Assembly (NCBI GenBank): GCA_937936785.1
Contig: CALDDQ010000014.1
Coordinates: forward strand, 1-64,000
Length of the DNA: 64,000 bases
Source: an uncultured Endomicrobiia bacterium
GTDB lineage: Bacteria > Elusimicrobiota > Endomicrobiia > DTEH01
Direction of reading: 5' to 3'
Part shown: one piece after another, positions 1 through 64,000 of the stretch
Layout of the letters: every line of letters begins with the position of its first letter
Numbering within the stretch: the first letter of the stretch is position 1
Position numbers and translations under genes: made by a program
The notes under the pieces: model-generated
Told to the model about the DNA's origin: nothing
Seen by the model: only the letters and a program-made list of their open reading frames with translations
The model's database searches: none

Positions 1-1
1 T

Positions 2-1342
2 TATGGAAATTTTTATTTATATTCTTTAGGTGCAATGTTGATTAAAGCAAAGATTTTTAATTTAATAACAATTAACAGAGATGTGTCTTATTATTTTACC
101 CGTCCACAAGAAAATGCTAAAATTTATATTGTAGCAAGATTATTTAGTGCAATTTTTGTGTTATTTTCAGTTGTTATTATTTGGTTTTTGGTTGAAAAGT
201 TTTTTAAGAGTAAGGCAATTGCTTTTTTGTCAACAATTTTTTTTGTTTTAAATCCGTTTATATTAAATTATAGCCATCAAATTAAAGCACACACTTATGG
301 AATGTTTTTGATTTTGTTAGGAATATTATTTTACTTAAAAAATTTTAACGAAGACAAAGATAATAAAAGTTTTTTATTAAGTACAATTTTTGTTGGTCTA
401 TCAACTGCAAGTGTTTTAAGTAACGGAATATTTGTTATTTTTTTAATTTTTGCAGATATTATTGTTAATAAAAATTTTAACTATAAAAAATATTTTATAT
501 TTGGTTTAATAAGTTTTTTAGTTTATTTAATAATGAATCCATATTTACCATTTAGGTTACGCCAATTTTATGTTTCTGCTATTGGTCACAATATTGCTGG
601 ATATGGTTATGGTAGGTTTGATTTTTTTGCAGGGATAAAATTTTTGTTTGAAGCTTTTCAATTTGGACATTTATGGATATTATTGCCAATATGTTTTGTT
701 GGTATTTTTTATGGATTAAGAGAAGAAGGTGATAAAAAATTTTTAAGTATATTGTTTTTATCATATTTTCTTTTTTCCAGTTTTGTTATGAAACATGAAG
801 GAGTTTTTAGTGTAAACATGCCACTATTTAGTATTTTTAGTGCTTATGGAATTTATAAAATTATCATAGAAAAACAATTTATACGATATTTTGGTGTGGT
901 GTATTTACTTATAACAATATTTATTTTTATTCTTGGAACAATTTTTTATTCAAAACTTTTTGTGGTAAATGGTAACTTAACTTTTGCAGGGAAGTGGATT
1001 AACGAGAATATTCCTCGAGATGCATCTATTGGTATACCAAATGGTTGGGCAATGGTGGGAACTTTTCCACCTATAAAATTTCTTGACTATAAATTGATAA
1101 ACTTTCCAACAGATGAAAAAGTTATTGAAAACAATATAGACAAATTTCCAGAATATTTAGTTGTTACAAAAACAGCATCAAACAACTTAAAAAATTATAA
1201 AGCTATAAAAGAAAATTATAATATAGTTAAAATTTATGAAGAACCAAAAAAGATTTTAGGTATACATTTTACAAACAAATATATATCAACAGAAAATCAA
1301 GAAGTTATAATTTACAAAAATAAAATGTATGGAAAAATATGA
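2..1342 (+). CDS. Membrane glycosyltransferase, GT39/ArnT-like (C-terminal part; 5' end lies outside the window)
   Basis: The frame is open from base 2 (YGNFYLYSLGAMLIKAK...) through the ATG at 35; many hydrophobic segments; IKAHTYGMFLILLGILFYLKNF is typical of dolichyl-P-mannose mannosyltransferase-like proteins. Confidence 0.7.
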   Translation, partial: YGNFYLYSLGAMLIKAKIFNLITINRDVSYYFTRPQENAKIYIVARLFSAIFVLFSVVIIWFLVEKFFKSKAIAFLSTIFFVLNPFILNYSHQIKAHTYGMFLILLGILFYLKNFNEDKDNKSFLLSTIFVGLSTASVLSNGIFVIFLIFADIIVNKNFNYKKYFIFGLISFLVYLIMNPYLPFRLRQFYVSAIGHNIAGYGYGRFDFFAGIKFLFEAFQFGHLWILLPICFVGIFYGLREEGDKKFLSILFLSYFLFSSFVMKHEGVFSVNMPLFSIFSAYGIYKIIIEKQFIRYFGVVYLLITIFIFILGTIFYSKLFVVNGNLTFAGKWINENIPRDASIGIPNGWAMVGTFPPIKFLDYKLINFPTDEKVIENNIDKFPEYLVVTKTASNNLKNYKAIKENYNIVKIYEEPKKILGIHFTNKYISTENQEVIIYKNKMYGKI

Positions 1343-2076
1343 AATATAAAGTTATAATAGTCTTACCAGCATATAATGCAGAAAAGACACTTGAAAAGAC
1401 AGTGAAAGAAATTCCCAAAGGTGTAGTTGATGAAATTATTCTTGTTGACGATTGTTCAAAAGATAAAACAGTAGAGATTGCAAAACAACTTGGACTTAGA
1501 ACAATAGTACATAATAAAAACCTTGGTTATGGCGCAAATCAAAAAACATGTTATAGAGAAGCACTGAAGATGGGTGCAGATATTGTGGTAATGTTACATC
1601 CAGATTATCAATATGAACCCAAAATAATACCATATATGATAGGTTTTATTAAAGAAGGAATATGCGATTTTGTTTTAGGAAATAGAATAAGAACAAGAAA
1701 AGAAGCGTTAGAAGGAGGGATGCCGTTGTACAAATATTTTTCTAACCGTTTTTTGACTGTATTAGAAAACTTGTTATTAGGACAAAACCTTGGCGAATGG
1801 CATAGTGGCTTAAGAGCATATTCAAAAAAGGTTTTAGAAACTGTTCCGTGGGAAAAAAATTCTAACGATTTCGTTTTTGACCAACAGTTTTTGATAGAGA
1901 GCGTTTTTTTTGGGTTTAAAATTGGAGATGTGCCTGTATCAACAAAATATTTTAAGGAAGCGTCAAGTATTAATTTTTTAAGAAGTTTAAAGTATGGAAT
2001 AGAAACACTAATTACTATAATAAAATATTTTTTGACAAAATACAAAATAATAAAATCAAAGTTGTTTTTTAAATAA
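1339..2076 (+). CDS. Glycosyltransferase family 2 (DPM1-like)
   Basis: KVIIVLPAYNAEKTLEKTV...EIILVDDCSKDKT...NLGYGANQKTCYREAL; overlaps the upstream gene by 4 nt (ATGA). Confidence 0.9.
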   Translation: MKYKVIIVLPAYNAEKTLEKTVKEIPKGVVDEIILVDDCSKDKTVEIAKQLGLRTIVHNKNLGYGANQKTCYREALKMGADIVVMLHPDYQYEPKIIPYMIGFIKEGICDFVLGNRIRTRKEALEGGMPLYKYFSNRFLTVLENLLLGQNLGEWHSGLRAYSKKVLETVPWEKNSNDFVFDQQFLIESVFFGFKIGDVPVSTKYFKEASSINFLRSLKYGIETLITIIKYFLTKYKIIKSKLFFK

Positions 2077-2081
2077 ATTCA

Positions 2082-3275
2082 ATGAATCTAACGTCTAAGT
2101 CAAATAATATTTCAAAAAAAATAATGTATGTTATAACTTCGCTTAATTATGGTGGTACACAGAAACAGTTATATTATTTGTTAAAATCAATAAAAGAAAA
2201 TTATTGTGAGAATGTTATACCGATAGTTATATCTTTAAAAAAAAATGGTTTAATGAAAGAAAAAATTAAATCTTTAGGAGTAGTTGTTGATAATTTGTTT
2301 TTGCAAGAAAAATTTTCTTTATTAAATTGTTTAGCACTTGCTGTTTCTATGCTAAAATACATTTATTTACTGTTATTGAACAGACCATGTATAGTACATA
2401 GTTTTTTATTCCAAGCAAACATATTAAATTTTTTTACAAAGGTATTTATCCCTGAATGTAGAGTAATATTATCTGAACGTGTTGCAGAAAAAGAGAAAAA
2501 GTTTAATTTAAAACTGACCAGTTTTTTTTATAAAAAACCGAGTTTGTATGATAAAGTTATGGTTAATTCGCAAGAATTAAAAAAATTTGTTATTAAAGAA
2601 CAGAATGTTTTAGAAGAAAAGGTTGTTGTGGTGGAAAACATAATAGATTTGCAGGATTTGATAATTGAAAAAACAGAAACTGAAATTAGAGAACAACTTG
2701 GATTAAAGAAAGATGATTTTATGATTTTGTCCATAGGTAGACTACACAAACAAAAAGGATATGATTTGCTGATAGAAATAGTAAGAAAGATTAAAAATGA
2801 ACAAGAAATAAAAAAGTTATCAAGAGAAGCAAATATTTTGTTTGTTGTAATAGGAGATGGTGAGGAAAAAAAAGTTTTAGAAAGAAAAGTTTGTAATTAT
2901 GGATTGTTTGATTATATAAAATTTATTGGATATAAAAAAAATGTTTATGATTACATAAACGCTTGTGATATATTTTTACTAACATCTCTATGGGAAGGAT
3001 CACCAAATGTTATTTTAGAAGCGATGAGTTTTAATAAACCAATTGTTAGCAGTGAAGTTTGTGGTGTTAAAGAAATTATAGAAAACTTATCATCGTGTTT
3101 TTTGGTTTCTTTAGAAGATAGAAGAGATATAGTTGTAGACAATTTTACAAAATATATAAAAATGTTATTTTTAAATAGGTTTGATAAAAAAAATGATTAT
3201 TCATTTGTTTTAAAAAAACATTTTGTTGGTAATGTAATAAAAAAAATTGAACAAATGTATGAAGAATTTAGTTAG
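2082..3275 (+). CDS. Glycosyltransferase family 4
   Basis: MYVITSLNYGGTQKQLYYL; ILSIGRLHKQKGYDLLIE; LLTSLWEGSPNVILEAMSFNKPIV motifs. Confidence 0.9.
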   Translation: MNLTSKSNNISKKIMYVITSLNYGGTQKQLYYLLKSIKENYCENVIPIVISLKKNGLMKEKIKSLGVVVDNLFLQEKFSLLNCLALAVSMLKYIYLLLLNRPCIVHSFLFQANILNFFTKVFIPECRVILSERVAEKEKKFNLKLTSFFYKKPSLYDKVMVNSQELKKFVIKEQNVLEEKVVVVENIIDLQDLIIEKTETEIREQLGLKKDDFMILSIGRLHKQKGYDLLIEIVRKIKNEQEIKKLSREANILFVVIGDGEEKKVLERKVCNYGLFDYIKFIGYKKNVYDYINACDIFLLTSLWEGSPNVILEAMSFNKPIVSSEVCGVKEIIENLSSCFLVSLEDRRDIVVDNFTKYIKMLFLNRFDKKNDYSFVLKKHFVGNVIKKIEQMYEEFS

Positions 3276-3281
3276 CATATA

Positions 3282-3310
3282 TTGACAATGCAATAATAGT
3301 TTTATATACA
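3282..3310 (+). promoter_or_regulatory. Candidate sigma70-type promoter for the ferredoxin-POR-Rnf genes
   Basis: TTGACA (3282-3287), 17-nt spacer, TATACA (3305-3310). Confidence 0.55.
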
Positions 3311-3340
3311 TAAAAAAACTTTTCTACAAAAATATTATAA

Positions 3341-3358
3341 GTTTGAAATATTTCAAAA
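3341..3358. promoter_or_regulatory. Rex-like palindromic operator candidate
   Basis: GTTTGAAATATTTCAAAA; 3342-3357 is a perfect 16-nt dyad whose GAAATATTTC core matches a Rex-type consensus TTGTGAAATATTTCACAA. Confidence 0.3.
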
Positions 3359-3445
3359 AATGTGTTTTTTAATAAGAAGGGTTTTTTGTTGTTTTAATTT
3401 TATTTCAATAACTTTTTAATTTACACAATTAGGAGGTAGAATATA

Positions 3446-3634
3446 ATGAAAGTAAAAGTAGATAAGGATTTATGTACAGGGTGTGGTTTGTGTATAGACA
3501 CCTGTCCAGAAATTTTTGAGATGTCAGGCGATGTTGCAACAGCAAAGGCAGAAATAGTAAGTTCAGATTTAGAAGAAAAAGTTAAAGAAGCAGCACAAAA
3601 TTGTCCTACGGAAGCAATTAAAATTGAGGGGTAG
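3446..3634 (+). CDS. Monocluster [4Fe-4S] ferredoxin (Thermotoga-type)
   Basis: MKVKVDKDLCTGCGLCIDTCPEIFEM...NCPTEAIKIE; strong SD (AGGAGG). Confidence 0.95.
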   Translation: MKVKVDKDLCTGCGLCIDTCPEIFEMSGDVATAKAEIVSSDLEEKVKEAAQNCPTEAIKIEG

Positions 3635-3640
3635 AATTTA

Positions 3641-4180
3641 ATGAAAGAAGTGATAATTTTTGCCAGAGCAGGTCAAGGTGCGATAACAACGGCACAAGTA
3701 TTAGGTTCTGCAATAATAAAATCAAATATGTACGCTTATGCATTTCCACATTTTGGTGCTGCACGTATGGGTGCGCCAATGAACGCTTTTTTAAGATATG
3801 ATGAAAAACCTATTAGGTTAAGAAGTCAGATACGTATGGCAAACTATTCAATAATTGTTGATGAAACATTGTTTAATTTGAGAGATCCTTTAGAACAAAT
3901 TAAATCTGGTGGTGTTGCAATTATAAATTCTGCAAAAAATTTTGTTTCTGACAAAGATAGAAAGGTTTTCTCAATTCCAGCAACAAAGATTTCAGAAGAA
4001 ACTGTTGGCAAACCTATGGCTAATACAGTTTTGCTTGGTGCATTTAGTTTCTTGACTAAAGAAGTAAGTTTGGAAAGGTTAAACGAAGCTATGAGTGAAA
4101 GGTTTAAAGGAAAGAATGTTGAGTTAAACATTCGTCTTGCAAAAGCTGGATATGATTTTGCAAGTAAATTTGGGTCATAA
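3641..4180 (+). CDS. porC: 2-oxoacid (pyruvate):ferredoxin oxidoreductase, gamma subunit
   Basis: KEVIIFARAGQGAITTAQVLGSAII...YAFPHFGAARMGAPMNAFLR. Confidence 0.92.
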   Translation: MKEVIIFARAGQGAITTAQVLGSAIIKSNMYAYAFPHFGAARMGAPMNAFLRYDEKPIRLRSQIRMANYSIIVDETLFNLRDPLEQIKSGGVAIINSAKNFVSDKDRKVFSIPATKISEETVGKPMANTVLLGAFSFLTKEVSLERLNEAMSERFKGKNVELNIRLAKAGYDFASKFGS

Positions 4181-4210
4181 GTTTGTTGGTTTTATTTTTT
4201 TGGAGGAATT

Positions 4211-4459
4211 ATGTTTGCTAAAATTATAACAAAACCGGGGACTGCGTTAAACAATAAGACAGGTTCTTGGAGAACTGGTAAAAAACCAAAGTTTTTACAT
4301 AAAAATTGTACTGGATGTAGAAGTTGTTATTTGTTATGTCCAGAAGGGTGCATATCTGGTAGCAAAAAAAGTTATGATACTGATTATGAGTATTGTAAAG
4401 GATGTGGAATTTGTGTTAAAGTATGCCCTGTCAAAGATATAGAAATGATTGATGAATAA
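4211..4459 (+). CDS. porD: 2-oxoacid (pyruvate):ferredoxin oxidoreductase, delta subunit (2x[4Fe-4S])
   Basis: NKTGSWRTGKKP...CTGCRSCYLLCPEGCI...CKGCGICVKVCPVKDI. Confidence 0.92.
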   Translation: MFAKIITKPGTALNNKTGSWRTGKKPKFLHKNCTGCRSCYLLCPEGCISGSKKSYDTDYEYCKGCGICVKVCPVKDIEMIDE

Positions 4460-4537
4460 ACCAAGTTTTTTGTGGTTAAAATTTTAATTTTCTTTAACTT
4501 ATGGTAAATGGCAAAAAGTATTTTTTAGGGGGAGAAA

Positions 4538-5719
4538 ATGAAACAGTTTTTAGAAGGAGCAGTAGCAATTGCAAGAACAGTTGCGATGTGCAAACCGGCT
4601 GTTATAGCAGCGTATCCAATAACTCCGCAGACGCATATAGTTGAAGAGTTGGCAAACTTGATAGCAGCAAAAAAGTTAAATGCAGAATTTGTTAATGTGG
4701 AGTCAGAACATTCAGCAGCAAGTTGTGTCCTGGGAGCATCTGCTGCTGGAGTCAGGGTATATAGTTCCACTTCATCACAGGGTTTATTGTTGATGGCGGA
4801 AGTTTTGTTTAATATTGCAGGGATGAGATTACCAGTTGTTATGTGTTGTGTAAATAGGGCAGTCTCTGCTCCAATAAATATATGGAACGATCAACAGGAT
4901 ATAGTAACAGTTCGTGATGCTGGGATAATTTTGTTATTTGCTGAAGACATACAAGAAGCGTGCGATTTACACATACAAGCATTTAAAATTGCTGAGGACA
5001 AGGATATTATGTTACCAGTAATCGTTAACATAGATGGATTTATTTTAAGTCATGGTTTTGAACCGGTAGAATTTCCTGCACAGGATTTGGTTGACAAGTT
5101 TGTATCTAATTATGAAGCGCCATATAAGTTAGATGTAGACAATCCGATGACTTTTGGTCCATTATCTGGTCCGGAATATTACTTGGAAACCAGATATGCA
5201 ATGCAAAAGACAATGGAAAATGAAGTTATGAAAAAAATTCAGGCTGTTGCAGATGATTTTACAAAAAATTTTGGTAGAAAATCTTTTGGTTTTATTGAAA
5301 AATATAAGACTGACGATGCAGAAACAATTTTTGTTTCTATGGGATCAATTTGTGGAACAATAAAAGAATCCGTTGACGATTTACGAAATCAAGGTGAGAA
5401 AGTTGGTTTGGTTAGAGTAATAACCTATAGACCGTTTCCGTCAAAAATTTTGGTTAATTCATTAAATAATGCAAAAAAAATTTGTGTAATTGACAAGTCA
5501 ATATCATTAGGTTTAAATGGAATTTTGTTTACAGAAATTAGCGCTGCTTTTTATTCAAACAATAATGGCAAAAATTTTCCAAAAATAAGTGGTTATGTAT
5601 CTGGGTTAGGTGGTAGAGATGTGTCAAAAGAAGAAATTATAGATATTTTCAAACAAAACAAAGATGTAGAAACAGAATTTTTAGGTGTTAACAAAGAAAA
5701 TATTGGTAGTTACATCTAA
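4538..5719 (+). CDS. porA: Pyruvate:ferredoxin oxidoreductase, alpha subunit
   Basis: AAYPITPQTHIVEELA...VNVESEHSAASCVLGASAAGVRVYSSTSSQGLLLMAE. Confidence 0.93.
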   Translation: MKQFLEGAVAIARTVAMCKPAVIAAYPITPQTHIVEELANLIAAKKLNAEFVNVESEHSAASCVLGASAAGVRVYSSTSSQGLLLMAEVLFNIAGMRLPVVMCCVNRAVSAPINIWNDQQDIVTVRDAGIILLFAEDIQEACDLHIQAFKIAEDKDIMLPVIVNIDGFILSHGFEPVEFPAQDLVDKFVSNYEAPYKLDVDNPMTFGPLSGPEYYLETRYAMQKTMENEVMKKIQAVADDFTKNFGRKSFGFIEKYKTDDAETIFVSMGSICGTIKESVDDLRNQGEKVGLVRVITYRPFPSKILVNSLNNAKKICVIDKSISLGLNGILFTEISAAFYSNNNGKNFPKISGYVSGLGGRDVSKEEIIDIFKQNKDVETEFLGVNKENIGSYI

Positions 5720-5740
5720 ATACAAAATGGGAGAAATTAT

Positions 5741-6646
5741 ATGATAGAAACTAATATAAGTTCTAACGTTTCACAATATGACAAAACATTATTTGTACCA
5801 GGTCATACGGCATGTGCAGGTTGTGGCCAATCTTTAGCTGCAAAATTAGTATTAGAAGCAGCTGGAAAAAATACGATAGTAGTAAACAATACTGGTTGTT
5901 TAGAAGTTTTTTCTACAGGATATCCAAATACTTCTTGGAAAGTGCCTTTTATACATTCGTTATTTGAAAATGCTGGAGCTGTATCTACAGGAGTTGAATC
6001 TGCATTAACACACTTAGGCATAAATGATAAAATTAACATAATAGCGCAAGCCGGTGATGGCGGATTTGCAGACATTGGTCTTCAGGCGTTTTCAGGTTTA
6101 TGGGAACGTGGTCAAAATATTTTGACGATATGTTATGATAACGAAGCTTATATGAACACAGGAATACAAAAAAGTGGTTTAACACCTTTAGGAACAATTA
6201 CAACAACATCACCATCTGGAAATTTAAAGTTTAAAAAGGATCTTGTGGAAATATCTTTAGCTCATGGTTGTGTATATGTTGCAACAGCGTCAGTGCATTT
6301 ACCAGTAGAATTACAACGCAAAGTAAAAAAAGCTTTGTCAATGAAAGGACCAAAATTTTTACATATTTTAAGTCCTTGTCCATTAGGTTGGAAATCTGAT
6401 ACTTCGTTGTCAATAGAAATTGCTCGTCTTGCAGTTGAAACAGGAGTTTGGCCATTATTTGAATACGAAAATGGTTCATTAACAAATGTAAGAAAACTAA
6501 AGAAATTAGTTGATGTTGAAGAATATTTAAAGTTACAGGGAAGATTTAAGCATTTGTTAGATACTGAAGATGGAAAAAACATTGTTGAACAATGGAAAAA
6601 AATAGTGGAACAAAAAGTAAAAAAGTATAATTTGTTAGAAAATTAA
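5741..6646 (+). CDS. porB: Pyruvate:ferredoxin oxidoreductase, beta subunit (TPP-binding)
   Basis: PGHTACAGCGQSLAAKLVLEA...GDGGFADIGLQAFSGLWERGQNILTICYDNEAYMNTGIQ. Confidence 0.95.
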   Translation: MIETNISSNVSQYDKTLFVPGHTACAGCGQSLAAKLVLEAAGKNTIVVNNTGCLEVFSTGYPNTSWKVPFIHSLFENAGAVSTGVESALTHLGINDKINIIAQAGDGGFADIGLQAFSGLWERGQNILTICYDNEAYMNTGIQKSGLTPLGTITTTSPSGNLKFKKDLVEISLAHGCVYVATASVHLPVELQRKVKKALSMKGPKFLHILSPCPLGWKSDTSLSIEIARLAVETGVWPLFEYENGSLTNVRKLKKLVDVEEYLKLQGRFKHLLDTEDGKNIVEQWKKIVEQKVKKYNLLEN

Positions 6647-6674
6647 CTTTTCAAGAAAGAAAAAATAAACTTCA

Positions 6675-7967
6675 ATGACTATAAAACAATTTTTTGGTGG
6701 AGTACATCCTCAAGAAAATAAAATTTCAAGACACTATCATTTAGAAAAGATTTTTTCTCCAGGATTACTTTTCGTTCATTTGTCACAACATATTGGCAAA
6801 ATTGCAAAACCTTTGGTAAAACAAAACGATTACGTGTTAAAAGGACAAAAGATTGCAGAAGCAGATGGGTTAATTTCTGCTACTATACATTCTCCTGTAT
6901 CAGGAAAAATTAAAGAAATAAAAGATTTTTTACATCCCGTTATTGGAGACAAACTTCCTGTAATAGTTATTGAAAATGATGGTAATAATAAATCAATAGA
7001 TTTTACTTCAAAGTATAAAGAATACTTTCGTTTTGATAATAATGAGATTGTGCGTGTAATACAAAATAGTGGTATTGTAGGTTTAGGTGGAGCGATGTTC
7101 CCTACACATGTAAAACTTTCTCCAAAAAAAGAAATTGAAACTGTTCTTTTAAATGGTTGTGAGTGTGAACCATATCTTACTTGTGATGATAAACTTATGC
7201 AAGAATATAGTCGCGAAATTGTAGAAGGGTTAAGAATAATAATGTATGTATTAGATGCAGCAAAAGGAATAGTTGTGTTGGAAGATAACAAGCCTGAATC
7301 AATTAAAAAAATGAAAGATGTAGTTTCTCATGTTCCAAATGTAGATATTGTTTGTGTTAAAACCAAATATCCACAGGGTGCAGAGAAACAATTGATAAAA
7401 ACTATTCTTAATAAAGAAGTTCCGTTGGGTGGTTTGCCGATGGATGTTGGAGTTGTGGTACAAAATGTCGCAACTTCGTATGCAATTTATAACGCTGTAG
7501 TAAAAGGTATTCCATTGTTTGAACGAGCGGTAACTGTTTCTGGAGATATAAATAGAATAGGGAACTTTATGGTTCCAATAGGGACTTTAGTAAGTGATAT
7601 AGTGAAAACATTAAATATTGATATTACAAAAACTAATAAAATAATCTTAGGTGGTCCTATGATGGGTGTGTCTGTTGGAACTATGGAGGTTCCTACAATA
7701 AAAGGAACATCCGGAATTTTATTTTTAAAAGATAGAATCAAAGATTATCCTTTTGGTCCGTGTATAAGATGTAGTAAGTGTGTTCGTGTGTGTCCGATGG
7801 GACTTATGCCAAATTTTTTAAGTTTATATATAGAACACGAGATGTGGGATAAGGTAAAATTTTTTTCGCCAAAAGATTGTATAGAATGTGGTTGTTGTTC
7901 ATATATTTGTGTTTCAAAAAGACCAATAGTAAACCAGATAAAATTTGCAAAAAGTGTTATTAAATAA
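6675..7967 (+). CDS. rnfC: Rnf electron transport complex subunit C
   Basis: FFGGVHPQENK; GIVGLGGAMFPTHVKL; two [4Fe-4S] motifs CIRCSKCVRVCP and CIECGCCSYIC. Confidence 0.96.
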   Translation: MTIKQFFGGVHPQENKISRHYHLEKIFSPGLLFVHLSQHIGKIAKPLVKQNDYVLKGQKIAEADGLISATIHSPVSGKIKEIKDFLHPVIGDKLPVIVIENDGNNKSIDFTSKYKEYFRFDNNEIVRVIQNSGIVGLGGAMFPTHVKLSPKKEIETVLLNGCECEPYLTCDDKLMQEYSREIVEGLRIIMYVLDAAKGIVVLEDNKPESIKKMKDVVSHVPNVDIVCVKTKYPQGAEKQLIKTILNKEVPLGGLPMDVGVVVQNVATSYAIYNAVVKGIPLFERAVTVSGDINRIGNFMVPIGTLVSDIVKTLNIDITKTNKIILGGPMMGVSVGTMEVPTIKGTSGILFLKDRIKDYPFGPCIRCSKCVRVCPMGLMPNFLSLYIEHEMWDKVKFFSPKDCIECGCCSYICVSKRPIVNQIKFAKSVIK

Positions 7968-8005
7968 AAATTTAATATTATAAATTACATATTTAAAAAA
8001 TTTTT

Positions 8006-8932
8006 ATGGAACAAAATTTTATAATTTCGGCTGCTCCGCATATTAAAGCAAAACATACAATATCTACAATGATGATGGATACAATAATATCTCTTATTCC
8101 TGCTGGTGTTGGGGCAGTAATATTTTTTGGTCAACGTGTTGTTTGGATAATAACAGTATCAATTATTTGTGCGATTGCTTCTGAATATTTTGTTAATATG
8201 CTAAGAAAACAAGAACCTACTTTTAAAGATTTTAGTAGTGTATTAACAGCAGTTTTATTATCTTATACTTTGCCTTCTACTACACCTTTATGGATAGTTT
8301 GTATAGGTTCTTTTGTTAGTATAGTTTTTGGGAAAATGGTTTATGGTGGGGTAGGATATAATCCGTTCAACCCTGCACTTGTTGGAAGAGCTTTTTTGCA
8401 AATTTCTTTTCCAAAAGAAATAGGTTATTTTGTAATAGATGGGATTTCTACGGCAACACCATTGTCTATTACAAAATTTAATTTAAGTGGAACAGTTCCT
8501 GATACAATCTCTTTGTTAGTAGGAAATTATTCTTCAAGTTTAGGTGAAACTTCGGTTATATTGTTACTTGTAGGATATTTATATTTGGTTTACAAAAAAC
8601 ATATCTATCCGTTGGCTCCGTTGTCATTCATAGCAACAGTAGCATTGATAACTTTATTTGTTAAACCAGAGAATGTTTTAGTATATACTTTTAGTGGAGG
8701 ATTATTTTTGGGAGCAATTTTTATGGCTACAGATCCTGTTACTACACCAGTTACTCCTAAAGGAAAAATAATATTTGGAATTGGATGTGGAATATTAACT
8801 TCGTTGATACGTTTTTGGGGAAGCTACCCTGAAGGAGTTTGTTTTTCAATATTGTTAATGAATCTTGTTACTCCAATGATAGACAATTTTACTATAGTAA
8901 GAAAATTTGGTGAGATAAGAATTAGTAGATAA
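8006..8932 (+). CDS. rnfD: Rnf electron transport complex subunit D
   Basis: SAAPHIKAKHTISTMMMD; GGVGYNPFNPALVGRAFL; ATDPVTTPVTPKGKIIFG. Confidence 0.95.
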   Translation: MEQNFIISAAPHIKAKHTISTMMMDTIISLIPAGVGAVIFFGQRVVWIITVSIICAIASEYFVNMLRKQEPTFKDFSSVLTAVLLSYTLPSTTPLWIVCIGSFVSIVFGKMVYGGVGYNPFNPALVGRAFLQISFPKEIGYFVIDGISTATPLSITKFNLSGTVPDTISLLVGNYSSSLGETSVILLLVGYLYLVYKKHIYPLAPLSFIATVALITLFVKPENVLVYTFSGGLFLGAIFMATDPVTTPVTPKGKIIFGIGCGILTSLIRFWGSYPEGVCFSILLMNLVTPMIDNFTIVRKFGEIRISR

Positions 8933-8948
8933 AATTTTTGTATAAATT

Positions 8949-9599
8949 ATGAAAATTTTTAAGTTAGTTTTAACATTATCTGTAGTATGTTTAATTTCTG
9001 GGTTGAGTTTGTCATATTTTTATACTAGAACAAAACCTGTCATAATTAGAAATAATTCAGATAGAGAAATAAAGTTGAAACAAGAAATAATAAAAGATGC
9101 GATAGAATTTAAAAAAATAGATTTTGTTAGTTTAAATTATTATGTAGAAGAAAGTAAAAATGCCAGTGGTGATGTAGTCGGTTTATTGATAAAAAACAGG
9201 ATAAAAGGTTATGGTGGTGACTTGGAATATTTAGTTGGAATAACTTTAGATCAAGAACCAAAGATTATTAATATAAAAATTTTGTCTCATAGAGAAACAC
9301 CTGGTTTAGGTGCAAAAGTTACCACATCAGATTTTTTATCTCAGTTTGTTTCTAGAATTGCTACAGAATTATATTTGAAAAAAGATTCTAAAGAAGGTAA
9401 AATAGATTCAATTACAGGTGCAACAATAACTTCACGTGCAATTACAAATTCTGTTCGTGAAGTTATGCAAAATAAAGAATTATATGATTACATTAAAAGC
9501 GTTCAAAAGAAATTTGAAAGTGCTGTGTCTGTTGTTGAAGAAAAAAAAGTAATTAAAAAAGTTGTTCCTGAGAATACATCTGATAATATTTCTCAATAA
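8949..9599 (+). CDS. rnfG: Rnf electron transport complex subunit G (FMN-binding)
   Basis: HRETPGLGAKV...DSITGATITSRAITNSVRE FMN attachment motif; lies between rnfD and rnfE. Confidence 0.94.
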   Translation: MKIFKLVLTLSVVCLISGLSLSYFYTRTKPVIIRNNSDREIKLKQEIIKDAIEFKKIDFVSLNYYVEESKNASGDVVGLLIKNRIKGYGGDLEYLVGITLDQEPKIINIKILSHRETPGLGAKVTTSDFLSQFVSRIATELYLKKDSKEGKIDSITGATITSRAITNSVREVMQNKELYDYIKSVQKKFESAVSVVEEKKVIKKVVPENTSDNISQ

Positions 9600-9606
9600 A
9601 ATAGTT

Positions 9607-10293
9607 ATGAAAAATATTATAAATAAATCTATAGAAACTTTTTTAGCAGGGTTGAAAGAAAATCCTGTATTAGTAATGTTGATAGGTTTGTGTCCAGTAT
9701 TAGCATGTTCAACAACTGCAAACGATGCTTTAGGCATGGGTATTGCTGCGACATTCGTTTTAGTTTGTTCCAACATTTTAGTTTCAGCAATAAGAAAGAT
9801 AATCCCTTCTGAAATAAGAATCCCAATATTTATAGTTATAATTGCAACTTTTACAACGATAGTAGATTATACAATGAAAGCTTATTTGCCAAAACTTTCA
9901 GAGAGTTTAGGTGTATTTGTTCCATTGATTGTTGTAAATTGTATAATACTAGCAAGAGCAGAATCTTTTGCTTATAGAAATAATATATTTTTATCATTTA
10001 TTGATGGTCTTGGGATGGGCTTTGGTTTTACGATAGCAATAGTTTGTGTAGCTTTAGTAAGACAGTTTTTAGGTGCTGGGAATATTTTTAATTCAGCTAA
10101 GTTAATATCAAATCCTATTTTAATAATGATTTTGCCCCCGGGTGCGTTTTTAGTTTTAGGATGTTTAGTTGCTTTGGTAAAATATATAGAGAATAAAGTT
10201 AAACAAAATCAACCAAAAGTGATAAGTAATTTACCTTCATCATGTGAATCATGTGCAAAAAAATCTTTTTGTGTGATAAAAATTGAAAATTAG
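9607..10293 (+). CDS. rnfE: Rnf electron transport complex subunit E
   Basis: MKNIINKSIETFLAGLKENPVLVMLIGLCPVLACSTTANDALGMG; the start at 9607 fits homologues better than the supplied 9562. Confidence 0.95.
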   Translation: MKNIINKSIETFLAGLKENPVLVMLIGLCPVLACSTTANDALGMGIAATFVLVCSNILVSAIRKIIPSEIRIPIFIVIIATFTTIVDYTMKAYLPKLSESLGVFVPLIVVNCIILARAESFAYRNNIFLSFIDGLGMGFGFTIAIVCVALVRQFLGAGNIFNSAKLISNPILIMILPPGAFLVLGCLVALVKYIENKVKQNQPKVISNLPSSCESCAKKSFCVIKIEN

Positions 10294-10312
10294 TTTAAGG
10301 AAATAAAAAATA

Positions 10313-10903
10313 ATGAATAATAGTTCAACACTTTTTGCAATAATAGTTTCTTCAATGTTTGTAAATAATATAATATTGATGCGATTTATTGGTTTATGTT
10401 CATTTTTTGGTGTATCTAATAAATTTTCTTCTGCAATAGGAATGTCAGGTGCAGTATTTTTTGTTATGTTATTAGCAACAATAAGTTCGTGGTTAATTTA
10501 TTATTTTGTTTTAGTGCCGTTAAATCTTGTTTTTTTGAAAATTATAGTTTTTATAATAGTAATATCTTCTTTAGTTCAATTTGTAGAATTGTTTATGAAA
10601 AAGAATATTCCAGGTTTGTTTAAAGCATTGGGGATATTCTTGCCCTTAATAACAACAAATTGTGCAATTTTAGGAGTGACATTTTTGATGTTAGATTATA
10701 AATTTAATTTAGGACAATCCATAGTTTATGCAATAGGTGTTGCGGGAGGATATTCTTTAGCAATATTACTATTTTCTTCAATAAGAGAAAGGCTAGAAAT
10801 TGCACCATTACCAAATGCTATGAAAGGTTATTCAATAGTTTTTATTACAGCAGCATTAATGTCATTAGCATTTATGGGTTTAGTAGGACTTTTTGGATAC
10901 TAA
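10313..10903 (+). CDS. rnfA: Rnf electron transport complex subunit A
   Basis: FVNNIILMRFIGLCSFFGVSNKFSSAIGMSGAV; multi-TM; adjacent to rnfE and rnfB. Confidence 0.95.
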   Translation: MNNSSTLFAIIVSSMFVNNIILMRFIGLCSFFGVSNKFSSAIGMSGAVFFVMLLATISSWLIYYFVLVPLNLVFLKIIVFIIVISSLVQFVELFMKKNIPGLFKALGIFLPLITTNCAILGVTFLMLDYKFNLGQSIVYAIGVAGGYSLAILLFSSIRERLEIAPLPNAMKGYSIVFITAALMSLAFMGLVGLFGY

Positions 10904-10908
10904 AAATT

Positions 10909-11772
10909 ATGAATAACGTTATACAAACAATGTTATTATCTTCTGGTTTAATGATTATTGCGGGGGTATTAATTGGTTTAGGATTAGGTTTTGCTGCAAA
11001 TAAGTTTAAAATAAAAGTTGATCCAAGAAAAGAAAATATTTTGAAAATACTGCCCGGTTCAAACTGTGGTACTTGTGGGTTTATAGGATGTGAACAATAT
11101 GCAAGTGCAATAGTTGAGCAAAACGTAGATATATCTATGTGTCGTCCTGGAGGACAAAATGCTGCAAACAAAATTGCACAAATATTAGGTAAAGAATCTA
11201 AAAATGTTGAGAGAAAAGTTGCTCAGGTTTTATGTTCTGGTGGGGTTAGATGCAAAAATGATTTTGTTTATAGTGGAATAAAAAAATGTTCTTATTCGAA
11301 AAAATTTTTTCAAGGACAAAAAAAATGTAAATATGCATGTTTAGGTTTTGGTGATTGTGTAGAAGTATGTCCTTTTGATGCGATATATATTAATGAATAT
11401 GGAGTTGCTGAAGTAGATTTTTTAAAGTGTACAGGTTGTGGCTTATGTGTAAAATCTTGTCCTCAGAAAATAATAAAACTTGTAGGTTGTGAGTATAAAG
11501 TACACATAAAATGTTCCTCAAAAGATAGAGGTGCTTTTGTTAAACAAATTTGTTCTGTTGGGTGTATAGGGTGTGGTATATGTGCAAAAGTGTGTCATGT
11601 AAAAGATATTTATTTGGATTCAAATTTAGCGGTTATGAAATATGATAAATGTGATAATTGCAAAGTTTGTGAAACTAAATGTCCAACAGGGAGTATAATT
11701 TTTGGCAATGGAACAGCAAAAGATAAGAAAAAATTAGGACAGACTAATTTAGAACTAAATCTTGTAAAATAA
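10909..11772 (+). CDS. rnfB: Rnf electron transport complex subunit B (multi-cluster)
   Basis: LPGSNCGTCGFIGCEQYASAIVEQNVDISMCRPGG followed by four Cys-rich cluster motifs. Confidence 0.95.
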   Translation: MNNVIQTMLLSSGLMIIAGVLIGLGLGFAANKFKIKVDPRKENILKILPGSNCGTCGFIGCEQYASAIVEQNVDISMCRPGGQNAANKIAQILGKESKNVERKVAQVLCSGGVRCKNDFVYSGIKKCSYSKKFFQGQKKCKYACLGFGDCVEVCPFDAIYINEYGVAEVDFLKCTGCGLCVKSCPQKIIKLVGCEYKVHIKCSSKDRGAFVKQICSVGCIGCGICAKVCHVKDIYLDSNLAVMKYDKCDNCKVCETKCPTGSIIFGNGTAKDKKKLGQTNLELNLVK

Positions 11773-11901
11773 GTGTTAATATTATAATTAAAACCCAATA
11801 TGTAAAATATATTTTATAAGTAAGTTCTATATAAAGAAAATAATGTGTTTGTGAAAATCTAATGGTTACAAAAATTTCAATATAAAATAGGAGAATTTGT
11901 T

Positions 11902-12714
11902 ATGGTTGCAATAAATATAAAAAATTTGTTAGAGTCAGGAGTACATTTTGGACACCAAACACGGAAGTGGAATCCAAAAATGAAAAAATACATTTTTGGT
12001 GCAAGAAATAAAATTCATATTTTAGATTTACAGAAGACAATAAAAGAAATTAGAGGTGTATACAGAATGATTCGTGATACCATATCATCAGGTAAGACAA
12101 TTTTGTTTGTTGGTACAAAACCGCAAGCACAACAAACAGTAAAAGAGGAAGCACAACGATGTGGTGCTTTTTACGTTAATCAGAGATGGTTAGGTGGAAC
12201 ATTGACAAATTTTGAAACAATTAAAAAGTCCATAAATAACATGGAACAGCTTGAAAAGATGAAATCGGATGGAATTTTTGATAAACTATCAAAAAAAGAA
12301 GCTACAATGAAAACAAAACAACTTACAAAACTACAAAATGATCTTGAAGGAATTCGTGAAATGAAAGAGTTACCCGGGATTGTTTTTATTGTTGACACTG
12401 TAAAAGAAAATATTGCATTACGAGAAGCAAAAAGGATGAAAATTCCTGTAGTAGCAATTTGTGATACTGATGCAGATCCAGAACTGGTTGATTATCCAAT
12501 TCCTGCGAATGATGATGCAATTAGATCAATAAAACTTATTTGTGGAATAATTGCAGATGCAGTTATTGAAGGTAAAAATCTTAATACTAGTAAACCTGAA
12601 CAAGAAAAATCTTTAGATGTAGAAATTCCTATTTCGCAACCAATTTTAGAGGAAGAATTGAAACAGGAAATAAATTTTAGTGAAAGTGAGGAGAAAGACA
12701 GTGAGCTCAAATAA
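11902..12714 (+). CDS. rpsB: 30S ribosomal protein S2
   Basis: [38 protein letters not shown]. Confidence 0.98.
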
Positions 12715-13324
12715 AAATATAACAGAATTAGTCCAAAAACTTAGAACAATTTCAGGTGCAGGGATTTTAGAATGTAAAAAGGTTTTAGAAGAAACAAATA
12801 ATGATATTGAAAAATCTTTAGTGTTATTAAGAGAACGTGGTGCAACTAAAGCAATTAACAAATCAATGCGTAGTGCAAATAATGGTATTATTAGTACATA
12901 TATCCACGCTGGTGATAAAATAGGTGTTATGGTAGAACTTAACTGTGAGACAGATTTTGTTGCCAGAACAGAAGAGTTTAAAAAATTAGCTAAAGAAATT
13001 TGTATGCAAATTGCAGCTTTTAACCCCAGGTGGGTAAAAAAAGAAGATGTTCCAAAAGAAGTTCTTGAACAAGAGAAAGAAATTTATAGAAAACAACTTA
13101 AACAGGATGAAAAAAATAAGTCTAAACCAGATAGTGTAATAGAAAAAATTGTCGAAGGGCGAATTATAAAATTTTATGAAGAGACCTGTCTACTTGAACA
13201 ACCATATATGCGTGATACCCAGGGGAAACAAAAGATTAAAGATTTGATTGTAGAAACAATTGCAAAAATTGGTGAAAATATTACTGTGAAACGTTTTGTA
13301 AGATATGTTTTAGGAGAAGAATAA
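12701..13324 (+). CDS. tsf: Elongation factor Ts
   Basis: [28 protein letters not shown] start at 12701 with GAGGAG SD at 12688-12693, preferred over the supplied 12680 GTG. Confidence 0.95.
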
Positions 13325-13330
13325 AATTCT

Positions 13331-13357
13331 TAAAAAAATAAATCTTTTATTTTTTTA
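13331..13357. terminator. A:T-only hairpin, possible terminator after rpsB-tsf
   Basis: TAAAAAAATAAA-TCT-TTTATTTTTTTA, 12-bp perfect stem a few nt after the tsf stop. Confidence 0.4.
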
Positions 13358-13403
13358 TATGACTAAAAATTCCTTGTCTAAATAATAATCTTGTTTCTAA
13401 TCT

Positions 13404-13430
13404 TTGACAGTTAGTTAAATAGTATAGAAT
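13404..13430 (+). promoter_or_regulatory. Candidate promoter for pyrH and downstream genes
   Basis: TTGACA (13404-13409), 15-nt spacer, TAGAAT (13425-13430). Confidence 0.45.
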
Positions 13431-13465
13431 AATTGAATTAAAAAAAATCTTTTTTGGAGGAAATA

Positions 13466-14170
13466 ATGTATAAAAGAGTGGTATTAAAACTTTCCGGTGA
13501 AAGTATTGGGGATAAAACTAATCACTCAGGTATTTCGGAAATTTCTTTGAAAGAAGTTGCTAAAGAAATTAAATTTGCAGTAGATAAAACTAAAGTACAG
13601 TTATGTATAGTTATTGGAGCTGGAAATATTTTTAGAGGCAAAGAAGTCAATTTTATTGAGCGGACAACTGCAGATTATATGGGAATGTTAGCAACAGTTA
13701 TAAATTCTTTAGCTTTACAAACATCTCTTGAAAGTGAAGGGTTGCAAACAAGAGTAATGTCAGCTATTGATATGCCAAAAATAGCAGAATCCTACATTCG
13801 GCGTAGAGCAATTAGACATTTAGAAAAAGGTAGAATTGTAATTTTTGCAGCAGGTACAGGAAATCCGTACTTTACCACAGACACTACAGCATCTTTACGT
13901 GCTATTGAGATTGGTTCTGATATATTAATAAAAGCGACCCAAGTTGATGGTGTTTATTCTTCTGATCCTAAAAAGGACAAAAATGCTAAAAAATATAAAA
14001 GTTTAACTTTTATGCAGGCAATAAATAAACAATTGAGAGTTATGGATACAACTGCATTTTCTTTGTGTATGGAAAATAATTTACCTGTAGTAGTTTTTGA
14101 TTTATATAAAAAAGGTAATTTGTTAAAAGTTTTGCAAGGGAAATCTTATGTTGGTACTATTATTAAATAG
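13466..14170 (+). CDS. pyrH: Uridylate kinase
   Basis: [17 protein letters not shown]...[12 protein letters not shown]...[21 protein letters not shown] at 13466 with GGAGG SD. Confidence 0.97.
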
Positions 14171-14258
14171 GTTTATAAATATTTATTTTTACTATTATAA
14201 TAATTAAGTTTTTATACAAGAAAGTTAACAAAACTGTGTATAATAGGAGGTATAACTT

Positions 14259-14813
14259 ATGATATCACAAATTTTGTCCAAGACAGAAGACTTGATGAAA
14301 AAATCTATAGAAAAATTTAAATCAGAACTTCAAACAATAAGAACTGGTCGTGCAAGTATAACTTTAGTAGAAGGAATTGAAGTTGAATGTTATAACTCAA
14401 AAATGACACTTAATCAGGTTGCTAATTTTAACATTGTGGAAGGAAAAATAATAGAAATTCGTCCTTGGGATGTTTCTGTTATTGCAAATATAGAAAAAGC
14501 AATATTAAAATCATCTTTAGGTCTTACTCCTGTAAATGATGGTAAAATGATAAAATTGACAGTGCCATCTCTAACTGATGAACGAAGACAAGAACTTATC
14601 AAAAAAGTTAACAAGATAGCAGAAACTTACCGGGTTTCTATAAGGAATGACAGACGGCTTGCTATGGAAGAAATTAAGAAAGCGTTAAAAGATAAAAAAA
14701 TTTCTGAAGATGACGAAAAAAAGGCAGAGGGGCAACTACAAAAGTTGACAGAAAATTATATAAAAAAAGTTGATGAATTTTTGGATGTAAAAGTTAAAGA
14801 AATTACAGAATAA
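14259..14813 (+). CDS. frr: Ribosome recycling factor
   Basis: MKKSIEKFKSELQTIRTGRASITLVEGIEVECY; VSIRNDRRLAMEEIKK. Confidence 0.97.
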   Translation: MISQILSKTEDLMKKSIEKFKSELQTIRTGRASITLVEGIEVECYNSKMTLNQVANFNIVEGKIIEIRPWDVSVIANIEKAILKSSLGLTPVNDGKMIKLTVPSLTDERRQELIKKVNKIAETYRVSIRNDRRLAMEEIKKALKDKKISEDDEKKAEGQLQKLTENYIKKVDEFLDVKVKEITE

Positions 14814-14826
14814 GGTTTTTTATAAT

Positions 14827-15549
14827 ATGTCTAATGTAAAAAAGTATGAATCAGAGATTGATTTTAATAACTTACCAAATCATGTAGCAATAATAATGGA
14901 TGGTAACGGTCGTTGGGCTAAACAAAGAAAGTTGCCAAGAATATTTGGACATCGGGCTGGGATGGGGTCTGTAAGAGTAATTATAGAGTTAGCAGTAAAA
15001 ATTAATTTAAAATATTTGTCATTATACGCTTTTTCTACTGAGAATTGGTCTCGTCCACAAAAAGAAATTTCTGGTTTGTTTAAACTTTTAAAATATTATA
15101 TTAGTTCGGAGAGGAAAAAAATTCTGAAAAATAATATAGTGCTCAATATAAGTGGTGATTTATCTAAATTAGACAAACAAACTCAAACAATGATTACAGA
15201 TTTGGTTAAAGAATCGTCAAAAAATACAGGGTTGGTGCTAAATTTATGTATAAACTATGGTTCAAGACAAGAAATTATCAGAGCTGTTAATGAGATTATA
15301 AATTCAAAAGAAAAAAATGTTGATGAAAATATTTTTAGAGAATATTTATATACAAAAAATATGCCTGATGTAGATTTGCTAATACGAACTTCAGGAGAAC
15401 AAAGAATTTCTAATTTTATGTTATGGCAAAGTGCATATGCAGAATTTTATTTTACTAAAACATTTTGGCCAGATTTTAGAAAAGAAGAGTTTTATAAAGC
15501 AATATTTGAGTTTCAAAAACGAAATAGAAGGTTTGGTAGTATAAAATGA
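14827..15549 (+). CDS. uppS: Isoprenyl (undecaprenyl) diphosphate synthase
   Basis: HVAIIMDGNGRWAKQRKLPRIFGHRAG; DLLIRTSGEQRISNFMLWQSAYAEFYF. Confidence 0.97.
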   Translation: MSNVKKYESEIDFNNLPNHVAIIMDGNGRWAKQRKLPRIFGHRAGMGSVRVIIELAVKINLKYLSLYAFSTENWSRPQKEISGLFKLLKYYISSERKKILKNNIVLNISGDLSKLDKQTQTMITDLVKESSKNTGLVLNLCINYGSRQEIIRAVNEIINSKEKNVDENIFREYLYTKNMPDVDLLIRTSGEQRISNFMLWQSAYAEFYFTKTFWPDFRKEEFYKAIFEFQKRNRRFGSIK

Positions 15550-16370
15550 TTTTGCCAAGAATTATAACAGCTATTTTTGGTATTCCGCTAATATTAGTAT
15601 CTGTTTATTATGGTTCTACGTTATATTTTATAACATTATTATTAGTATTACTTTATATGATAAAAGAATATGTTTATATGACGATAAATGCCGGATATGA
15701 AACTTCATTGGTAGGATCTGTTTTTTCTGGTGTATGTATTTTTTTAATAATAGTTTTAGAAGAGATGAATTTTATAAGAACAAACATATATTTAACTCCA
15801 GTGTTTGTAACAACAATATTTTTTATATTATTTTTTATAGAAATTTTACGACAGAAACCTGTTGGTTCTTTAGGTAGAATCGGGGTTAGTTTTATTGGAC
15901 CGGTATTATTTGGTTGGAGTTTAGCGCATATGTTTTTAATAAGAGATATTCGTCCTAAAGGGATGGAATATACAATCTTACTTTTTTTAACAATATGGAT
16001 TTGTGATACTGCAAGTTATATTTTTGGAATTTTGTGGGGTAGGAAAAAGTTGGCACAGAATATAAGTCCAAAAAAAAGTGTAGTTGGTTTAATTTCAGGT
16101 TTAATTGCAGGAATTTTTTCAGTAGTAATATTGAAACAGTTGTTAAATATAGAAATTATTAATACTCAAGGAACTATTATTCTGGGTTTTGGTTTAGCAT
16201 TTTTTACTTCTATCTCAGATTTAGCAGAATCATTGATAAAACGTGATTGTGGGTTTAAAGATTCAGATGATTTGCTACCTGGTCATGGTGGTATGATGGA
16301 TAGGTTTGACAGTTTTTTGTTTACAGCACCGTTTTATTTTTATTTTTTGATATATTTTTTAAAGAAATAA
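15546..16370 (+). CDS. cdsA: Phosphatidate cytidylyltransferase
   Basis: FGLAFFTSISDLAESLIKRDCGFKDSDDLLPGHGGMMDRFDSFLF signature. Confidence 0.96.
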   Translation: MILPRIITAIFGIPLILVSVYYGSTLYFITLLLVLLYMIKEYVYMTINAGYETSLVGSVFSGVCIFLIIVLEEMNFIRTNIYLTPVFVTTIFFILFFIEILRQKPVGSLGRIGVSFIGPVLFGWSLAHMFLIRDIRPKGMEYTILLFLTIWICDTASYIFGILWGRKKLAQNISPKKSVVGLISGLIAGIFSVVILKQLLNIEIINTQGTIILGFGLAFFTSISDLAESLIKRDCGFKDSDDLLPGHGGMMDRFDSFLFTAPFYFYFLIYFLKK

Positions 16371-16389
16371 TAGTTTTTGAAAAAAATTT

Positions 16390-17529
16390 ATGAAGAAAGT
16401 TTTAGTATTAGGTTCAACAGGTTCAATAGGACAGAATGTTCTTGATATTGTTTATCATAACAAAGAAAAGTTTAAAATAGTTGCTCTTACGACAAAATCT
16501 AATGTTCATTTATTACAGAAACAAATTAAAACATTTTCTCCAGAATATGTATGTATAACAGATAAAGTTGATATTGATTTTAAAAACAAAACTAAAGTAT
16601 TATATGGAGAAAATGGGTTAGAAGAAATAATAAAAATAACCAAACCGGATATTGTAGTAAATGCAGTGGTTGGTATTTGTGGACTTAAACCTTTACTTTG
16701 TTGTATAGATGAAAACATAAAAATAGTTGCGTTAGCAAACAAGGAATCAATAATTACTGGTGGTGAGATAGTTAAAAATAAACTAAAAAAATCTGGCACT
16801 AAAATTATTCCAGTAGATAGTGAACATTCTGCTATATTTCAATGTTTAAGAAATGAATCAATAAATAATGTAAAAAAAATTGTTTTAACTGCTTCCGGTG
16901 GTCCGTTGTTTAATAAAAGGAAGAATAAAAAAATGTCTCATAGTGTGGAATCTATTGTTAATCATCCAGTATGGAAGATGGGGAAAAAAATTTCTGTAGA
17001 TTCTGCAACAATGATGAACAAAGGGTTTGAATATATAGAGGCACATTATTTGTTTGGTATTCCATATGAAAAAATAGATATATTAATTCATCCACAATCA
17101 ATAGTGCACAGTTTTGTAGAGTTTGTAGATAACAATGTAATAGGATTGTTTTCTGAGCCTGATATGCGTTTGCCGATATCTTATGCTATGATGTTTCCAG
17201 AGAGACTAAATTTAAATATAAAAAGGTTAGATTTGGACAAATTAAATAATTTAGAATTTTTTTTGCCAGATTATAAGATGTTTCCATTATTAAAACTTGT
17301 TATTCAGTATGCAAAAATTTCTCCTAGTTATATAATAGCAATAAACGCAGCAAACGAGGTTGCAGTTAATATGTTTACTAATAAAAAAATAAAGTTTAAG
17401 CATATAAACAAAATAGTCCAAGATGTAGTGAAAAAACATAAAATTAAAAAAGTTAGTGCTATAGAAGATGTTTTTGAAATAGATTCAATTACAAGAAATT
17501 ATGTTAATAAAATCTTAGATAAAATTTAA
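16390..17529 (+). CDS. dxr: 1-deoxy-D-xylulose 5-phosphate reductoisomerase
   Basis: KKVLVLGSTGSIGQNVLDIV; ALANKESIITGGEIV; IPVDSEHSAIFQCL. Confidence 0.97.
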   Translation: MKKVLVLGSTGSIGQNVLDIVYHNKEKFKIVALTTKSNVHLLQKQIKTFSPEYVCITDKVDIDFKNKTKVLYGENGLEEIIKITKPDIVVNAVVGICGLKPLLCCIDENIKIVALANKESIITGGEIVKNKLKKSGTKIIPVDSEHSAIFQCLRNESINNVKKIVLTASGGPLFNKRKNKKMSHSVESIVNHPVWKMGKKISVDSATMMNKGFEYIEAHYLFGIPYEKIDILIHPQSIVHSFVEFVDNNVIGLFSEPDMRLPISYAMMFPERLNLNIKRLDLDKLNNLEFFLPDYKMFPLLKLVIQYAKISPSYIIAINAANEVAVNMFTNKKIKFKHINKIVQDVVKKHKIKKVSAIEDVFEIDSITRNYVNKILDKI

Positions 17530-17543
17530 AAGGAATAAAAACA

Positions 17544-18581
17544 ATGACAATAATATGGATAATTTTTGGGTTAGGAGTGGTAATATTTTTTCATGAATTA
17601 GGACATTTTGTGTTAGCAAAAATTTTTAAATTGAAGGTATTACAATTTTCATTCGGTTTAGGGAGAGAAATTGTAGGTTTTACTTACAAAGATACAAGAT
17701 ATTCAATATGTTTATTTCCATTTGCTGGAGCAGTAAAAATTAAAGGAGAAAATTTAGATGACGAAAATTATGAAAAAGACAGTTTTTTAGGTATAAAATG
17801 GTATAAAAGGATTTTAGTAATTTTTGCAGGACCATTTATGAACTATGTTTTAGCTTTTATATTATTTTTATTTTTATCTATGTATTATGGAGTAGCAGAG
17901 ATTTCAAATGAATCCATTGTTGGCGATGTTATTTTAAATATGCCAGCAAATAAAGTTGGGATTATTCCTGGGGATAGAATAATTAAAATTAATGGCATAG
18001 AAATAAAAAAATGGACAGATATGGCACAAATAATACATTCTAATGCAGATAAAAAAATTCAAGTTTTGGTGTTAAGAGAAAATAAAAATATTATGTTAGA
18101 GGTTGTGCCAACAAAAGATCCTGTCAGTGGTTTAGGAGTTATAGGTATAGTTCCAGGTTATGTTACGAAAAAAGTTTCTTTTTTAAATTCAGTAAAAATT
18201 GCTTTGTTTCAGCCGGTTGCAATAAGTGTTGTTTCAGTAAAATATTTGGTAGAAAAAATTGTTAAACTACAAAAGCCGGAAGTTGCTGGACCGATAGGTA
18301 TTGTACAAGTTATGGCAAAAGCAGTTAAAAGTGGTGTTGAACAGTTTGTTTATACAATAGCACTAATTTCTTGTGCTGTTGGTTTGTTTAATTTGTTTCC
18401 AATACCGATACTTGATGGAGGACATATTGTTTTTAGTTTTGTAGAAGGAATAATTCGTCGTCGCACATCAAAAAAAGTTTATGAGATTGCAAATTATATA
18501 GGTTTATTTTTAATTTTATCATTATTTATTTTTGCAACATATAGCGATATTTTAAGAAATATTCATGGATTTAAAAAGTGA
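17544..18581 (+). CDS. rseP: Site-2 protease RseP (M50, PDZ)
   Basis: FFHELGHFVLAK (HExxH); PDZ region; NLFPIPILDGGHIVF. Confidence 0.95.
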   Translation: MTIIWIIFGLGVVIFFHELGHFVLAKIFKLKVLQFSFGLGREIVGFTYKDTRYSICLFPFAGAVKIKGENLDDENYEKDSFLGIKWYKRILVIFAGPFMNYVLAFILFLFLSMYYGVAEISNESIVGDVILNMPANKVGIIPGDRIIKINGIEIKKWTDMAQIIHSNADKKIQVLVLRENKNIMLEVVPTKDPVSGLGVIGIVPGYVTKKVSFLNSVKIALFQPVAISVVSVKYLVEKIVKLQKPEVAGPIGIVQVMAKAVKSGVEQFVYTIALISCAVGLFNLFPIPILDGGHIVFSFVEGIIRRRTSKKVYEIANYIGLFLILSLFIFATYSDILRNIHGFKK

Positions 18582-19261
18582 AGTTGACAATAATAATTCC
18601 GGTATTTAATGAAAGTAAAACTATAAGTGAAGTTTTGAATAAAGTTCTTTCATTAAACTTGGAGAAAGAAGTTATAATTGTTGATGATGGATCTACGGAT
18701 GGTACCAGAGAAATATTAGAAGAACTAAATCTAAAAAATAAGAATTTAAAAATAATATTTCATGATAAAAATTTAGGTAAAGGTAGTGCAATTAGAACAG
18801 CTTTATCGGAAGTAACTGGCGAGATAGTTTGTGTTCAAGATGCAGATTTAGAGTATGATGTTAACGAAATTTTGTTGTTAATAAAATGTTTTGAAAAAGA
18901 AAATGTAGGTGCTGTTTATGGGTCAAGGTTTTTAAAAGATAATCCAATATCATACAGAAAATATTTTTTAGGAAATAAAGTTATAACTTTTATAATAAAT
19001 TTTTTTTATAATGGTAGTTATACAGATTCTTATACATGTTACAAACTAATAAAAACCGATGTAATAAAAAAATTAAATCTTGAGAGTAAAAGGTTTGAAA
19101 TAGAAGCCGAGATAAGTATAAAGTTGATAAAAAATAAAATAAATATAGTAGAATTCCCTATAAGTTATAATCCAAGAAAAATTGAAGAAGGTAAAAAAAT
19201 CAAATTTATTGATGCAATAAAGGCTTTCCTTATAGTTTTAAAATATAAAATCATCAAATAA
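18578..19261 (+). CDS. Glycosyltransferase family 2
   Basis: KLTIIIPVFNESKTISEVLNKVL...VIIVDDGSTDGTREIL...NLGKGSAIRTAL. Confidence 0.92.
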   Translation: MKLTIIIPVFNESKTISEVLNKVLSLNLEKEVIIVDDGSTDGTREILEELNLKNKNLKIIFHDKNLGKGSAIRTALSEVTGEIVCVQDADLEYDVNEILLLIKCFEKENVGAVYGSRFLKDNPISYRKYFLGNKVITFIINFFYNGSYTDSYTCYKLIKTDVIKKLNLESKRFEIEAEISIKLIKNKINIVEFPISYNPRKIEEGKKIKFIDAIKAFLIVLKYKIIK

Positions 19262-19275
19262 CATAATTCATAATA

Positions 19276-20517
19276 ATGTCTATAAGAAAAAAAATATTTT
19301 TAAATACAACAATTCGTTGGATTGGTGAGTTTATTAGTAAGATTGGATGGTTTATTTTTATGCTATTATTTGCTCGTAAGTTAGGGACAGTTGATTTTGG
19401 CTATTTCTCATATGCATTTTCACTGGGTAGTTTATTAGTTGTGTTTTCAGATTTAGGGACAAATATTTTGATAGTAAAAGAAGTTAGTCAGGATAAAAAT
19501 AAAATAAACTATTTTTTAGGTAACATTTTAAGTTTAAAAATTATTTTTTCAATAATAATTTTTTTTGTAATATTAAGTATTGGATTTTTTAATAAAGACA
19601 ATTTTTTGGCAGTAATATTATTTTGTTTATCTTTAATAATAAGTGCATTTTTAGATCCGTTTAATTCATTATATAGAGCAGATAAAAAGTTGTATTTAGA
19701 AACAGTAGTGATATTATTGTGGAGATTGTTAATAGTATTTGTTAGTATATTAGGGTTATTTTTATTTAATTTTAAACTTTTGCAGTTGTCGTATGTATTT
19801 TTAATAATAAGTATGTTAAGTGTAATAATTACATATTTAATATCAAAAAGAAATTATAATATTAATTTTAATCTGGTAAATATTTCAAAATGGAAAGAAA
19901 TTTTGAGACAAGCATTTCCATTAGGAACAATAATAATTTTTGGGGCTATATTTTTTAAATTAAACACTTTAATATTACAACATTTTTCTGGTGCAAACGA
20001 TGTAGGAATATATAGTGCAGCATTTAAATTAGTTGAAGGAAGTTTTTTTATTTCTACGATATTTATTTCATCTGTTTTTCCATTTTTTTGTGAATTGTGT
20101 GAAAAAAATGATTTGCGAGTGATTAAATTGTTTAAAAAATCTTTTATAATACTTTTTTTTATTTCTATAGCAATTATTTTTCCAGTATATATATATTCAG
20201 AAGATATTATAAATTTTTTATATGGAAAAAAATTTTTTGATTCTGTTCAATCTTTAAAAATAATAATTTTTAGTTTAACATTTATTTTTTTGAATGAGTT
20301 ATATTCATATTTTTTTATAAGTATTAAAAAACAATATTTAGTGAACAAAATTTTATTTTTCTCAGTTATAAATTATATTGTTTTAAACATTTTTTTAGTT
20401 ACTATTTTTGACAGAGGATTTTTAGGAACATCTTGGGCATTAGTTGTTAGTCAAATATTTATTTTTGTTTTGTATAGTATAAATTTTTTTGGTTTGTTAA
20501 GTAAAAAACAAATTTAA
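19276..20517 (+). CDS. Oligosaccharide flippase (Wzx/PST family)
   Basis: RKLGTVDFGYFSYAFSLGSLLVVFSDLGTNILIVKEVS; multi-TM; within a glycosyltransferase cluster. Confidence 0.88.
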   Translation: MSIRKKIFLNTTIRWIGEFISKIGWFIFMLLFARKLGTVDFGYFSYAFSLGSLLVVFSDLGTNILIVKEVSQDKNKINYFLGNILSLKIIFSIIIFFVILSIGFFNKDNFLAVILFCLSLIISAFLDPFNSLYRADKKLYLETVVILLWRLLIVFVSILGLFLFNFKLLQLSYVFLIISMLSVIITYLISKRNYNINFNLVNISKWKEILRQAFPLGTIIIFGAIFFKLNTLILQHFSGANDVGIYSAAFKLVEGSFFISTIFISSVFPFFCELCEKNDLRVIKLFKKSFIILFFISIAIIFPVYIYSEDIINFLYGKKFFDSVQSLKIIIFSLTFIFLNELYSYFFISIKKQYLVNKILFFSVINYIVLNIFLVTIFDRGFLGTSWALVVSQIFIFVLYSINFFGLLSKKQI

Positions 20518-20533
20518 TATATGATGATGTATA

Positions 20534-21664
20534 ATGGATAAACAAATTAAAGTTTTAGCAATTTCGCACGCTTATATAGAACCTTTTACGAGAATTGGTT
20601 TTGTAAATTCTGGTAGTGATATTAATTTGACAGTTGTTCTACCACAGCATTGTGCTAAAAAAAATAAGTATGGATATGAATTGTTGTTGAAAGAAAATGT
20701 TAATGTGATAAAAAAAAAGACATATTTAAATTTTCATAATTCGGTACATTTTTATGGAATAAGTATTGTGAAAATTTTTAAAGAAGTTAATCCTGAGATT
20801 GTGTTTATAGGATATGAACCATGGAGCAGTGCATGTTTTGAAATAGTTTTTTTATGTAAAAAAATAAATCCTAAAATTAAGATAATATTGTATACTTGTG
20901 AGAATATTTTAAGAAAATATCCATTACCTTTTAGGTGGATGGAAAAATATGTTTTAAAAAATGTTGATTTAATCTTGACAGTAACAAAATTTGAAGGAGA
21001 AAAAGTTTTAAGAAAAAAAGGATATTTTGGTAAAACAGATTATTTGCCATTAAGTGTAGATGTAAAGAATTATATTAAAAAAGATGTTAGTTGGTTAAAA
21101 AATAAATATTTTGATAATGGAAAGATTGTGATAGGTTTTGTCGGTAGATTAGTTAAACAAAAAGGTATTTATATTTTATTAGAATTGCTAAAGAAGTTAG
21201 ATAGAAAATATGCATTAATGATTGTTGGTAGTGGCATTGAAAAAAATAATTTAATAAAAACTGTAGTTGAAAACAATCTTAATGAAAGGGTTATTTTTGT
21301 TGATAATGTTAAACATTATAAACTTGTTGATTATATAAATTGTTTTGATGTTTTAGTTTTACCTTCTATAACAACGAAAATTTGGAAGGAACAATTTGGT
21401 CGTGTTTTGATTGAATCGATGTCATGTAAAGTGCCGGTGGTAGGTTCTTCTTCCGGAGAAATACCGCAGGTTATTAATGGTTGTGGGTTGGTGTTTGAAG
21501 AACAAAATGTTGATGATTTGAAAGATAAAATAGAAATTTTATTTCAGGACAAGATTTTGAGAGAAAGTTTAGTAGTTAGAGCATATAAAATGGTTCAAGA
21601 AAATTATTCACGAGATGTTGTATATAGTAAAACAGAAAAAATATATAAGGATATTATAAAATGA
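20534..21664 (+). CDS. Glycosyltransferase family 4
   Basis: VIGFVGRLVKQKGIYILLELL; FGRVLIESMSCKVPVVGSSSGEIPQVI. Confidence 0.9.
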   Translation: MDKQIKVLAISHAYIEPFTRIGFVNSGSDINLTVVLPQHCAKKNKYGYELLLKENVNVIKKKTYLNFHNSVHFYGISIVKIFKEVNPEIVFIGYEPWSSACFEIVFLCKKINPKIKIILYTCENILRKYPLPFRWMEKYVLKNVDLILTVTKFEGEKVLRKKGYFGKTDYLPLSVDVKNYIKKDVSWLKNKYFDNGKIVIGFVGRLVKQKGIYILLELLKKLDRKYALMIVGSGIEKNNLIKTVVENNLNERVIFVDNVKHYKLVDYINCFDVLVLPSITTKIWKEQFGRVLIESMSCKVPVVGSSSGEIPQVINGCGLVFEEQNVDDLKDKIEILFQDKILRESLVVRAYKMVQENYSRDVVYSKTEKIYKDIIK

Positions 21665-22704
21665 AAATTTTGGTTGATGGGAGAGTATTATCACATAACA
21701 AAATTACAGGTGTAGAACGATATACAATAGAGATGCTAAATGCGTTGGAAAAGTTAGGATTAAATTACGAAATAACAATTCCAAAATTAAAAAATAAAAT
21801 TACACAACACTTTTGGGAACATATAATTTTGCCATCAAATACTAAAAATTATGATATTTTATATTGTCCAGGAAACATTGCACCAATAATAAAACCTAAA
21901 AAAGTTAAATTAATCACAACCATACACGATTTAATGTTTATTAAATATCCCCAATATTATTCCAGAACATTTGTTTGGTATTACAAATTTTGTATTCCCA
22001 AAATATTAAATTTGTCAGATAAAATTATTACTATTTCTGAGAATGAAAAAAAAGAAATTATTTTACAGTATCCTTTTGTAAAGGGAAAAATTGTATCAAT
22101 ACCTTGTGGAACACCAGAAAAGTTTACTTTAATATCTAAAGAAGAAATTAAGTACGATAAAAAAAAATATATTTTATATGTGGGCAGTATAAAACCTTCT
22201 AAAAATATCAGGGGTATTTATGAAACTTTTATAAGATTAATTGACCGAATACCTCATAATTTATACATAGTTGGACAAAAAAGTAGTTTGTATAAAGATA
22301 TGAAAGAAGAGAAACTTTTACAAAATAAAATTCCAAAAGATAGAATAAAATATTTTGACAACATCAATGATAAAGAAATAATTGAGTTATATAAAAATGC
22401 ACAATGTTTTATTTTTCCATCGTTTTATGAAGGGTTTGGTTTACCATTGTTAGAAGCGATGTCTTGTGGTTGCCCTATTGTTACTTCAAACACATCTTCT
22501 ATTCCAGAAGTTGTTGAAGATGCAGCGTTTAAACATAATCCAACAGACTATGATTCTATGGTAAAGAGTATTTTAGATATTATAAATAACAAAGATTTAA
22601 TGATATCAATGATAGAAAAAGGGTTAACACAAGCAAAAAAGTTTAGTTGGAAAAAATCAGCTGAAAGATTGATGCAAGAATTTAGTTCTGTTATTTATAA
22701 ATAA
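21661..22704 (+). CDS. Glycosyltransferase family 4
   Basis: ILVDGRVLSHNKITGVERYTIEML; FIFPSFYEGFGLPLLEAMSCGCPIVTSNTSSIPEV. Confidence 0.92.
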   Translation: MKILVDGRVLSHNKITGVERYTIEMLNALEKLGLNYEITIPKLKNKITQHFWEHIILPSNTKNYDILYCPGNIAPIIKPKKVKLITTIHDLMFIKYPQYYSRTFVWYYKFCIPKILNLSDKIITISENEKKEIILQYPFVKGKIVSIPCGTPEKFTLISKEEIKYDKKKYILYVGSIKPSKNIRGIYETFIRLIDRIPHNLYIVGQKSSLYKDMKEEKLLQNKIPKDRIKYFDNINDKEIIELYKNAQCFIFPSFYEGFGLPLLEAMSCGCPIVTSNTSSIPEVVEDAAFKHNPTDYDSMVKSILDIINNKDLMISMIEKGLTQAKKFSWKKSAERLMQEFSSVIYK

Positions 22705-22711
22705 TAAAAAA

Positions 22712-23809
22712 ATGAAAATAGCACTTGTTCATGATTGGTTGACAGGAATGCGTGGAGGAGAAAAAGTTTTAGAGATTTTCTGTGAATTATATCCGAAATC
22801 AACTTTGTTTACTTTAGTACATAAAAAAAATTCTTGTTCTGATATTATAGAACGGATGGAAATAAAAACTTCATTTTTACAGAAATTTCCAAATATAGAA
22901 AAGAATTATCGTAATTATTTAATATTGATGCCAAAAGCAGTTGAAAGTTTTAATTTGTCAGGATTTAGTTTAATCTTATCTTCAAGCCATTGTGTCGCAA
23001 AAGGTGTAAAAAAAGATTCTAATGCATTACATATAAGTTATGTCCATACTCCTATGAGATATGTATGGGATATGTATGATGAGTATATAAGAAATGTAAG
23101 TTTTTTTCAAAAATATGGTTTGATGTTAGTTAGAAAATATTTACAAAATTGGGATAAAAAAAGTTCTTCACAGGTAGATTATTTTATTGCAAATTCACAG
23201 AATATAAAAGATAGAATAAAAAAACATTATAATAGAGATGCTGTTGTGATTTATCCACCAGTGGATACAGAATTTTTTGTGTTATCTGATACATTTAGTA
23301 AAAAAAATGAAGAATATTATTTAGTAGTAAGTGCTTTTGTTCAGTACAAGAAGGTAGATTTGGTAATAGGGACTTTTAATAAATTAGGTTATAGACTAAA
23401 AATAATTGGCGATGGTCCGATGGAGAAAAAATTAAAAAGCATTGCAAAAAACAATATAGAATTTTTAGGTTGGGTAAATAACGAAAAGTTAAGATTTTAT
23501 TATCAACATGCAAAAGCATTAATTTTTCCACAAGAGGAAGATTTTGGGATAACTTCAGTTGAGGCACAATCATGTGGGACACCTGTAGTTGGGATTAGAA
23601 AAGGTGGTGTTATGGAAACTGTTATTGAAAATGTAACAGGTGTATTTTTTGAAGAACAAACCATAGATTCTTTATCAACAGCTATAGAAAAATTTAATAA
23701 AATAAATTTTAATCCACAAACAATTAGACAAAATGCAATAACTTTTAGTAAAGAAAAGTTTAAGAAACAAATTTTTAATTTTGTTGAAGAAAAAATTAAA
23801 AATTTATAA
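22712..23809 (+). CDS. Glycosyltransferase family 4 (WbaZ-like)
   Basis: MKIALVHDWLTGMRGGEKVLEIFCELYP; SYVHTPMRYVWDMYDEY; FPQEEDFGITSVEAQSCGTPVV. Confidence 0.92.
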   Translation: MKIALVHDWLTGMRGGEKVLEIFCELYPKSTLFTLVHKKNSCSDIIERMEIKTSFLQKFPNIEKNYRNYLILMPKAVESFNLSGFSLILSSSHCVAKGVKKDSNALHISYVHTPMRYVWDMYDEYIRNVSFFQKYGLMLVRKYLQNWDKKSSSQVDYFIANSQNIKDRIKKHYNRDAVVIYPPVDTEFFVLSDTFSKKNEEYYLVVSAFVQYKKVDLVIGTFNKLGYRLKIIGDGPMEKKLKSIAKNNIEFLGWVNNEKLRFYYQHAKALIFPQEEDFGITSVEAQSCGTPVVGIRKGGVMETVIENVTGVFFEEQTIDSLSTAIEKFNKINFNPQTIRQNAITFSKEKFKKQIFNFVEEKIKNL

Positions 23810-23819
23810 TAACAAAAAA

Positions 23820-25220
23820 ATGAAATCTATAATATTAGCAGGTGGAGCTGGGACACGTTTATGGCCTAAAAGTAGAAAGTTTTGGCCAAAGTTTTTGTTA
23901 AATTTTGGTGACAAAAAATCTTTATTACAAAAAACTTATCAAAGAATAAGTAAGATCAGTGATAAAAAAGATATATTTTTTATTTGTAATAAAGAACACA
24001 AGTATTTGATAAAAGAAAATATATTGGATTTAAAAGTTAACTTTTCAGAAGAATACATAATCACAGAACCGGAGATACGAAATACATTACCTGCAATAGG
24101 AGTTGGTGCAAAATTTTGTTTACAAAAATATGGTGATGATGTGTTAGGTATATTTCCTTCCGATCATTACATAAAAGATGAAAAAAAATTTTTACGTACT
24201 ATAAAACAAGCAGAAAAACTTGCAAAAGAAGGTTTTGTAGTAATTTTTGGTATAAAACCTACCCGTGCAGAAACTGGATATGGGTATATAAAAGTTTCAA
24301 ATTCAAAGTTAAGAATTAAAGAATTTTTTGGTTATAAAGTTGAAAAATTTATAGAAAAACCGGACTTGACAAAAGCGAAAAAATTGTTAGAACAAAGAAA
24401 TGTTTATTGGAACAGTGGAATGTTTATGTTTAAATCATCTGTTATTTTAGAAGAGATAAAAAAATATGAACCCCAAATTTATTCTTTAATAGAAAAATGG
24501 GATTGTAAGATAGAAAATCTTGACAACATATATTCAGAATTTCCTTCTATTTCAATTGACAAATCTGTGATAGAAAAAACTGATAAACTGATATTTCTTC
24601 CATTAAACATTTTCTGGGACGATGTAGGGAGTTGGGCTGCTTTGGAAAGAATTTATAAAAAAGATAAAAATCAAAATGTTATAATTGGCGAAAATGTTGA
24701 TATAGATAGTAGAAATATAAGTGTTTTTGGAGATAAAAGATTAATAGCCACTGCAGGACTAAAAGATTTAATCATAGTAGATACGGAAGATGCTTTGTTG
24801 GTAGTATCAAAAGGTTATACTGAAAAAGTAAAATTTTTAGTAGAAAAAAATCATAATTCTGAAACTATAAGTTATCACAAGACGACACTACGTCCATGGG
24901 GATATTACACAGTATTAGAACATAAAAATGGGTACAAACTTAAAATAATAAAAGTTTTACCTAAAAAAAGGTTAAGTTTGCAGAAACATCAAAAACGTAA
25001 TGAACAATGGTTTGTAGTTTTTGGTAGAGCAAAAATTATTTTAGGAAATAAGAATATATTTTTAAACAAAGGTGAGTCTATTACAATTCCAAAAAATACT
25101 AACCATAGATTAGAAAATCCATCCTGTGACCAAGAGTTAGAAATAGTTGAAATTGCCCATGGTAAATACATTGGCGAAGATGATATTATACGTATGGAAG
25201 ATGATTTTTGTAGAAAATAG
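23820..25220 (+). CDS. manC: Bifunctional mannose-1-phosphate guanylyltransferase / mannose-6-phosphate isomerase
   Basis: MKSIILAGGAGTRLWPKSRKFWPKFLLNF; C-terminal cupin LRPWGYYTVLEHKNGYKLKIIKVLPKKRLSLQKHQKRNEQWFVV; start corrected from 23781. Confidence 0.93.
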   Translation: MKSIILAGGAGTRLWPKSRKFWPKFLLNFGDKKSLLQKTYQRISKISDKKDIFFICNKEHKYLIKENILDLKVNFSEEYIITEPEIRNTLPAIGVGAKFCLQKYGDDVLGIFPSDHYIKDEKKFLRTIKQAEKLAKEGFVVIFGIKPTRAETGYGYIKVSNSKLRIKEFFGYKVEKFIEKPDLTKAKKLLEQRNVYWNSGMFMFKSSVILEEIKKYEPQIYSLIEKWDCKIENLDNIYSEFPSISIDKSVIEKTDKLIFLPLNIFWDDVGSWAALERIYKKDKNQNVIIGENVDIDSRNISVFGDKRLIATAGLKDLIIVDTEDALLVVSKGYTEKVKFLVEKNHNSETISYHKTTLRPWGYYTVLEHKNGYKLKIIKVLPKKRLSLQKHQKRNEQWFVVFGRAKIILGNKNIFLNKGESITIPKNTNHRLENPSCDQELEIVEIAHGKYIGEDDIIRMEDDFCRK

Positions 25221-25257
25221 AATTTAAAAATTAGTTATAAAAGAGGTACAAATATTT

Positions 25258-26661
25258 ATGAAAGAAACAATTTTTAGAGAGTATGACATAAGAGGAATTT
25301 ATCCAGATGAACTTAACGAAAATATTGCTTATAAAATATCAGTTGCATTTGGAAGATATTTGAAAAAAAATGTGGGTAAAAAAAATTTGTGGATAAGTGT
25401 TGGTATGGATGTTAGGAAAAGTTCACCTAAAATACAAACTGGAATTATTAAAGGATTAATAGATTCACAAATTAATGTTGTTAATATTGGCACAGTTCCA
25501 ACACCATTGTTGTATTTTTCGTTATTCACTCCTACAATAAATAGGGATATTGTTGATGGAGGAATAATGATAACAGCAAGTCATAATCCGGCGGAATTTA
25601 ATGGGTTAAAACTTTGTATTGGGACATCTGCTTTATATGGTAAACAAATTAAAGAAATTTATAGAATTGCAACAACAGAAAAATTTAGTAATATAACTAA
25701 TAAAGGTAAAATTATAAACTATGACATAACGATTCCATATATTTACTATATTTCTGGTCAATTTGCTAATTTGAAATTAATGTATAAAAATTTTAAAAAA
25801 CCGATAGTGGCTATAGATTGTGGTAATGGCACGGCTGGGCTAGTAGTTGATAAAATATTAGATATGTTAGAAATAAAATATCACAAATTATATTTTGAAC
25901 CTGATGGTAATTTCCCAAATCATCATCCGGATCCAACAGTGCCAAAGTACATAAAAGATTTAATTAAATTAGTAAGAAAAAAGAAGTTATGGTGTGGTAT
26001 TGGTTATGATGGAGATGCAGACAGGGTAGGTTTGGTTGATGGTAAAGGAGAACCTGTTTGGGGAGATAAGTTATTGTTATTAGCTTCAAAATATATTTTA
26101 AAAAATTACCCAAGGGCAAAGATTATTGGTGAAGTAAAATGTTCACAAGTTTTGTTTGACGGGATAAAAAAGTTTGGTGGTGAAGCAATAATTTATAGAA
26201 CAGGACATTCTTTGATAAAAGAAAAAATGAAGCAAGAAAATGCTCTGCTTGCTGGAGAAATGAGTGGTCATATGTTTTTTAACGATAGATATTTTGGTTT
26301 TGATGATGCGATATATTCATCATTAAGGTTCTTAGAAATTATTGGTCAAGAACAAAAACCTTTAGAAAAAATAATATCGTTTATTCCAAAAATGTACAAT
26401 ACGCCAGAGATAAGGTTTGATTGTTCAGATGAAAAAAAGTTTAAAATTGTTGAGGATCTGAAGAAACAAGTAAAATCTTTAAAATACAAATTTTTAGATA
26501 TTGATGGTGTGCGTGTGCAATTTCCAGATGGAGGATTTGGTTTAGTAAGAGCGTCAAACACACAACCTGCGTTGGTGTTACGATTTGAAGCTAAGACAGA
26601 AAAATTGTTGAAAGAACATAAAAATTTTATAACAAATATGTTAAACAAAATAATGCAATGA
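25258..26661 (+). CDS. manB: Phosphomannomutase/phosphoglucomutase
   Basis: FREYDIRGIYPDELNE; MITASHNPAEFNGLKL; GIGYDGDADRVGLVD. Confidence 0.95.
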   Translation: MKETIFREYDIRGIYPDELNENIAYKISVAFGRYLKKNVGKKNLWISVGMDVRKSSPKIQTGIIKGLIDSQINVVNIGTVPTPLLYFSLFTPTINRDIVDGGIMITASHNPAEFNGLKLCIGTSALYGKQIKEIYRIATTEKFSNITNKGKIINYDITIPYIYYISGQFANLKLMYKNFKKPIVAIDCGNGTAGLVVDKILDMLEIKYHKLYFEPDGNFPNHHPDPTVPKYIKDLIKLVRKKKLWCGIGYDGDADRVGLVDGKGEPVWGDKLLLLASKYILKNYPRAKIIGEVKCSQVLFDGIKKFGGEAIIYRTGHSLIKEKMKQENALLAGEMSGHMFFNDRYFGFDDAIYSSLRFLEIIGQEQKPLEKIISFIPKMYNTPEIRFDCSDEKKFKIVEDLKKQVKSLKYKFLDIDGVRVQFPDGGFGLVRASNTQPALVLRFEAKTEKLLKEHKNFITNMLNKIMQ

Positions 26662-26695
26662 TAAAATTACAAATTCAAGGTAAAAGGATATAAAT

Positions 26696-28003
26696 GTGAA
26701 AAAAAATTTTTATAAAGAATCGGTAAAGCAACATTTGAAATATAAAGGTAAGATAAAAATTACCTCAAAATGTCCGATAAAAAGTTTTGACGATTTTGTG
26801 CTATGGTATACACCAGGTGTTGCACAACCTTGCTTAGAAATTCAAAAAGATATTTCAAAAGTTTATGACTATACAAACAAAGGAAATTTAATATCTATAG
26901 TTACAGATGGGAGCCGTGTTTTAGGATTAGGTGATATAGGACCAGAAGCGTCATTACCGGTTATGGAAGGAAAATCGTTGTTGTTCAAATATTTAGGTGG
27001 TGTAGATGCAGTACCTATTGCGTTAGCTACAAAAGATCCTGAAAAATTTATTGATACAGTAAAACTTTTACAGCCAGCATTTGGTGGATTTAACCTTGAG
27101 GATATTGCACACCCAAAATGTTTTCATATATTAGATACTTTAAGGAACGAAATGCGAGTTCCTGTATGGCATGATGACCAACAGGGCACAGCAGTTGTAA
27201 TCTTAGCTGGTTTAATCAATGCATTAAAAATTGTAAAAAAAAATTATAAAAAAGTTAAAGTTGGAATAATTGGTGCTGGAGCAGCGGGTATTGCTGGGTT
27301 AAGACTAATGATTGCTTATGGGTTTAATCCCGGAAATATAGTTTTATGTGATACAAGAGGTATTGTTCATAAAGACAGAGAAGATTTTGAAGAACGGTTT
27401 AAGTATACAAAGAATTTGGTAATAAAAACAAACCAGGAAAAACGTTATAGTAATTCAGAAAATGGGATAGAAAAAACTTTAGAAGGTATGGATGTAGTAA
27501 TTGCGTTATCAAAACCGGGTCCGGGAGTTATAAAAAAAGAATGGATAAAAAAAATGTCTTCCGATGCAATAATTTTTGCTTGTGCAAATCCTGTCCCTGA
27601 GATTTGGCCTGATGAAGCAAAAAAAGCCGGAGCAAGAATTGTTGCTACAGGGAGAAGTGATTTTCCAAATCAAATCAATAATTCATTAGCATTTCCTGCA
27701 ATTTTTAGAGGAGTGTTTGAAGTTGGAGCGACAAGTATCACAGATGAAATGTGTATTGCAGCAGCAGAATCGTTAGCAGAGTATGCACAAAATAAAGGGT
27801 TAACAGAAGATTATATAATTCCTACAATGGATGATTGGGAAGTTTTTCCATTAGAATCTACAGCAGTTGGAATGAAAGCTATTGAACAAGGTGTTGCAAA
27901 GTTTAAATTTTCAAAAAAAGAAATTTATAGAAATTCATATGAAAAAATAAAACAATCTCGTGAAGAAATAGATTTTTTAACCAAAAGATATTTAAAAAGT
28001 TGA
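26696..28003 (+). CDS. NAD(P)-dependent malic enzyme (oxaloacetate-decarboxylating)
   Basis: LWYTPGVAQPCLEI; VTDGSRVLGLGDIGPEASLPVMEGKSLLFK; VWHDDQQGTAVV; GTG start. Confidence 0.95.
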   Translation: MKKNFYKESVKQHLKYKGKIKITSKCPIKSFDDFVLWYTPGVAQPCLEIQKDISKVYDYTNKGNLISIVTDGSRVLGLGDIGPEASLPVMEGKSLLFKYLGGVDAVPIALATKDPEKFIDTVKLLQPAFGGFNLEDIAHPKCFHILDTLRNEMRVPVWHDDQQGTAVVILAGLINALKIVKKNYKKVKVGIIGAGAAGIAGLRLMIAYGFNPGNIVLCDTRGIVHKDREDFEERFKYTKNLVIKTNQEKRYSNSENGIEKTLEGMDVVIALSKPGPGVIKKEWIKKMSSDAIIFACANPVPEIWPDEAKKAGARIVATGRSDFPNQINNSLAFPAIFRGVFEVGATSITDEMCIAAAESLAEYAQNKGLTEDYIIPTMDDWEVFPLESTAVGMKAIEQGVAKFKFSKKEIYRNSYEKIKQSREEIDFLTKRYLKS

Positions 28004-28157
28004 AAAAAAATATTTTTTGGTATAGTAAATTCTTTATGAAGTATGAATAGGACAGTCTTTCAATAAAATAACTACAAATACTTTATCTACATAGTAACAA
28101 TTGAAGAAAATATATGGATTAAATTTTTTATGTTTGTAAGGAGGATATGATAAATTT

Positions 28158-29948
28158 ATGAAAAACAAAATTATATTTTTAATCTTATTAGTTGCGACAA
28201 AAATTTTTTCTAATGAAGTATATTTAGACATTTATAAACACAAAAGTAGACAAAAGAATTTTTTGTATAATAAATTCGAGTCAAACAAAATAATAATTAC
28301 AAAAGAAGAGATAGGTTCTTATGATAAATCTTCATTGTTAGATGTGTTAAGATATTATGGGGTAGAAACAAAAGTTCGTAGTGGTGCTCAGGGTGAAATT
28401 ATTTTATTTGGAGGAACTTTTCAACAGGTTTCTTTAATGATAAATGGTGTTAATGTGTCTGATGCTCATACTGCACATCACAATTTTAATGTTCCAATAA
28501 GTATTAAAGATATTGAACAAATAGAGATTATAACCGATGGGCAGACAGGTTTATCTGGTAGGAATGCTTTTGTAGGAAGTGTAAATATTATAACTAAAAA
28601 GTTAGTACCAAAAACTGAAGTAAAATTTTCTTATGGGACTAATGAGATGTTAGATTTTTATCTGGTGAAAGGTTTTGACACAAACTTTTTTTCTATTCAA
28701 CATACTAAGTCAGATGGTCATAGAGAAAATACTGATTATAGTTTATTTAACATTTTTTATACTAAAAGTTTAGATTACAAAAAAATAAAATTAGACATTA
28801 CTACAGGTTTTTTAGATAAAAATTTTGGTGCACAAGATTTTTATGCTATTGGAAGAAAAGAGTACGAAAAAACTAAAACTGGATTATTAATTTTAAATAG
28901 TAATTATAAACTTAAAAAAATAGAATTTGTTGGTGAAATATTTTTTAGAAGTAATAATGATTATTATACAACCCAAAGATATCAACCACAAATGTATTAC
29001 AACAACCACCAATCATATTTTTATGGATTAAACATAAAAAGTATAATTGATAATTTTAGTGGATACAAGTTTGTTTTTGGTATTGATAACAGATATGACG
29101 AACTTGACAGTAAAGGAGGCAGCACAATCTTTAGTTGGTCAGGGATGGGGAATTTTTACGATTTTCACTCAGGAATTTACACTCAGGTTACAAAAAGTTA
29201 TGATAAAATAAGTTTAATGGTTAATTTAAGAAATGATTTTTATACACGCTTTGGTCAACAGTTTTCTTTTGGGATAGATTTTGAGCATAAAATGTTTGAT
29301 AATTTTAAACACATTTTTATGGTTAAAAAAGTACATCGTATTCCATCGTATACAGAACTTTATTATTGGGATCCACAAAATACTGCTTCTTTAGAATTAA
29401 AGACAGAACATACAGATATTTATAGCTACGAACTAAAGTATTTGTATAAGTTTTTACTATTTAGTGCAAAAGGTTTTAAGTATGAAAACTCAAATTTGAT
29501 AGATTGGACAAAAAATATAAATTCCACAGTATGGAAAGTTGACAATATTTCTAAATCAAACACTGAAGGTTTAGAAACTAGTATGGTTTTTATTGGTGAA
29601 GCAAAACCCATTGTGCGAATTTATACAAATTTATTGAATAAAAAAATATCAATTCCTGATGGTAAAGAGTTAAAATATGCTGCTAACTGGCCTAATAAAA
29701 ATTTTGGAATTATTTATTATCTACCTAGATTATATGGAATAGAAACTAATATTAGTTGTGTATACAAAGAAATGACAAAAACAAATCCTAAAGAATTTTT
29801 TTTAACAGATATTTTTATATCAAAAAAAATCAGCAATTTAACAGTTTTCTCAAGTTTAAAGAATATATTTGACATAGAATATGAAGAACTTCAAAATATT
29901 AAACAGCCTGGTAGAGAAATAATTTTTGGAATAGAATTTTTATTTTAA
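28158..29948 (+). CDS. TonB-dependent outer-membrane receptor
   Basis: Signal peptide; plug domain (LLDVLRYYGVETKVRSGAQGEIILFGG...QIEIITDGQTGLSGRNAFVGSVNIITKK); beta-barrel ending in Phe. Confidence 0.88.
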   Translation: MKNKIIFLILLVATKIFSNEVYLDIYKHKSRQKNFLYNKFESNKIIITKEEIGSYDKSSLLDVLRYYGVETKVRSGAQGEIILFGGTFQQVSLMINGVNVSDAHTAHHNFNVPISIKDIEQIEIITDGQTGLSGRNAFVGSVNIITKKLVPKTEVKFSYGTNEMLDFYLVKGFDTNFFSIQHTKSDGHRENTDYSLFNIFYTKSLDYKKIKLDITTGFLDKNFGAQDFYAIGRKEYEKTKTGLLILNSNYKLKKIEFVGEIFFRSNNDYYTTQRYQPQMYYNNHQSYFYGLNIKSIIDNFSGYKFVFGIDNRYDELDSKGGSTIFSWSGMGNFYDFHSGIYTQVTKSYDKISLMVNLRNDFYTRFGQQFSFGIDFEHKMFDNFKHIFMVKKVHRIPSYTELYYWDPQNTASLELKTEHTDIYSYELKYLYKFLLFSAKGFKYENSNLIDWTKNINSTVWKVDNISKSNTEGLETSMVFIGEAKPIVRIYTNLLNKKISIPDGKELKYAANWPNKNFGIIYYLPRLYGIETNISCVYKEMTKTNPKEFFLTDIFISKKISNLTVFSSLKNIFDIEYEELQNIKQPGREIIFGIEFLF

Positions 29949-30074
29949 ATATTAAAACATATAAAACACAGGAAGAATTTATTTTTAGTTTTTTTACAAG
30001 GAAAATACTTTATAAGAAAATATTAGTATTTGTTAGAAAGTTTCGTTTTAAGTATAATAAAATTAATCAAAAAT

Positions 30075-30305
30075 ATGTTTATAAAAGTAAAAGTTTATCC
30101 AGAATCTAAACAAGATGAATTGATAAAAGAATCTAAAGATAAATTTGTGTTAAAAATTAAAGAAAAACCAAAACAAGGTTTAGCCAATATGAAAGCAATA
30201 GAAATTTTAGCTAAACATTTTAAAGTTTCTCAGAATAAAATATTTTTAATTAAAGGTCATAAGGAAAGAAATAAAATTTTTAAGATAAACAATACTTTGT
30301 ATTAA
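30075..30305 (+). CDS. DUF167 family protein (YggU-like)
   Basis: MFIKVKVYPESKQDELIKES..FVLKIKEKPKQGLANMKAIEILAKHF; start corrected from 30030. Confidence 0.85.
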   Translation: MFIKVKVYPESKQDELIKESKDKFVLKIKEKPKQGLANMKAIEILAKHFKVSQNKIFLIKGHKERNKIFKINNTLY

Positions 30306-31381
30306 ATTAAACTATTCTTTTTTGCAAGTATTAAAAAAGTATTTTTTATTATACAAGCTATAGGAACTGCAAAAAACATTCCAATAACTCCAGCAATTTT
30401 TGCTCCTGCTAAAAGTGCAAAAATTACAGTTACAGGATGCAAGTTTACACCTTTGCTAATAATTATTGGTTGAATAAAAATGTTATCTATAAGTTGGACT
30501 ATAGAAAACATCACTGCGACTTTTATCACAATATCAAAAGAGCCAAACTTAAACAATGCAATTAAAATTGCAGGTACACTACCAACAACTGGTCCTAAAT
30601 AAGGTATCATATTAGATAATCCTGCAACTAAACCGATTATTATAGCATAATCTATTTTTAATATCATTAGTCCTATTATTGACAAAAAACCTACAGTTAT
30701 TGCTTCAAAGAACTGTCCTCGTAAAAAATTGCCCCATATTTCGTCAATCTCACATATAATGCTTATTGTAGTTTCAGTATATCTGCTGGGTAAAAATTCT
30801 ATAAGTTTTCCAATAATATTTTTTCCTTCGAGTAAAAAAAAGAATGTTATTATAGGTATAAGTACTAAAATGCTAATTAAAGCAAAAAATTCTGACATAT
30901 AAGAAGGAATTTTAGATAAAAAATTTTCTGTGTATTGTTTAATATTTTGTGTTATTCTATCAAAAACTTTTTGTTCTTTAATTAAAGGATATTTATATTC
31001 TAAATTATTTTTTGTTTTTAAAAAAGTGTTTTCTGCCAGTTGTACATATTCAGGAATTTTTTTGTTTAACTGTGTTGTCTCGTTAAGAATTTTTGGTAAA
31101 AAAATTATAATGCTACCTGTGAAAAAAAATAGAAATAATAAATAAAAAACTATCACTGAGACAACTTTTTTTATACCTCTTGATTCAAGAACACCTATCA
31201 TAGGTGATAATAAATAAGCAAAGAATCCTGACAAAAAAAATGGTATAAGAATGTCTCTAACAATAAATAAAAAAAATATTATTGCAATAAAAATTATTAT
31301 AGAAATTGTTTTTTTTGACAACTTTTTTTCTTGAAATTTTTCAATATTTTGTGTTGCTAAGTGTTCTTTAATTTCGTTCAT
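30302..31381 (-). CDS. AI-2E family transporter/permease
   Basis: IPFFLSGFFAYLLSPMIGVLESRGIKK...GLVAGLSNMIPYLGPVVGSVPAILIAL...ISKGVNLHPVTVIFALLAGAKIAGVIGMFFAVPIAC. Confidence 0.93.
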   Translation of the reverse strand: MNEIKEHLATQNIEKFQEKKLSKKTISIIIFIAIIFFLFIVRDILIPFFLSGFFAYLLSPMIGVLESRGIKKVVSVIVFYLLFLFFFTGSIIIFLPKILNETTQLNKKIPEYVQLAENTFLKTKNNLEYKYPLIKEQKVFDRITQNIKQYTENFLSKIPSYMSEFFALISILVLIPIITFFFLLEGKNIIGKLIEFLPSRYTETTISIICEIDEIWGNFLRGQFFEAITVGFLSIIGLMILKIDYAIIIGLVAGLSNMIPYLGPVVGSVPAILIALFKFGSFDIVIKVAVMFSIVQLIDNIFIQPIIISKGVNLHPVTVIFALLAGAKIAGVIGMFFAVPIACIIKNTFLILAKKNSLI

Positions 31382-31399
31382 ATAATTAATTATTTATAA

Positions 31400-31882
31400 T
31401 TACTTGTGTGCGATATCACTTGTTTCTCGTAATCTTGAACTTAGTATAGCAGCTAAATTATAGATTATTTTTAATCCTTCACGAGGATTTTTTTCTATGA
31501 ACCAATCAAATTTTACTTTATAAATTAAGAATAGTATACTTTCTTTATTAGTTTTTGCAGAAGCAGAGCGTGGCAGTTCTTCAATAAGGGACATCTCACC
31601 AAAAAAGTTTCCTTCGGTTAGTGTAGTGATATTTTTTTCAACTCCTAAAGTTCCTTTTTTAAAAATAGATACTTCACCTGTTCTTATTATGAACAATGCC
31701 ACTCCAGGTTTACCTTCTTCAAAAATTAGTTCTTTTGGTTTATAAGTTTTTGTATAAATTATTTGCAAAAGTTTTCCTAACGAATTGCGTGACAAATCTT
31801 TAAATAGAGAAATACTTTTTAAAAAATTAACTTTTTCTTCAAATTCTTTATCCATTAGAATGTTTTTAAAAAATTTCATCAT
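31400..31882 (-). CDS. Cyclic nucleotide-binding domain protein (stand-alone, no HTH visible)
   Basis: LFKDLSRNSLGKLLQII...LIFEEGKPGVALFIIRTGEVSIF...FFGEMSLIEELPRSASAK. Confidence 0.9.
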   Translation of the reverse strand: MMKFFKNILMDKEFEEKVNFLKSISLFKDLSRNSLGKLLQIIYTKTYKPKELIFEEGKPGVALFIIRTGEVSIFKKGTLGVEKNITTLTEGNFFGEMSLIEELPRSASAKTNKESILFLIYKVKFDWFIEKNPREGLKIIYNLAAILSSRLRETSDIAHK

Positions 31883-32019
31883 AAAAAGTACCTCAGTTTA
31901 AAATTTTATTTTTAAAAATACAATTTTGTGTTATAAAATTCAAGTTTAGTTATAAGATTTTTAATTATTACAATGCATAATTTCAAAGTTAAGTAGTAAA
32001 AATATATTTTAAAAACATA

Positions 32020-32048
32020 TTGACAACAAAAAAATAAAATGGTAATAA
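32020..32048 (+). promoter_or_regulatory. Candidate promoter upstream of smc
   Basis: TTGACA (32020-32025), 17-nt spacer, TAATAA (32043-32048, weak -10). Confidence 0.35.
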
Positions 32049-32137
32049 ATAGCAAATAGTGGTTTTATTTGGAATTAAACAAACAAATATTTGTAAAACA
32101 AAATAATACTAATAAAGTTATAAAATAGGAGATACTT

Positions 32138-35100
32138 ATGTTAAAACGTATAGAAGTTTGTGGGTTTAAATCTTTTGCAGAAAAAACAGTTCTAAATTTT
32201 GATGGGTCGTTAAACGGTATTGTTGGACCGAATGGTTCCGGAAAATCAAATATTGTTGATGCAATAAAATGGTGTTTAGGAGAACAGGCATTATCACATA
32301 TTAGGTGTAAAAATTCAATGGATGTAATTTTTGGTGGTTCGGATTCAAAGACAATGTCAAATTATTGTGAGGTAACAGTTGTTTTTGATAACACTGCAGG
32401 TGTTTTCCCAATAGATTTTCAAGAAATTGAGATTACAAGAAAATTGTATAGAACAGGTGAAACGGAGTATTACATAAATCGTGCTCCGTGTAGGTTAAAA
32501 GATGTGAAAGATTTAATTTTAGATACTGGTTTGTCGTCATCAGGGTATGCTATAATTCCTCAAGGTAAAGTGGAATTTGTTGTAACTGCTAAACCGGAAG
32601 AAAGACGGTTGTTATTTGAGGAAACAGCTGGTGTGGCAAAGTTTAAACATCACAGGGAAGAATCATTAAGAAAACTTGAACGAGTAAAACTTGATATGGC
32701 AAGAGTTGAAGATATTTTGACATATTTAAAAGATCAAATGGCTTCTTTAGAATCTTCGGTAAAAAAAGCAAGAAATTATCAAAAATATAAGGAAGAATTA
32801 CAAGTTTTAGAATGTTCTAATATTGTTAAACAAGTAAATGATATTGAAACAAAGTTAACAAATATAAATATAGATTTTAACAACTTAAATCAAACATATG
32901 TATCACAAATGGCTGAACTTGCAAATTTGGAATCAAGAAACGTAGAGTTGAAAATTGAAATTTCAGAATGTGAAAAAAATTATATGGAATTAAAGGATGG
33001 TTTATCTCAAACAGAAACAGAAATTTCGTTGTCAACACAAAAAATAGAAAATTTGAAACAACAAGTTGTTGATTCACACAATAATATAGGAAAACTAAAT
33101 TCTGAAATACAAAGTTTAGACCAAACCATTTTTCAATACGAAACTCAACTTAAAGAATTGTTTGAAAAACAAGAAAATATAAAACAACAGTTAGAACAAG
33201 TAGGACAACAAAAACAGGTTCATCAAAAGGAATATGATTCTTATAAAACATTGATTTCAGAAAAACAAATTATTTTAAAAGAACAGAATAAACAATTGAC
33301 AGATATCGCATATAAAAAAACAAAAGTTCAAAATGACATTTCGTTAATAACACAAAAAATAAACAAGTTAAATTTAGAATTAAATTCTCTAAAAAAAGAC
33401 ATAGAGTCTAACACAAAAGATAAACTTGGAGTTGAAGAAAATGTTTCAAAACTTGAATTTAAAATGAAACAACTTACAGATGAAAAAAATAATTTTTCTT
33501 CCAATCTTTCAGAAACAGAATTTGAACTAAAAAATTTAGAAAAAACTTTGTCTGAGAAAAGAGAATTAATAGAAAACTTAAACAAAGAATTTTATGTGCT
33601 AAGTTCTAAATTAGAAAATGTTAATTCTGCAATGACTGCGATACCGTATAGTTTGCAAAAAGTGGCAAAGTATGTGGAAAGTCTAAACAATGGAAATTTT
33701 TTTGGTCCTATAAAATCATTGTTAAAACTAAATACTGAAAATTATTCTCTTATAGCATCATATTTGGGCAATAAGCTATATTGGTATGTTGCAAATACTC
33801 AACAAGACGCTATGGAACTTATTGAACAATTAAGAACTCAAAATCTTGGTTTTGCGACTATTATTGTTAAAGAAAAAATTGAACAAATGAATTTTTCTGT
33901 CATAACAAATCAAACCATATATTCTATGGTAAGTTACGATCCTCAATGGGAAAAAATTATAAAATTTTTGTTTTCTGATATTAGTTTACAAGATAATGTT
34001 TTAAAAGCAGATGTCCTTTTACATGGTGGTGGATTTGTACCCAAAGATGACGAAGAAGATCTTTTACAGTTAGAAACAAAAATAAATTCACACAAAGATT
34101 TTCTTGTTCAGGAAAATAATTTTCTAAATGAAATGAACAATAAATACTATAACTTAGTTTCACAGAAAAGTTTTTTTGAAAAACAATTGTCTGAAATTGA
34201 GAATCAGATAGTTGAAACAGAAAAAATTAAAATTGAAAAAGGACAATATTTACAAACATTAAATGAAATGGCTTTTGCTTTAGAAGAACAACATTCGCGA
34301 TACTATAAAGAATTAGAAGAGTTACAAAATTCGTTAAATATTTTTAAAAATGATTTAATAAACTTTGACAATAAAGAAAAAGAATTAAAAAATTCAGTGT
34401 CTGTGACTTCAGAAGAAATTACTCAGTTACAATCAAGTAGTATTATGGATAATTTTTTACAAATAGTGTCAGAATATAGTCGTTTAGAAGAGCAAAATAA
34501 TAATATTATAAATGAAATAAACATTAAACAAGGATTAATAAATGAAAATCATTCAAGGATAAATATTATAAAAACTGAAATTTTAGAACAAAAAAGTTTA
34601 ATCGAAAAAAATACTTTAGAAATATCTGTTCAAGAACAAAAGTTACAAGAATTACTTTCAAAAAGGACACAGTTATCTGAACAAATTAATACTGTGGTTA
34701 TGAAATTAGATCAGAAACGTTCTGATTTGGATAATTTAGAAAGTGCAATAAAATTTTTGTTAAACACAAAAGAAGAACTGCAACAACAGTTAAAAAATTA
34801 TGAATTACAAATTAATACAGAAACAAATAATAAAACGAACTATATTAACTGGTTAAATGAGAAGTATAACATATCTATAGAAGATGCAAAAAATATGTAT
34901 TCAAACTTTGATGTAGATCTTGTTCAATTAGAACGGTTAAAAAAACGGATAGAATCTATGGGAGCAATAAATCTGGCAGCACCGGAAGAATATGTTCAGT
35001 TAGAAGAAAAATATAATACTTTAATCACACAACAACAGGATTTGATCAACTCTGAACAAGATATCAAAGAAGCAATTTCTAAAATTAACGAACAAATAAA

Positions 35101-35575
35101 TAAAAATTTTAAAGAAACGTTTGAAAAAGTAAAAGAAAATTTTCAAAAATTATGCGGAATATTGTTTGAAGGTGGAAAAGCTGAATTAGTTTTAACAAAT
35201 GAAGAAAATATGTTAGAAACTGGTATTGACATTATAGTGCAACCACCAGGAAAAAAGTTACAATATATAAACTTATTATCTGGCGGAGAAAAATCATTAG
35301 TAGCATTAGCATTGTTGTTTTCATTTTTTATGGTTAGACCTTCGCCTGTATGTATTCTTGATGAAGCTGATGCGCCATTGGATGAAGCGAATGTTGTTAG
35401 GTTTATGAAATTGTTAAAAGAATTCTCAAAATCTACAAAGTTTATTTTAATTACACACATAACTAGAACAATGGAAAATTTAGATAATATTTACGGTGTT
35501 ACAATGGAAGAGCTGGGTGTTTCAAAGATAATTTCGTTAAAATTGCAAAAAGAACAATCTGAAATTGTTGCATAA
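32138..35575 (+). CDS. smc: Chromosome segregation protein SMC
   Basis: Walker A GPNGSGKSNIVDAIKWCLGEQ; long coiled coil; LLSGGEKSLVALALLF; CILDEADAPLDEANV. Confidence 0.97.
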   Translation: MLKRIEVCGFKSFAEKTVLNFDGSLNGIVGPNGSGKSNIVDAIKWCLGEQALSHIRCKNSMDVIFGGSDSKTMSNYCEVTVVFDNTAGVFPIDFQEIEITRKLYRTGETEYYINRAPCRLKDVKDLILDTGLSSSGYAIIPQGKVEFVVTAKPEERRLLFEETAGVAKFKHHREESLRKLERVKLDMARVEDILTYLKDQMASLESSVKKARNYQKYKEELQVLECSNIVKQVNDIETKLTNINIDFNNLNQTYVSQMAELANLESRNVELKIEISECEKNYMELKDGLSQTETEISLSTQKIENLKQQVVDSHNNIGKLNSEIQSLDQTIFQYETQLKELFEKQENIKQQLEQVGQQKQVHQKEYDSYKTLISEKQIILKEQNKQLTDIAYKKTKVQNDISLITQKINKLNLELNSLKKDIESNTKDKLGVEENVSKLEFKMKQLTDEKNNFSSNLSETEFELKNLEKTLSEKRELIENLNKEFYVLSSKLENVNSAMTAIPYSLQKVAKYVESLNNGNFFGPIKSLLKLNTENYSLIASYLGNKLYWYVANTQQDAMELIEQLRTQNLGFATIIVKEKIEQMNFSVITNQTIYSMVSYDPQWEKIIKFLFSDISLQDNVLKADVLLHGGGFVPKDDEEDLLQLETKINSHKDFLVQENNFLNEMNNKYYNLVSQKSFFEKQLSEIENQIVETEKIKIEKGQYLQTLNEMAFALEEQHSRYYKELEELQNSLNIFKNDLINFDNKEKELKNSVSVTSEEITQLQSSSIMDNFLQIVSEYSRLEEQNNNIINEINIKQGLINENHSRINIIKTEILEQKSLIEKNTLEISVQEQKLQELLSKRTQLSEQINTVVMKLDQKRSDLDNLESAIKFLLNTKEELQQQLKNYELQINTETNNKTNYINWLNEKYNISIEDAKNMYSNFDVDLVQLERLKKRIESMGAINLAAPEEYVQLEEKYNTLITQQQDLINSEQDIKEAISKINEQINKNFKETFEKVKENFQKLCGILFEGGKAELVLTNEENMLETGIDIIVQPPGKKLQYINLLSGGEKSLVALALLFSFFMVRPSPVCILDEADAPLDEANVVRFMKLLKEFSKSTKFILITHITRTMENLDNIYGVTMEELGVSKIISLKLQKEQSEIVA

Positions 35576-35607
35576 AGACAAGTAAAAATTTTATTAGGTT
35601 CATTAAA

Positions 35608-36348
35608 ATGTCTTTGTGTAAAATAAAAGATTTTATAATAAACTTTTCAGATAAAAGAACTATAGTTAAAATAATAGAAAATTTAATAAAACAAAATAGA
35701 ACTTCTCAAATAGTTACATTAAATCTTCTAATGTATTTATGGTCAAAAAAAGATAAAAAAACTTATAATGCAATAAAAAACGCAGCACTTGTTATTCCTG
35801 ATTCTATTGGGATAACTTTTTTCGGTAGTATACTTTTGAGGAAAAAAGTTATGCGCATTCCTGGTATTGATTTGCTAATTACATTGTGCGAATTATCAAA
35901 AGAAAAAGGTTATAAAATATACCTGCTTGGAAGTAAAGAAAATATTGTTGAACATGCAGCAGGTGTTATAAAAAAAAAGTATGGAGCTAATATCGTTGGT
36001 TTTCATCATGGTTATTTTAAAGATGATGGGAACAAAGTTGTTGAAGAAATAAACAAATTGTGCCCCGATATAATTTTTGTTGGGTTGGAATTAAAAAATC
36101 AAGAAAATTGGATTTTTAAAAATTTAAAAAGTATAAATGCAAAAGTTATAATGGGTGTTGGGGGAAGTTTTGATGTAATTAGTGGCAAACTTTTACGTGC
36201 ACCTAAATTATTTATGGTTTTAGGATTAGAATGGTTTTTTAGATTGGTTCAACAACCGTGGCGAATTTTTAGAATATTAAATTTGCCATTAGCTTTTACT
36301 ATGGTATTTTTTGATGTTATTTATGACAGTAAAGTATTAAAAATATGA
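35608..36348 (+). CDS. WecG/TagA/CpsF family glycosyltransferase
   Basis: VTLNLLMYLWSKKDKKTYNAIKNAALVIPDSIGITFFG...RIPGIDLL...YLLGSKENIVEHA. Confidence 0.93.
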   Translation: MSLCKIKDFIINFSDKRTIVKIIENLIKQNRTSQIVTLNLLMYLWSKKDKKTYNAIKNAALVIPDSIGITFFGSILLRKKVMRIPGIDLLITLCELSKEKGYKIYLLGSKENIVEHAAGVIKKKYGANIVGFHHGYFKDDGNKVVEEINKLCPDIIFVGLELKNQENWIFKNLKSINAKVIMGVGGSFDVISGKLLRAPKLFMVLGLEWFFRLVQQPWRIFRILNLPLAFTMVFFDVIYDSKVLKI

Positions 36349-37094
36349 TTTACGGAATTTTTTCAGATGTACATTCTAACAAAGAAGCTTTTGATGTGGT
36401 GATGGAGTTTTATGGTAAAAATTGGAATATAGATTATTATTTATTTTGCGGTGATATTGTAGGATATGGCCCTGAACCAAAAGAGTGCATAGACAAAATT
36501 ATGCAAATGAAAAATTTGTATGCTGTTATGGGAAACCATGAATCTGTTTTGGTAAATAAAAAATCTATATCGCAGTTTAATGAATATGCTAAAGAAACAT
36601 TACTTTGGACTAAAAAAAATATAGAAAAAGAACAGTTAGAATTTTTAAATCAATTATCACAAATAGTAGAAATAAAAGATATAACATTAGTTCATGCATC
36701 TCCTACGAAACCTCTAGAAGGATATATTTTATCTTCGCAACAGTGTTTGAATAATATAAACAAATTTTCTACAAGGATATGTTTTATCGGGCATACTCAT
36801 GAACCATTTGTTTTTGGGATTGATAAAGATAAAAATATTAGTTTTACAATGTTGAAATTTGACAATGACAAGTATGAATTAAAGTTAAACAAAGAAACAA
36901 GATATATTGTTAATGTTGGTTCTGTAGGTCAGCCGCGAGATGGTAATCCTAAAAGTTGTTGTGTGATTTATGACGATGTAAAAGATATATTGATATTTTA
37001 TAGGTTGCAATATAATATAGAACAAGTTCAAAAAAAGATGGAAAAATTTTTTTTACCAAAGTTTTTGATACAAAGATTATCCTACGGACAATAA
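36345..37094 (+). CDS. Metallophosphoesterase (YfcE/MJ0936-like)
   Basis: IYGIFSDVHSNKEAFDVV...FCGDIVGYGPEPKECID...MGNHES...GHTHEPFVF. Confidence 0.93.
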   Translation: MIYGIFSDVHSNKEAFDVVMEFYGKNWNIDYYLFCGDIVGYGPEPKECIDKIMQMKNLYAVMGNHESVLVNKKSISQFNEYAKETLLWTKKNIEKEQLEFLNQLSQIVEIKDITLVHASPTKPLEGYILSSQQCLNNINKFSTRICFIGHTHEPFVFGIDKDKNISFTMLKFDNDKYELKLNKETRYIVNVGSVGQPRDGNPKSCCVIYDDVKDILIFYRLQYNIEQVQKKMEKFFLPKFLIQRLSYGQ

Positions 37095-37141
37095 AATAGT
37101 TTGTTGTTGAAATGAAACGTTAATTTTTATATAACATAAAA

Positions 37142-37351
37142 ATGATAAAACTACACAAACTTAATGGGTTAGAAATAAGCATAAATGTTGATCACATAGA
37201 ACAAATAGAATCTGTGCCTGATACAAAGATTGTACTTACAACGGGAAACCAGATTATTGTCAAAGAAAGTATTGATGAAATTAAACAAAAAGTTGTTGAA
37301 TATAAGGCTGAGATAGAATTAGAAAAGGATAAAAAGATAAAAATTAATTAA
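37142..37351 (+). CDS. flbD: Flagellar FlbD family protein
   Basis: MIKLHKLNGLEISINVDHIEQIESVPDTKIVLTTGNQIIVKESIDEI; adjacent to motAB. Confidence 0.9.
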   Translation: MIKLHKLNGLEISINVDHIEQIESVPDTKIVLTTGNQIIVKESIDEIKQKVVEYKAEIELEKDKKIKIN

Positions 37352-37369
37352 ACTGGATGGTAAATTATT

Positions 37370-38224
37370 ATGGATATAACAACACTTATAGGAACAATAG
37401 CAGGTTTGTTATTAATAGCTTTAGGAATTACAATTCGTGGTGGAGGTTTTGATTTAGGACAATTTTTAGCTTTTTATAATTTTCCTTCGTTAATGATAAC
37501 TTTTGGAGGAGCAATTTCTGCAACTTTGGTTAATTATCCATTATCTCAGGTTGTTGGTGTAATAAAAATTGTCCGCAAAGTTCTTTCAGAAACAGGTGTT
37601 GATGCTAGTGGTATAATTGAACAGTTTGTTATTTTATCACAAAAAGCAAAAAAGGAAGGTCTTTTAGTTTTGGAAGAAGATATAAAAAAAATGGATAACG
37701 ATTTTATGCGCAGAGGTTTACAGATGGTTGTTGATGGTCAAGATGCAGATTTTATTCGTAATCTTATGGAAACAGAAGTTGCTTTTTTGCAGGAAAGACA
37801 TAAAATTGGACAGGAAATTTTTATTGCTTTAGGAACTTATTCGCCAGCATTTGGTATGTTGGGAACTATTATAGGACTTATTTTAATGCTAAGAAACTTG
37901 CAAGATCAATCTCAGATAGCATCAGGTATGGCAGTGGCACTTTTGACAACATTTTATGGTGCGGTGGCTGCATATTTAATCTTTTTACCAATAGCAGGAA
38001 AACTTAAACGGCGTAGTGAAGAAGAAGTTTTTGTAAAAGAAGTTATAATTCGTGGAATATTGTTGTTGCAATCAGGTGTTGCACCGTCTGTTATGGAGGC
38101 TAACTTGCAGGCATATTTATCGCCTGCGATGCGTAAGGTTGCTCTGGCAAAAGAAAAAGCTGCCAGAGAACAAATGTCTTCTGGTGGTGATAAAACTGTT
38201 GTGGGTAAAGAAGAGGGAAAATAA
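37370..38224 (+). CDS. motA: Flagellar motor stator protein MotA
   Basis: MDITTLIGTIAGLLLIALGITIRGG...GTYSPAFGMLGTIIGLILML...AVALLTTFYGAVAAYLIFLPIAGKLKRRS. Confidence 0.95.
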   Translation: MDITTLIGTIAGLLLIALGITIRGGGFDLGQFLAFYNFPSLMITFGGAISATLVNYPLSQVVGVIKIVRKVLSETGVDASGIIEQFVILSQKAKKEGLLVLEEDIKKMDNDFMRRGLQMVVDGQDADFIRNLMETEVAFLQERHKIGQEIFIALGTYSPAFGMLGTIIGLILMLRNLQDQSQIASGMAVALLTTFYGAVAAYLIFLPIAGKLKRRSEEEVFVKEVIIRGILLLQSGVAPSVMEANLQAYLSPAMRKVALAKEKAAREQMSSGGDKTVVGKEEGK

Positions 38225-38227
38225 TTT

Positions 38228-38893
38228 ATGCCTATAAAAAAATCTGAAGTTGGCGAAATTGGGAAACCTGCACCTACGTGGATGGTATCGTACTCAGATT
38301 TGGTTACACAAATGTTAACTTTTTTTATAATGTTGTTTGCACTTTCTTCTGCTACAACAGAAGATCAACTAAAAAAAATACAACGAAAAATAGATTCTTA
38401 TGTTATGGAAAACCAACTTGAAAAATTTGTTTCAACACGAATTACTATGAAAGAGGGGTTAATTATAACTTTTTCTGAGAAATATATGTTTGACCCTGGT
38501 AAATCAGAAATTTATCCTGAAGCTAAATTGGTTATAAAAAGCATCGCTAAACTTTTGACTGACGAACCTAATAGAATTTCAATTGAAGGACATACAGATA
38601 ACACTCCTATCGCTACAAAAGAATTTCCTTCTAACTGGGAACTATCAAACTCTCGTGCAACAAATTTGTTAAGATATTTGTTAGAAGAATTACAATTTGA
38701 ACCAAAAAGATTGACTGCAGCTGGTTTTGGAGAATGGCATCCTGTTGCTAATAACGATACTCCAGAAGGAAGAGCAAAAAACCGTCGTGTAGATATAATT
38801 GTAAGAAGAATGGATTTAGACGAGATGCGTGTTTGGAACCAAAAATTATCTCTTGCAGCAAAAGCTGTAACTAATGTTAGAGATAAAAAGTAG
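38228..38893 (+). CDS. motB: Flagellar motor stator protein MotB (OmpA-like)
   Basis: PTWMVSYSDLVTQMLTFFIMLFALS; ISIEGHTDNTPI...NWELSNSRATNLLRYL; GRAKNRRVDIIV. Confidence 0.95.
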   Translation: MPIKKSEVGEIGKPAPTWMVSYSDLVTQMLTFFIMLFALSSATTEDQLKKIQRKIDSYVMENQLEKFVSTRITMKEGLIITFSEKYMFDPGKSEIYPEAKLVIKSIAKLLTDEPNRISIEGHTDNTPIATKEFPSNWELSNSRATNLLRYLLEELQFEPKRLTAAGFGEWHPVANNDTPEGRAKNRRVDIIVRRMDLDEMRVWNQKLSLAAKAVTNVRDKK

Positions 38894-38912
38894 TTAAGAA
38901 ATAAAAACCTAT

Positions 38913-38984
<72 letters not shown>

Positions 38985-38993
38985 TGTTATTGC

Positions 38994-39007
38994 TTCTCTT
39001 AAGAGAA
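38994..39007. repeat. Perfect 14-nt palindrome between tRNA-Gly and the DUF58 gene
   Basis: TTCTCTTAAGAGAA, 9 nt after the tRNA and 4 nt before the ATG at 39012. Confidence 0.6.
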
Positions 39008-39011
39008 AAAA

Positions 39012-39893
39012 ATGAATTTAAAGTATGCAGATCCAAAAATTTTAAAGCAAATTGATCAAATAATTTTTGAATCAAAACTTCCAGTAGAAGGAAATATTTC
39101 CGGAAAACACAAAAGTAATCTAATTGGTAAATCACTTGAATTTGTTCAACATAGAGAATATTTTCAAGGTGATGATTTAAAAACTATAGATTGGAAAGTT
39201 TATGCTCGCAGAGAAAAGTTTTATATAAAACAGTATCATCAAGAGACCAATTTAAACTGTTATTTTTTGTTAGATTGTTCAGAATCTATGTTTTTTAGAT
39301 ATAAAAATGAATTAACAAAATATGAATATGCAAATAATATGATATCTTATATAAGTTACATTTTATTAAGTCAAAATGATAATGTTGGATTAATAAAATA
39401 TGATAATAAAATACAACAAATAATTTTTCCTCGTTATGGGAAAGAATATTATTACAAAATATTAAATACTCTTGATGAAATTAATTTTAACCAAAAAACA
39501 GATTGGAGCAATCTTGCAGAAAATATCTTAAAATATATTAAAAAAAATTCATTGTTGATATTAATTTCAGATTTAATCTTTGAACAAAAAAAAGTTGTTA
39601 ATATATTGAAACAACTAAATTTCTCAGAAATAAATGTTTTGGTTTTACACATAATTGAACCAGTAGAAAAAAGTTTAGAATTAGGTAGTGAAAGAATCTT
39701 GTTTGAAGATTTGGAAAATAAAAATTTAAAAATAGAGTCTAATATTGAAGATATAAAAGAATTATACCAAAAAGAGTTTATTAAACGAATAGAATTTTTT
39801 AAAAAAGAGTTTAGTAATTCCAAAATTAAATACTATGAAATATATACTGATGTAAAAATAATAGAAAACTTAAAACTTGTATTGAACGAATAA
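39012..39893 (+). CDS. DUF58 (VWA-fold) protein
   Basis: KSLEFVQHREYFQGDDLKTIDWKVYARREKFYIKQYHQETNLNCYFLLDCSESM. Confidence 0.93.
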   Translation: MNLKYADPKILKQIDQIIFESKLPVEGNISGKHKSNLIGKSLEFVQHREYFQGDDLKTIDWKVYARREKFYIKQYHQETNLNCYFLLDCSESMFFRYKNELTKYEYANNMISYISYILLSQNDNVGLIKYDNKIQQIIFPRYGKEYYYKILNTLDEINFNQKTDWSNLAENILKYIKKNSLLILISDLIFEQKKVVNILKQLNFSEINVLVLHIIEPVEKSLELGSERILFEDLENKNLKIESNIEDIKELYQKEFIKRIEFFKKEFSNSKIKYYEIYTDVKIIENLKLVLNE

Positions 39894-39897
39894 TAAA

Positions 39898-41898
39898 ATG
39901 ATAAATTTTTATAATAATGTATTGTTATGGTTATTGCCATTGAGCATACTTCCTTTGGTATTACATTTGTTGTCTTTTAAAAAAAGTAAAAGATTACAAT
40001 TTAGTTATACTTTTTTAGTAGAAAAAGTTGTGCAGTCAAATTTAATAGAAAAAAAAATTGTAGATATTGTAGTTTTAATATTAAGATGTTTGATAATATT
40101 TTTTTTGATAATATATTTTGCAAGACCAGTTTTGTTTTATAATCCGTCTAATAAAAACAATATAAATTTAATTATAGCAATTGATTCTTCAATGTCAATG
40201 AGACAAAGAATGTTTAATGAAAGTAAATTTAAGTTTATAGTAGATGCTGTTGAAAAAAGTTTAAAATATTTTAGAGCAAAAAGAATAAAAGTTCACTTGA
40301 TTATGTTTGATGAGGAAATAAAAGTTTTGAACAAAAAGTTTGAATTTGTTGAGGAGATATCTTTTGATAAAAACAATTATTTCCCTTCATATAAATCAAC
40401 AGATGTAAATATGTTGTTGAACTATTCAATCAATATGTTTAATATGTATGGTGATGAATATCAAAATAAAGTGTTAATTTTTACTGATTTTGCAGAACAC
40501 GTTTTTGAAGATATAAAAAATAAAGAATTTGTAGAAAATAAATATGGCATAGATTTCTTGTTTTGTTATCCAGAGATTACAAATCAGAACGGGTATATAA
40601 AATCTGCTCAAGTAACATTAAAAAATAATTTGTTTAGTATAGAATTTTTTCCTTTGATACCTAAAGATAGTATACCTACAATAGCAAGATTTTTTATTGA
40701 AAATAAAATGGTAGATTCTGCTAATATAATTTTAGGAAAAGAAAAATATTCGTTTAATTATATTGTAGAACAAAAAACTAATAATATTGCAGGATATATA
40801 AGTTTGACACCAGATGCTTTAAATGAAGATAATAATTTTTATTTTACATATGCCGACTCTATGAATAAAAGTATACTGTGTATTGTTGATGAACCGTTTT
40901 ATTTAATGGGAATAAATAGTTTAAAATATTATTTTGAAAAATTAAATGTTTTAGGATATGAATTTAAAGTTATAAATTATGAAAAAGTTCAAGATGAAAA
41001 TAAAATTTTAGAAGAAAATGAAAATATAATTTTTGTTAATAACAAGCAGTTGTTAGGTTATGATAAAAACAAATTTTTTGATAAAAAAATGTTATTTTTT
41101 TGTGATACATCAGTTTCAGAAGAAAATTATGATAAATTTTTTGATGGTTTAGAGTTTATAGAAGAACAGGAAAATGTATATAACAATTATTATTTAGTTT
41201 TAGGTGATGATGAAGATTTTAACAATTTTGCTAAAAGTTTTAATTTAAAAAATGTTGAAGTTAAGAAAAAATATAAAGTTAATATAAACAAAAATTATGG
41301 TTGGAGAACGTTGTTGAAATTCAACGATGGCACGCCTGCCTTGTTGCAAAAAGAAAAAATGTATGTTTTTACATTTTCTGCAGATAGAGAATTAAGCAAC
41401 ATAATTTATAAACCTTTTTTTGTCAGTATAATAAAAAAATTGTTTGGTTCACAAGATCTAAACAATAATGGGTATAAAAACTATTATTTTGTATCGGAAA
41501 AGATTAATATAAAAAATGTGAAAAGTATATATTATGATAAAAATAATCCCATATTAGAAGAAGATAAATATTTTAAGATAACTCCTGAAAGTGTTACATT
41601 TTACAAACCTGGGTTTTATTATATTTTAGACATAGATAATAATGAAAGATGTGTTGCTGTAAACGCTATATTAAAAGAAAGTAATTTACAACTTTCTGAA
41701 AAAGATAAGGTTAGAAATAAGATGAAAAGTATAAAAAGGTCTACAATAAGTTTTTTAGATATAAGTAAATCAAATTATGAGAATGAGTTTATAAAATGGT
41801 GTTTTGGGAAAGAGTATTCAGATAATGTAGTATTATTAATAGCGATAATGTTTGTGTTGGAAACAATCTTGTCAAGAACAAGAAAAAGAATAATATGA
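39898..41898 (+). CDS. BatA-type membrane protein with VWA domain
   Basis: LLWLLPLSILPLVLHLLSFKKSKRLQFSYTFLVEKV; VWA MIDAS IAIDSSMSM. Confidence 0.87.
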   Translation: MINFYNNVLLWLLPLSILPLVLHLLSFKKSKRLQFSYTFLVEKVVQSNLIEKKIVDIVVLILRCLIIFFLIIYFARPVLFYNPSNKNNINLIIAIDSSMSMRQRMFNESKFKFIVDAVEKSLKYFRAKRIKVHLIMFDEEIKVLNKKFEFVEEISFDKNNYFPSYKSTDVNMLLNYSINMFNMYGDEYQNKVLIFTDFAEHVFEDIKNKEFVENKYGIDFLFCYPEITNQNGYIKSAQVTLKNNLFSIEFFPLIPKDSIPTIARFFIENKMVDSANIILGKEKYSFNYIVEQKTNNIAGYISLTPDALNEDNNFYFTYADSMNKSILCIVDEPFYLMGINSLKYYFEKLNVLGYEFKVINYEKVQDENKILEENENIIFVNNKQLLGYDKNKFFDKKMLFFCDTSVSEENYDKFFDGLEFIEEQENVYNNYYLVLGDDEDFNNFAKSFNLKNVEVKKKYKVNINKNYGWRTLLKFNDGTPALLQKEKMYVFTFSADRELSNIIYKPFFVSIIKKLFGSQDLNNNGYKNYYFVSEKINIKNVKSIYYDKNNPILEEDKYFKITPESVTFYKPGFYYILDIDNNERCVAVNAILKESNLQLSEKDKVRNKMKSIKRSTISFLDISKSNYENEFIKWCFGKEYSDNVVLLIAIMFVLETILSRTRKRII

Positions 41899-42638
41899 AA
41901 AAATTGTTTTATATAATATTGATAGAAATATTTTTTATATCTAATGCTTACATGTCAAATTTTAAATGGGTTCAACTTAAATATGAAGGTAATTGGGATC
42001 CAGTTCCAAATGTTTATATAGATGTGATAAACATTTTAACACTTACTACAAGTATAACTTGTGAAACTGAACGTGTTATAATAGATATTTCATCGCCAAA
42101 ATTTGCTTTTGAATTAAGCCAGAGTCCGTTTATAATAATTTTAGGTAATAATGAAATAAATTTAACAAAAGAACAAATAAATGTTTTAAGAAGTTATGTT
42201 ATAAATGGTGGAACAATTTTTGTTGAAGATGTCTCAGAACTTAGGTATAGTAAATTTGACACTTCAATAAAAAAGTTATTTAAAGAAATATTTCCTGAAT
42301 ATAAATTAAAAAAAACTGCTTCTGATAATGTTCTTATGAAATCATTTTATTTGTTAACACAAGTTACTGGCAGAATAATTCTTAATGATTATTTAGAATA
42401 CATTGAATATGAGAACCGTCCTGTAATAATTTATTCAAGAAACAATATGATTTCCTGTTGGGCCAGGGACCGTTTTGGTAAGTTTTTGTATGAATGTTTA
42501 CCTGGTGCAGAACAGCAAAGGTTTAATTCACAAAAGTTGTTTTTAAACATAATTATGTATTCTTTATGTGGAACATACAAATCTGACCAAGTTCATCAAC
42601 CATATATTGACCAAAGGTTAAAATTAAGAAAATGGTAG
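41895..42638 (+). CDS. DUF4159 family protein
   Basis: FKWVQLKYEGNWDPVPN...YVINGGTIFVEDV...LPGAEQQRFNSQKLFLNIIMYSLCGTYKSDQVHQPYI. Confidence 0.87.
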   Translation: MKKLFYIILIEIFFISNAYMSNFKWVQLKYEGNWDPVPNVYIDVINILTLTTSITCETERVIIDISSPKFAFELSQSPFIIILGNNEINLTKEQINVLRSYVINGGTIFVEDVSELRYSKFDTSIKKLFKEIFPEYKLKKTASDNVLMKSFYLLTQVTGRIILNDYLEYIEYENRPVIIYSRNNMISCWARDRFGKFLYECLPGAEQQRFNSQKLFLNIIMYSLCGTYKSDQVHQPYIDQRLKLRKW

Positions 42639-44755
42639 ATGTTAAAATTAATTTAATAGTAATAATATTTTTGTGCTTATTATTGATAACGTATTTTTTT
42701 TATTTGTTAAAAAATAAAAAACTTTATATATCAATATTTTTTAGAACAATATTATTTTTGATTTTAATAATATTGATGTTAAAAGTGTCATATAAAGTTT
42801 TAACTATAAATAAAAAGTTTGATGTAATATTCTTGATAGATAATTCTTACAGTATGACATTTAACCAACGATTGTCAAAAGTTAATACCTTTTTAGAAAA
42901 AAATTTTAAACAAATAGAAAAAAAAGCTAATGTTAAATATTTTGTTTTTAACGATGATGCACAAAAAATAGAAAAAAATGTTAAAATAGAAGTAACAAAA
43001 AAAAATACCAATATAAAGAAATCAATAGAAAATATTTTGTTTCAAAACAAAAATGTTGATGTCATAATTTTGTTTACAGATGGCAATGATATATATGAAA
43101 AATATCCTGATTTCACTGGCTATAAAACAGTAGTTTATCCAATAAATTTTAACGAAAATAATTTTAAAGATGTTGCAATAAAAGATTTACGATATAGTAC
43201 TTTAGGTTTTAAAGGTACAAATTATGAATTAACTTGTGTAATTCTTAATTATGGATATGATAATAAAAATATTCTTGTAACAATAGCTGATGAAAAAGAA
43301 GTTTTAGATACAAAAAGAATAAATTTAAAAAGTGGCAAAAACGAAGTAAAACTAAATTTTGTGCCTAAAGATGTAGGTAAAAAAAGATATTATGTAAAAA
43401 TAGAACATTTATTAGGTGAGGTGTCATACGAAAATAATAAAAAATATTTTGAATTAGAAGTTATAAAGGATAAAATTAGAATATTATACATTTGTGGTGA
43501 ACCATCTACAGAATATTATTTTTTACGTTCAATGTTAAAAAATGAACCGAATTTTGATTTAGTTTCTTTTGTTATTTTAAGAAATAATGATAGCCAGATA
43601 ATTGTACCTGATGAAGATTTATCTTTAATACCATTTCCGATTCATGATATTTTTGTAAAAGAATTAAACAATTACGATTTGTTACTATTAGAAAATTTTT
43701 CATACAAAAAATTTTCAATTCCGGTTCAATATCTTGAAAATATAAAAAGGTATGTTTCTACTGGTGGAGGATTTATAATGATAGGAGGAAAAAATTCTTT
43801 TTCTTTAGGTGGATATAAAAATACTCCTATAGAAGATATACTTCCTGTAGAGATTTATGAAAATGAAGAATTTGTGAAACAAGATTTTGTTCCTAAAGTT
43901 AATGATTATTTTGATCCATTGTTAAAAATATACGATAATTTAAAACATAATGAGTCTATATTAAAAAATATTCCTTCTTTAAAAAATTATAACAAGGTAG
44001 GATATAAACAAGGGTCTAAAGTAATTTTTTGGCACCCAGTAGATAAATTAGGCCAAAACTATGTGCCGATATCTTCTTACTGGAAATTTGATAAAGGGCG
44101 TGTGTTTACAATTTCTTCTGGCAATACCTGGAAATGGGTTTTAGAAAATATGTTATCAAAAAACTATGATTTTAAAAATATGTATGTTCAGTTTTGGAAG
44201 AATGTTATTTATTGGTGTGGAGGTATAACTGAGATAAAAAATATTCGAATATTGTTTGATAAAGAAAATATTGTAGTTGACGATAATATAAAAATTAGAA
44301 TAGTCATGTCCGGGAAACATACAATAGAACCAGAACTATATGTAACCTATCCAGATTTAACAAAAGTACGATTAAATATAAAAAAAATTTCATTGCAGGA
44401 ATATGTTTGTGAAATGAATTTTATGTCAAAAGGAAGATATGCATTTACAGCATTTTATAATGAAAATAATGTTGTTTATAGAGATGATAAAATTGTTTAT
44501 GTGCGAGAAAATATTTTTGATGAAATTGTAAATTTAAAGATTAATGAAGATTATTTGAATAAAATTGCTAATATTACAGGTGGTATGGTAATAAATTATG
44601 ATAATTTTGAGCTTGAAGAAATAATTGATCATACAAGAAAAAATAAAGGGAAAGAATATTCGTTAAATTATGAAATATATAATAACTTTTTAGTTGGTAT
44701 AGTGTTTATGCTGATTTTTATTTCTGAAATATTTTTTATGAGAAAATTTAGATGA
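42632..44755 (+). CDS. VWA domain membrane protein with glutamine-amidotransferase-like region
   Basis: FLIDNSYSM (DxSxS); ILYICGEPSTEYYFLRSML; NIKRYVSTGGGFIMIGGKNSFSLGGYKNTPIEDILPV; terminal TM helix. Confidence 0.82.
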   Translation: MVDVKINLIVIIFLCLLLITYFFYLLKNKKLYISIFFRTILFLILIILMLKVSYKVLTINKKFDVIFLIDNSYSMTFNQRLSKVNTFLEKNFKQIEKKANVKYFVFNDDAQKIEKNVKIEVTKKNTNIKKSIENILFQNKNVDVIILFTDGNDIYEKYPDFTGYKTVVYPINFNENNFKDVAIKDLRYSTLGFKGTNYELTCVILNYGYDNKNILVTIADEKEVLDTKRINLKSGKNEVKLNFVPKDVGKKRYYVKIEHLLGEVSYENNKKYFELEVIKDKIRILYICGEPSTEYYFLRSMLKNEPNFDLVSFVILRNNDSQIIVPDEDLSLIPFPIHDIFVKELNNYDLLLLENFSYKKFSIPVQYLENIKRYVSTGGGFIMIGGKNSFSLGGYKNTPIEDILPVEIYENEEFVKQDFVPKVNDYFDPLLKIYDNLKHNESILKNIPSLKNYNKVGYKQGSKVIFWHPVDKLGQNYVPISSYWKFDKGRVFTISSGNTWKWVLENMLSKNYDFKNMYVQFWKNVIYWCGGITEIKNIRILFDKENIVVDDNIKIRIVMSGKHTIEPELYVTYPDLTKVRLNIKKISLQEYVCEMNFMSKGRYAFTAFYNENNVVYRDDKIVYVRENIFDEIVNLKINEDYLNKIANITGGMVINYDNFELEEIIDHTRKNKGKEYSLNYEIYNNFLVGIVFMLIFISEIFFMRKFR

Positions 44756-46779
44756 ATAGTAAAATATTTATAATATCTATATTTTTTGTATTTTTAGTTT
44801 TATTATGGACTATGAGTCCCTATGTTAACAGTGGTGATAGTGGGGAATTTATAACAAATTCTATAATACTGGGCATAAACCACAGTCCTGGATATCCGTT
44901 ATATTCATTGATAGGAAAAATATTCTCAGTTTTAGTTCCTTACGGTAATTATGCTTACAAAATAAATTTTATGAACATTGTGTTTGTATTATTTATTATT
45001 TTGTTTATGTACTATTTTATAATTAGGTGTAATAATGAAAAAACAAACATAATTATTTGTTTAGTTTTATTGTTAGTGTTTATATTTTCTGAATCTTTTT
45101 GGCGCAATGCAGTTCAAACAGAAGTTTTTGTGCTAAACGTTTTGTTTGCTGCATTGATTTTTAATTTTTTAATTATAGAAAGAAGTATAATAAGATGGTA
45201 TTACATTTTTTTTATTTTTGCGTTAGGGTTAGGAAATCATCATACATTGATATTTTTATTTCCTGGAATATTTTATTTTTTTATAACAGATTATAAAATA
45301 ATTAAATCAAAGATTTTGTTAATAATAATTTTTTTTATTTTAGGATTTAGTGTATATTTGTTTTTACCTATTCGTGCATTAAAACAACCTGCGTTAAACT
45401 GGGGTGAAATAAATAGTTTTAGTAATTTTTATAATGTTATTACAAGAAAAGATTATGGCACTTTTCAGTTAACTGTTGATAAACCACTAAAAAGAGATTT
45501 TAAAAATACATATAATCAAATAAAACGGTATATAAAAAAAACTATAAAAGATTTATCGTGGATTGTAGTATTATTATATATTTTTAGTATATTTTTTCTA
45601 ATAAAAAAAGAACTAAATAATGCTATATTTTTAATGTTAAATTTATTTTTTTGTGGTTTAGGTTTTATTTTGTTTTCAAATTTATCATTTGATCAAATAA
45701 GTGATGGTATACTTGAACGTTTTTATATTTTACCAAATTTTATAATTGTAACAACAATATTTATGGGAATAAAGTATTTATATAAATATAAATTTTTTAT
45801 TGTCTCATTAACAATAATTGTTTTTGTTTTAAATTTAAAGACAAACTATACGAAATGTAATTATAGAGATTATTATTTAAATTACGATTATGGAATAAAT
45901 ATTTTAAGAACATTACCACAAAATAGTATCTTATTTATGGATGGTGGTGATGATACTTTTTATACTTTGGCTTATATGCAGTTTGTAGAAAGACGTCGTA
46001 AAGATGTGCTTTTACATGATCGTGGTGGACTTGTGTTTAGAAATATTTATGGGACAGATTTTCGCAATTTGTCAAAGGAAGAAAAAAATTTTCGTCGTGA
46101 ACAAGTAGAAAAAAGTTTTTATAACATAAGACCTGTATATTATTCCACTTTTAACAAAAAAATATTTCCTTCTGTAACATTAGTTAGATCTGGAATATTA
46201 TATAGTTATTATACAAAAAAGTATGGTGATATTAACAATGAATTATTAAATGAAATATATTCTCTTAGGTACATTAACATAGATTATCCTGATTATAGAA
46301 GCAATGCTTTGGTTCCAATATATTATTTTATGCAATCATTAGATACAAACGATATTGAAAAAAGTTATTTTTTATTAAAATATTGTATAACTCGTTGGTC
46401 GTATGTTGATTGGTTAAGAAATAATGTTTTGACTGAATTACATAATATTGCATATAAAAATTATACTGAAAATAATTATAATAGAAGTGTTGAAGTATAT
46501 AATATTATATTAAAATATAATCCAGAAGATGAGTATGCAATATTAAATTTAGGTGTTAGTTATGAGAAATTGTTGTTATATGATTTAGCAAAACAACAGT
46601 ATGAGAAGGTGATTTTGTTAAACAACAAAAATGTTAGTGCATATTATAATATGGCAGTTTTGTATTGGTATGAGAAAGATTGGAACAATTCAATAAAATA
46701 TTTTAATGAAGTGTTAAAGATTCAGCCTGACAATGAGTTAGTAAAAAAATATTTGTTAGAAGCCCAGAAAAAAATTTAA
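44752..46779 (+). CDS. DUF2723 membrane protein with C-terminal TPR repeats
   Basis: NSGDSGEFITNSIILGINHSPGYPLYSLIGKIFS; C-terminal AILNLGVSYEKLLLYDLAKQQYEKVILLN... Confidence 0.87.
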   Translation: MNSKIFIISIFFVFLVLLWTMSPYVNSGDSGEFITNSIILGINHSPGYPLYSLIGKIFSVLVPYGNYAYKINFMNIVFVLFIILFMYYFIIRCNNEKTNIIICLVLLLVFIFSESFWRNAVQTEVFVLNVLFAALIFNFLIIERSIIRWYYIFFIFALGLGNHHTLIFLFPGIFYFFITDYKIIKSKILLIIIFFILGFSVYLFLPIRALKQPALNWGEINSFSNFYNVITRKDYGTFQLTVDKPLKRDFKNTYNQIKRYIKKTIKDLSWIVVLLYIFSIFFLIKKELNNAIFLMLNLFFCGLGFILFSNLSFDQISDGILERFYILPNFIIVTTIFMGIKYLYKYKFFIVSLTIIVFVLNLKTNYTKCNYRDYYLNYDYGINILRTLPQNSILFMDGGDDTFYTLAYMQFVERRRKDVLLHDRGGLVFRNIYGTDFRNLSKEEKNFRREQVEKSFYNIRPVYYSTFNKKIFPSVTLVRSGILYSYYTKKYGDINNELLNEIYSLRYINIDYPDYRSNALVPIYYFMQSLDTNDIEKSYFLLKYCITRWSYVDWLRNNVLTELHNIAYKNYTENNYNRSVEVYNIILKYNPEDEYAILNLGVSYEKLLLYDLAKQQYEKVILLNNKNVSAYYNMAVLYWYEKDWNNSIKYFNEVLKIQPDNELVKKYLLEAQKKI

Positions 46780-46797
46780 AGTTAGTTTTAATTTGTT

Positions 46798-48939
46798 ATG
46801 AAATATTTATTTTTAATATTTAATGTCTTTGTTTTATATCTATATACATTATTTCCTACAGTAGCTCAGTATAGAGATGCAGGAGAAATGTCAGTCGTAG
46901 GAAAAATTCTTGGTATTGCACATCCACCAGGATATCCGTTGTATACGCTTATTTTAAACATATTCATAAGAATAGTTCCAATAGGTAATGTCGCATATAG
47001 AACAAATATTTTTTCTGCACTAATTTCTGCATTGAGTGTTGCAGTATTAGGTTTTCTGATAGAAAAAATGTTTATCGGAGAAGAGAAAAAATATTTTAAA
47101 ACAATGTCAATATATTTTTTTTGTTTAGTATTTGCTTTTGGATATTTACAATGGTATCTATCATTAGTTACTGAAATGTATACTTTTAACATATTTTTTG
47201 CTTTAGTAATTTTATACTTAGTATATAAAATAATCATAGGTAGTAGCATAAATATATTTTTGTTATTATTTATTTTTGGATTAGGCATAGGTAATAGGTT
47301 AGATTTAGTCCTATTTTCACCAATAATATTTTTTGTTTTAATTAAATATTTCAAGAATAAGAAGTTTTGTTTTAAAACTAACATTTTTTTATTGTTTATT
47401 GTATTTGTGAGTTTTTCAGGTTACTTATATCTTATAATAAGATCATCACAAGTACCACTAATTAACTGGAACGCTCCTTCAAAAATTGAAAATTTTATTT
47501 CTTCAATAATTAGAAAAACTCATGGTTCAACTTTAGATTTACTTTCGGTAAATTATAAAGAAGGAGAAAATTTTTTTCCTGGGGCGAAATTATATTTAAA
47601 TTACTTGATGAAAAACATCACTTTATTTGGCGTGATATTAGGTTTTTATGGTTTAGGTTTATTATATAAAAAAAATAAATTTTTTTGTATTTCATTATTT
47701 TTTAGTTGGCTAATAAGTAGTGTGTGGTTTATATATAAAGCAAACTTACCACCAAACCCACATGCTATGTCAATACTAGAAGCACATTTTTTGCTTGCAA
47801 ACAGTTTATTTTATACATTTTTTATATATGGCACGATATATTTTTTTAAAAATAAATACAGTGTAGTACTTTTGTTATTTTTAATTTTTTTAACTGGATA
47901 TAATTTAACAAATAATTGGAATAAATTAAACAAACGAGATAATTATTTTGCGTATGATTATGTATGGAACTTATTTAGGTGTTTGCCAGGAAATAGTTTG
48001 GTAGTTATTAGAGAAGATGTTCAGGTATTTTCTTGTTGGTATGGACAAATTGTGTGTAAAAAAAGGAATGATTTAAATATAATAGCGGAAGGATTGTCTG
48101 GTTCTATCTGGTATATGGAGATGTATAAAAAATATAAAACACAGAATATTTTTTTAACAAGACTTAATTATGAAACATGGCCAATATTTGTAAAAAACAA
48201 CTTTGATTTAGGAAATGATATTTATCTTACTTATGACATTGATTTTTTAGAATTAGAAAATTATAAAACTATACCATCAGGTTTATGTTCTAAAATAGTG
48301 AAAAGAAATAGTTTAATACAAATTGATAACAGATTCTTGTTAGATGATGTTATGTTTTATAGAAATGAATACATATATGATTTAGAAAAAGAATTTTTTT
48401 CATCAGATTTGGTAGAAGATTATACTAAGGCACGGCATAATCAAGCATATAATTTAATGATGATTGATAAAGATTACGATGCAATAAATGAATACAAAAA
48501 ATCTATGATATTAAATCCAGACTATCCGATGAATTATTTTTATATAGGATATACATATTATAAACTTAAAGATTATCTAAATGCAGAAAAATATTATTTC
48601 TTTTCAGTGAAAAAGTATGATTTATACTATAAATTAGCCAAAAAATATAATGCGTTGAATAATGTAGTTGAAAGTTTTAAATTACAACTTGCAAACGCAT
48701 ATTTAAATCTTGGTGTGGTTAATGAAAAATTAGGAAAAATAGATGATTCAATAAATAATTATAATAATGCTATAAAAATAAAACACGATTTTGCACAAGC
48801 GTATTATAATTTAGGTGTATCATATTGGCAAAAAAATGATTGGGATAAAGTAAAATATTATTTTGAAAAAGTTTTGTTTTATGATCCTAATAATCAACAA
48901 GTAAAATATTATTTAGAAAAAATTAAACGAAATGAATAA
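46798..48939 (+). CDS. DUF2723 membrane protein with C-terminal TPR repeats (paralogue of the preceding gene)
   Basis: QYRDAGEMSVVGKILGIAHPPGYPLYTLILNIF; C-terminal AYYNLGVSYWQKNDWDKVKYYFEKVLFYDP. Confidence 0.87.
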   Translation: MKYLFLIFNVFVLYLYTLFPTVAQYRDAGEMSVVGKILGIAHPPGYPLYTLILNIFIRIVPIGNVAYRTNIFSALISALSVAVLGFLIEKMFIGEEKKYFKTMSIYFFCLVFAFGYLQWYLSLVTEMYTFNIFFALVILYLVYKIIIGSSINIFLLLFIFGLGIGNRLDLVLFSPIIFFVLIKYFKNKKFCFKTNIFLLFIVFVSFSGYLYLIIRSSQVPLINWNAPSKIENFISSIIRKTHGSTLDLLSVNYKEGENFFPGAKLYLNYLMKNITLFGVILGFYGLGLLYKKNKFFCISLFFSWLISSVWFIYKANLPPNPHAMSILEAHFLLANSLFYTFFIYGTIYFFKNKYSVVLLLFLIFLTGYNLTNNWNKLNKRDNYFAYDYVWNLFRCLPGNSLVVIREDVQVFSCWYGQIVCKKRNDLNIIAEGLSGSIWYMEMYKKYKTQNIFLTRLNYETWPIFVKNNFDLGNDIYLTYDIDFLELENYKTIPSGLCSKIVKRNSLIQIDNRFLLDDVMFYRNEYIYDLEKEFFSSDLVEDYTKARHNQAYNLMMIDKDYDAINEYKKSMILNPDYPMNYFYIGYTYYKLKDYLNAEKYYFFSVKKYDLYYKLAKKYNALNNVVESFKLQLANAYLNLGVVNEKLGKIDDSINNYNNAIKIKHDFAQAYYNLGVSYWQKNDWDKVKYYFEKVLFYDPNNQQVKYYLEKIKRNE

Positions 48940-50626
48940 AAGTTTTTTTATAATTATATTTTTGTCAATAGTTATTTTGGTACACATATTCTTGTGTGAA
49001 AATGTTATTATAAATTTCTCACCGACATATGATGAACCTATACATTTGTTTCAAGGATATTCTTATTTAAAAACCGGATTATTACAAACAGTAGCACCTT
49101 ATGATCATCCTATGTTAGGAAAAATTATTTCAGCAATAGGGTTGTTATTATTAAGACCAAATCCTGTGGTATTTAATAATCATTCTACATGGTTAAATAG
49201 GCAGCGATATTCATTTGCAAATTTAATGTTATATTATAACAATAATGATGCGGAAAAAATGTTAAATATGGCAAGAAGAATGGTTGTATTAGTTTCTGTA
49301 ATTTTTATCATAACATTATTTTTTGTTGTAAGAAATACTTTGGGAACAATATCATCTTTTTTTGTAATTGTTTTATATTCATTTAATAATACAATTATTG
49401 CAAATGCAACACTTGTTACTCAAGATTTCATTTTTTCTGTATTTTATTTGTTAAGTGTATACTTTTTTTATTTATGGAGCAAGAAAAAAGACTTTATGAA
49501 CATAATTTTAACTGGAATATTTTTTTCTCTTGCAATGAATACAAAATTTAGTGGAATAATTTTAGTGGTAAGTTTTGCTATTAGTATTTTCTTTATGAAA
49601 ATAAAAAAAGAAATTAAAATGAAAGAAGTAATTTATTTTTTGTTTACAAATACAGTAATTTTTATATTGATTATATTACTAATATACGGAATTGATAATT
49701 TTATTTTATTTTTTGAATCATTATTTATTACATTAAAAAATCTGCAAGAAGGTAGATCAACATTTTTCTTAGGGCAATATTCAACGAAAGGGTTCTGGAA
49801 TTATTTTCTTGTATTAGTGCTTTTAAAAACAGAAATTCCGTTGTTATTAATTTTTTTGTATAGGGTTGTTTCAAGTATTATTTTTAAAAAAGAGCAAAAA
49901 AGTAGGTTAAACATAATTTTGTTGTTTAATATTATTCTAATATTGTTTTTAGCATCTTTTAGTAAAACTCAGATTGGGCAACGGCATTTGTTGCCGATGT
50001 ATTTTTTAGTTATATGGTTTGTCGGAAAAATTGTAAATGATAAAAAATTATTACCGTTGATTATAGGATTAACTTTATGGTATATTATAATTTCATTTAA
50101 AACTAACCCTTGGCATTTAAGTTATTTCAATGAATTTGTAGGTAATGAAAAAAAATTACATACGTATTTTACTGATTCAAATATTGATTGGGGACAAGGA
50201 TTAAAAAGTTTAGGAAAATGGGTCAAAGAAAATAAACAGATAGATAATAATGGTATTTATATGTCATATTTTGGTGTTGGAGATCCTAAATATTATGGGA
50301 TAAAGTATAGACCTATTGGATTTGTTACTAATTTAATTTTAGGAGAACGAGAAGGTGAAAATATTTTAAAGAATAGGCCAGAAAAAATCTATTTAGCGGT
50401 ATCATTAACAAATTTGCATTCTACATATTATCAAGATAAAACTATTTTTAATTTTTTGCATAATGTTGAACCATTAAAAGTTGTTGCAAAATCTATTTAT
50501 GTTTATGATATAAACAAAAGTGAAAATATAAGAAAAAATTTTATACAATTACTTAAAAAAATTAATTATGTTGAAGATATAAAATATTTTGAAACTATAG
50601 CAAGGAGAGAAAAATCAAATGAATAA
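48932..50626 (+). CDS. Membrane glycosyltransferase, GT39/ArnT-like
   Basis: FSPTYDEPIHLFQGYSYLKTGLLQTVAPYDHPMLGKIISAIGLLLL; multi-TM. Confidence 0.82.
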   Translation: MNKSFFIIIFLSIVILVHIFLCENVIINFSPTYDEPIHLFQGYSYLKTGLLQTVAPYDHPMLGKIISAIGLLLLRPNPVVFNNHSTWLNRQRYSFANLMLYYNNNDAEKMLNMARRMVVLVSVIFIITLFFVVRNTLGTISSFFVIVLYSFNNTIIANATLVTQDFIFSVFYLLSVYFFYLWSKKKDFMNIILTGIFFSLAMNTKFSGIILVVSFAISIFFMKIKKEIKMKEVIYFLFTNTVIFILIILLIYGIDNFILFFESLFITLKNLQEGRSTFFLGQYSTKGFWNYFLVLVLLKTEIPLLLIFLYRVVSSIIFKKEQKSRLNIILLFNIILILFLASFSKTQIGQRHLLPMYFLVIWFVGKIVNDKKLLPLIIGLTLWYIIISFKTNPWHLSYFNEFVGNEKKLHTYFTDSNIDWGQGLKSLGKWVKENKQIDNNGIYMSYFGVGDPKYYGIKYRPIGFVTNLILGEREGENILKNRPEKIYLAVSLTNLHSTYYQDKTIFNFLHNVEPLKVVAKSIYVYDINKSENIRKNFIQLLKKINYVEDIKYFETIARREKSNE

Positions 50627-51722
50627 AAAAATATTATTACTTACTGCTAGTTACGGCACTGGTCATATAACTGCAACGAAGTATGTGGAAAAAGCATTAA
50701 AACAAATCAGCCCAAGTTTAGATACAAGAATAGTAGATTTCTTACATTTAAAAGGAGAACAAAAAAAATTAACATTGTTTCAAAAGATGTACAACTATTC
50801 AATGGAAAGACCTGTTTTATGGGACAAATTTTTTGATTTTACTAATAACCGTTTTTCTACAAATTTGTTAAAACATTTTATTTTAAGAGGATATTATTCT
50901 ATAGCAAAAAAAATAATTTTAGAATTTAAACCAGATATTATTGTTGCTGCACATCCATATTGGAATTATATTGTAGAAAAATTTAAGAAAGAAATAAATA
51001 ATATTCCGTATATTTGTATTGTTACTGATTCTTATATGATTCACGATACATGGAAATACGGTAGTATTGATATTTATTGTGTTATTGATAACGATTCAAA
51101 AGATGTGTTGGAAAAAAGTGGATTAAAAAATGTTTATGTAACAGGTTTTCCAGTAAATCCAGATATAGAAAATCAAATAGATAGAAATAAAATTCTTAAA
51201 GAATTAAATTTAAATCCATCCTTAACAACGATACTCATAACCATAGGATTAGGTGCATTAGAAAGATTTATTGAAATAATTGATTATTTAAAAACAAAAA
51301 AAGGTGAGTTTCAACTAATATTAATTTCTGGCAAATACGACAACATTAATAGTATGTTAAAAGAAAAAAAATATGTTGTTCCAACAGCAATAATTGGTTG
51401 GACAAATAAAATGGCAGATTATATAAGATCTGCAGATTTGGTAATATGTAAAGCCGGTGGAGCAATAGTTTCTGAATCGTTAGCAGCAAAAAAACCTATT
51501 TTTATACCTGTATTTGTTCCTGGTCAGGAAAAAGGTAATGTTTATATAATACAAAAGTATCAGTTTGGTTTTTATGAAATAGGAAAAGAAAAGATATTTA
51601 ATATTCTTGATAGGATAATATCTAAAGAAATAAATTTAAATTTTTATAAAGAAAATATAGAAAAGTATACTAACAAAAATGCAGCAATAAATATTGCAAA
51701 ATTAATACTTCAAAAGATTTAA
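50619..51722 (+). CDS. MGDG synthase/UDP-glycosyltransferase family protein (GT28-like)
   Basis: KILLLTASYGTGHITATKYVEKAL...IVAAHPYWNYIVEKF...VTGFPVNPDIE...DLVICKAGGAIVSESLAAKKPIFIP. Confidence 0.9.
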   Translation: MNKKILLLTASYGTGHITATKYVEKALKQISPSLDTRIVDFLHLKGEQKKLTLFQKMYNYSMERPVLWDKFFDFTNNRFSTNLLKHFILRGYYSIAKKIILEFKPDIIVAAHPYWNYIVEKFKKEINNIPYICIVTDSYMIHDTWKYGSIDIYCVIDNDSKDVLEKSGLKNVYVTGFPVNPDIENQIDRNKILKELNLNPSLTTILITIGLGALERFIEIIDYLKTKKGEFQLILISGKYDNINSMLKEKKYVVPTAIIGWTNKMADYIRSADLVICKAGGAIVSESLAAKKPIFIPVFVPGQEKGNVYIIQKYQFGFYEIGKEKIFNILDRIISKEINLNFYKENIEKYTNKNAAINIAKLILQKI

Positions 51723-51727
51723 TAAAA

Positions 51728-54700
51728 ATGTTTATAAACAGTTACATAAAGAAAATAAAGTTTTATAAAAGATGTTTTTTGATAATACGGTATTTGTTGT
51801 TATGTATAAATTTATTAATAGGAAGTTTTGTTTTGAGCATGTTGTTTGATGAGATATTTCCACTTCCAATATATATATTTCATTTTTATTGGTTTATAAT
51901 TGTTTTTGTATTATTGATTTTTTTTGTATTTTTAGTTATTCGTTTAATACAGAATCAAAAAGATGTTTATAATATTATAACTTCAGCATTGGTAAAAAGA
52001 TATGTATCTGTTTCCAATGATGAAATATTTAATGCAGAACAGATTGAAAAATCATTAGAGATGGGGAATATAAACTATTCTTATGACTTAGCAACAGAAT
52101 TTGTTAAAAATGTAAAACAAAAATTGCAAACCGTAGATCCTAAAAAAGTTGTTGATTTTAATAGAATAATTAAGATTATTCCTTTGAATATTGTTCTAAT
52201 ATCTATAAGTTTTATATTATATTTTGTTCCACCGAATGTTTTAAAAGAAAATATATACAAAATATTGTTTACTCGTAAACCAGAGATACTAGGAATTTTT
52301 ATTTTTCCAAAAGATATAAAAATTCCGCAAAATAGTAGTTGTGAAATAAAAATTATAGTTGATAGAATTTATCAGATTTATAATCCATACCTTTTTATTA
52401 AGTATAAAAAATCAGATAAATGGTTAAAAGTTTCAGATATTATAGTACAAGATTTGCCAATAGGTAAGGTTTATAAATATAAAATAACAAATTTAACAAA
52501 CAAAATATTTTATAAAGTAAAATTTCGTGGTGTAGATACAAAAGTTTACACTATAAAACCTGTCACATATCCTATAATATCGGGTTTAAAAATAGAAGTA
52601 ATCATGCCGGGATATACAAAGATTGCTCCATTTTTTATTGAAAGTTTTAATGAAATAAAATATTTGTATGGAAGCAAATTAAATTTTAAAGCTTCGACGA
52701 ATAAAAATATTTTTGAAGCTAAAATGTGGTTTGAGGGAAGGTATCATAAATTAAATTTTGACAAAAAAAATAATTTTTATGGTAGTGTTGTATTAAAACA
52801 AGACACAGATTTATGGTTTGAGATTGTTGATGATAAAGGAGATAAAAATGATAATATAATAAAATACAGATTAAATATTATAAGAGATGAATATCCTTCA
52901 ATAGAACAAATTTCTCCTGAGGATAGTGTTGTTGTAGAAAAGAATAGTAAAATACCTATAATGTATAAAGTAAAAGATGATTATGGTATTTCAAAGATAG
53001 ATCTAGAGTTAACTTATGGTGGAGAAAAAATTATAATAAATTTAGCAAAATATACAAACATAATAAAAGAAGTGTTTGATGAGTATGTTTTAGATATTTC
53101 CAGTATAAAAATAAATTATGGTGAAGAAATCAGTTACAAAATAATAGCATATGACAATGATACAACATTTGGTCCGAAAAAAAATGAAACAGCAATTAAA
53201 AAAATTGAAATATTTAGTTTTGAAAAGAAACATAATTTTATAAAAGAACAGTTGAAAGATTTTGAAAAAAAAGTTTTAGATTTACTTTCAAAAGAGATAG
53301 AATTAAAAGAAAAAATAGATGGTTTAATTTCAACAAATAAAGATACTAAAAAAGAAAAAATATCTCTCTATAATGAGAAAAACAATTTTAATATAGACAT
53401 TAAAAATTTAAATATCAGGTTAAAAGATATTACTGCACAAATTATGACAGATCCATATTTTTCGGTAGGTACATATTTGGAACTAAAAAATTTGGAGAGT
53501 TCATTGGAAGGTATGTACAGTGAAATAAATCCACAAATATCTGAAAATATAAAAAATGAAGAATTTGTTTCAGCTTCAAATATTCAGCAGGAGGTTATAG
53601 ATACGTTGGAACGAATTGTTTCAATAAACGATCAGATAGTAAGAAAACAAAATATGTTAAATATTAACATCTTAAGTACTGATGCAAGAGATTTTACAAA
53701 AGATTTATTGTCAAGTTTAAATGAGATAAAAGATAAATTTACACAGGAGCAAAAAAATAAGTTGGAAAATATCTTGTCACAGATAAAAGATAGATTAGCA
53801 AAAATAAATTCTATGTTAAAAGATCATCAAGAAAAATTGTTACCTCAAGAGTTTATAAATAGAAGAGACATAAAAAATGTCGATATTTCAAACACACAAA
53901 ATTTGTTAGAAAATTTAACTTCAGCTATAAAAATGGCAGATATGGTTTCTGCATTAAGTTTTGCTCAGAGATTGTTAAAAGATTTAGAAGAAATGACAAA
54001 AATATTTGAAATTTCTAGTAATCAGATTTTGGTTTCAAAACAGAACGATTTTGAAGATGAACTAGGAAATTTAATTAAAGATATAGATAGTATTATATCA
54101 GAACAAGAAATAATATATTCTGAAGTTCAAAAAATGAACAAAGAAAAAATAAAAAAAATTTTAGAAAAACAGGAAAGTATGTTTGATCAAATAAGTGAAT
54201 TAGTAGAAAAAATTATAAAGAATATAAATGAATTTGATACAACCAATATTTTTGGTGGTTTAAATTTTAAATTTCAATATTTATCAAATCTTTACGAAGT
54301 GGATAAAAAAATTAAAAGTATAAAATCTGAGTTAGATAGAAAAATACTTATTAAAACAAAAGAACTGACAAAAGATTCTTTAGCAATATGGCAACGAAAT
54401 AATGCTTATATTTCGCAAATAGATGTTGTTACTTATGAAACCCTTGTTAACAAACATAATATGATAAATGAGAATTTGGTTCAGTTAGATAATTTATTAA
54501 ATAAAGAGTTTAATATTGAATATTCTCAATATGATCTTGATAATATTGAAAAAACAGTTTTAAAACAAAATTTGCTTGTAACAAAAGTTAAAAATTTTAC
54601 AAAATCTATAAAAACATTAGGTAAAAAAAGTTATTTAGTTTCACTAGAAAATATTCAAAATGCAAATAATGCTTATTTTAATATGAAAGAATCATCTAAA

Positions 54701-55033
54701 AACTTAATATTAAAACAACATATGGAATCTTTAAACCACCAAAAAATTGCGATTGATGAATTGAACAAAATTAGAGAAAAATTTTCATATAATAAAAACC
54801 AGTTCCAACAAATGAAAAATGGTTTTGTAAGACCAATGGCTGGTAAACAACAGTACAAAAATATGTCTACATCGATATACGAATATAATTTTGAACGCAT
54901 AACATTACCTTCAGCAAAAGATTATTCTGTCCCAAAAGAAATCAGGGAAGGAATAATAAAATCTTTGTCTGAAAATTATCCAAAACAAGACATTGAAGAA
55001 ATACAAAACTATTATAGGGAACTGTTGAGGTAG
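51728..55033 (+). CDS. DUF4175-like large membrane/coiled-coil protein
   Basis: Two N-terminal TM segments plus a third; LKIEVIMPGYTKIAPFFIESFNEIKYLYGSKLNFKAST; DEYPSIEQISPEDSVVVEKNSKIPIMYKVKDDYGISKIDLELTY; long coiled coil. Confidence 0.68.
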   Translation: MFINSYIKKIKFYKRCFLIIRYLLLCINLLIGSFVLSMLFDEIFPLPIYIFHFYWFIIVFVLLIFFVFLVIRLIQNQKDVYNIITSALVKRYVSVSNDEIFNAEQIEKSLEMGNINYSYDLATEFVKNVKQKLQTVDPKKVVDFNRIIKIIPLNIVLISISFILYFVPPNVLKENIYKILFTRKPEILGIFIFPKDIKIPQNSSCEIKIIVDRIYQIYNPYLFIKYKKSDKWLKVSDIIVQDLPIGKVYKYKITNLTNKIFYKVKFRGVDTKVYTIKPVTYPIISGLKIEVIMPGYTKIAPFFIESFNEIKYLYGSKLNFKASTNKNIFEAKMWFEGRYHKLNFDKKNNFYGSVVLKQDTDLWFEIVDDKGDKNDNIIKYRLNIIRDEYPSIEQISPEDSVVVEKNSKIPIMYKVKDDYGISKIDLELTYGGEKIIINLAKYTNIIKEVFDEYVLDISSIKINYGEEISYKIIAYDNDTTFGPKKNETAIKKIEIFSFEKKHNFIKEQLKDFEKKVLDLLSKEIELKEKIDGLISTNKDTKKEKISLYNEKNNFNIDIKNLNIRLKDITAQIMTDPYFSVGTYLELKNLESSLEGMYSEINPQISENIKNEEFVSASNIQQEVIDTLERIVSINDQIVRKQNMLNINILSTDARDFTKDLLSSLNEIKDKFTQEQKNKLENILSQIKDRLAKINSMLKDHQEKLLPQEFINRRDIKNVDISNTQNLLENLTSAIKMADMVSALSFAQRLLKDLEEMTKIFEISSNQILVSKQNDFEDELGNLIKDIDSIISEQEIIYSEVQKMNKEKIKKILEKQESMFDQISELVEKIIKNINEFDTTNIFGGLNFKFQYLSNLYEVDKKIKSIKSELDRKILIKTKELTKDSLAIWQRNNAYISQIDVVTYETLVNKHNMINENLVQLDNLLNKEFNIEYSQYDLDNIEKTVLKQNLLVTKVKNFTKSIKTLGKKSYLVSLENIQNANNAYFNMKESSKNLILKQHMESLNHQKIAIDELNKIREKFSYNKNQFQQMKNGFVRPMAGKQQYKNMSTSIYEYNFERITLPSAKDYSVPKEIREGIIKSLSENYPKQDIEEIQNYYRELLR

Positions 55034-55035
55034 AA

Positions 55036-56622
55036 ATGAAAAAAGTTTTAATTAGTATTTTATTTATTAATGTGCTATGTGGTTTATCATACACTTTTTT
55101 TGATACAAATGTTAAATATTTAGAGTCAGGAAATTTTAATGAAGTAAAAAAAAATATTGATAAAATAAAAAACCAAAAAGAAAAACAGTTCTATTATGGC
55201 ATTTTACAATTTTATTTGGGACAATATGATGAAGCAGTTGAAAGTGTTAGTATATATTCAGAATTGGAAATAAAAAATCAGCAGATAAAAAGTATAGTTG
55301 ATAATATACATGCAGTAAATGAAATATTAAAAAACGGATATGAAAAGTATGAATCTAAAAATTTTGTTGTTTATTTGAAAGGTAGAGATTTAATTTTAAA
55401 AGATAAAGTTCTTAGAGATTTAGAAAATATATATAAAGAATACGAAAAAATATTTGGTTATTCTCCAAGAGAAGAAAAAGTTAGAGTTGAGATTTATAAT
55501 ACCAAGAAAGAATTTGCCAGATGTTCTACTCTTGGTGAGGATATTGTAGATAAAACTGGTGTTGTCGGGATATGTAAGTATAATAGAATAATGTTACTTT
55601 CACCTGAAAATTTACCTTTTGGTTACAGATGGGTTGATACTCTTGCGCACGAGTATATCCATTTTATTTTAAATAGAATAACAGAATTTAATCTTCCGTT
55701 ATATCTTCATGAAGGGACAGCAAGATATTTTGATACAATGTATAGATCTTCTGTTTCATTAAGTATGACAATTGGAAACTTATCTAATTTATTAGATGCA
55801 AAAGAAAATGATAAAATAATTCATTTTGATAATTTTGTAGGTTCATTAGTGTATCTTGATTCTCAAGAACAGGTTACTTTAGCATTTAACCAGTTGTCAG
55901 ATTTTGTAGATTATTTGATATCAAACTATGGTGTGGATAAATACAAAGATTTTTTGTTTAGTTATAAAAATAAAACTTCAGGAAAAGAAAATTACTATAA
56001 AATTTTTTTAGAACATTTTGATGATATATATAAGAACTGGTTATTATCACTAGAAACAAAGAAAGATATTGTTAAAGATTATAAAGGGGCAAAGTCAGAT
56101 ATTAAATTTTTTGGAGAACAGGATATAAATAATTTAATAGGGCTTAACATTGAAGAATATATAAAACTCGGGGATAAATATTATAATATAAAAAATTATA
56201 AAATAGCTTTATATCAATATGAAAAAGCATTAAGTATAGAACCATATAATCCTGTAGTAATGACAAAAGTTGCAAGAGTAAATATGGAGATAAAAAAATA
56301 TTCTCAGGTGGAAAAAATTCTTTTAGATTGTATAAATATAAATCCAAACTATGTTTCTGCATATGAACTATTATTTGAATTTTATTATTTAAATGGACAA
56401 TTTGACAAAATTATAAAATTGTATGAAATTATTTTGGACATTAATCCATTTAATTATAATATAAGAAAAAAGATTGCTGAAGTTTATTCTGATTTGGGAA
56501 AGATCAATGCAGCAATAATAGAATATGAAATGGTTAAAATTTTGGTACCAGACGATGCAGAGGTGAACGAAAGGTTAAATTCTTTATTTGAATATATTAA
56601 AATAAAAGGAAATAAAAAATGA
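55036..56622 (+). CDS. Peptidase-MA-like (HExxH) protein with TPR repeats, exported
   Basis: Signal peptide; WVDTLAHEYIHFILNRITEFNLPLYLHEGTARYFD; C-terminal TPRs. Confidence 0.82.
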   Translation: MKKVLISILFINVLCGLSYTFFDTNVKYLESGNFNEVKKNIDKIKNQKEKQFYYGILQFYLGQYDEAVESVSIYSELEIKNQQIKSIVDNIHAVNEILKNGYEKYESKNFVVYLKGRDLILKDKVLRDLENIYKEYEKIFGYSPREEKVRVEIYNTKKEFARCSTLGEDIVDKTGVVGICKYNRIMLLSPENLPFGYRWVDTLAHEYIHFILNRITEFNLPLYLHEGTARYFDTMYRSSVSLSMTIGNLSNLLDAKENDKIIHFDNFVGSLVYLDSQEQVTLAFNQLSDFVDYLISNYGVDKYKDFLFSYKNKTSGKENYYKIFLEHFDDIYKNWLLSLETKKDIVKDYKGAKSDIKFFGEQDINNLIGLNIEEYIKLGDKYYNIKNYKIALYQYEKALSIEPYNPVVMTKVARVNMEIKKYSQVEKILLDCININPNYVSAYELLFEFYYLNGQFDKIIKLYEIILDINPFNYNIRKKIAEVYSDLGKINAAIIEYEMVKILVPDDAEVNERLNSLFEYIKIKGNKK

Positions 56623-57278
56623 GTTTTGTTGATAAAAAAGAAATAAGATGTGTTTGTGGAAAAATTTTTAGTTCGAGGATAGTGATTACAGTTAATGTGG
56701 GACAGGATGAGTTTTATAAAGAAGTTATTTTAAATGGGCAATTTAATATAGTTCAGTGTCCAGAGTGTAAGAAAATGCTGTATGTAGAAGTTCCATTTTT
56801 TTATTTAGAACCTGCTGAAAGTATTGTTATATATGTTTTCCCAAAAAGTTATGAACAAGAAAAAGAAAAATATATTTCACAAGCAAATGATAACTTCAAA
56901 TTAGCAATTAGTTCCATAGAAGAAATTGAAAACAAACCACAAGAATATTTTTTAAAAGTAATGTTTGGAATTGAAGAACTGGTGGATTTTCTTTTATTAC
57001 AAAAAGAAGAAAGAGAAGAGATGGACTTATTGTTACAGATTGCAAAAGATATGGAATTGAAAATTATAGAATTACCTGCTGGTAAAGCGAAACAAAAAAG
57101 TTTTATATCTAAACTTCCTTCAGTTAACAAACCAATTTTTGATGATGTGTTAATTGGTTTAGAAAGAGTTGTTAAAAAATATTCGCAATTAAAAATTTAT
57201 AAAAGTTTGTTAGATAAAATAAACTCAGATAAAATATTTAAACAAGAATTGAAAGAATTAATAGAATTAGTTAAGTAA
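56619..57278 (+). CDS. CpXC domain protein
   Basis: EIRCVCGKIFSSRIVITVNVGQDEFYKEVILNGQFNIVQCPECKKMLYVEVPFFYLE. Confidence 0.82.
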   Translation: MSFVDKKEIRCVCGKIFSSRIVITVNVGQDEFYKEVILNGQFNIVQCPECKKMLYVEVPFFYLEPAESIVIYVFPKSYEQEKEKYISQANDNFKLAISSIEEIENKPQEYFLKVMFGIEELVDFLLLQKEEREEMDLLLQIAKDMELKIIELPAGKAKQKSFISKLPSVNKPIFDDVLIGLERVVKKYSQLKIYKSLLDKINSDKIFKQELKELIELVK

Positions 57279-57292
57279 TAAAAACTGAAAAT

Positions 57293-58780
57293 ATGAAGAA
57301 AGAAACTTATTATAAAATAAGAAAGAAAAATATTATTTCTAAAGATAAATTATTACAACTTCATAATGATTTTATGCCTGAATTTTGTGAAGATACTATT
57401 AAAAATATTTGGTATAAACACGGATATAAGAATGAATCTTTAAGAACTACTGATGGTAAAAAAGTTATAGTATTAAATGCTGGAGAATACAATCCTGTTG
57501 ATGGACCAGATTTTGTTAATGCAAAAATTATAGTTGATGGCAAAGAATTAAATGGCAAAGTGGAAGTACATTTAAAAAGATCTGATTGGATTAAACATAA
57601 ACATATTGATAATCCTAAATACAAAGATACCATAATGCATGTGTTTTTTGAAGATGACATAGATAAAATAAACTATAATATAGATGAACTTTGTTTAAAA
57701 GATAAAATTGATGATAAATTTATAGAAGAGTTAGACATTGTTAACAACAAGTATGTGCATAGAAAAAATAATTTGTGTGGAAAAAGTTTGTTTCATAAAG
57801 ACTATAATTATTTAGAGGAAATTTTAATTGCAAGTGCAGAAGTTAGGTTAAATATTAAGTCAGAACAATTTGCTCTATGGTTTTATGACAAGTTGAGAGA
57901 GGAACAGTTGTTATATGAACGTATTGCAGAAGTTTATGGATATATGAAAAATAGAGAAAATTTTATGCTTTTAGCGAGGTTATTACCACTGAAAAAAATT
58001 AGAAAATTTGTGAAACAGTATTCTGTAGGAGAACAAAAAAAAGTTATAGAGACAATATTTTTTGGAGTTAGTGGTTTTTTGGATGGAGAAAAATTTAATT
58101 CTGAAAATGATTATTGGCTAAGATTAAAAGATAATTGGGAGAAATCGTTAAAAAAATATTTTAAAAAAACTGTAGATAAAACAAAATGGAATTATTATAA
58201 AACAATGCCAACAAGTTATCCTGAAAGAAAAATATATGCTTTGTCAAAGTTTGTGTCACAATTTGTTAATATACATATAAATCAACATTTATTAAATACA
58301 ATTTTATTACACAACGAAAGTGAAGTTTTAAAACATTACATAAACATTTTTTACCAACCTGCGGAAGATTTTTTTGCTAATAAGGCAAGTTTTGATTCAA
58401 AAGATTTTGGTATAAAAATGCCATTGTTTAGTAAAGAAAAAACTTATGTTATGTTAATAAATGTTATTTTCCCTTATTTGATATATAAATCAAAAAGTGA
58501 TGATACAAAGAAAATTTATGATAAAGTAATGAAAATATACAAATCAATAAATTATTGTGAAAAAAATAAAATTGTAAAAGATTTTATTAGTAAACTAATT
58601 ATATATCCTGAATATAGAAAATATTTTGAATCAAAATTAATGTTTTCACAAGGAATTATACAATTATACAAAGATTTTTGTTATCCTAATAAAGGTGAGT
58701 GTAAATATTGTAAGTTGCCGGAAGTGTTTAAATATAAACCTAATGATTCAACGGATAATTTTGAATTTATAAGATTATGA
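57293..58780 (+). CDS. DUF2851 family protein
   Basis: VLNAGEYNPVDGPDFVNAKIIVDGKELNGKVEVHLKRSDWIKHKHIDNPKYKDTIMHVFFEDD; C-terminal CYPNKGECKYC. Confidence 0.88.
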   Translation: MKKETYYKIRKKNIISKDKLLQLHNDFMPEFCEDTIKNIWYKHGYKNESLRTTDGKKVIVLNAGEYNPVDGPDFVNAKIIVDGKELNGKVEVHLKRSDWIKHKHIDNPKYKDTIMHVFFEDDIDKINYNIDELCLKDKIDDKFIEELDIVNNKYVHRKNNLCGKSLFHKDYNYLEEILIASAEVRLNIKSEQFALWFYDKLREEQLLYERIAEVYGYMKNRENFMLLARLLPLKKIRKFVKQYSVGEQKKVIETIFFGVSGFLDGEKFNSENDYWLRLKDNWEKSLKKYFKKTVDKTKWNYYKTMPTSYPERKIYALSKFVSQFVNIHINQHLLNTILLHNESEVLKHYINIFYQPAEDFFANKASFDSKDFGIKMPLFSKEKTYVMLINVIFPYLIYKSKSDDTKKIYDKVMKIYKSINYCEKNKIVKDFISKLIIYPEYRKYFESKLMFSQGIIQLYKDFCYPNKGECKYCKLPEVFKYKPNDSTDNFEFIRL

Positions 58781-59994
58781 TAAAAATTGAGTCAGGACAA
58801 ATACTAGATATTTTATTTAGTTCAGAGAGAAATGTTTTAGTTAAAGAAATTATACATTTTTTAAAAGAGCAGAAAGTGAAACATTATTTTGTTGGCGGTG
58901 CTGTTCGTGATGCGATAGAATATGTAATAAAAAGAACAGACAAGTTTGTAATGCAGGACATAGATATTGTTGTTATAGATTTAAAACTGAATTTGTTAGT
59001 TGAAAAAATTTTAAAGATAAAATATTTTAGAGATGCAAAAGTTAAGTTGTATCCAGAATTTTTTACTGCGACAGTAATAGTGAAAGATTTTAGAATTGAT
59101 TTATCAAATCCAAGAAAAGAAAAATATTTGTATAATGGTAGCTTGCCTAAAGTTTTTAAGGGGACAAGATATGATGATTTGCTAAGGCGAGATTTTAGTG
59201 TGAATGCAATAAGTTTGTTATATTTTCCAAATATAGATTGTTATAAGTTTTATGATCCATGTAATGGAATAAAAGATTTATTAGATAAAAAAATAAAAAT
59301 TTTACATAAAAAAAGTTTTTATGATGATCCTACACGAATTATTCGTGCAATAAGATTTGTTAGTTCTTTAAATTATACTTTTGAAAAACACACAGAGAAA
59401 TTATTAAAATCTGCAATAAAAAAAAATGTTTTAGAAAAAATTTCTAAGCAAAGGTTGAATAACGAATTTGTTTTGTTAATTAAAAAAGGAGAAAATATTG
59501 GATTTGCAATGAAGTTGTTAGAAAAATACAATGTTTCTAATAATTATGCCATGGTTAAAGATTTAATCTCAGTTATTAAATTAAAAAGTAAAAAGTTAGA
59601 ATTAAAAAATGTTGAACAGAAAAATAGGTTTTATATTAGGCTAATGTATATTTTAGACAATTTGCCAGATAAAAAAAAATATTATAACATAAAAATATTT
59701 ATTAAACAAAAATTGAATATTTTAAATTTGTCTCGGGAAGATAAATTTGAAATTATGAATGCTGTTGATGTGTTATATTTTAATAAAGGAAAAATTAATT
59801 CTTGGATTGATATATATTTAAAAGTTTTTAATAAAAAAATTTTTGTTCCATTTTTATGTGCGCAAGATTTAATAAGAACAGGTTTTGTTGAAAGAACAAA
59901 AATTGCTGACACTTTATTTAAGTTAAATAATTTACAACAAATTGGAAAAATAAGAACTAAAAGCGAAGCTATTGAGTTTTTGAAAAGATGCTAA
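58777..59994 (+). CDS. CCA-adding/poly(A) polymerase family nucleotidyltransferase
   Basis: YFVGGAVRDAIEYVI...MQDIDIVVID...YDDLLRRDFSVNAISLLYF...DDPTRIIRAIRFVSSL. Confidence 0.93.
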   Translation: MIKIESGQILDILFSSERNVLVKEIIHFLKEQKVKHYFVGGAVRDAIEYVIKRTDKFVMQDIDIVVIDLKLNLLVEKILKIKYFRDAKVKLYPEFFTATVIVKDFRIDLSNPRKEKYLYNGSLPKVFKGTRYDDLLRRDFSVNAISLLYFPNIDCYKFYDPCNGIKDLLDKKIKILHKKSFYDDPTRIIRAIRFVSSLNYTFEKHTEKLLKSAIKKNVLEKISKQRLNNEFVLLIKKGENIGFAMKLLEKYNVSNNYAMVKDLISVIKLKSKKLELKNVEQKNRFYIRLMYILDNLPDKKKYYNIKIFIKQKLNILNLSREDKFEIMNAVDVLYFNKGKINSWIDIYLKVFNKKIFVPFLCAQDLIRTGFVERTKIADTLFKLNNLQQIGKIRTKSEAIEFLKRC

Positions 59995-60051
59995 TATTAA
60001 TATCTTAATTTAATTCTTGAGATTATAATAAAAATAAAGTAAAAAAAAACA

Positions 60052-60687
60052 ATGAATTTATTAGTAAGATTATTTGTTCAATATCCTGTTTTACTTTTAG
60101 CGATTACAGTTCATGAATACTCTCATGGTAAAATGGCTGAAAAGTTTGGAGATGATACTGCTCGGGTTATGGGAAGGTTATCTCTTAACCCTGTAGTTCA
60201 TATGGACATTATAGGAACTGTAATTTTACCATTATTATCAATTATAACTGGGGCACCATTATTTGGTTGGGCGAAACCTGTCCCTGTTAACATGTACCAT
60301 ATGAATAAGAAACAAATAATATTTGTAAGTTTAGCAGGGTCATTGGCTAATTTTTTAACAGCAGGAATATTTGCTTTTATATTTCATATTTTAAGGATAT
60401 ATAAAATAGATTTTCAGGGTAGTGAGATGCTTTTTATATATGCTATATTAATAAACATTGTCCTTGCAGTTTTTAACTTGGTTCCAATACCACCATTAGA
60501 TGGTAGTAAAGTTTTGTCAAGTTTACTTCCCGGTAATTTAGCATATAAATATGAATCTGCAATGGCACAGTACGGTTTTTTTTTAATACTAATACTTTTG
60601 TCAACAGGAATTTTGTGGGCATTTTTATCTCCGATAATAAATTTTTTAATACATCTTTTTATACCAAATTTTTGGGGAATTTTTTAA
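60052..60687 (+). CDS. Site-2 protease family protein (M50, YwhC-like)
   Basis: LAITVHEYSHGKMAEKFGDDTARVMGRLSLNPVVHMD; FNLVPIPPLDGSKVLSSLLP. Confidence 0.94.
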   Translation: MNLLVRLFVQYPVLLLAITVHEYSHGKMAEKFGDDTARVMGRLSLNPVVHMDIIGTVILPLLSIITGAPLFGWAKPVPVNMYHMNKKQIIFVSLAGSLANFLTAGIFAFIFHILRIYKIDFQGSEMLFIYAILINIVLAVFNLVPIPPLDGSKVLSSLLPGNLAYKYESAMAQYGFFLILILLSTGILWAFLSPIINFLIHLFIPNFWGIF

Positions 60688-61665
60688 ATGAAAGAAATAA
60701 TTTTATCTGGCATGCGACCGACAGGAAAGCTACATATAGGACATTTGATTGGTGTCATAAATAATTGGAAAATATTGCAGGAAAAATATAACTGTTTTTT
60801 TTTTATTGCTGATTTTCATGCTTTAACCACAGAATATAATAATATAAAAGAAATAAAAGATTATGTCTATGAGATGGTTTTAGACTGGCTATCTTGCGGA
60901 ATAGATCCACAGAAAAGTACAATTTTTTGTCAATCAGATGTTTACCAACATTGCGAATTACACTTAATTTTTTCAATGTTAACACCACTTGGTTGGTTAT
61001 ATAGTTGTCCTACATATAAAGAACAATTAAAAGAACAATCAAGTAAAGATTTAAAAACTTATGGTTTTTTAGGATATCCTGTATTACAAGCAGCAGATAT
61101 TTTGTTATATAAATCGACAAAAGTTCCTGTAGGTAAAGACCAGATTCCGCATGTAGAATTAACACGCGAAATTGCTCGTAGGTTTAATTCTTTATATTCG
61201 GAAATATTTCCAGAACCTATACCTTTGTTGACAGAATTTCCTTACTTACCAGGTATAGATGGCAGAAAAATGTCAAAATCGTACAACAACTGCATTTTTT
61301 TATCAGATGATCCTAAAACTATAAAAAATAAAGTTGCAAAAATGTTTACTGATCCTAAGAAGATACATAAAACAGATCCTGGAGATCCAACAAACTGTGT
61401 TGTTTATGCATTCCAGAAAATTTTTAGTCAGAATTATAAAGAAATTGAGATATTATGTAAAACTGGCAAATTAGGATGTGTGGAAGATAAAAATAATTTA
61501 ACAAAAGTTTTAGAAACAGTTTTGATACCAATACAGGAAAAAAGAAAATCTTATGATAAGAATAACGTAAAACAAATTTTAGTTTCAGGCAAAAATACTG
61601 CCACAACTGTTGCCCAGGAAACTATTTCTCAAGTAAAGAAACTTATAGGTTTGGGGATACAATAA
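60688..61665 (+). CDS. trpS: Tryptophan--tRNA ligase
   Basis: LSGMRPTGKLHIGHLIGVINNW; DGRKMSKSYNNCIFLSDDPKTIKNKVAKMFTDP. Confidence 0.97.
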   Translation: MKEIILSGMRPTGKLHIGHLIGVINNWKILQEKYNCFFFIADFHALTTEYNNIKEIKDYVYEMVLDWLSCGIDPQKSTIFCQSDVYQHCELHLIFSMLTPLGWLYSCPTYKEQLKEQSSKDLKTYGFLGYPVLQAADILLYKSTKVPVGKDQIPHVELTREIARRFNSLYSEIFPEPIPLLTEFPYLPGIDGRKMSKSYNNCIFLSDDPKTIKNKVAKMFTDPKKIHKTDPGDPTNCVVYAFQKIFSQNYKEIEILCKTGKLGCVEDKNNLTKVLETVLIPIQEKRKSYDKNNVKQILVSGKNTATTVAQETISQVKKLIGLGIQ

Positions 61666-61667
61666 AG

Positions 61668-62372
61668 ATGACATATCAGGTAAATCTTGACATTTTTGAA
61701 GGTCCGTTAGATTTGTTATTATATTTAATAAAAAAGAATAATTTAAATATTTACGATATTCAGATTTCTTTTATAACACATCAATACTTGGAATATATAG
61801 ATCTTATGAAAGAATTGAACTTAGATGTTGCGGGTGAATTTTTGGTTATGGCGACAACTTTAATGGAAATAAAATCTAAAAGTTTGCTACCAAAACAATC
61901 AGAAGAATTAGAAAATGAGATAGAAACAGTAAAAAAACAGTTAGTAGATAGATTGTTAGAATATCAAAAATATAAAAGTATAGTAGCGAACTTTTTTAAA
62001 CCAAGGATACAGGTTGAGGCAAATGTTTATTATAGAAAATTACCAATATTTTCTGATGATGACTATTATATGGAAGCAACAGTGTTTGATCTATTAACAG
62101 CATTAAATGGAATATTGAAAAAGGTACCAAAAGAAGTAAAAGAAATAGTTTATGAAGAAATTCATATTGAAGAAAAAATGAGAGTTATAATGGAAATGTT
62201 AAAAGATAAACAATACATTTCTTTTGAAGAACTTATTTTACAAGAACAAACAAGGAGAGAAATTATTATAATGTTTTTAGCATTGTTGGAATTGATAAAA
62301 ACAAGACAAGTTATTGCAAGACAGAAAGATGCTTTTGGTGAGATTAGGATTTATCCAATAGTTTATAGTTAA
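61668..62372 (+). CDS. scpA: Segregation and condensation protein A
   Basis: YQVNLDIFEGPLDLLLYLIKKNNLNIYDIQISFITHQYLEYI; MATTLMEIKSKSLLP. Confidence 0.97.
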   Translation: MTYQVNLDIFEGPLDLLLYLIKKNNLNIYDIQISFITHQYLEYIDLMKELNLDVAGEFLVMATTLMEIKSKSLLPKQSEELENEIETVKKQLVDRLLEYQKYKSIVANFFKPRIQVEANVYYRKLPIFSDDDYYMEATVFDLLTALNGILKKVPKEVKEIVYEEIHIEEKMRVIMEMLKDKQYISFEELILQEQTRREIIIMFLALLELIKTRQVIARQKDAFGEIRIYPIVYS

Positions 62373-62420
62373 ATAAAGTATTGAATCATCACAAGAAAAG
62401 TTTAAGGAGTATTGATTTTT

Positions 62421-63065
62421 ATGGAACGAGAATTTGTCAAAGGTATAATAGAAACATTGTTATTTATAACAGATAAACCATTAAATAAAGAAAAGATAGT
62501 AGAGTTAATAGCAGACAAAGAAGTAAAAGAAGATTTAGTTATTGAATTAATTAATGAAATTGCTACTCAATATATAAAAAGTTCTGCAATAGAACTTCGT
62601 GAGGTTGCAGGTGGGTACCAGTTTTCTACAAAACCTGATTACAGTGAGTATGTGAGAAGATTATATCGTGATAGAACTTTGTTAAGATTATCACCATCTT
62701 CACTTGAAACTCTCGCAATAGTTGCTTATAGACAACCTATTACTAAAGCAGAAATAGAAGAAACCAGAGGTGTTGATTCTACTTCAGTCATAGATACTTT
62801 ATTAGAAAAAAAACTTATTAAAATAATAGGTAGAAAAGAAATTCCTGGTAGACCTTTACTATATGGAACTACACAAGATTTTTTAAAACAGTTTGGATTA
62901 AATTCGTTAACAGATTTACCACCAGTAGATCAGTTTTTATCAGAAAATGAACAACAAGAAACTCAAGAATTTGTTCAGGAAAATGTAAGTACGAAAAATA
63001 GTAGTGAACAAGAATTTTCTACTTATGTAGAAAAAGATGATGAAAAAAAAATAACAGATTTATAA
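62421..63065 (+). CDS. scpB: Segregation and condensation protein B
   Basis: VKGIIETLLFITDKPLNKEKIVELI; LSPSSLETLAIVAYRQPITKAEIEETRGVDSTSVIDTLLEKKLIKIIGRKEIPGRPLLYGTT; ATG 62421 preferred over TTG 62412. Confidence 0.96.
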   Translation: MEREFVKGIIETLLFITDKPLNKEKIVELIADKEVKEDLVIELINEIATQYIKSSAIELREVAGGYQFSTKPDYSEYVRRLYRDRTLLRLSPSSLETLAIVAYRQPITKAEIEETRGVDSTSVIDTLLEKKLIKIIGRKEIPGRPLLYGTTQDFLKQFGLNSLTDLPPVDQFLSENEQQETQEFVQENVSTKNSSEQEFSTYVEKDDEKKITDL

Positions 63066-63081
63066 TAGAACTTTAACTTTT

Positions 63082-64000
63082 ATGAAGGAAAGAATAGGTT
63101 TATCAACAGTATATTTTGTGTCTAAAATATTAAAAAATTCTGGTAATTGGTATGATTTGAGAAGAGAGTTAGATTATTTTAGAGTTACTAATTTAGAACT
63201 TAATAATGAAATTCCATTATCATGGATAAAAGATATTGAGAAAGATGTTGCCAAAGAAGAAATAAAAATTTTAAGTTTACACAATTTTTGTCCTTGTATT
63301 GAAAATATTCCAAAAGGTAAGAATAATTATAATGTTTATATGTTAACTTCAGAGGATGATTCAGAAAGAAATTTAGGTATAAATTTTACCAAAAGAACAA
63401 TAGATTATGCAGCAGATTTAGGTGCAGAGATTATTATAGTTCATGCGGGTAGTGTTTTAACAGAACCAACAGGTTATGAACTTTATAAAATTTTGTTAGA
63501 CTATGGGAAAGATTCTGAAATTTACTCTAAATATAGAAAGTTACTTTTAGAATCTCGTCATAAAAATCAAAATAAATATTTTAATTTAATTTTAAAATCT
63601 TTAGATGAGATAGTTACATATGCACAAAATAAAAATATAGTTATTGGTTTGGAAACACGATTTTTTCCAAATGAAATTCCAGATTTTGATGAAATAGAAA
63701 AGATTTTAGGTGCTTATAACACAAAGTATTTACGTTATTGGCATGATTTTGGTCATGGTGCTATGCTTTCTAAATTAGGATTTGCACCGGGGCAGGAATT
63801 TTATTTTAGTAGGTATAAAAAATATTTAAAAGGTTATCATATTCATGATTTAAAAGGTTTTGTAGACCATTTTGCTCCTGGAACAGGAGAAATTGATTTT
63901 TCAATAATAGAACAGAATGATTTATATGCTTATATATTAGAAGTTCATTCAAAAGAGGAAAAAACAGTTTTAAAACATAGCATAGATTTTGTAAAAAATA
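63082..64000 (+). CDS. Sugar phosphate isomerase/epimerase-like TIM-barrel protein (3' end outside the window)
   Basis: My translation from ATG 63082: MKERIGLSTVYFVSKILKNSGNWYDLRRELDYFRV...GAEIIIVHAGSV...IVIGLETRFFPNEIPDFDE...YWHDFGHGAMLSKLGF...GYHIHDLKGFVDHFAPGTGEIDF; open to the window end. Confidence 0.82.
   Translation, partial: MKERIGLSTVYFVSKILKNSGNWYDLRRELDYFRVTNLELNNEIPLSWIKDIEKDVAKEEIKILSLHNFCPCIENIPKGKNNYNVYMLTSEDDSERNLGINFTKRTIDYAADLGAEIIIVHAGSVLTEPTGYELYKILLDYGKDSEIYSKYRKLLLESRHKNQNKYFNLILKSLDEIVTYAQNKNIVIGLETRFFPNEIPDFDEIEKILGAYNTKYLRYWHDFGHGAMLSKLGFAPGQEFYFSRYKKYLKGYHIHDLKGFVDHFAPGTGEIDFSIIEQNDLYAYILEVHSKEEKTVLKHSIDFVKN

Follow-up and report, generated by a model that had tools for sequence, protein, structure and literature searches.

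The RL3499-RL3502 operon of Rhizobium leguminosarum encodes DUF58 and BatA/DUF4159-type membrane proteins. The study of this operon is reportedly that of Vanderlinde et al. (2011, J Bacteriol 193:2684). The operon is headed by RL3499, a MoxR of the MRP subfamily (PMC3893208), and a further source describes it as conserved, with mutation altering cell morphology and envelope integrity (PMC5700661). MoxR, DUF58 and membrane-anchored VWA proteins are also encoded by the Bacteroides aerotolerance (bat) operon, and the NorQ/NorD, CbbQ/CbbO and RavA/ViaA systems pair a MoxR hexamer with an adaptor that has a VWA domain. NorQ, for instance, engages a finger in the VWA domain of NorD, with the ATPase gripping and twisting the adaptor (PMC13036017), and the inner membrane is where RavA/ViaA act (PMC9489729).

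The window analysed here is a stretch of 64,000 nucleotides from contig C14. The draft genome to which it belongs (class Endomicrobiia, phylum Elusimicrobiota) measures 1.56 Mb, with about 4% of the genome absent from the assembly. The DUF58 locus of the window, referred to as locus B (DUF58b), is by description akin to RL3499-RL3502 as a MoxR-headed DUF58/BatA/DUF4159-type operon, but differs in that moxR is unlinked in the order of the window genome, and in that BatA and DUF4159 are separate genes. It resembles the bat operon in its MoxR, DUF58 and VWA components, but has neither BatD nor the bat TPR genes, carrying DUF4159, VWA-GATase and DUF4175 instead; a Pfam search found no BatD among the window genes. 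The NorQ/NorD, CbbQ/CbbO and RavA/ViaA pairs, in contrast, are usually linked, and the targets of NorQD and CbbQO are known.

Locus B is very probably a MoxR/DUF58/VWA envelope operon of the DUF4159 type, served in trans by an AAA+ ATPase gene elsewhere in the genome, a reading based on gene content, orthology, synteny, phyletic co-occurrence and conserved motifs. A preliminary description of this DNA had called the locus MoxR-less and under-described. The first reading is corrected here, and the absent ATPase is named. The second holds for the DUF4159 variant, which occurs widely across Elusimicrobiota and Firestonebacteria and is hardly described under that name (no mention of DUF4159 was found in the literature searched), but not for the MoxR/DUF58/VWA type of envelope operon, which has already been described. 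The kind of system is known, and it is the order-wide split of the ATPase gene that looks lineage-specific and unusual, the system itself looking ordinary.

Gene content of locus B

The locus begins an unbroken run of plus-strand genes, with neighbours that either overlap or are separated by a few bases (Table 1), and tight packing extends beyond the last gene listed, to about position 59994. The gene positions given earlier were sound, with all ORFs lying at or within them, and the order characteristic of the DUF4159-type operon (DUF58, BatA-type VWA, DUF4159, VWA-GATase) is present. Pfam likewise confirmed the assignments of DUF58, BatA, DUF4159 and VWA. In the case of DUF4175, the match in the window is weak, with PF13779 just passing the gathering score (28.4 against a 27.3-bit cut-off) in a partial match of 136 residues; all six aligned homologues match the same family, with a best E value of 6.6e-23. 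In NCBIfam, none of the DUF58, DUF4159, VWA-GATase and DUF4175 proteins matched a specific family. The locus had also been described as encoding three tandem MIDAS proteins. The three motifs are present, with the D and both S residues invariant, but the genes are not strictly in tandem, as DUF4159 separates the second and third VWA genes, and four more genes lie between the third and DUF4175.

Table 1. Features of locus B and of the region immediately upstream
Feature	Position	Strand	Evidence and remarks
motB	38228-38893		ORF upstream of tRNA-Gly; name from reading the ORF
tRNA-Gly (CCC)	38913..38984	+	ARAGORN; 27 bp before DUF58; outside the system
DUF58 (VWA-fold) protein, 293 aa, no TM	39012..39893	+	PF01882, E 1.9e-36
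BatA-type protein, 666 aa	39898..41898	+	PF07584 and PF13519 (VWA); TIGR02226
DUF4159 protein, 247 aa	41895..42638	+	PF13709, E 1.1e-25
VWA and GATase1-like membrane protein (VWA-GATase), 707 aa	42632..44755	+	PF07090, E 2.7e-14; VWA match weak
TMEM260-like (DUF2723) glycosyltransferase-type membrane protein with TPR	44752..46779	+	PF11028, E 7.4e-27
Second TMEM260-like membrane protein with TPR	46798..48939	+	PF11028, E 1.3e-22
PMT_2-type glycosyltransferase	48932..50626	+	PF13231, E 4.5e-11
MGDG-synthase/MurG-like glycosyltransferase	50619..51722	+	PF06925 and PF04101
DUF4175-type membrane protein	51728..55033	+	PF13779, marginal match
Peptidase-MA-like domain and TPR, exported	55036..56622	+	Peptidase_MA_2 below cut-off; TM/signal at 4-22
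ORF of 219 aa, two CxxC-type motifs (CpXC-like by eye)	56619..57278	+	Overlaps preceding gene

For the downstream genes, the first TMEM260-like gene is syntenic in most relatives, as is the Peptidase-MA/TPR gene in relatives, and a homologue of the 219-aa ORF follows DUF4175 and the Peptidase-MA gene in one relative (G008). The glycosyltransferase-type genes that trail the locus in most relatives point to work on envelope glycans or lipids.

The slot upstream of DUF58

Profiles for MoxR (PF07726) and AAA_5 (PF07728) had no match in the window, which for these two families agrees with the earlier statement that it holds no AAA+ gene, and motB and tRNA-Gly do, as had been noted, fill the slot where relatives carry moxR. 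The order of the window genome is represented here by five genomes of one family, and in none of the five does moxR lie directly 5' of DUF58. The slots upstream of DUF58b in this order are occupied by unrelated genes that differ by genome, with one sister pair sharing them; a tRNA-Gly was found at the slot in none of the four relatives within the order, and is particular to the window genome. No promoter-like match was found in the 27-bp gap between the tRNA-Gly and DUF58, and locus B may thus be co-transcribed with tRNA-Gly(CCC).

The five genomes are all drafts, of 25 to about 240 contigs, and a moxR that truly adjoins DUF58 might have been misplaced in assembly. The probability of such an error is negligible, since a single contig of the window genome runs unbroken across the slot and carries motB and tRNA-Gly immediately before DUF58, and five independent assemblies put MoxR elsewhere, in the same new context; with the five assemblies concordant, an artefact was rejected as the cause of the absence. 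The position of moxR upstream of DUF58 is treated here as a typical, non-essential arrangement, and its loss as a change in gene arrangement, not in kind.

An ortholog of the operon-heading MoxR on another contig

Searching the whole genome revealed two MoxR genes, on contigs C5 and C6, together with two DUF58 loci, on C14 (locus B) and C2 (locus A, DUF58a), a result that speaks against a MoxR-less system. The C2 locus has the make-up of a canonical bat operon: DUF58, a pair of VWA proteins, TPR and BatD. The C6 gene (MoxR-B, positions 57897-58895 of that contig) matches PF07726 with an E value of 7.9e-63, as well as AAA_lid_2. A maximum-likelihood tree of 29 MoxRs resolved two clades, supported at 100/100 each, with the C6 gene among the MoxRs of locus B and the C5 gene (MoxR-A) among those of locus A, so that the C6 gene is orthologous to the MoxR found at the head of locus B elsewhere. 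The preliminary description had proposed that the ATPase must be elsewhere or that the system works without it; the ortholog on C6 upholds the first branch, and the lack of a MoxR is not a property of the system.

Gene order in relatives is likewise at odds with a MoxR-less system, as all of those outside the order have MoxR immediately before DUF58; synteny of this kind is what the preliminary description had named as refuting its reading. In the other families of Endomicrobiia examined, each DUF58 is preceded directly by a MoxR, and MoxR-B stands directly before DUF58b in 11 genomes from six of these families. Among 23 named loci, which reach into Firestonebacteria and several of which come from the same genomes as the 11, a script placed MoxR upstream of DUF58 in 22; the 23rd (L103) was recognised by hand, having been missed because the DUF58 start is over-called into moxR. 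In one of the 11 (G011), a 477-aa ORF lies between moxR and DUF58. A 477-aa ORF inserted at this place (L062:3803-5236; also L099) is by eye like a Schlafen/AlbA_2-type ATP-binding regulator.

Detachment of both MoxR genes

Throughout the order (five genomes), MoxR-B is detached from locus B and has the same neighbours, argS/rsfS on one side and a PAP2 gene on the other. MoxR-A is likewise detached from the bat operon in all five, and is found beside GNAT-like and aminotransferase-like genes (the names of these neighbours, PAP2 excepted, were assigned by eye). Both MoxR-DUF58 pairs are thus split in 5/5 genomes of the order, and adjacent in the other families examined. The simplest account is a single ancestral relocation of each MoxR gene, in which the operon-heading moxR of locus B would have moved, in the ancestor of the order, downstream of rsfS-argS and next to the PAP2 gene.

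The arrangement at the MoxR-B site is proA-nadD-LCP-rsfS-argS-MoxR-B (L004, L073). Elsewhere (L083, L086, L087) the same neighbourhood houses the bat-A operon, in the arrangement proA-MoxR-A-DUF58a ... nadD-LCP. As the new neighbourhood of MoxR-B is the site of the bat-A operon in other families, the relocations of MoxR-A and MoxR-B may be linked.

Probable partnership of MoxR-B and locus B

Locus B could instead work without an ATPase, with DUF58 and the VWA proteins acting independently and MoxR-B re-employed near argS and PAP2. Such a loss of partnership would agree with the detachment of both MoxRs into new neighbourhoods that are each conserved in 5/5 genomes of the order, and with the short gap before DUF58, where no shared control is visible given the lack of a promoter-like match. 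It is nonetheless improbable, because MoxR-B is kept in all five genomes with its motifs intact (Walker A/B, sensor 1 and GxxPRA), because DUF58b retains its invariant MIDAS residues in the order, and because MoxR-B in this class is present only where locus B is present. Of 60 genomes searched, 16 carry a MoxR with 56% or higher identity to the C6 gene, and these are exactly the genomes with locus B genes and a readable upstream region. In a further DUF4159 genome (G013, 79% complete), a contig end interrupts the locus ahead of DUF58. Where locus B is missing, the search gave only MoxR-A types (42-50% identity over the full length) or partial pieces. Family f3, which is the largest in the class and includes many reduced genomes, has neither locus B nor MoxR-B but mostly keeps the bat operon, and the smallest genomes lack both. 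The co-occurrence reflects few independent losses, with most of the genomes that lack locus B belonging to one family.

A different possibility is that the bat-operon ATPase, MoxR-A, works for locus A and locus B alike, or that mixed hexamers of MoxR-A and MoxR-B form. With both MoxRs unlinked from their own operons in the order, pairing is no longer enforced by genetic linkage, and MoxR-A and MoxR-B are about 46-49% identical. Within the order, where cognate and non-cognate distance correlations are not separated (10 pairs), MoxR-A distances fit DUF58b about equally (0.77 against 0.68). Across 13 genomes, however, it is the cognate pairs that correlate best, with a value of 0.93 for MoxR-B and DUF58b versus 0.82 for MoxR-A, and every genome of the order keeps two distinct orthologous types, making this possibility very unlikely. 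It is also distinctly improbable that the uncoupling of both MoxRs has turned dedicated ATPase-adaptor pairs into a shared ATPase pool for the two envelope systems, with mixed hexamers or exchangeable partners.

These comparisons support, short of proof, the reading that the detached MoxR-B would still serve locus B in trans. The order provides a natural case in which a MoxR and its DUF58 partner are apparently retained together by function, without linkage, and this retention makes the pairing of the two MoxR paralogues with the two DUF58 proteins testable.

Protein features and a proposed mechanism

The MIDAS motifs of the three VWA proteins are DCSES in DUF58 (residues 88-92), DSSMS in the BatA-type protein (96-100) and DNSYS in VWA-GATase (70-74), and the D, both S residues and a later D are invariant in 14-15 homologues of each. 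In DUF58 the invariant positions are D88/S90/S92 and S186-D187, and in VWA-GATase D70/S72/S74, T126 and D150. DUF58b is predicted to be a cytosolic adaptor of MoxR. The BatA-type and VWA-GATase proteins each have two N-terminal and one C-terminal TM segments in a TM scan, and the positive charges that follow the first TM segment suggest that their VWA domains are outside the inner membrane.

The structural model of the BatA-type protein (pLDDT 79.9) has a VWA domain, beta domains and a mixed alpha/beta domain. A whole-chain fold search with this model returned VWA domains only, including BatB (3ibs) and a BF aerotolerance protein (4jdu), at a whole-chain rmsd near 19 that is uninformative on domains other than VWA. 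The BatA-type families (PF07584, PF13519) are matched by 15/15 homologues and PF07090 by 2/15, which weakly suggests a GATase-like C-terminal half. For VWA-GATase, the profile matches GATase1-like structures (3soz, 2gk3, 3rht) and a VWA structure (5a8j). The DUF4159 profile matches a solved structure (4i66, E 7.7e-46), and this protein is probably periplasmic, with a probable signal peptide recognised by eye. The DUF4175 protein has three N-terminal TM segments in a TM scan, and its model (pLDDT 77.2) shows an Ig-like beta region at residues 190-495 and a long helical/coiled-coil region at 498-1032.

For the topology, physical partnerships and envelope function of locus B, we infer the following scheme. 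By analogy with NorQ/NorD and RavA/ViaA, a hexamer of MoxR-B in the cytosol would dock on DUF58, a VWA protein, and, with ATP, would remodel, assemble or mature a complex that the BatA-type and VWA-GATase proteins form in the inner membrane. This complex would have its VWA and GATase-like domains on the periplasmic side, as would DUF4159 and the coiled coil of DUF4175, and the complex may support envelope integrity, a role suggested by the rhizobial and bat operons.

In three loci (L103, L107 and L108), the BatA-type and DUF4159 genes are apparently fused into a single ORF of 922-944 aa, an arrangement that lends support to a direct partnership of the two proteins.
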